Translations under genes and position numbers: made by a program
Notes under the pieces: generated by a model
What the model was told of the DNA's origin: nothing
What the model saw: the letters and a program-made list of their open reading frames with translations, nothing else
The model's database searches: none
In this document: one piece after another, positions 1 through 20,688 of the stretch
How positions within the stretch are numbered: the first letter of the stretch is position 1
Layout of the letters: each line of letters begins with the position of its first letter
Virus record (IMG/VR): IMGVR_UViG_3300047321_000324
Span: 1-20,688 of that record
Source of the DNA: a virus
Reading direction: 5' to 3' (one strand)
DNA: 20,688 nt

Positions 1-2
1 AG

Positions 3-107
3 GCGCAACGGCAATTCGCGGCCAGTTTCATCCTGCTCTTGCGGGGGATCGCCAAAACCCAAGGGCACGAACTGATGCACGACCCGTCACTCGGAGAACA
101 GGCATGA
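3..107 (+). CDS. C-terminal fragment of an unknown protein (5' end outside window)
   Basis: Reading frame 3 is open from the window edge to a TGA at 105-107 and encodes about 34 residues ending in HDPSLGEQA. The frame is supported by the 4-nt ATGA overlap with the next start at 104, a junction type used many times in this window. Too little is present to assign a function. The visible part is alpha-helical looking, with hydrophobic and basic residues and no motif. Confidence 0.55.
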   Translation, partial: AQRQFAASFILLLRGIAKTQGHELMHDPSLGEQA

Positions 108-337
108 GCAAACCACCGTTCAAGATGCGGACCATCGGGGATGCGGTCGGGGTCACGGACGAGATGATCGAGGATGCCCGTAAAAAATGGAGTGCATACT
201 ACCGCAAAAATCCGAAGGCGGCAAAAGAACGCCGGGATCTGGAGATCAGGACCATCGAAAACATGGTCCAGCAATACGTCGATCAGTACGGGTTCAGGCC
301 GGACGAATACCCGGAAAAATGGTGGGAGAAGAAATGA
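104..337 (+). CDS. Small charged protein of unknown function
   Basis: This 77-residue ORF starts with an ATG overlapping the upstream stop (ATGA), has GGAG about 9 nt upstream, and ends in another ATGA overlap with the SWIM-like gene at 334. The protein is rich in Lys, Arg and Glu and looks mostly helical, with a Trp-rich end (EKWWEKK). I do not recognise a family. It sits at the head of a run of small early-type phage genes, so an accessory role in host takeover or DNA metabolism is possible but not shown. Confidence 0.75.
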   Translation: MSKPPFKMRTIGDAVGVTDEMIEDARKKWSAYYRKNPKAAKERRDLEIRTIENMVQQYVDQYGFRPDEYPEKWWEKK

Positions 338-657
338 GCGAGGGAGTATTCAGGATCAGGCAATACGACTCGAAGACCCGGTGGCAGGTGGAAAGCCAAT
401 CCGAACCGGAAGCGTGGTATCTGGTCGATCTGATGTATTACCACCAGATCGGGCGATGCGACTGTTTCGATTTCACTTACCGCAAAGAGCCGTACGCCAA
501 ACTGGCGACCCGGCCCTCGGATCATTTGCGTTGCAAACATATCAGGGTGGTCAGGGAAGCACTCTTAGATTCGCTACTCTGGTCAATCGGCGAACACTCG
601 ACCCCAACCTCATTCGATGAACCGGTATGGGAACCTGCATTGACAAAGAATGGTTAG
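334..657 (+). CDS. SWIM-type zinc-finger protein
   Basis: This 107-residue protein starts at the ATG that overlaps the previous stop. An upstream in-frame ATG at 187 would lie inside the previous gene and is not needed. It carries a CxCxnCxH pattern, Cys42-x-Cys44 and Cys67-x-His69, the signature of SWIM zinc fingers, which bind DNA or protein partners and often accompany SWI2/SNF2 ATPases. A SNF2-like helicase is encoded 2.2 kb downstream, so a functional link is possible. No catalytic domain is visible. The metal-ligand pattern is read directly; the DNA-binding role and link to the helicase are inference. Its last 31 nt overlap the next gene. Confidence 0.75.
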   Translation: MSEGVFRIRQYDSKTRWQVESQSEPEAWYLVDLMYYHQIGRCDCFDFTYRKEPYAKLATRPSDHLRCKHIRVVREALLDSLLWSIGEHSTPTSFDEPVWEPALTKNG

Positions 658-887
658 AAAAACACCCGATGGTCGGCAAGAAAGCGACCGTCAAAGGCGG
701 GTACGCCGCGATCCCCGGCACAGGTCCCTCGGGCGAAACGTGCAAAAGTTGTGCTAACCTTGTCCGCAAACGTATGTCGGGTACCTATCTCAAATGCGGA
801 TTGATGCGGGCGTTCTGGACAGGCGGGGCGGGGACTGATGTAAAAGCGAGATCGCCGGCCTGCAAACACTGGAAAAAAACAGAATGA
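627..887 (+). CDS. Small four-cysteine (zinc-binding-like) phage protein
   Basis: This 86-residue protein has four Cys, C39-x2-C42, C57 and C79, in the arrangement CxxCANLV ... YLKCG ... ACKHW, typical of a small treble-clef or ribbon fold that binds one zinc. Proteins with this Cys spacing and the run GAGTDVKARSPAC are familiar as uncharacterised phage genes. The ATG at 627 overlaps the upstream gene by 31 nt. An internal ATG at 669 would avoid the overlap and leave all Cys intact, so the start is uncertain. It ends in an ATGA overlap with 884. The function is unknown. Confidence 0.75.
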   Translation: MGTCIDKEWLEKHPMVGKKATVKGGYAAIPGTGPSGETCKSCANLVRKRMSGTYLKCGLMRAFWTGGAGTDVKARSPACKHWKKTE

Positions 888-1135
888 CACCGGAAGAAGT
901 TCTAACCCAAGAAGCCTACGTAAAACTGAAAAGCCTAGCCAATCAGGTCGACCAGATTGTCAGCACATTTCATTTCCCGATGAAATGGTGTTTGGTGGCC
1001 TGGCCGTTCGGACAGATCGACCGCGCCAACAAGGTCACCAATTGCGCGAACGAACAAGAGGTGATCAGGGCTTTGGACGAGATCGCACGTCGAATGGATG
1101 AGCACGGCCCTTTGATTCTGCCGCCTCATTTCTGA
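884..1135 (+). CDS. Hypothetical protein
   Basis: This is an 83-residue ORF translationally coupled to the upstream gene through ATGA at 884-887. It begins with a helical segment (TPEEVLTQEAYVKLK) and has a central aromatic patch (FHFPMKWCLVAWPF). I see no known motif. It is the last gene of the first coupled block; a 56-nt gap with an inverted repeat follows before the nuclease gene. Confidence 0.7.
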   Translation: MTPEEVLTQEAYVKLKSLANQVDQIVSTFHFPMKWCLVAWPFGQIDRANKVTNCANEQEVIRALDEIARRMDEHGPLILPPHF

Positions 1136-1169
1136 CCAGAGGCATATTCTATCGGTTAAGACCTAAAAA

Positions 1170-1182
1170 CGCGCCTAGCGCG
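1170..1182. repeat. Short inverted repeat upstream of the VRR-NUC gene
   Basis: CGCGC-CTA-GCGCG is a perfect 5-bp-arm inverted repeat ending 9 nt before the ATG at 1192. The heptamer CCTAGCG occurs twice, at 1174-1180 and 1185-1191. No Shine-Dalgarno sequence is visible for the 1192 start, so the repeat may act at the operator or translational level, or be chance. Confidence 0.3.
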
Positions 1183-1191
1183 ATCCTAGCG

Positions 1192-1590
1192 ATGACAAAG
1201 GTAGAACTAGAAGCAGCGCTGGCACGCAACCCAGCTCTCTCGGTTGATTGGAAAGACAACCGGGAACCAACACCGGAACCTGAGAGAGCGCCGAACCGGA
1301 CCTCGCGGTTTGAACGACAACATCAGGGAGTCTTCGCCAATCACTGTTTGCGTAAAGGGTACGCATACACATGGCACCGGACCGACAAGCCCTCGACGGC
1401 ATCCCCTGGCACCCCGGATTTCATTGTCGGCGCCCACGGAAAAACCCATTGGATAGAATTTAAATTGCCGGGTGAAAAATTGAGTGCAGATCAAGAAGAT
1501 TTTGCAACTCGTCTTAAGTCGCAAGCCATTGTCTTACAAGTGGTTTACTCCGACGAAGAGGCGATCAAGATGGTTGAGAACATTGGATAA
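1192..1590 (+). CDS. VRR-NUC domain endonuclease
   Basis: This 132-residue protein has the PD-(D/E)xK signature of the VRR-NUC family: GTPDF (Asp76), then IEFK (Glu89, Lys91), then LSADQ (Gln101). These nucleases cut or trim DNA, including branched structures, with a divalent metal. Stand-alone VRR-NUC proteins are common in phages and often neighbour SNF2-type helicases, as here (2842-4857). The likely role is in phage replication, recombination or host DNA processing. The N-terminal 40 residues are polar and Pro-rich, with FERQHQ beginning the fold. The length is normal for stand-alone members. The start lacks a clear ribosome site and follows a short inverted repeat. Confidence 0.9.
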   Translation: MTKVELEAALARNPALSVDWKDNREPTPEPERAPNRTSRFERQHQGVFANHCLRKGYAYTWHRTDKPSTASPGTPDFIVGAHGKTHWIEFKLPGEKLSADQEDFATRLKSQAIVLQVVYSDEEAIKMVENIG

Positions 1591-1610
1591 AGGTGCTAGA
1601 GTCATGGCCC

Positions 1611-1811
1611 ATGGATCAGCAACCTTGCGAGTGTGGGCCAATGTCTTCGGACAATTCTAAGCGCCCCACTTACCCCACGCCAAGCGGAGGGGTGTTCTCG
1701 AACCGGCGTCAGGCAACACAAGCGAACCGGCGTCGGGTCATGAACGCGAAAGCTAGCCCCAAAGTCATGGCGGGGCCACCGGCCAGTAAAGCCGGAACAA
1801 GATACCCATAA
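1611..1811 (+). CDS. Doubtful small basic protein
   Basis: This 66-residue ORF begins at the ATG at 1611; a GTG at 1593 in the same frame would add six residues. It is polar and basic, with a CEC near the N-terminus and no recognisable family. From about 1744 onward the +1 frame is also open, Lys/Arg-rich and runs without a stop into the ParB gene at 1930, but contains no standard start codon. Either this ORF is real and the 118-nt gap 1812-1929 is untranslated, or the two frames belong to one protein joined by a frameshift or sequence error. Treat as uncertain. Confidence 0.35.
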   Translation: MDQQPCECGPMSSDNSKRPTYPTPSGGVFSNRRQATQANRRRVMNAKASPKVMAGPPASKAGTRYP

Positions 1812-1929
1812 ACCGATCAAGAAACGACAGAGTAAACGCGACGCGTTTGAAACCGATAAACGAGTCAGGACCGAAGCAATTAAATCAAAAAAAGCCTTAA
1901 CCAAAACCCAAAATAACAAAGCAAAAAAG

Positions 1930-2778
1930 ATGAAACTAAAAACGTTAGAACCACATCCCCTGGCTGAAGCATTGCCAGAGATGGATGAAAAAGAATTCCA
2001 AGAATTAGTCAAAGATATCGATGCCAACGGGATGAGGGAACCAATCGTCCTGTTGGACGGCAAAGTCCTCGATGGGCGGCACAGGGTTAAAGCGATGGAA
2101 CAACTCGGATGGGAGCTCGATGAGCAATTCTTTACCGAGTTCGACGCGAAAGAGTGCGGCGACCCGGCCTTATACGCCATCTCGATGAACATCAAGCGGC
2201 GGCATTTAACCGCTGGTCAACGGGCGGGCAGCGCCCTGGTTCTTTTGAAAGCGTCGGGCGCGACGGGCAAGAACGGGCACGGGTTAACCATCCAGCAAGC
2301 GGCTACTGCGACCGGAGCCAAGCGGCAACGGGTCCACGAAATAAAGGAGATCGATGCCAAAGCGCCCGAAATGGTCAAAGAGATCATGGCGGGGCGGAAA
2401 TCGATCAGCAAAGGGTTGAAGGAAGCCAAGACCAAATCGATCCAGAAAGAGCACGACAAAGCGATGGATCGGATCGAGAAAGTGTTAGGCGAAGAATTCT
2501 ATCAGGGAATCACTAGCGGCGGGATCCGCATGTCGCCCTCGGATGTGGTCGAGTTCGCGGCGTTGCAAACCGAAGTGATGGAGCAGATCGGCCCGGTTTT
2601 GGAAGCGGGGACATCGTTCCCGACAGCCCGCGGCTTGATCGGAATGGAATGCAATCCGGAAACCAAGCTGAAACAATTGTGGAACCTCGCGAGGATGAAC
2701 GGGGGCACCTACACCCACGAAACAGACGAGTTTAAAACGACCGTAAAACAGAAGACGATTCGGCGCTCACGAAGCTAA
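1930..2778 (+). CDS. ParB/sulfiredoxin-fold domain protein
   Basis: This 282-residue protein opens with a ParB N-terminal-like domain, about residues 5-70, with HPLAEALP, the helix DEKEFQELVKDI, REPIVLLDGKVLDGRHR and the hallmark GRHR at 49-52. That motif binds nucleotide in the ParB/sulfiredoxin superfamily (CTP in chromosomal ParB). A helical region with an HTH-like segment (about 92-140, LTIQQAATATGAKRQRVHEI) follows, then a charged C-terminus. No partner parA is in the window, so classical partitioning is not supported. In phages such proteins usually sit among replication and DNA-modification genes, here between a VRR-NUC nuclease and a SNF2 helicase. I infer a DNA-binding or replication-associated role. 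Confidence 0.85.
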   Translation: MKLKTLEPHPLAEALPEMDEKEFQELVKDIDANGMREPIVLLDGKVLDGRHRVKAMEQLGWELDEQFFTEFDAKECGDPALYAISMNIKRRHLTAGQRAGSALVLLKASGATGKNGHGLTIQQAATATGAKRQRVHEIKEIDAKAPEMVKEIMAGRKSISKGLKEAKTKSIQKEHDKAMDRIEKVLGEEFYQGITSGGIRMSPSDVVEFAALQTEVMEQIGPVLEAGTSFPTARGLIGMECNPETKLKQLWNLARMNGGTYTHETDEFKTTVKQKTIRRSRS

Positions 2779-2806
2779 AAAATCTTCCAGAATTCGTAAT
2801 AATCCG

Positions 2807-2833
2807 TTGCCAGTGCGTTAAACAAGATTTAAT
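2807..2833 (+). promoter_or_regulatory. Candidate promoter, possibly leaderless, for the SNF2 helicase
   Basis: TTGCCA (2807-2812, five of six to TTGACA) and TTTAAT (2828-2833, five of six to TATAAT) lie 15 nt apart, a short spacer. The -10-like box ends 8 nt before the ATG at 2842, and no Shine-Dalgarno sequence is visible, so transcription could begin at or next to the start codon. This rests on pattern matching alone. Confidence 0.35.
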
Positions 2834-2841
2834 GTACTGGC

Positions 2842-4857
2842 ATGAACGAGGTTACGAACGCGGAGACGAAAACAGTGGAAGTCGAAGATCTGGCGCAGTG
2901 GTCAGACGGGAAGACAGTTTTAACCCCACGGGGCGAGAGACTGTTGCGGACAGCTGAACCCACGGATCAGTTCAGGGCGGCGTGGAAGGCGAACAAGCCT
3001 GCCATGCAAGCGATGGGGTTAGGTTGGAGCAAACACCCCCAGACAGACGTTTGGAAGATCTGTTGGTGGCAGTCGGTGCAACCCGAGGCGACAGCGGACA
3101 AGATCGAGGCGGTTCTTTCCAGCGCGGCGACCAATGCCCAGATCGAAATTCCGGCTCCGAAAGGATACGATTATCTCGGTTACCAGAAAGCCGGGATCGC
3201 TTACGCTTTAGCTCGCCCCGGCACATTGATCGGGGATGAGATGGGCCTCGGAAAGACTATACAGGGCATCGGGGTCATCAACGCCGACACCTCAATCAAG
3301 TCGGTTTTGATCGTTTGCCCGGTTACCCTGAAACTCAACTGGTATCGGGAATTGAAGAAGTGGCTGACCCGCCCGATGACAATCGGGATCTTGGAAGGCA
3401 AAAGCTGCAAGACTTCAGCGGACATCGCGATCATCAATTTCGATATCCTGCACCGTGCCCCGGCCGTAGTGGAAAAGACCTATGATCTGGTCATCGTGGA
3501 CGAGATTCACAAGATCAAGAACGGGGCGACTTTGAGGGCGAAGGCAGTCATGAAGATCAAGGGTCGTCGGCGGATCGGGATGACCGGGACACCGATTTTG
3601 AACGGCAAGCCAATCGAGTTGTTCACCTCTTTGAACTGGTTGGATCCGCAGTATTGGACGGGCAAAAAAGGGTTCTACGCTCGCCGGTATTGCAACGCTC
3701 ATTCCACCCAATTCGGTTGGGACGATACCGGAGCCAGCAACCTCGATGAACTGAACACCTTGTTGCGGTCGAAATGGATGGTGCGCCGATTGAAGAAAGA
3801 CGTCTTGAAAGATCTACCGGCCAAAGTCCGTCAGGTGATCGAGATCGAGGCAGACAAGAAAATTCAGGCGGTCATCGCGGCGGAACTGAACAAGTGGGAG
3901 AAGTACGAGACGGCGCTGGATACGGCTGAGGACGAGGTGGTCAAAGCCAAGATGGACGACAACCAAGACGCCTACGAAGAAGCTGTGGCGAAACTGAAGG
4001 CAGCTCGTCGGGTGGCCTTTGAAGAGATGGCGCAAGTTCGGCACGCCACCTCGGTCGCCAAAGCCCCTTACGTGGCGGAATTCATCGCCGAAACTCTGGA
4101 CGACAAAGAGGGCAAGATTGTGGTGTTCGCCCATCACAAGGATGTGGTCGAGATTTTGATGAACACCTTAAAAGAGTTTCACCCGGTCAAGGTGACGGGC
4201 GACGTCAGCGCCAAGAACAGGGACGAAGCGGTTTCGATCTTCCAGAACGACAGCAAATGCCGGGTCTTCGTCGGGAACATTCAAGCGGCGGGAGTCGGGT
4301 TGACCTTAACGGCGGCGAGTCATGTGATCTTCGCCGAATTAGATTGGGTCCCGGCCAATGTCACCCAAGCGGAGGACAGATGCCACCGGATCGGGCAACT
4401 GGACTCAGTGCTCTGCCAGCACATCGTTCTGGCCGGATCGCTGGACGCCAAGATGTCCCGGACAATCGTCAGCAAACAGCGGATCGCGGATCAGGCCCTC
4501 GACAAGAAAGTGGCGGTCACTGCTCCCGCGGAATTGGCGCCCAAGGTCAACGGCCACACGGTGACGGTGCCCGGTAAGTTGACGGTCACGGTCCCGGCGC
4601 AGCAGCAGGAAGCGGTAATCCCGATCGAGAAAGTGCAAGCGGCCCATCAAGCGATGAAGATGCTGGCCGGGATCTGCAACGGGGCGGTCAGTCTCGACGA
4701 GATGGGGTTCAACAAGCTGGACACCAAGTTTGGCAAGGATCTGGCGAGCAGGGCATCACTCAGCCAGAAGCAAGCAAAATACGCGGTGATGTTGGCTCGC
4801 AAGTACAAGAGACAATTACCGACCCAAATCCTCTCGGTGATCGGGGTCGAGAAATAA
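2842..4857 (+). CDS. SNF2-family (SMARCAL1-like) DNA helicase/translocase
   Basis: This 671-residue superfamily 2 ATPase carries the full SNF2 motif set: motif I GDEMGLGKT (131-139), motif II DEIH (220-223), motif III MTGTP (247-251), the RRLKKDVLKDLPAK segment, motif V GVGLTLT and motif VI QAEDRCHRIGQ (509-519). A Lys/Glu-rich helical insertion (about 335-405) splits the C-terminal RecA lobe. About 110 residues before motif I may form a HARP-like substrate domain. The extreme C-terminus (KQAKYAVMLARKYKRQLP) resembles the tail seen in phage SNF2 proteins. These enzymes translocate on double-stranded DNA and remodel forks. With VRR-NUC and ParB neighbours, a role in phage replication or recombination is likely. 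It lacks a Shine-Dalgarno site. Confidence 0.95.
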   Translation: MNEVTNAETKTVEVEDLAQWSDGKTVLTPRGERLLRTAEPTDQFRAAWKANKPAMQAMGLGWSKHPQTDVWKICWWQSVQPEATADKIEAVLSSAATNAQIEIPAPKGYDYLGYQKAGIAYALARPGTLIGDEMGLGKTIQGIGVINADTSIKSVLIVCPVTLKLNWYRELKKWLTRPMTIGILEGKSCKTSADIAIINFDILHRAPAVVEKTYDLVIVDEIHKIKNGATLRAKAVMKIKGRRRIGMTGTPILNGKPIELFTSLNWLDPQYWTGKKGFYARRYCNAHSTQFGWDDTGASNLDELNTLLRSKWMVRRLKKDVLKDLPAKVRQVIEIEADKKIQAVIAAELNKWEKYETALDTAEDEVVKAKMDDNQDAYEEAVAKLKAARRVAFEEMAQVRHATSVAKAPYVAEFIAETLDDKEGKIVVFAHHKDVVEILMNTLKEFHPVKVTGDVSAKNRDEAVSIFQNDSKCRVFVGNIQAAGVGLTLTAASHVIFAELDWVPANVTQAEDRCHRIGQLDSVLCQHIVLAGSLDAKMSRTIVSKQRIADQALDKKVAVTAPAELAPKVNGHTVTVPGKLTVTVPAQQQEAVIPIEKVQAAHQAMKMLAGICNGAVSLDEMGFNKLDTKFGKDLASRASLSQKQAKYAVMLARKYKRQLPTQILSVIGVEK

Positions 4858-4870
4858 GGAAAAACGAACG

Positions 4871-5053
4871 ATGAGAACAATACAAATAAGCGACAACGAA
4901 GCGGACCTGATACTAGATCTATTGGACGCGAACAAAGAGCGGTTAGTGAACGAGTTGCGCTCCATAGATAAAGCGCAGTACGCCGCTCCAAACAGAGGGG
5001 CAAAGAAAGAAGAATTAGAGCTCACTAACCATCTCTTAGGGCGATTCAAATGA
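4871..5053 (+). CDS. Small helical protein of unknown function
   Basis: This 60-residue protein starts 13 nt after the helicase gene, with AAGGA at 4856-4860 as a ribosome site. It looks all-alpha (EADLILDLLDANKERLVNELRS), possibly a short coiled coil. The stop overlaps the next start as ATGA at 5050, so the two are translationally coupled. No family is recognised. Confidence 0.75.
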   Translation: MRTIQISDNEADLILDLLDANKERLVNELRSIDKAQYAAPNRGAKKEELELTNHLLGRFK

Positions 5054-5508
5054 TCAACCTAGAGCCGGTTATCATAGAGTTGGGCGGACGTTCCCCTGGC
5101 TACGATGTCCGGAAGATCACCGAAGCATTGGTGGAGTGGCACAAAGGGGATCTGAACCAGCATGGGGTATTCGAGGAAAGCGAGAGAGTCACACTGGTCA
5201 AAATCAACAGGTCAAAAGCTGAGGTGCGTCTGGCCCGTAACGGGCGAGGGCAATGGTTGACTGGGTATTCGTTTGAGCACGCTACAGGCGGATCCAGCGG
5301 CCCGATTAGCGTCTGGAACAGGGAAGCATTCGAGAGCAGGGAAGAAGCGATCAGGAACGAAGCGGGAAATGCCATCAAATGGTTTGAAGCGACAATTACG
5401 GAACGGAACAGTTGCACATCCAAAACGACCCGAGCGGAGGCGGCGAAAATAGTTGAAATTTTGCAAAAAATCATTAAACCAGAATTGAAACAAATGGTCT
5501 TGTTTTGA
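5050..5508 (+). CDS. Hypothetical phage protein
   Basis: This 152-residue protein is coupled by ATGA to the gene before it. It appears to contain a mixed alpha/beta core (VTLVKINRSKAEVRL ... GQWLTGYSFEHATGG) followed by helices around EAIRNEAGNAIKWFEAT and a Lys-rich C-terminus. I cannot assign a family. It is the last gene of the DNA-metabolism block, and its stop codon at 5506-5508 is immediately followed by a structured RNA and terminator. Confidence 0.75.
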   Translation: MINLEPVIIELGGRSPGYDVRKITEALVEWHKGDLNQHGVFEESERVTLVKINRSKAEVRLARNGRGQWLTGYSFEHATGGSSGPISVWNREAFESREEAIRNEAGNAIKWFEATITERNSCTSKTTRAEAAKIVEILQKIIKPELKQMVLF

Positions 5509-5509
5509 A

Positions 5510-5583
5510 AAGCAGGTTTGTTTGGCCGTACTAGAGGCAAAGCGGTCTGTGAAGGAAAACCAATAGCCGAACAAACCAAGCTT
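5510..5583 (+). ncRNA. Candidate structured intergenic RNA
   Basis: A long-range stem can form: GGTTTGTTTGGC (5515-5526) pairs with GCCGAACAAACC (5566-5577), 12 pairs with a single G-U, extended by AAGC (5510-5513) with GCTT (5580-5583) across a small internal bulge. The 39-nt loop has short nested complements (GGT 5544-5546 with ACC 5559-5561). A strong terminator follows at once. It may be a small RNA, a 3'-UTR element or a regulatory leader for 5650. A weak promoter-like pair, TTGAAA (5505-5510) and TACTAG (5529-5534) with an 18-nt spacer, overlaps it. The pairing is read directly; the function is unknown. Confidence 0.45.
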
Positions 5584-5591
5584 GCATAGAG

Positions 5592-5626
5592 AAGCGATCA
5601 AGGGGAAACTCTTGATCGCTTTCTTT
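5592..5626 (+). terminator. Rho-independent terminator
   Basis: AAGCGATCAAG (5592-5602) pairs perfectly with CTTGATCGCTT (5611-5621), an 11-bp stem with an 8-nt loop GGGAAACT, followed by a T-rich tract (TTTCTTT, 5620-5626). This would end the transcript of the DNA-metabolism genes, so the genes from 5650 probably have their own promoter or rely on readthrough. Confidence 0.8.
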
Positions 5627-5649
5627 ATGCCCAGAAGCCTAACGAACTT

Positions 5650-6000
5650 ATGACCAGAATGAATCAAGCTGTGATCGCCGAATGTGTCAGTAAAACTCAG
5701 GAGTTGTTGCAGGAGCATTGGGACGAAATCCAATCGATCAGGGAAGGCGAGCCGAACGAGAAAATTAAAATCGGGATCGATTTCAATATCAACTATCGGG
5801 GCGACGAACAGATCATCAGGACCAAGATCGCGTTCGGAGTCAGGAAGACGGACGCCCGCGAATCGGTCATTAACCCGAACCAACTGGAGATACCTTTTGA
5901 GGGCAACGGAGCCGAGCCGACCGATCAGGAGGTAGAATCTATCAAGACGACGAAGAAACGCGGGCGCAGGCCGGTTGCTGCGACGGCCGAGGGCCAATAA
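5650..6000 (+). CDS. Hypothetical protein with basic tail
   Basis: This 116-residue protein is the first gene after the terminator. It has an N-terminal helix (VIAECVSKTQELLQEHWDEI), a beta-type core (KIKIGIDFNINYRG ... TKIAFGVRKT) and a basic C-terminus with KKRGRRP, which looks like an AT-hook-type minor-groove motif. A small DNA-associated role is possible but unproven. The next gene starts directly after its TAA with no spacer. The start has no clear Shine-Dalgarno sequence. Confidence 0.7.
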   Translation: MTRMNQAVIAECVSKTQELLQEHWDEIQSIREGEPNEKIKIGIDFNINYRGDEQIIRTKIAFGVRKTDARESVINPNQLEIPFEGNGAEPTDQEVESIKTTKKRGRRPVAATAEGQ

Positions 6001-6324
6001 ATGGACTTCATCGAGTCAGACACAGAGGACAAGTGGCCGGAAGTGCCGGATGCCGAGAAACGAGCCTACCTGACCAAACGGGGGATGACGGTCACCAAAC
6101 CGGATGGGCGCGTCTGGTGGTTGCAAAAACCGGGTTGGAACGTCACCCTCGGCAATCCGAAAAGCGAGACCGAAGCGTTATGGATCGCTTATGATTTAGT
6201 GTTTGATCCGCCGCCGACTTCGGAAGAACGTCAGGAATTCGAGAACGCTCTGAGAAGTGAGATCAGGCAAAAGCGGACCGAACAATGGGAACGCCAACAA
6301 GAGTTGATGAAGCAACGCCTTTAA
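6001..6324 (+). CDS. Hypothetical protein
   Basis: This 107-residue protein has its ATG immediately after the previous TAA, with GAGGG at 5989-5993 as ribosome site. It contains a compact N-terminal part rich in Trp (GRVWWLQKPGWNVTLG) and ends in a charged helix (ERQEFENALRSEIRQKRTEQ) likely to form a coiled coil. No family is recognised. Confidence 0.75.
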   Translation: MDFIESDTEDKWPEVPDAEKRAYLTKRGMTVTKPDGRVWWLQKPGWNVTLGNPKSETEALWIAYDLVFDPPPTSEERQEFENALRSEIRQKRTEQWERQQELMKQRL

Positions 6325-6330
6325 AAATCT

Positions 6331-6510
6331 ATGTACCCGCCCCTGGCCCCTATCAAGCCGGAACAAACCCCGCCTCCGGTCCCCGCTAACCCGGTCCCGC
6401 CCAGTGAAGAAGTGGTGGTGGCCCCGATTGTCATGCCGACCTTGCCGGAAACTTTCCCGGTCTTAAATAACCCGCCCCCAGTGACCGTCCCTCCGCCGTT
6501 CAGGATCTAA
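6331..6510 (+). CDS. Proline-rich microprotein
   Basis: This 59-residue ORF runs from ATG 6331 to TAA 6508-6510, directly followed by the next ATG at 6511. About 21 of 59 residues are Pro, in clusters such as TPPPVP, NPPPV and VPPPF, with few charges. It is likely extended and unfolded, perhaps a linker, spacer or virion-associated peptide. Support is its tight fit between flanking genes and its open frame through an otherwise unexplained 186-nt gap. There is no recognisable family and no strong ribosome site. Confidence 0.55.
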   Translation: MYPPLAPIKPEQTPPPVPANPVPPSEEVVVAPIVMPTLPETFPVLNNPPPVTVPPPFRI

Positions 6511-6945
6511 ATGGCTGGGGTCATCTCGAATTATTATCGGGCGCTGATGTTGGATTACGGCATCAGCAACACCTTATTTACCCCTCCCCCGTTCTTATGG
6601 GTGGCCCTCTACAATCAATCGCCGGGTGCGGGTGATGTCGGGCTGGAATTGGCTGCTAACGGATCGGTGATGCCAGACGGGACGCTCTCGAATTACGGGC
6701 GAATCAGCCAGCCTAATTCTTTGGGCAGTTGGGGATTCACAGTATTGGGAATCAAAACCAACGCCTCGAATATCGCGATCCCGACCCAAACGGGGACTAT
6801 GGGCGTGGTCTTGAGCGTTGGGTGGCGCGATGACCAGTTTGCGGGCAACCTCTTGTTTTCCTGCGACCTCAATACCCCGATCACCATGAACCCGGGATCG
6901 AGCATCCTCTGGGTACCGGGCGATTTCAGCATCATATGGGCTTGA
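6511..6945 (+). CDS. Virion-type beta-rich structural protein (head/tail fibre-like)
   Basis: This 144-residue protein has AGGA at 6502-6505 as ribosome site. The layout matches small phage structural proteins often labelled head-fibre or tail-fibre-like: an N-terminal helix, then LWVALYNQSPG, an NYGRISQ segment (analogue of the usual 'GYARQ'), a beta segment, the GWRDD-x-AGNLLFSCDL strand pair and a C-terminal PGSSILWVPGDFSI. That pattern of 'new product, value, slot filled by alanine/glycine strands' recurs in such proteins and suggests an all-beta virion surface component. The assignment is by remembered pattern, so moderate. Its last 10 nt overlap the glycosyltransferase-like gene. Confidence 0.55.
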   Translation: MAGVISNYYRALMLDYGISNTLFTPPPFLWVALYNQSPGAGDVGLELAANGSVMPDGTLSNYGRISQPNSLGSWGFTVLGIKTNASNIAIPTQTGTMGVVLSVGWRDDQFAGNLLFSCDLNTPITMNPGSSILWVPGDFSIIWA

Positions 6946-7670
6946 AAGAAAAAAAGGATTGGATGGGGGAAGATTTCAGCCAGGCTGGGGAAGAAGGCTG
7001 GTTCAGGATCATGGTGGGGATCGGCGACGTGGCGGCGATGGCCGGCGGAATTGTGGAACGGAGCAACAAGCTGGGCGGTCTGATGTTGCCCTGCCAACCG
7101 TTATACGTCCCGAGCGTGGAAAGCTTCTTCGTCAATTATCCCGAGATCGAGATCAGGGATTTAAACGACGTGAAAGCGGAATGGGAAAAGGGCGACACCA
7201 AGACGATGATCGGTCCGGGGACCGAATTCATTCTGGGCAAACACGGGCAAGCGCCAAGGACGATGGCGATGGACATGTACGAGTTCGTCTATAAATCGTT
7301 GGGGTTGAATTACGAAAACAGGTGGGATCTTTGTCCGTTACCGGACGCCGCCACCAAGGTCACCCAGTACGGGTACCCGGAAGAAGATTACATCTTCGTG
7401 CACGACAAACGCGAGCACCGGATCGACCCTCAATACATTGAGTGGGAAGGCCAGATCGTGCAGAGCACCCAAGTGATGAACGAGAGCATCCTCGCCTATG
7501 CGGACGTCCTCAAGCACGCCAAGGAAATCCACGTTATCAATTCGGTGATGTTCTGGTTGACGGAACATCTGCCGACCACCGGGAAATTGTTCGCCCACTG
7601 GTATGCGCGGCCTTACCTGCCGATCTGGCAGAATTATAAGGTGCGCAAAGAATGGGAATGGTACCTGTGA
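6936..7670 (+). CDS. GT-B-like glycosyltransferase
   Basis: This 244-residue protein resembles short GT-B-fold glycosyltransferase-like proteins of phages and bacteria. It has a Gly-rich N-terminal loop (MVGIGDVAAMAGGI), a middle part with YIFVHDKREHRI, and the diagnostic acceptor/donor-site run KEIHVINS (196-203), followed by LFAHWYARP. Such enzymes transfer sugars to glycans or proteins, and in phages may act on virion, host surface or DNA. It overlaps a probable virion protein by 10 nt and lies 0.4 kb from a second predicted glycosyltransferase (8094-9659). Donor and acceptor cannot be read from the sequence. It is short for a complete two-domain GT-B, so it may be a minimal or divergent enzyme. 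Confidence 0.65.
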   Translation: MGLKEKKDWMGEDFSQAGEEGWFRIMVGIGDVAAMAGGIVERSNKLGGLMLPCQPLYVPSVESFFVNYPEIEIRDLNDVKAEWEKGDTKTMIGPGTEFILGKHGQAPRTMAMDMYEFVYKSLGLNYENRWDLCPLPDAATKVTQYGYPEEDYIFVHDKREHRIDPQYIEWEGQIVQSTQVMNESILAYADVLKHAKEIHVINSVMFWLTEHLPTTGKLFAHWYARPYLPIWQNYKVRKEWEWYL

Positions 7671-7671
7671 C

Positions 7672-7692
7672 GGAATAATTTTTGGAATAATT
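7672..7692. repeat. Tandem GGAATAATT pair
   Basis: GGAATAATT occurs at 7672-7680 and 7684-7692, a 12-nt period, in the 42-nt AT-rich gap between the glycosyltransferase-like gene and the next ORF. It could be a protein-binding site or part of a promoter; no convincing -35/-10 pair was found. Confidence 0.3.
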
Positions 7693-7712
7693 GCTAATCG
7701 AAATGTTGGTGT

Positions 7713-7907
7713 ATGAACTGCACAACCCGAATGATCTCTAACCCGCACCGGGTAGATTCGCAGTTCAATTCGGTGTGCGCGTGTGGAACAATCTTGGTCA
7801 AAGCGAATTTCAATGCCCCTGGCTTTTATCTGCTCTGTCAACGGTGCGCGGTAGCATGGCAGTTGCCGGATGAGTACGCGCCCAAACCAAAGAAAGGCAA
7901 AACATGA
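7713..7907 (+). CDS. Small zinc-ribbon protein
   Basis: This 64-residue protein has a CACG knuckle and a CQRC knuckle about 19 residues apart, the layout of a one-zinc ribbon, followed by a Lys-rich tail (KPKKGKT). A second small protein with the same CxCG / CxxC layout is at 10303-10476. It probably binds DNA, RNA or protein. It is coupled by ATGA to the next gene (7904). The function is unknown. Confidence 0.7.
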   Translation: MNCTTRMISNPHRVDSQFNSVCACGTILVKANFNAPGFYLLCQRCAVAWQLPDEYAPKPKKGKT

Positions 7908-8110
7908 ATCCTGATAATCAAGTAGCGGGTCACGACGAGGACGGACAAACGTTGGAAAAACCGGTTAAGAAAAGCTTCTCGGCTAAATCCCCCAGAGCCA
8001 AGACCAAGAGTATGCAGCACAAGAACTTGGGCGGTATGCGGAACGTGGCGGACACCAAAAAAGCACCAATCGTCAAAGGCAATTCCGGCACCGATGTTGA
8101 AGGTTATTAA
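7904..8110 (+). CDS. Small basic, probably disordered protein
   Basis: This 68-residue polar protein is rich in Lys, Ser, Gly and Asp (KKSFSAKSPRAKTKS). It is coupled to the upstream zinc-ribbon gene by ATGA, with an AAAGG ribosome site, and overlaps the ParB-glycosyltransferase gene by 17 nt. No fold or family is apparent. The coupled position suggests it is expressed together with the fusion enzyme downstream. Confidence 0.65.
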   Translation: MNPDNQVAGHDEDGQTLEKPVKKSFSAKSPRAKTKSMQHKNLGGMRNVADTKKAPIVKGNSGTDVEGY

Positions 8111-9659
8111 GAAACCGAGGAAAGCGCCCACCCTAGAGAAGATGGGCGATATCGAGGATCATCTGGTGATCGATCTGAAGATGGCTCCTGCTAATCCCCG
8201 GATCCACAGTGAACAGAACGTCAAGAAGATCGCTCAATCGATCAAGACGTATGGCTGGACCACTCCTGCCTTGATAACGGATGATCTGGAGGTGATCGCA
8301 GGGCACGGGCGGGTGATGGCGGCGAAGCAATTAGGGATAATCTCGGTGCCCTGTATCAAACTCAGTCATCTGACACCCCAATTGGTGGAGGCTTACCGGA
8401 TCGCCGATAACAGGTTGGCGCTCGATTCAGATTGGGACAACGAACTGTTGGCCGAATCTTTGAAGAAATTGTGGGAAGGGAAAGATTTCGACCTCCTGTT
8501 GACCGGCTTTGAAGAGATCGAGATCGCCTCACGCCTGGCCATCGGGATCGAGGACCCGTTGAAAGCCTGGCGCTCGATGCCGGAATACGATCAGCAAGAC
8601 CTGATGCCGTGGAAAACGGTGATGGTCCATTTCAAGGATCAGGAAGGGTTAGACAAGTTCGCCGCATTGGTGGACGAAAAGATCGGGCCGAAAACCAAAT
8701 ACATCTGGTACCCGCCCTCTGAGATCCAGATGGTTTCAGATAAACGTTGGGTCGGTGTAAAAAAAAAGAGAAATCCGACCTATCCGATCTATATCCCGTC
8801 CAAAGGCCGGTACGAAAGCCGCCTGACCGCTAGGGCCCTCGATCTGATGGGGGTCCCTTACACCATGGTGGTCGAGGAACAGGAATACCCAAAGTACGCC
8901 GCCGTCATCCCGAAAGAGAAAATCCTCGTCCTCGACAAGAAGTATCAGCGCGATTACGACACCTTCGATATCGCCAATAAAAGCAAAGGGAGCGGCCCAG
9001 CCCGCAACTTCATCTGGGATCACGCCCAATCAATCAATTCAGGGCGGCATTGGGTGATGGACGATAATGTCAACGGGTTCTGGCGCCTGTGGCGGAACAC
9101 ACGAATCAGGGTAGCTGACGGCACAGTCCTCAAGTGTATGGAGGATTTTGCCGCCCGATATTCTAACGTAGCTATTGCTGGCCCCACCTTCCTGCAATTT
9201 GGGAAACGCAAACAGCGCCAGCCACCCTTCATCTTGAACACGCGGATTTGTTGTTCAATGTTGATCCGCAACGATATCCCTTTCCGATGGCGCGGGCGTT
9301 ACAATGAGGATCTCGATTTATCCTTGAGGGTCATGAAGGCAGGGTATTGCACCATCAATTTCGTGGCTTTCTTGCAACATAAGATGACCACCATGACCAT
9401 GAAAGGCGGCAACACCGATATCCTGTACTCAAAAGGGACCACCGCCAAAGCTTCCATGACCGCCGCCCAGCATCCGGACGTTTGCCGGGTCATAGCAAGG
9501 TTCGGCCGAGTGCATCATTACATCGATTATTCGCGATTCAAAGGACTGGGCCTTATCATGCAAGATGGCCTCAAGATCAAAGACGGGATAGACAATTACG
9601 GAATGCGATTGGAGCAATATGAGACCGATCAGGAAAAACAAAACCAGTTCAACCCCTAA
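8094..9659 (+). CDS. ParB-TAGT fusion: predicted DNA-base glycosyltransferase
   Basis: This 521-residue multidomain protein starts with a ParB/sulfiredoxin-fold domain (about 20-150) with GHGR at 70-73 and the IADNRLALDSDWD segment typical of ParB domains fused to phage DNA methylases. Next comes a small alpha/beta adapter (about 178-225, PWKTVMVHF ... KTKYIWYP). The C-terminal glycosyltransferase domain (about 230-460) opens with YPIYIPSKGR, has the DD metal/nucleotide-sugar motif at 323-324 (WVMDDN) and a second acidic motif EDLD at 405-408. This matches the TET/JBP-associated glycosyltransferase (TAGT) type, predicted to add sugars to modified pyrimidines in phage DNA. ParB probably guides it to DNA. 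No TET/JBP hydroxylase is in the window. It overlaps terS by 41 nt. Confidence 0.8.
   Translation: MLKVIKKPRKAPTLEKMGDIEDHLVIDLKMAPANPRIHSEQNVKKIAQSIKTYGWTTPALITDDLEVIAGHGRVMAAKQLGIISVPCIKLSHLTPQLVEAYRIADNRLALDSDWDNELLAESLKKLWEGKDFDLLLTGFEEIEIASRLAIGIEDPLKAWRSMPEYDQQDLMPWKTVMVHFKDQEGLDKFAALVDEKIGPKTKYIWYPPSEIQMVSDKRWVGVKKKRNPTYPIYIPSKGRYESRLTARALDLMGVPYTMVVEEQEYPKYAAVIPKEKILVLDKKYQRDYDTFDIANKSKGSGPARNFIWDHAQSINSGRHWVMDDNVNGFWRLWRNTRIRVADGTVLKCMEDFAARYSNVAIAGPTFLQFGKRKQRQPPFILNTRICCSMLIRNDIPFRWRGRYNEDLDLSLRVMKAGYCTINFVAFLQHKMTTMTMKGGNTDILYSKGTTAKASMTAAQHPDVCRVIARFGRVHHYIDYSRFKGLGLIMQDGLKIKDGIDNYGMRLEQYETDQEKQNQFNP
8759..8768 (+). other. A9-G slippery run at the domain boundary of the ParB-TAGT gene
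   Basis: Nine A residues and a G in frame (GTA AAA AAA AAG) contain the A-AAA-AAG heptamer known as a -1 ribosomal slip site in dnaX. It falls at residues 222-225, between the ParB/adapter part and the glycosyltransferase part. Slipping either way meets a stop within about 25 codons, giving a ParB-adapter-only product. No clear downstream stem or upstream anti-SD enhancer was found, so function is conjectural. Confidence 0.35.
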
Positions 9660-10128
9660 AAAGCACTATCGACGCCGCCCCGGACAAGCGGCGGCACAGT
9701 CAAAATTGAACGATGAAACTCAAGAGAAAATCTGTGGGTTCATTGCGGGCGGATTGCGGTTAGAGGACGCTTGCAGATTGTCAGGGGTACATCGGACAAC
9801 GGTCTGGTTATGGAAGGACAGGGGGAACGCCGGCGAACAGCGGTACAAAGAATTCTTGGATGCAGTCGAGTTGGCGGAAGTCAAAAGCAAGGCCCTCTTG
9901 TTGGCGGAAATAAGAAGGGATCCGGATTGGAAAGCTAAGAAATGGATCTTGATCAACCGGTTCCCGAAAGAGTTCAGGGATTACATCACCCAAGAGATTA
10001 CCGGCGTGGACGGCTCCCCGATGTCCCTGGCTCCTTTTGTGGTCAATTTCACCTTGCCGCCCCCGGACAGCACAGAGTTCACGACGATTGATCATTCGGG
10101 AACCAAGGAAATAGAGAATGCCCGCTAG
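9619..10128 (+). CDS. terS: Terminase small subunit-like protein
   Basis: This 169-residue protein has a basic N-terminus (KKHYRRRPG), then a helix-turn-helix of the homeodomain-like type (about 31-65, GLRLEDACRLSGVHRTTVWLWKD), a helix with LLLAEIRRDPDWKAKKWIL, then FPKEFRD and an extended C-terminus. This layout is seen in phage small terminase-type DNA-binding proteins, which recognise the packaging site and recruit the large subunit. Position 0.8 kb upstream of terL supports the call. GGAG at 9611-9614 is the ribosome site. It overlaps the ParB-TAGT gene by 41 nt. An alternative is a generic HTH regulator. Confidence 0.7.
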   Translation: MRPIRKNKTSSTPKKHYRRRPGQAAAQSKLNDETQEKICGFIAGGLRLEDACRLSGVHRTTVWLWKDRGNAGEQRYKEFLDAVELAEVKSKALLLAEIRRDPDWKAKKWILINRFPKEFRDYITQEITGVDGSPMSLAPFVVNFTLPPPDSTEFTTIDHSGTKEIENAR

Positions 10129-10306
10129 ATTTCCTTTCACCGTGAAAGGGAGAGTCTTGCCGGTGGAACGCAAGTCGGTTGCGAAACCTAAGCCGAAACC
10201 AAAGCCGAAGCCTAAACCGAAACCCAAACCGCAAGCGATCAAGGTGCAGATCGTGATGTCGCCCAGAGCAAAGAGCAAAGCTAAGAGCAGGAAAAGGAAA
10301 CGGTGA
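10118..10306 (+). CDS. Lys-Pro repeat basic protein
   Basis: This 62-residue, strongly basic protein has an eight-fold Lys-Pro dipeptide run (residues 23-38) and a Lys/Arg/Ser-rich C-terminus (SPRAKSKAKSRKRKR). AAGGA upstream is a good ribosome site, and it overlaps terS by 11 nt and the next gene by GTGA. The composition resembles histone-H1-like or nucleic-acid-coating tails. Binding to DNA during packaging is a reasonable inference from its place between the terminase genes, but no folded domain is present. Confidence 0.65.
   Translation: MPARFPFTVKGRVLPVERKSVAKPKPKPKPKPKPKPKPQAIKVQIVMSPRAKSKAKSRKRKR
10184..10231 (+). repeat. Hexanucleotide Lys-Pro codon repeat
   Basis: Eight consecutive AAR-CCN units (48 nt) encode (Lys-Pro)8. 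The codons vary (AAA/AAG, CCG/CCA/CCT/CCC), which argues that the peptide is selected rather than being recent DNA slippage. Confidence 0.85.
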
Positions 10307-10476
10307 CCATCTTCGATTCAGATTGGATCGAGCCGTGCCCGTGTGGTGAACCGACCACGTTCTTGAAATTCTTTCCGGAAAGCGCACCGATTACGGATGA
10401 TAGCAGGGTGCGGATCCTGTGCCCTAATTGCGATAACCAGTTTTCTATCCAACTCCCGGCGGTTGTAGAGGAATAA
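10303..10476 (+). CDS. Small zinc-ribbon protein
   Basis: This 57-residue protein starts at the GTG that overlaps the previous stop (GTGA, 10303-10306). It has a CPCG knuckle near the N-terminus and CPNC about 30 residues later, a typical one-zinc ribbon, and an acidic tail. It shares the CxCG / CxxC plan with the protein at 7713-7907. A function in nucleic-acid or protein binding is likely but unspecified. Confidence 0.65.
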   Translation: MTIFDSDWIEPCPCGEPTTFLKFFPESAPITDDSRVRILCPNCDNQFSIQLPAVVEE

Positions 10477-10490
10477 TTCGGGCGTATACT
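10463..10490 (+). promoter_or_regulatory. Weak candidate promoter
   Basis: TATACT (10485-10490, five of six to TATAAT) has a poor -35 (TTGTAG, 10463-10468, 16-nt spacer). The box ends 9 nt before ATG 10500, and no Shine-Dalgarno site is present, which would suit a leaderless transcript. The site overlaps the end of the zinc-ribbon gene. Confidence 0.3.
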
Positions 10491-10499
10491 GCGCCTCGG

Positions 10500-10886
10500 A
10501 TGAATCTCTTTTTCGTGCCGATGTTTGCCCTGATCATGTGCGGGTTCACCTACGTCAAGAAGCCTGAACCCGAAAACAAGAAAGGCAAAGCGCGAGTAGA
10601 AGAGATCGAGCAAACGTTCGGGGTACTGTTTGTCGGGACGGCTATCGCCATGTTCAGCGATAAAGAGGAGCAGGCGCATTATTGGGAATTCTTGATGAGC
10701 ACTCCGCAATTGAAACATCAGGGGTTCGTCTTTGCGGTCATTGCGGAGGGGACCAACGACGATGTGCGGCGAGCTATCACCTCGGCCATCACCGCCTGCA
10801 AGAAATACGAGGATGCCGACGAAGCTCGCCCCTCCCCTACCCCGCAACCATCAGGTTATCAGGAAAACGAGGAAAACCGGACGTGA
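10500..10886 (+). CDS. Hypothetical protein
   Basis: This 128-residue protein opens with a hydrophobic stretch (NLFFVPMFALIMCGF) that could be a membrane segment or a buried strand. ATG 10521 is an alternative start. The middle holds VEEIEQTFGVLFVGTAIAMF and QGFVFAVIAEGTNDDVRRAI, alpha/beta in character, and the C-terminus is Pro/Glu-rich and disordered. No family is recognised. It lies between terS and terL, so a packaging accessory is possible. Confidence 0.65.
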   Translation: MNLFFVPMFALIMCGFTYVKKPEPENKKGKARVEEIEQTFGVLFVGTAIAMFSDKEEQAHYWEFLMSTPQLKHQGFVFAVIAEGTNDDVRRAITSAITACKKYEDADEARPSPTPQPSGYQENEENRT

Positions 10887-10905
10887 ACAGCGTTAAGGTG
10901 CTCGG

Positions 10906-12327
10906 ATGCTGGTAGATGAAGAGACCCAAGGTAAGAGCCCGATCATTGATATCAGGCTGCACCCTAAACAGGCGCTTGTTCTGCGATCACCGGCCAATGA
11001 GATCTTGTTTGGTGGCGCGGCGGGTCCGGGTAAATCGTATCTGGCGCGAGCGGCTGCCATACTCTACTGCATTGAGATACCGGGCCTACAAGCATATCTG
11101 TTTCGACGCACGTTCCCTGAATTGTTGCAAACACATCTTGAGGGTCCTGGCAGTTTCCGGGTTATGCTCGCCCAAGCTCAGGAAGCGGGACAAGTTTCAA
11201 TCGTTAAAAATGAGATTAGGTTTGCTAACGGCTCTCGGATAAGTCTGAACCATTGCCAGTACGAGGGGGACGTGTACCGGTTTCAAGGGGCAGAAATGCA
11301 CATTCTGGAGATAGACGAAGTAACCCACTTTTCCAAAAAGGTGTACACCTACTTACGTACTCGCTGCAGGTTAGGGACGTTAGAGATCCCGGATCGTTAC
11401 AAAGGTAAGTTCCCATTCGTACTCTTAACATCAAACCCCGGTGGCGCCCATCACACATGGGTAAAAGAGGATTTTGTCGATCTTTGTTCGGAAGGCGGGG
11501 CGAACGTGATGCACAGGATGAGCGACGCAGACGGCGGGATGTTGAGATCGTTCATCCCGGCGTTCTACCATGACAACCCCTCTCTCTTGGAGAACGACCC
11601 GCAGTATTTAGCGAAACTCAAAGGAGTCGGCGACCCAGAGGTGGTCAGAGCGTTGGTTTACGGCGATTGGGATGTGGTCAGTGGCGCGATGTTCAGCGGA
11701 TCATGGCGCAAAGACATCAATGTCTGTCATTCGTTCGCGATACCGGAAGGATGGGAGATCTGGCGCGGAGCCGATGACGGGTACAACAATCCTGCGGCTG
11801 TCTTGTGGTTCGCAAAGGACCCGGTGATGGACAGGACTTATGTGATCTCGGAATTGTACGAATCAGGACTATTGCCAGAAACGATGGCGGCAAAAGTCCT
11901 CGAACGCGATAAACGGATCGCGATTATGAATTACGGGCAGATTCCCGGAGAGAACGCCCATTCGCTGGTGGGTATCATTGATCCGGCGACGTTCGCAAAC
12001 ACGGGGACAGGGGCAGCAGCACGCGGGGATGCGATGAATAAGATGGGGTGCCAATGGCGAGCGGCAGAGAAATATCAGGGATCGCGTGTGCACGGCGTTC
12101 AGCATATTCACAGGTTGCTCGCCCCGACTAAAGACGGAATTCCGAAACTGGTGATCTTTGAAGCGTGCAAGACGTTGATCAAAGCGATACCGACCGTCCC
12201 CAGGGACGAAGAAAACCCCGAAGATATCGATGACGAGTTTGAGTACAGCCATGTGCTCGATGCTCTGAGGTACGGATTGCAATGGCGGGATCAAAGCTTC
12301 AAGCGAACACGACTGAGAGGATTTTAG
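10906..12327 (+). CDS. terL: Terminase large subunit
   Basis: This 473-residue packaging motor shows both terminase activities. The ATPase has Walker A GGAAGPGKS (36-44) and Walker B ILEIDE (Asp137-Glu138), preceded by a LFRRTFPEL segment. The C-terminal RNase H-like nuclease has its acidic triad in RGADDG (Asp290), GIIDPA (Asp359) and SHVLDALRY (Asp452). It pumps DNA into the prohead and cuts concatemers. AAGG at 10895-10898 supports the ATG at 10906. The length is normal and no lesions are visible. Neighbouring terS, HNH and portal genes confirm a tailed-phage packaging module. Confidence 0.97.
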   Translation: MLVDEETQGKSPIIDIRLHPKQALVLRSPANEILFGGAAGPGKSYLARAAAILYCIEIPGLQAYLFRRTFPELLQTHLEGPGSFRVMLAQAQEAGQVSIVKNEIRFANGSRISLNHCQYEGDVYRFQGAEMHILEIDEVTHFSKKVYTYLRTRCRLGTLEIPDRYKGKFPFVLLTSNPGGAHHTWVKEDFVDLCSEGGANVMHRMSDADGGMLRSFIPAFYHDNPSLLENDPQYLAKLKGVGDPEVVRALVYGDWDVVSGAMFSGSWRKDINVCHSFAIPEGWEIWRGADDGYNNPAAVLWFAKDPVMDRTYVISELYESGLLPETMAAKVLERDKRIAIMNYGQIPGENAHSLVGIIDPATFANTGTGAAARGDAMNKMGCQWRAAEKYQGSRVHGVQHIHRLLAPTKDGIPKLVIFEACKTLIKAIPTVPRDEENPEDIDDEFEYSHVLDALRYGLQWRDQSFKRTRLRGF

Positions 12328-12364
12328 TTGTCACCAAGGCGGGGTGCAGGAGAGAATCGGAGAC

Positions 12365-12649
12365 ATGAACGAATTAGACGAAAGCGTCCCGATCTGGGTC
12401 GGGTTATGTGACGAGTTCGGGAACGAGTTTCCAATTCAACGAACCAAGCTGATTCGCGGCGATATCATGTTTTCAATGCGGGAACTGGAGTCCGATATCC
12501 AAGTCTTTTATTTCAGGTTCTTTGACGCACCGGAAAACGGTAGGTGCACCAAGCTGTTCCCGTTAACGATCTCGCAAGTGTTATGCCCGGGCGACGTGGC
12601 GATGTTCGCCCACGGGGATATCGTTATGAGGGAACAAGACCTTTTGTGA
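12365..12649 (+). CDS. Hypothetical protein in packaging module
   Basis: This 94-residue ORF has its ATG chosen at 12365 because AGGAGAG at 12348-12354 lies 10 nt upstream. A GTG at 12344 would add seven residues and contain that site. The protein looks beta-rich (IQVFYFRFFD ... LCPGDVAMFAHGDIVM) and acidic. No family is recognised. It follows terL by 37 nt. Confidence 0.7.
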   Translation: MNELDESVPIWVGLCDEFGNEFPIQRTKLIRGDIMFSMRELESDIQVFYFRFFDAPENGRCTKLFPLTISQVLCPGDVAMFAHGDIVMREQDLL

Positions 12650-12684
12650 ACCGAAGCTGGAATGGAAGCGTGGAAGAGGCGAGG

Positions 12685-13122
12685 ATGATCAGCGCACAAA
12701 TCCCGCCTTGGAAACCGTTACAACCCTTGGTAATCGCGGAAAAAGACGATCAGCGGGAGATATGGTTGAATGATGTTTATCGGATAAAGATAAATCGTCA
12801 CTTCGGCGTAAACGCTTTCGGCGAGGGCCTGTGGTCGATAATCCAGATCAGTGCCAGAGACGGGAGCGCCCGTCACGATTGGCGCGATATGCAGGCGATC
12901 AAAAACCAGATGGTCGGTGAGGAATGGGAAGCGTTAGAGATCTTCCCGGCTGAATCTAGATTGATAGATCCCTCGAACTGTTACCTGCTTTATTGTTTTC
13001 AGAAAATCCCGATTGGAATGTTCCAACCTCGCTGTGTGTTGGGATCTAAAGAAGCGATTTCACCGCAACGCGGGTGGATAGAACAAGATGAAAAACCGAA
13101 CGAGAATCAAAAGACGAACTAA
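12685..13122 (+). CDS. DUF7694-like phage protein
   Basis: This 145-residue protein contains the pattern of a small phage family: WSIIQISARDGSARHDWRDM, then IKNQMVGEEWEALEIFPAES and a Ser/Asn-x-Tyr-Leu-Leu end strand. Members are common near phage structural or early genes and have no known function. AGAGG at 12675-12679 favours the ATG at 12685. A GTG at 12646 overlapping the previous stop (GTGA) would add 13 residues and cannot be excluded. The family name is from memory and should be checked. It overlaps the HNH gene by 35 nt. Confidence 0.65.
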   Translation: MISAQIPPWKPLQPLVIAEKDDQREIWLNDVYRIKINRHFGVNAFGEGLWSIIQISARDGSARHDWRDMQAIKNQMVGEEWEALEIFPAESRLIDPSNCYLLYCFQKIPIGMFQPRCVLGSKEAISPQRGWIEQDEKPNENQKTN

Positions 13123-13423
13123 CGAACGCGCACGAGAAGAAAGAAAATATCTCAAGCGCCTCCCCTCATGGTTGGCAGAACACCCGTTCTGTAAAGCGTG
13201 CCATGCGATAGATAAACATCTGAGCGGACAATACGGAGCAGGCAGGCCGACAAACCAATGTCATCACAAGGCAGGGCGGCATCATAGCTTGCTCAATCTG
13301 GAACAGTACTGGTTGCCGGTCTGCGGGCCGTGCCACGATTGGATCACCAGCCACGGGAGAGCAGCTCGCGGCCTCGGGTTAAGTATCGATCTGCCGGTTG
13401 AACTGGGATTGAAAACGCGCTAG
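13088..13423 (+). CDS. HNH endonuclease
   Basis: This 111-residue protein has a basic N-terminus (KNRTRIKRRTNER), structural zinc pairs C35-x2-C38 and C79-x2-C82, and a beta-beta-alpha-metal core with HHKAGR (59-64), Asn70 and His83. Such HNH proteins next to terL and portal are known to work with the terminase in genome cutting and packaging in HK97-like phages. The position here, between terL and portal, fits that role. It may also be a stand-alone host-DNA nuclease. No lesion is seen. Confidence 0.9.
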   Translation: MKNRTRIKRRTNERAREERKYLKRLPSWLAEHPFCKACHAIDKHLSGQYGAGRPTNQCHHKAGRHHSLLNLEQYWLPVCGPCHDWITSHGRAARGLGLSIDLPVELGLKTR

Positions 13424-13523
13424 CCTTCTGGCGCAGTGAAAAATCGTTTGTTGGTACAAGCGATCCCTCTTTGATTGGAAAGCGGAATGCGGTCAAAGAG
13501 CACTGCCTTTTTCTTTGTAAGCT

Positions 13524-13551
13524 TTGTATTCAGCGGTAAACCGTTTATAAT
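13524..13551 (+). promoter_or_regulatory. Candidate promoter with embedded operator-like palindrome
   Basis: A perfect TATAAT (13546-13551) has a weak -35 TTGTAT (13524-13529, 16-nt spacer). The expected transcription start falls at or 1 nt before ATG 13559, so the transcript may be leaderless. TAAAC-C-GTTTA (13537-13547), a perfect inverted repeat, overlaps the spacer and the first bases of the -10 box, a typical place for a repressor site. It lies in the 135-nt gap 13424-13558, which otherwise shows only a weak CAAAGA/TCTTTG stem. Confidence 0.55.
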
Positions 13552-13558
13552 GCCGATC

Positions 13559-14068
13559 ATGGCTGAGAAAGAACACCTCCCGAAAGAGGTAACCCCTGAA
13601 CCGGACAAAAGTCATCAAGCAGGCCATTCGTTAGCTGCTGAGAGACGTTCGGATAACCCGTCAACCAGAGCTCGCAAACCGGAAGATGATTTCGACCCCA
13701 CCGCGCCGCCGACCGCACCTTATGGCGACCCGAAGATGAGTCCGGATGAGATCCCCTTAGCTTCGCACCCGGACCCGGAGGTTGACCCTTATGTCACGCA
13801 CGACGCTGCCCAGCCGATCGGCACAGGACGGCTCGACCAAGCGTTGGCAGAAGCAGACGCAGGTTTGCGCGAGGATTCACCTGAACTGGAGGATGAAAGT
13901 AATCGCCGGATTCATGGCAGGCACCATGAGAAATTCGGCGGACGCCCACTGGAGTCAGGACCGCCGGCCCAACGGATGATTCATCCTAAGCAGCCGTTGG
14001 CGGGTCTGAATCACCCGGTACCGCATACCTTCACCTCGGAGGAGCCGAGAGAAGAGGGAAAGAAGTAA
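13559..14068 (+). CDS. Disordered Pro/Glu/Asp-rich protein in head module
   Basis: This 169-residue protein starts at the ATG at 13559, just after a perfect TATAAT. An ATG at 13550 lies inside the -10 box and a TTG at 13475 lies upstream of it, so both are unlikely. The protein is low-complexity and charged (DFDPTAPPTAPYGDP, HPDPEVDPYVTHD), with His-rich segments near the C-terminus. No fold is recognised. The position between HNH and portal allows a scaffold, decoration or packaging accessory role, all inference. Confidence 0.65.
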   Translation: MAEKEHLPKEVTPEPDKSHQAGHSLAAERRSDNPSTRARKPEDDFDPTAPPTAPYGDPKMSPDEIPLASHPDPEVDPYVTHDAAQPIGTGRLDQALAEADAGLREDSPELEDESNRRIHGRHHEKFGGRPLESGPPAQRMIHPKQPLAGLNHPVPHTFTSEEPREEGKK

Positions 14069-14073
14069 GGAGG
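14067..14073 (+). promoter_or_regulatory. Strong Shine-Dalgarno site
   Basis: AAGGAGG sits 4 nt before ATG 14078 and overlaps the upstream stop codon TAA (14066-14068). It is the best ribosome site in the window, predicting high translation of the small protein that follows. Confidence 0.85.
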
Positions 14074-14077
14074 AAGC

Positions 14078-14302
14078 ATGTCCACATTTATCATTGTAGA
14101 CTCCACCGATACGGGCTCGTACATGCGGGACGCTCGTCTGACTAACAACGACGGCACAGTGGGGATGGTGCAGACAGCGGACTCTATCGATATCTCCTGC
14201 AAGACGACGGTAGACAATCTGCTGACGGCCCTCAAGACGGCGGCGGCACAGACCACCTACACGGCGTTCGCGACGGCTCTCATTGCAATCCCGCTCCCGT
14301 AA
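14078..14302 (+). CDS. Small, probably highly translated head-module protein
   Basis: This 74-residue protein is Thr/Ala/Asp-rich with no Lys clusters (FIIVDSTDTGSYMRDAR ... LLTALKTAAAQTTYTAF). It has the strongest ribosome site of the window, as expected for a protein needed in many copies, such as a virion decoration or minor structural component. I recognise no family. It is too short for a usual major capsid protein. Confidence 0.65.
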   Translation: MSTFIIVDSTDTGSYMRDARLTNNDGTVGMVQTADSIDISCKTTVDNLLTALKTAAAQTTYTAFATALIAIPLP

Positions 14303-14336
14303 GTCAAAGTAAACAAAAGGAAGGTTTTCAATTCTT

Positions 14337-14537
14337 ATGGCTAACAACGTTCCAGTAGACACCAGCACCATCGGGCGGACCGCACCGACGGCGAAAAGCG
14401 GCGACAACATCCAAACCGGACCTCCGGAAGGGAAACGCAACCCGACAGGGAAAGTGACTGAGGATACTATCACGGCGAAGAATCTAGTCCCACGCGCTAA
14501 GTCGGATTCGTTCCCCGGGATTAAGAATCCAACCTAA
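14337..14537 (+). CDS. Small polar protein in head module
   Basis: This 66-residue protein is rich in Thr, Lys, Gly, Pro and Asn (TAPTAKSGDNIQTG ... PRAKSDSFPGIKNPT) and is probably unfolded alone. AAAGGAAGG about 13 nt upstream could be its ribosome site. It ends 21 nt before the portal gene. The function is unknown. Confidence 0.6.
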   Translation: MANNVPVDTSTIGRTAPTAKSGDNIQTGPPEGKRNPTGKVTEDTITAKNLVPRAKSDSFPGIKNPT

Positions 14538-14558
14538 AAAGCCCTGACCATTTCTTAA

Positions 14559-16184
14559 ATGGCCATCCAATTAGCTGTCGTCCCGACGACGGGCCCACCC
14601 TCGACGTCGGCACTGCAGCAACCGAAGGTTGATACCCCGCATCCTTCGTATGATTACTACGCCGGGACCTGGCAACGGATTCAGGATTGCCTGGCTGGCG
14701 TAGACGTCATTCGCAAGCAAGGGGTAAAGTATCTCCCGCTTCTGTTCGATCAGGAGCCGATGGAGTACGAAGCCTACAAGCGGCGAACTAAGTTCGTTAA
14801 TTTCACGGCGGCAACCACCGAGATGTTGTCAGGATTCATCTTCCGGAAAGATCCCGAACAAACGGTCCCGCCCGAGTTTGAAGTGTTCTTGGACGATTGC
14901 ACCCTCTCTGAGCGGACGTGGTACGAATACATGAAAGAGGTGGTCTATGCCACCTGTTCAGTGGGTCGGTGCGGCACATTGATTGATTGGAGCAAGGAAG
15001 AGAACCGACCGTACCTTGCCCCATATACCGCAGAGCAAATCATCAATTGGAAACAGGCGCGGATAAACGGCAAGATGCTCCTGACCTTGTTGGTGTTGCA
15101 GGAGGAAGCGCCGGTAGAACAGGAGAAAGAGAACGCCGACATGTTCTCGCACGAGAAAGAAACCCATTGGCGGGTTTACCGGCTCGATCAGTCAGGCCCA
15201 ACCCCGTTTGTCATTTGCGAGTTGTGGCGCAAGAACGAGCAAGATAGGTTTGAGATCTTCAAGCAATCAACTCCGACCAGGCGCGGGGACGGGTTAGAAC
15301 AGATCCCGTTCATTTTTCACGGTTCAATTGATACCGATCCAGACATTAATCGGGCGCCCATGACTGATATCTCGGATCTCAATATCAAGCATTACATGTT
15401 GTCGGCCGATCTGGAGAACGGGCGGCATTATTGCGGGTTGCCGACCCCATTTGCCAAATGTTTCGATACCAAAGCTGAAGACGAGTTGCGGGTCGGGTCA
15501 GGGATCGTGTGGACCACCGACAATCCCGCGGCTGAATGCGGGTATCTGGAATTTCATGGGGACGGACTGAAAAGTCTGGAGACTGGGATAGTCGAGACCG
15601 AAGAACAATTGGCTGCATTGGGTGCAAGGATGTTGGAGAAACAGTCGGGCACCGAAGCCTATCAAACGGTCTTGATGCGGCAATCAGGACAGACAGCAGC
15701 ATTGATCCAGACCTCGGAGGCGTGTTCACTGAGCCTGACACAGGTGTTACACTGGGTTGTCTGGTGGACGGGCTCCCAGGCGATTCCAAACGACGTAGGG
15801 AAGCTGGCTGAGATCAAGCTGAACACCGATTTTGTCGATGTGCAGTTGGTCAGGGGCGAACTCACCGAAGTAATGGCGTTATGCAGCGGAGGATTTATCA
15901 GCCGGCAAACGTTCCATGAATTTCTGCAACGAGCGGAATTGATCCCTGCTGATCGCGATCTGGAAGACGAGATGGCAATGATCGATTCGATGCCGCCACC
16001 GGGATTGATGGGGACCCAAGGTCAGATCGGTATCCCGTTAAAGCCACCGGAACAAACCCAGATCACCACCATGAAAGGGAACGGGAACGGGACAGCATCA
16101 GGAGACGGCAAACGTGGTCAACGGCCCTCACGCGGTGGTGGGCAATCGTTACAAACTTACCAGAACGTTCCTCCGCCGAAATGA
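14559..16184 (+). CDS. Portal protein, DUF4055 type
   Basis: This 541-residue protein matches the phage portal families typified by DUF4055: YYAGTWQRIQDCLAGVDVIRKQG, the YLP segment, a Y-x-x-Y-KRRTKFVNFTAATTEML-G core (about 70-95), then GRCGTLIDW, ISDLNIKHYM and the C-terminal GGFISRQTFHEFLQRAELIPAD. The portal forms the dodecameric ring at one capsid vertex through which terminase feeds DNA. The last 60 residues are Gly/Pro/Gln-rich and disordered. No Shine-Dalgarno site is visible before the ATG. The next small gene is coupled by ATGA at 16181. Confidence 0.9.
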   Translation: MAIQLAVVPTTGPPSTSALQQPKVDTPHPSYDYYAGTWQRIQDCLAGVDVIRKQGVKYLPLLFDQEPMEYEAYKRRTKFVNFTAATTEMLSGFIFRKDPEQTVPPEFEVFLDDCTLSERTWYEYMKEVVYATCSVGRCGTLIDWSKEENRPYLAPYTAEQIINWKQARINGKMLLTLLVLQEEAPVEQEKENADMFSHEKETHWRVYRLDQSGPTPFVICELWRKNEQDRFEIFKQSTPTRRGDGLEQIPFIFHGSIDTDPDINRAPMTDISDLNIKHYMLSADLENGRHYCGLPTPFAKCFDTKAEDELRVGSGIVWTTDNPAAECGYLEFHGDGLKSLETGIVETEEQLAALGARMLEKQSGTEAYQTVLMRQSGQTAALIQTSEACSLSLTQVLHWVVWWTGSQAIPNDVGKLAEIKLNTDFVDVQLVRGELTEVMALCSGGFISRQTFHEFLQRAELIPADRDLEDEMAMIDSMPPPGLMGTQGQIGIPLKPPEQTQITTMKGNGNGTASGDGKRGQRPSRGGGQSLQTYQNVPPPK

Positions 16185-16324
16185 ATCCGGTAATCATCGC
16201 CATCCCGATGTTCAAGAATCCGCCGGGCCCAGCCCCGAAAAAGACTGAGCGGCAAAAGGTGGAACGCGCTCAGGTGCGCTACGAACAAAGAGAACAACGA
16301 CGAGTCAGACCGAACATGCGATAA
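16181..16324 (+). CDS. Small basic protein coupled to portal
   Basis: This 47-residue ORF starts at the ATG overlapping the portal stop (ATGA). It is Pro-rich at the start (IPMFKNPPGPAPKK) and then strongly basic and Gln/Glu-rich (ERQKVERAQVRYEQREQRR), likely one charged helix. It may be a virion or nucleic-acid-binding accessory. Coupling is the main support, and no family is known. Confidence 0.55.
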   Translation: MNPVIIAIPMFKNPPGPAPKKTERQKVERAQVRYEQREQRRVRPNMR

Positions 16325-16337
16325 TGTCCGCGTGCTA

Positions 16338-16520
16338 ATGCGGATCACGGCAACGGCATTTTGTGCAGGGTTTGTCATGGACGACGATGGCCTAAACGTT
16401 ATCAGGTGCGCCCCGATTTTGCGTTCGATCTTCAAGCGGGCGAACGCCCGAACGATGGAAGAAATCCAAGCCCTCTGTAAACACAGAGGTTGGGTCTTAC
16501 ACATCTTGCACGAAAAATAA
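16338..16520 (+). CDS. Small phage-type hypothetical protein
   Basis: This 60-residue protein has the pattern ITATAFCAGFVMDDDG, VIRCAPILR and a C-terminal helix with CKHRGWVL, which I associate with small uncharacterised phage proteins of the 'AGLVLD..G.V.RAAPILR' type. A GTG at 16332 is an alternative start, lying 6 nt after a GATAAT box (16320-16325). The function is unknown. It is the last gene before the HTH/T4SS-like region. Confidence 0.65.
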   Translation: MRITATAFCAGFVMDDDGLNVIRCAPILRSIFKRANARTMEEIQALCKHRGWVLHILHEK

Positions 16521-16533
16521 GGTTGCTGGTTAC

Positions 16534-16550
16534 TGAAACTAGGCGTTTCA
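16534..16550. promoter_or_regulatory. Operator copy 1: TGAAAC-N5-GTTTCA
   Basis: A perfect 6-bp-arm inverted repeat (TGAAAC, TAGGC, GTTTCA) lies 12 nt before the HTH gene start. The same 17-bp design recurs at 16814-16830. It overlaps a weak promoter match (TTGCTG 16523-16528, TTTCAT 16546-16551, 17-nt spacer). Autoregulation by the HTH protein is the natural inference. Confidence 0.6.
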
Positions 16551-16562
16551 TCCTCATTCAGG

Positions 16563-16766
16563 ATGACAAACGAAGATCTGATAAAAATGCGCCTACGGCT
16601 CAAGATGAGTCAGCGCCAATTCGCCATCGCGGTCGATACCTCAAATATGTCGATTGTGCGGGGCGAACGCCGGGGTCCATCCCAACTGCTGGAATACAAG
16701 ATCGAAAATGCCCTGCGTGAGGGGAGGCTCAACCTGACCAAGATCATTACGGACCCAGGCGAATAA
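16563..16766 (+). CDS. Small XRE-like HTH regulator
   Basis: This 67-residue protein is nearly all a helix-turn-helix domain: LIKMRLRLKMSQRQFAIAV, TSNMSIVRGERRG and LLEYKIENAL fit helices 1-5 of a Cro/XRE fold. It is short, like phage Cro repressors. Two copies of the same 17-bp inverted repeat flank it, one just before its own start and one before the VirB2-like gene, so it probably represses itself and the T4SS-like operon. Regulation is inferred from these sites, and binding is untested. Confidence 0.75.
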   Translation: MTNEDLIKMRLRLKMSQRQFAIAVDTSNMSIVRGERRGPSQLLEYKIENALREGRLNLTKIITDPGE

Positions 16767-16813
16767 AAAAACAAATCAGTCTTGACGAAATCAGTGAAAT
16801 AACCGACACACGT

Positions 16814-16830
16814 TGAAACACGATGTTTCG
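16814..16830. promoter_or_regulatory. Operator copy 2: TGAAAC-N5-GTTTCG
   Basis: TGAAAC, ACGAT, GTTTCG matches copy 1 in both arms except the last base, with the same 5-nt spacer. It lies 40 nt before the VirB2-like start in the 104-nt gap 16767-16870. Nearby are a direct repeat AAATCAGT (16773-16780, 16788-16795), a lone TTGACG (16782-16787) without a matching -10 box, and CGAAAC (16848-16853), able to pair with GTTTCG. Confidence 0.6.
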
Positions 16831-16870
16831 CAAAGGAACACAAACAACGAAACGATAGGAGAAGGTAAAG

Positions 16871-17131
16871 ATGATGATTTTATTGGATATCGTCCAAGCG
16901 GCTAACCCCCAAGCGATTTGGCGATATGTTCAAGAGGGTTTATCGCTCGTCGCGGTTTTCATGTTCGTTAAAGCCTGCGTCTTAGCGTGGCAAGCGTTCA
17001 ATCACGACAGGGCACAGGGGAACTGGCAGCACGGGATTGTCTCTTCGGTAGGGATCATGCTGGTGCCGACCATGATCGGGATGCTGAGCGTCTTGTTCTG
17101 GAACATACAGCCACCGCCGATGTGGCAATGA
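16871..17131 (+). CDS. VirB2/TrbC-like pilin-type membrane protein
   Basis: This 86-residue protein has two hydrophobic helices (about 23-40 and 56-77) separated by a polar loop (FNHDRAQGNWQHG), the layout of VirB2/TrbC pilins and their relatives. It lacks a long cleavable signal peptide; the N-terminus is short. In type IV secretion VirB2 forms the pilus or channel subunit. The assignment rests mainly on size, two membrane helices and position directly before VirB3- and VirB4-like genes. AGGAGAAGG (16857-16865) is a strong ribosome site. The stop overlaps the next start (ATGA). Confidence 0.55.
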   Translation: MMILLDIVQAANPQAIWRYVQEGLSLVAVFMFVKACVLAWQAFNHDRAQGNWQHGIVSSVGIMLVPTMIGMLSVLFWNIQPPPMWQ

Positions 17132-17478
17132 TCCGGGACACCAAAGCGCGATGGCGACACCGGAACAGGTTCATGGGGATCGACAACGGGCACAAGCCGG
17201 TGATGTTCTCGGTTTATCTCTCGGTGTTGGTCATGATGTTGGCGGCGTTATCAGGGATGTGGACGCTGATTGCTATCGGGGTGCTGCCGTTCTGCTGCAC
17301 CTGGGTTTATTTGAAATTGCTTCACACGGGACGGAGGCCTGCCTTCGCACGCGACATGGTGTTGTCGGTCGGGCCGCACACACGGTCACGGCGGCTTCCG
17401 TTCCGACGTTTTCTACCAGAGCACCCATGTCAGGAGAGGGGGTTACGTGCAGTTAGAAAAGACCAAGCGGTTAATTAA
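17128..17478 (+). CDS. VirB3-like inner-membrane protein
   Basis: This 116-residue protein starts at the ATG coupled to the VirB2-like stop; an in-frame upstream ATG at 16987 lies inside that gene and is rejected. It has a basic N-terminus, two adjacent membrane helices (about 25-42, 46-63) and a basic cytoplasmic tail with RRPAFARD. This fits VirB3, which anchors VirB4 at the inner membrane and helps pilus formation. It overlaps the VirB4-like gene by 32 nt. Sequence is not diagnostic alone; gene order is the best evidence. The tail is unusually Arg-rich. Confidence 0.55.
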   Translation: MIRDTKARWRHRNRFMGIDNGHKPVMFSVYLSVLVMMLAALSGMWTLIAIGVLPFCCTWVYLKLLHTGRRPAFARDMVLSVGPHTRSRRLPFRRFLPEHPCQERGLRAVRKDQAVN

Positions 17479-20200
17479 GCAACTGACCCGGCAATCGGTC
17501 ACGCGGATCAGTCGGGCGGCGATGCCGAACGGGTTCTTTCTTAACAATCTCCTGTGGTACGGAGACGGGTTAAGCGATCAGACAGCTATCACACGCGGCT
17601 TCTTGATTGAGCCGGCCGAACTGGAATCGATGGATCTATTATCGATTGAAGATCAATCAGCGCGGCTAAAGTCGTTACTAGCGACGCTGGGGCAAAGCTA
17701 CAACGCCCAGATCAAGTACACGGTCGGGAACGATTTCTCGGATTATCTGGAGAAGTACAAGCGGGATACTGACGCTATCGTGGATCGGTACAGGTTCAGG
17801 TGGCAGATCTGGAGTCGGACAGAGCGGCACGCACGGTTGATGGATGAGATGGAGAACGGGAAACTGCGGAGGGAAACTTTGGCGGTTTTCATTACGAAGG
17901 TGATCGATTCGCAACCGGATTTCACGGTATCAGAATCAGCGTTGCGCGGACATTTCGAGGAGTTGTCAATCAGTCAGGCGAAAGAATTCGAGCAAGTGCA
18001 GTTGGACGTCCTCAATTCCCGGTTCCCAGAATGCCGGATCAAGCTGATGGGCGATCAGGAACATTTCGATTATTATTACAAGTTCTTAAACCCCAGCCTC
18101 GGGACCCGGCGCCCGCCGCAAGACATGTTCGACGGGACACTCTCGATCTTGGAGAATTGTTTATCGGGCGATTTCCATCAACCGCCCAAAGCTGGGGTAT
18201 CGTTCCAGTTGGACAAGTACAATCACGTCATGATGGTGATGCGGGAATTGCCGAAGTTCGTCGGGGACGGGATGATCGCTAAAGTCTTGGGGTTCGCGTT
18301 CAACGATTTCGAGATCACGGTCAACGTTTACCCACTGCAACCGCATGAAGTGATCAAGAAATTGGGCGCTATCACTAACGAGTTGATCGGCGAAGCGGAG
18401 AGAGACCATGTGATGCGGTTTAATCTGGGCGAAGAAGCGAAAATGGGTAAGGAGCGGCTCGACGATTTGAATCGTGGGCACATGAACCCGGTCAACGTCT
18501 TTTTCGCGATGCGGATCTGGCACCGGGACGCGGACAAATTGATCAGTCACGCTTCGATTGCTAGGAACGCTTTCTCGGGGATGGCAGGAACGATAGTGCA
18601 TCACGCGACGATGACAGAAACTAGCGCCCAATTGTTTTATAACACGTTCCCGGGCTGGACCTATTCGACTTATCGGGATTGGGACCTGCTTACGGACGAC
18701 GCGGTGGCGGCGGATCTGCTCCCCTGGTCGGCCTCGTTCACCGGGAAACTGGATCAAGCCGAAGCCCTCTATACCTCGCCTTCTGGCGCGTTGGTCGGGT
18801 TAACCCTCCATATCGGAAAGACCGGGCAACACGCCTTGATCTTCGGGATTACGGGTGCCGGCAAATCGATCTTGCTGAGCGATCTGCTCTCTCAGGTTTT
18901 GCAGGACTACGATTATGTCTTGATCGTCGAAGAAGGGTTGAGCCACGGGACTACGGTCCAGACGGCCGGAGCGAACCCGATCGTCATCTCGCCGAACACC
19001 GGGACCACCATCAATTATCTGGACGTCAACCAGATCCCGTTAGGGAACGAGCATCTGTCGTTTGCGGTCACCTTATGCCTGCAGATGTTGCGGGAAAGTC
19101 AGGGAAACCAATCGCGAGTCAGCGAGATTCAAGCGGTCTTGAGCCAGCATCTCGAAAGCCTGTACGATGATGCGTGGGAAGAATGGTCACACGCCCACCC
19201 GGAAGAAACCCGGAAGATCGAGCATCGAGCGTATGTCGTTCACCAGTACTGGCAAAACATGGCAGGATTCGGGAACACCTTTATTGATGCGTGGACGGAA
19301 TTACGGGAAGAGAAAGAGCAGGATTGGAACGAGCAAGACGCTCTTAACGTGGCGAAGTTCGCCGTGGATCCTTTGACCAAACGTTACGTGCGGAATCTGG
19401 GGTTGGCGACCATGAGCGCGGACGATATGCCGACTCATTCGGAGTTGGTCGAGAACATGATTCACACCCCGGAAACGCCGGAAGCTAAGAAGTTAGGCGA
19501 ACGGTTGAGTGCGTGGAATGCCAGCGGGATATACGGCAAGATCTTTGACGGCAAAACCAACACCCGGTTGGACGGGTCAATCACCCACATTGAATTGGGT
19601 CAGATCCCAGAGGCGATGAGCGAGTTGCGGGCCATCGCCCATTTCCTGATGCTCAATGTAGCAATGCAACAAGTCATGAAACGTCCGCGCGGACAGAAAA
19701 AGCTGGTGATATTCGAGGAGGGAGCCCGTATCATCGCCATGCCGGGAGGAAGCGATGCTCTTAAGCGTTATTATACTACTGCTCGGAAATTTGGCGCTGT
19801 TGTGGTCACGGTATTGCAACAAGCGTCGGCGTTATCAGCAGCCGACCCCACGCTACGGGCGGCAGTGGTTGACAACACGAAACTCTTTCTGGTATCGGCA
19901 CAGCCAAGCGTTCAGGCGGCGGCTGAGATTGCCAAGATGCTCGGCCTATCACCGCAGGCGAAAAAGACCCTTGAAGGTTACCCAACCCCAGACAACCAGA
20001 CCGCTGACGAAAAGTTCGGGTCGTTTCTAATGGTGGTGCCGGACACCCGGCGCAAACTGGTTGGCACCCTGCGCAATTACGCGAGTCCGGAAGTGGTCTA
20101 TTGCGGAGCCAGCGACACTGAAGTCTTCGATAAACGGACGGAAGTTTTGAAGGGGTACGACGATATCGTTGAAGGAATTTTAATCGAATCACGCAAATGA
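17447..20200 (+). CDS. VirB4/TrbE/TraC-type T4SS ATPase
   Basis: This 917-residue ATPase begins at a GTG with AGGAGAGG upstream (about 17432-17439). The first 400 residues form the CagE/TrbE/VirB N-terminal region, including SHASIARNAFSGMAG and TYRDWDLLTDDAVAADLLPWS. The C-terminal RecA-like motor has Walker A GITGAGKS (467-474), a Walker B strand LVIFEE ending in Glu757-Glu758 rather than the usual Asp-Glu, and VTVLQQ (788-793 region) near the C-terminus. VirB4 powers pilus assembly and substrate transfer at the inner membrane. Length is normal to slightly long. It follows VirB2- and VirB3-like genes, and no VirB1, B5-B11 or coupling protein is in the window. ATGA couples it to the next gene. 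Confidence 0.9.
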   Translation: MQLEKTKRLIKQLTRQSVTRISRAAMPNGFFLNNLLWYGDGLSDQTAITRGFLIEPAELESMDLLSIEDQSARLKSLLATLGQSYNAQIKYTVGNDFSDYLEKYKRDTDAIVDRYRFRWQIWSRTERHARLMDEMENGKLRRETLAVFITKVIDSQPDFTVSESALRGHFEELSISQAKEFEQVQLDVLNSRFPECRIKLMGDQEHFDYYYKFLNPSLGTRRPPQDMFDGTLSILENCLSGDFHQPPKAGVSFQLDKYNHVMMVMRELPKFVGDGMIAKVLGFAFNDFEITVNVYPLQPHEVIKKLGAITNELIGEAERDHVMRFNLGEEAKMGKERLDDLNRGHMNPVNVFFAMRIWHRDADKLISHASIARNAFSGMAGTIVHHATMTETSAQLFYNTFPGWTYSTYRDWDLLTDDAVAADLLPWSASFTGKLDQAEALYTSPSGALVGLTLHIGKTGQHALIFGITGAGKSILLSDLLSQVLQDYDYVLIVEEGLSHGTTVQTAGANPIVISPNTGTTINYLDVNQIPLGNEHLSFAVTLCLQMLRESQGNQSRVSEIQAVLSQHLESLYDDAWEEWSHAHPEETRKIEHRAYVVHQYWQNMAGFGNTFIDAWTELREEKEQDWNEQDALNVAKFAVDPLTKRYVRNLGLATMSADDMPTHSELVENMIHTPETPEAKKLGERLSAWNASGIYGKIFDGKTNTRLDGSITHIELGQIPEAMSELRAIAHFLMLNVAMQQVMKRPRGQKKLVIFEEGARIIAMPGGSDALKRYYTTARKFGAVVVTVLQQASALSAADPTLRAAVVDNTKLFLVSAQPSVQAAAEIAKMLGLSPQAKKTLEGYPTPDNQTADEKFGSFLMVVPDTRRKLVGTLRNYASPEVVYCGASDTEVFDKRTEVLKGYDDIVEGILIESRK

Positions 20201-20688
20201 AAGAATCAGACGCCCACCCGCACATTGACGCTGAACGAGCCGACTTGTTCTCAACCTTCGACGGCGGATCAACTGAGATTGAATATCTGGACTTTTTAAC
20301 CGCTCTGGTCCGGGTAGAGAAACCGGAACTAATCTTGGAGACAGGGACCTTCAAAGGATACGGAGCAGTTGCTTTGTTAAGGGGATGTAACGCCAACGGG
20401 TTCGGCAAGATTGTGACTTTGGATATCGATCAGACCCAGCACGGGAAAGATATCTCGGATCGGGTTACCTACGTGGAAGCCGACAGCATGGAATGGATCA
20501 AGAGGACGGATCTCAGGTTTGATATGGCGTTCTACGATTCTTCGTTACCGATCCGCCTGGCCGAATTCAGGTTGAGTGCAGACCGCGGAGTGCTCAAGCC
20601 GGGATCATTGGCGATCTTTCACGACACCTCTAAAACCCGAACTCTCTGGCTGAAGAATTCGCGAGCTATTGTGCAGGACCCGGAAACC
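20197..20688 (+). CDS. SAM-dependent methyltransferase, Methyltransf_24-like (truncated by window end)
   Basis: At least 164 residues are encoded, starting at the ATG coupled to the VirB4-like stop, with no stop before the window end. The Rossmann-type SAM site is visible: ILETGTFKGYG (motif I, about 46-56), KIVTLDID (acidic end of strand 2, about 71-78), a conserved Asp region EADSMEW, FDMAFYD and AIFHDTS. The pattern resembles small-molecule or sugar O-methyltransferases and the related cephalosporin-hydroxylase-like group. It does not show a DNA methylase DPPY motif. Substrate is unknown; a glycan or pilus-related target is only a guess. Confidence 0.8.
   Translation, partial: MKESDAHPHIDAERADLFSTFDGGSTEIEYLDFLTALVRVEKPELILETGTFKGYGAVALLRGCNANGFGKIVTLDIDQTQHGKDISDRVTYVEADSMEWIKRTDLRFDMAFYDSSLPIRLAEFRLSADRGVLKPGSLAIFHDTSKTRTLWLKNSRAIVQDPET

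Follow-up and report, generated by a model that had tools for sequence, protein, structure and literature searches.

Head-gene order in phages with a DUF4055-type portal

DNA packaging in these families follows an established mechanism in which the small terminase subunit (TerS) marks the DNA and the large subunit (TerL) drives that DNA via the portal into the procapsid. The window analysed here is the whole of a 20,688-nucleotide stretch, positions 1-20,688 of IMG/VR record IMGVR_UViG_3300047321_000324. Among named phages its portal, of DUF4055 type, can be compared with those of Dinoroseobacter phage R5C and Pseudanabaena phage Pan1 (Nanhaivirus), which are ~30% identical to it, and with that of Xanthomonas phage Xp15 (portal 32%, TerL 39% identical). 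Unlike the window, Xp15 carries TerL, portal, a scaffold-type protein and capsid back to back. R5C and Pan1, like the window, have a block of small genes between TerL and portal and further genes between the portal and the head genes, but their cargo includes ribonucleotide reductase and neither matched VirB4 in the search of the phage collection. The closest relatives are the loci L062 (IMG/VR 3300037882_002329), L063 and L066 (3300017766_003746, 59 kb), all with the order TerL, gap, portal, MuF minor head protein. TerL is 47–48% and the portal 35–39% identical to those of the window in L062 and L066, and the TerL-portal gap, present in the window too, measures 2.2 and 6.3 kb respectively. 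Unlike in the window, a MuF match starts 7 and 52 bp after their portal match and no VirB4 was found.

No head gene lay between TerL and portal in any of 37 related loci, a count omitting 13 whose sequence is part of, or continues, a record already represented by another locus. The interval itself is variable, being at least 1.5 kb wide in nine of the 37. Downstream of the portal a head gene was present in all 14 annotated phage records examined, starting within 4.5 kb in 13. These records comprise eight of 16 ‘spread’ records, two more and four others; H83 is Pan1, already counted, and H85, H86, H88, H89, H96, H97 and H98 lie outside the set. For Halfdan, HdSG1 and VhaS-tm, where the portal-adjacent genes are labelled hypothetical, the count used the gene annotated as structural, coat or capsid. 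A further 33 loci with the same type of portal extend at least 4504 bp past it, and a head gene started within 4504 bp in 23, at 4.9–6.6 kb in eight and gave no match in two (L199 and L232, the latter with ORFs of MuF and capsid size, judged by size). The distances were measured between profile matches. The portal set as a whole consists of the 80 best loci among 163 confirmed; it includes close relatives (e.g. L168-L189), and the records of L066 and L063 are counted again as L156 and L201, so that the counts are not independent.

The gene that begins almost at the portal stop in the closest kin is MuF-like or a scaffold gene. The 59-kb record (L066/L142) continues from MuF to scaffold to capsid, with the capsid 7.3 kb after the portal, and R5C, an isolated phage, has its capsid gene 12 kb downstream of the portal. 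Ribonucleotide reductase occupies the portal-MuF spot in L002, R5C and Pan1 and fibre-like genes do so in L185, which marks this junction as a cargo site.

Packaging genes and small proteins of the window

The window probably represents a linear piece of a tailed-phage genome from the group with DUF4055 portals. End repeats are absent from the record, so missing genes cannot be read as lost. The features as far as the portal are as follows.

6511..6945, + strand: gp80-type fibre / head protein, likely virion protein (PF23140 3.5e-15; phrog_240 ‘head protein’ 1.5e-5)
9619..10128, + strand: TerS (phrog_4102 E 5e-21; Sf6-type Pfam under cut-off)
10906..12327, + strand: TerL (phrog_979 3e-39; PF03237; 48% identity to L062 TerL)
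12344..12649, + strand: small protein, C-terminal half weakly gp80-fibre-like, start codon uncertain (PF23140 E 0.0069, under cut-off)
12544..13122, + strand: DUF7694 / phrog_7839 protein (PF24746 2.6e-10; phrog_7839 3e-12)
13088..13423, + strand: HNH-like endonuclease, weak (best phrog_740 E 0.002; no Pfam match)
13559..14068, + strand: acidic, Pro-rich protein, probably disordered, open frame from 13475 (composition; no family)
14078..14302, + strand: 74-residue protein with the best ribosome site (anti-SD -12.1 kcal/mol; phrog_5004 E 0.018 only)
14337..14537, + strand: 66-residue polar protein (no family)
14559..16184, + strand: portal, DUF4055 type (phrog_145 4e-113; PF13264 5e-28)

Both terminase genes precede the portal and share its strand, and the portal scores 98 bits against PF13264 (DUF4055; cut-off 25). 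The terminase pair and portal named in the sequence-only reading are borne out by PHROGs and, for TerL and portal, by Pfam, while its HNH gene is only weakly supported. The true start of 12544..13122 is probably further in because the frame overlaps the preceding ORF.

Three small proteins precede the portal and proved to be as first described. The protein at 13559-14068 is acidic (33 D+E, 21 K+R and 25 P in 169 residues), and the ribosome site of 14078-14302 gave the strongest anti-SD pairing of 39 positions tested, VirB4 being second (-11.7 kcal/mol). Scans with PHROGs, Pfam and NCBIfam gave no family for 13559-14068 or 14337-14537. Fold prediction had been suggested for the small proteins; the 74-residue protein was modelled from its single sequence with a pLDDT of 50 and no usable fold, and a similar model of 12368-12646 (pLDDT 53) was also unusable.

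Could these three proteins themselves be the head module, as a novel scaffold, decoration or capsid protein? Their want of a convincing match to known families and the very strong ribosome site at 14078-14302 would fit such a role. However, 74 and 66 residues are too few for a capsid protein of the HK97 fold, in relatives a capsid gene of the usual type follows the portal, and none of the three was found by tblastn (E 1e-3) in the best 80 of 574 TerL loci. This makes the idea extremely unlikely.

Search for head genes

HMMs built for MuF, for scaffold and for two groups of capsid proteins gave no match in the six frames of the window, including the 4.5 kb between the portal and the window end. 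They were built from few seeds and misses are likely, though the MuF HMM does recover loci outside its seeds, e.g. L045, L050, L077 and L093. The seeds of the portal and TerL HMMs include the window’s own proteins, so that their matches to the window arise by construction. The best tblastn match of ten head proteins to the window had an E value of 0.64. No protease, scaffold or capsid family was matched in the PHROGs scan of 30 window proteins or the Pfam scan of 20; six small ORFs upstream of TerL were in neither scan.

The claim that no capsid, protease, scaffold or MuF protein is recognisable therefore holds in these searches of the 20.7 kb. The same reading treated their lack between 12328 and 16520 as surprising, which the 37 related loci do not bear out. 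Judged by gene order, the missing capsid is what the DUF4055-portal group would lead one to expect.

A T4SS-like block downstream of the portal

The remaining features lie between the portal and the window end.

16332..16520, + strand: 62-residue protein starting with GTG, uncertain as a gene (phrog_33614 E 0.018; no Pfam match)
16563..16766, + strand: weak candidate for a small regulator of HTH type (transcriptional regulator phrog_14076, E 0.0022)
16871..17131, + strand: membrane protein in VirB2 position, pilin-like by place only (TIGR03745 E 0.024)
17128..17478, + strand: VirB3-like protein (hhalign 27.3; highest of 30 shuffles 14.7)
17447..20200, + strand: VirB4/TraC-type T4SS ATPase, Walker A GITGAGKS (PF19044 1.4e-10, above cut-off)
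20197..20688, + strand: SAM methyltransferase, truncated by the contig end, overlapping the VirB4 stop (PF13578 6e-11)

The hhalign score of 16871-17131 with VirB2 was 19.6 over 70 columns, exceeded by at least one of 30 shuffles (maximum 21.8), and the VirB3-like protein had no Pfam, PHROG or NCBIfam match of note. VirB4 matches TIGR02746 at 6e-24, under the curated cut-off as are its NCBIfam matches in general, and no sequence relative was found in the PDB at E 0.01. Its match to a terminase large subunit family (phrog_2666, 1.6e-9) was rejected as a shared P-loop. A match of the 62-residue protein in L060 (E 0.009) was put down to chance, being on the strand opposite VirB4 and overlapped by a longer open frame. 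Relaxase, coupling protein and VirB5-VirB10 were absent from the scanned window proteins, and the contig ends one gene past VirB4.

The nearest kin of VirB4 found are T4SS genes of Verrucomicrobiota (27 of 27 pattern hits; 27–35% identity). Plasmid CP007054 of Opitutaceae TAV5 and the Verrucomicrobiota T4SS loci share with the window the order small membrane protein, VirB3-like, VirB4. The Walker A motif is common to the window, TAV5 and the Verrucomicrobiota genomes, and Walker B carries EE in eight aligned Verrucomicrobiota genome homologues and DE in TAV5. Several of the Verrucomicrobiota loci, unlike the window, continue into what read as further T4SS-like ORFs. Also unlike the window, none of 24 Verrucomicrobiota VirB4 genomes searched has a DUF4055 portal. 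That search covered 26 loci, the full motif set of 27 except L035, whose accession prefix is that of L009, and its empty result is backed by the portal query matching eight of 387 genomes. None of those eight has VirB4.

On the viral side, no VirB4 was found in the 80 other portal-bearing loci, only 33 of which span 4.5 kb past the portal, or in 12 viral records searched from end to end. When viral contigs were scanned with VirB4 by itself, with two alignments and with a DNA motif, no viral relative came up. A tblastn search with VirB4 at E 0.01, run on 50,697 phage records, matched two, each a Streptococcus phage that has a TrsE-like gene, over more than 20% of the query. The titles and opening lines of abstracts surveyed, which cover few subscription journals, hold no mention of a DUF4055 phage with VirB4. 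As read from the gene order, a block of possible VirB2, VirB3, VirB4 and methyltransferase in the portal-MuF place is a real anomaly.

Origin of the portal-T4SS junction

The explanation we consider reasonably probable is that the window is a tailed-phage fragment with T4SS cargo at the portal-MuF junction and head genes beyond 20688. The procapsid genes (MuF, scaffold, capsid) would come after the portal, as elsewhere in the group, and a cassette measuring 4 kb or more (a putative VirB2, VirB3- and VirB4-like genes and the methyltransferase) would fill the junction and so displace them past the window end. The suggestion that the capsid genes may lie beyond the T4SS-like block, past the point where the record stops (20688), is thus favoured by the 14 phage records and by the cargo of some relatives. 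The cassette would most likely have been taken from a conjugative element of Verrucomicrobiota. As a first guess it might change or poison the host conjugation pilus, because VirB2-VirB3-VirB4 is the pilus-assembly end of a T4SS.

The main rival takes the contig for a chimera in which a phage fragment was misjoined, at some point in 16185-16870, to DNA of a plasmid or integrative element from Verrucomicrobiota carrying VirB2-VirB3-VirB4. The 27 pattern hits of VirB4, all in Verrucomicrobiota genomes, and the gene order read as the same on the TAV5 plasmid are as such a join would give, no viral contig with VirB4 was found, the expected MuF gene is absent exactly at the portal stop, and the junction was seen in no second genome. 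However, there is no seam in composition: VirB4 codon usage is within the range of six phage genes and its GC content is 53.7%, against 53.3% in the phage part, whereas 26 of 28 VirB4 homologues are more than 2 points away from 53% and only two within that distance. Genes on either side share one direction. VirB4 is followed by the overlapping methyltransferase, to which eight T4SS loci of 20 kb each gave no match, and not by the small lipoprotein-like and VirB5-like ORFs read after it in four of six Verrucomicrobiota loci inspected. Tetranucleotide correlation favours neither view, and scans of the window for promoters, terminators and repeats gave no boundary mark. From these comparisons we infer that the phage part and the T4SS block come from a single genome, and regard a misjoin as doubtful.

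The sequence-only reading had also offered a satellite, i.e. a defective element keeping packaging genes and borrowing capsids from a helper phage. Head genes are indeed absent from 20.7 kb, and one Verrucomicrobiota genome, which gave no portal match, has a terL in what reads as a small island with integrase-, ATPase- and terS-like ORFs, so that terminase-only islands may exist. Yet the window has TerS, TerL, a portal of a known virion family and a fibre-like protein, no integrase was present among its scanned proteins, the 59-kb relative of the same order carries head and tail genes, and without end repeats absent genes say little. A satellite is thus very unlikely.

If the T4SS genes do stand in the head-gene cluster, this, and not the missing capsid, would be the point of importance, since a phage with VirB2-VirB3-VirB4 there would join phage morphogenesis and conjugation. 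Verrucomicrobiota phages are little known. It is conceivable, albeit improbable, that the window comes from a tailed phage of Verrucomicrobiota with the pilus-assembly part of a T4SS in its head-gene cluster. Such a phage, whether infecting or resident as a prophage, would use it either to alter the host conjugation pilus or to spread its genome by conjugation in addition to virions.

Other genes of the window

The SNF2 helicase gave PADLOC matches to ZorD and DpdE, which were taken as general SNF2 likeness, and a viral-contig scan with SNF2 alone gave no viral relative. The gp80-type fibre protein is the one tail-gene match in this fragment, and this likely virion protein at 6511-6945 had been overlooked in the sequence-only reading.

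Head genes and the TerL-portal interval

The window spans an entire virus record, linear and 20,688 bases long, and carries three real packaging genes:

TerS, 9619-10128
TerL, 10906-12327
Portal (DUF4055), 14559-16184

DNA packaging is an established role of the TerS, TerL and portal families. Annotated relatives served to build HMMs for MuF, scaffold and capsid. They gave no match anywhere in the window, and the MuF HMM recovers loci outside its own seed set. Comparison of ten head proteins with the window by tblastn gave nothing better than an E value of 0.64. The absence of a recognisable head gene, reported in the sequence-only reading, therefore stands, and its remark that 14078-14302 has the best ribosome site of the window is also correct.

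All 14 annotated phage records examined have a head gene on the downstream side of the portal, starting within 4.5 kb of it in 13. The sole exception is Dinoroseobacter phage R5C, with its MuF gene at 7.3 kb and its capsid gene at 12 kb past the portal. Going by gene order, the DUF4055-portal group has its head genes downstream of the portal, and the window stops 4.5 kb past its portal. The absence in 12328-16520 is unsurprising by itself; the sequence-only reading was right about it but overstated its significance.

In the TerL-portal interval, searches with PHROG, Pfam and NCBIfam profiles identified a DUF7694 protein and gave weak assignments for two others, one gp80-fibre-like and one HNH; the remaining three proteins are unknowns. 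Given that this interval is 2.2 kb in the window, 2.2 kb in the near relative L062 and 2.4 kb in another, L063, that it is at least 1.5 kb in 9 of the 37 related loci with TerL upstream of the portal, and that none of the 37 has a head-gene match there, 12328-14537 is, by these comparisons, a variable spot. The anomaly sits 3' of the portal, not between TerL and portal.

The portal-MuF junction

The MuF match begins 7 to 52 bp past the portal match in L062, L063 and the 59 kb contig L066, and the MuF proteins of L062 and L066 match PHROG 'head morphogenesis' at about 1e-96. In other loci, e.g. L157 and L159, a scaffold match directly follows the portal instead. The 4.5 kb 3' of the window portal gave no head-gene match and encodes a possible HTH regulator, a VirB2-position membrane protein, a VirB3-like protein, a VirB4 ATPase and a methyltransferase. 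Of the other portal loci, 33 extend 4504 bp or more past the portal; a head gene starts inside that 4504-bp stretch in 23 of them and at 4.9-6.6 kb in 8, while 2 gave no head-gene match. A head gene lying further from the portal is thus not rare. Ribonucleotide reductase, with other genes, occupies the portal-head junction of the related locus L002, R5C and Pseudanabaena phage Pan1. The comparison suggests that the portal-MuF junction is a cargo site. VirB4 was found in none of 80 other portal loci (the best 80 of 163 confirmed).

Two viral contigs from a group of very similar ones have fibre-like or collagen-like content at this junction: as genes between portal and MuF in L185 (1595-8138), and judged by similar ORFs in L184 (9500-13051).

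The T4SS block

The protein at 17447-20200 belongs to the VirB4/TraC group by Pfam and NCBIfam, with NCBIfam scores under the curated cut-offs, and keeps both the Walker A and the Walker B 'EE' of eight aligned genome homologues. Its assignment as a terminase large subunit (phrog_2666 label, 1.6e-9) was rejected, the match being put down to a shared P-loop; automatic phage annotation could be misled by this label.

A degenerate DNA motif derived from the window VirB4 and two Opitutaceae plasmid homologues was scanned against GTDB genomes. It found 27 stretches, all encoding a relative of VirB4 at 27-35% identity by tblastn and all, from the genome names, presumably from Verrucomicrobiota; the same motif had no match in viral contigs. 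Plasmid-borne TraC of other bacteria gave distant, partial matches to the window VirB4. As in the window, the VirB2 and VirB3 places in the Opitutaceae TAV5 plasmid and many genome loci are taken by small membrane proteins; the VirB3 match is far above shuffles and the VirB2 match no higher than shuffles. Neither a relaxase nor a coupling protein turned up among the window proteins scanned. Judged by family membership only, the block could provide the pilus-assembly end of a conjugation machine or interfere with it.

On a Termitidicoccus mucosus plasmid (L008, 18001-20500) the VirB4 homologue is broken across several frames, and its pieces are each annotated as a hypothetical protein.

One genome or two

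TerS, TerL and portal would package the DNA, and the head shell would be made from genes expected beyond 20,688; that the window is a satellite element, as the sequence-only reading also proposed, is unlikely. A chimera joining two different genomes is doubtful, though with an appreciable chance. The junction is seen in no other genome, the T4SS block starts where a head gene is expected, and portal and VirB4 were not found together in the Verrucomicrobiota genomes searched (24, holding 26 of the 27 motif stretches, and 8). However, VirB4 codon usage falls within the range of six phage genes and its GC is the same as in the phage part, unlike 26 of 28 homologues, which lie more than 2 points off 53%. 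The gene after VirB4 overlaps it, and eight 20-kb T4SS loci contain no match to that gene. The tetranucleotide signal does not decide, since the last 4 kb correlates at 0.88 with 12-16 kb and 0.78-0.86 with earlier segments, against 0.84-0.89 for segments versus the rest of the phage part.

Other genes and loci

The left part of the window encodes:

VRR-NUC nuclease, ParB-like protein and SNF2 helicase, 334-4857

At 8094-9659 a ParB-like N-terminal part is fused to a TET-associated glycosyltransferase (PF20691, 1e-39), whose counterparts in Aeromonas phages of 221-233 kb share 42-44% identity. This fusion may be a sign that the DNA carries sugar modifications. Both parts have matches, in the same order, in viral contig L121, and contig L064 has the window's order of small gene, ParB-like gene, ParB-like part of the fusion and TerL. 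In a Verrucomicrobiota genome with no portal match, terL lies with integrase-, ATPase- and terS-like ORFs, read by eye (L037, 14676-19965); this stretch is a possible satellite or remnant that carries a terminase.
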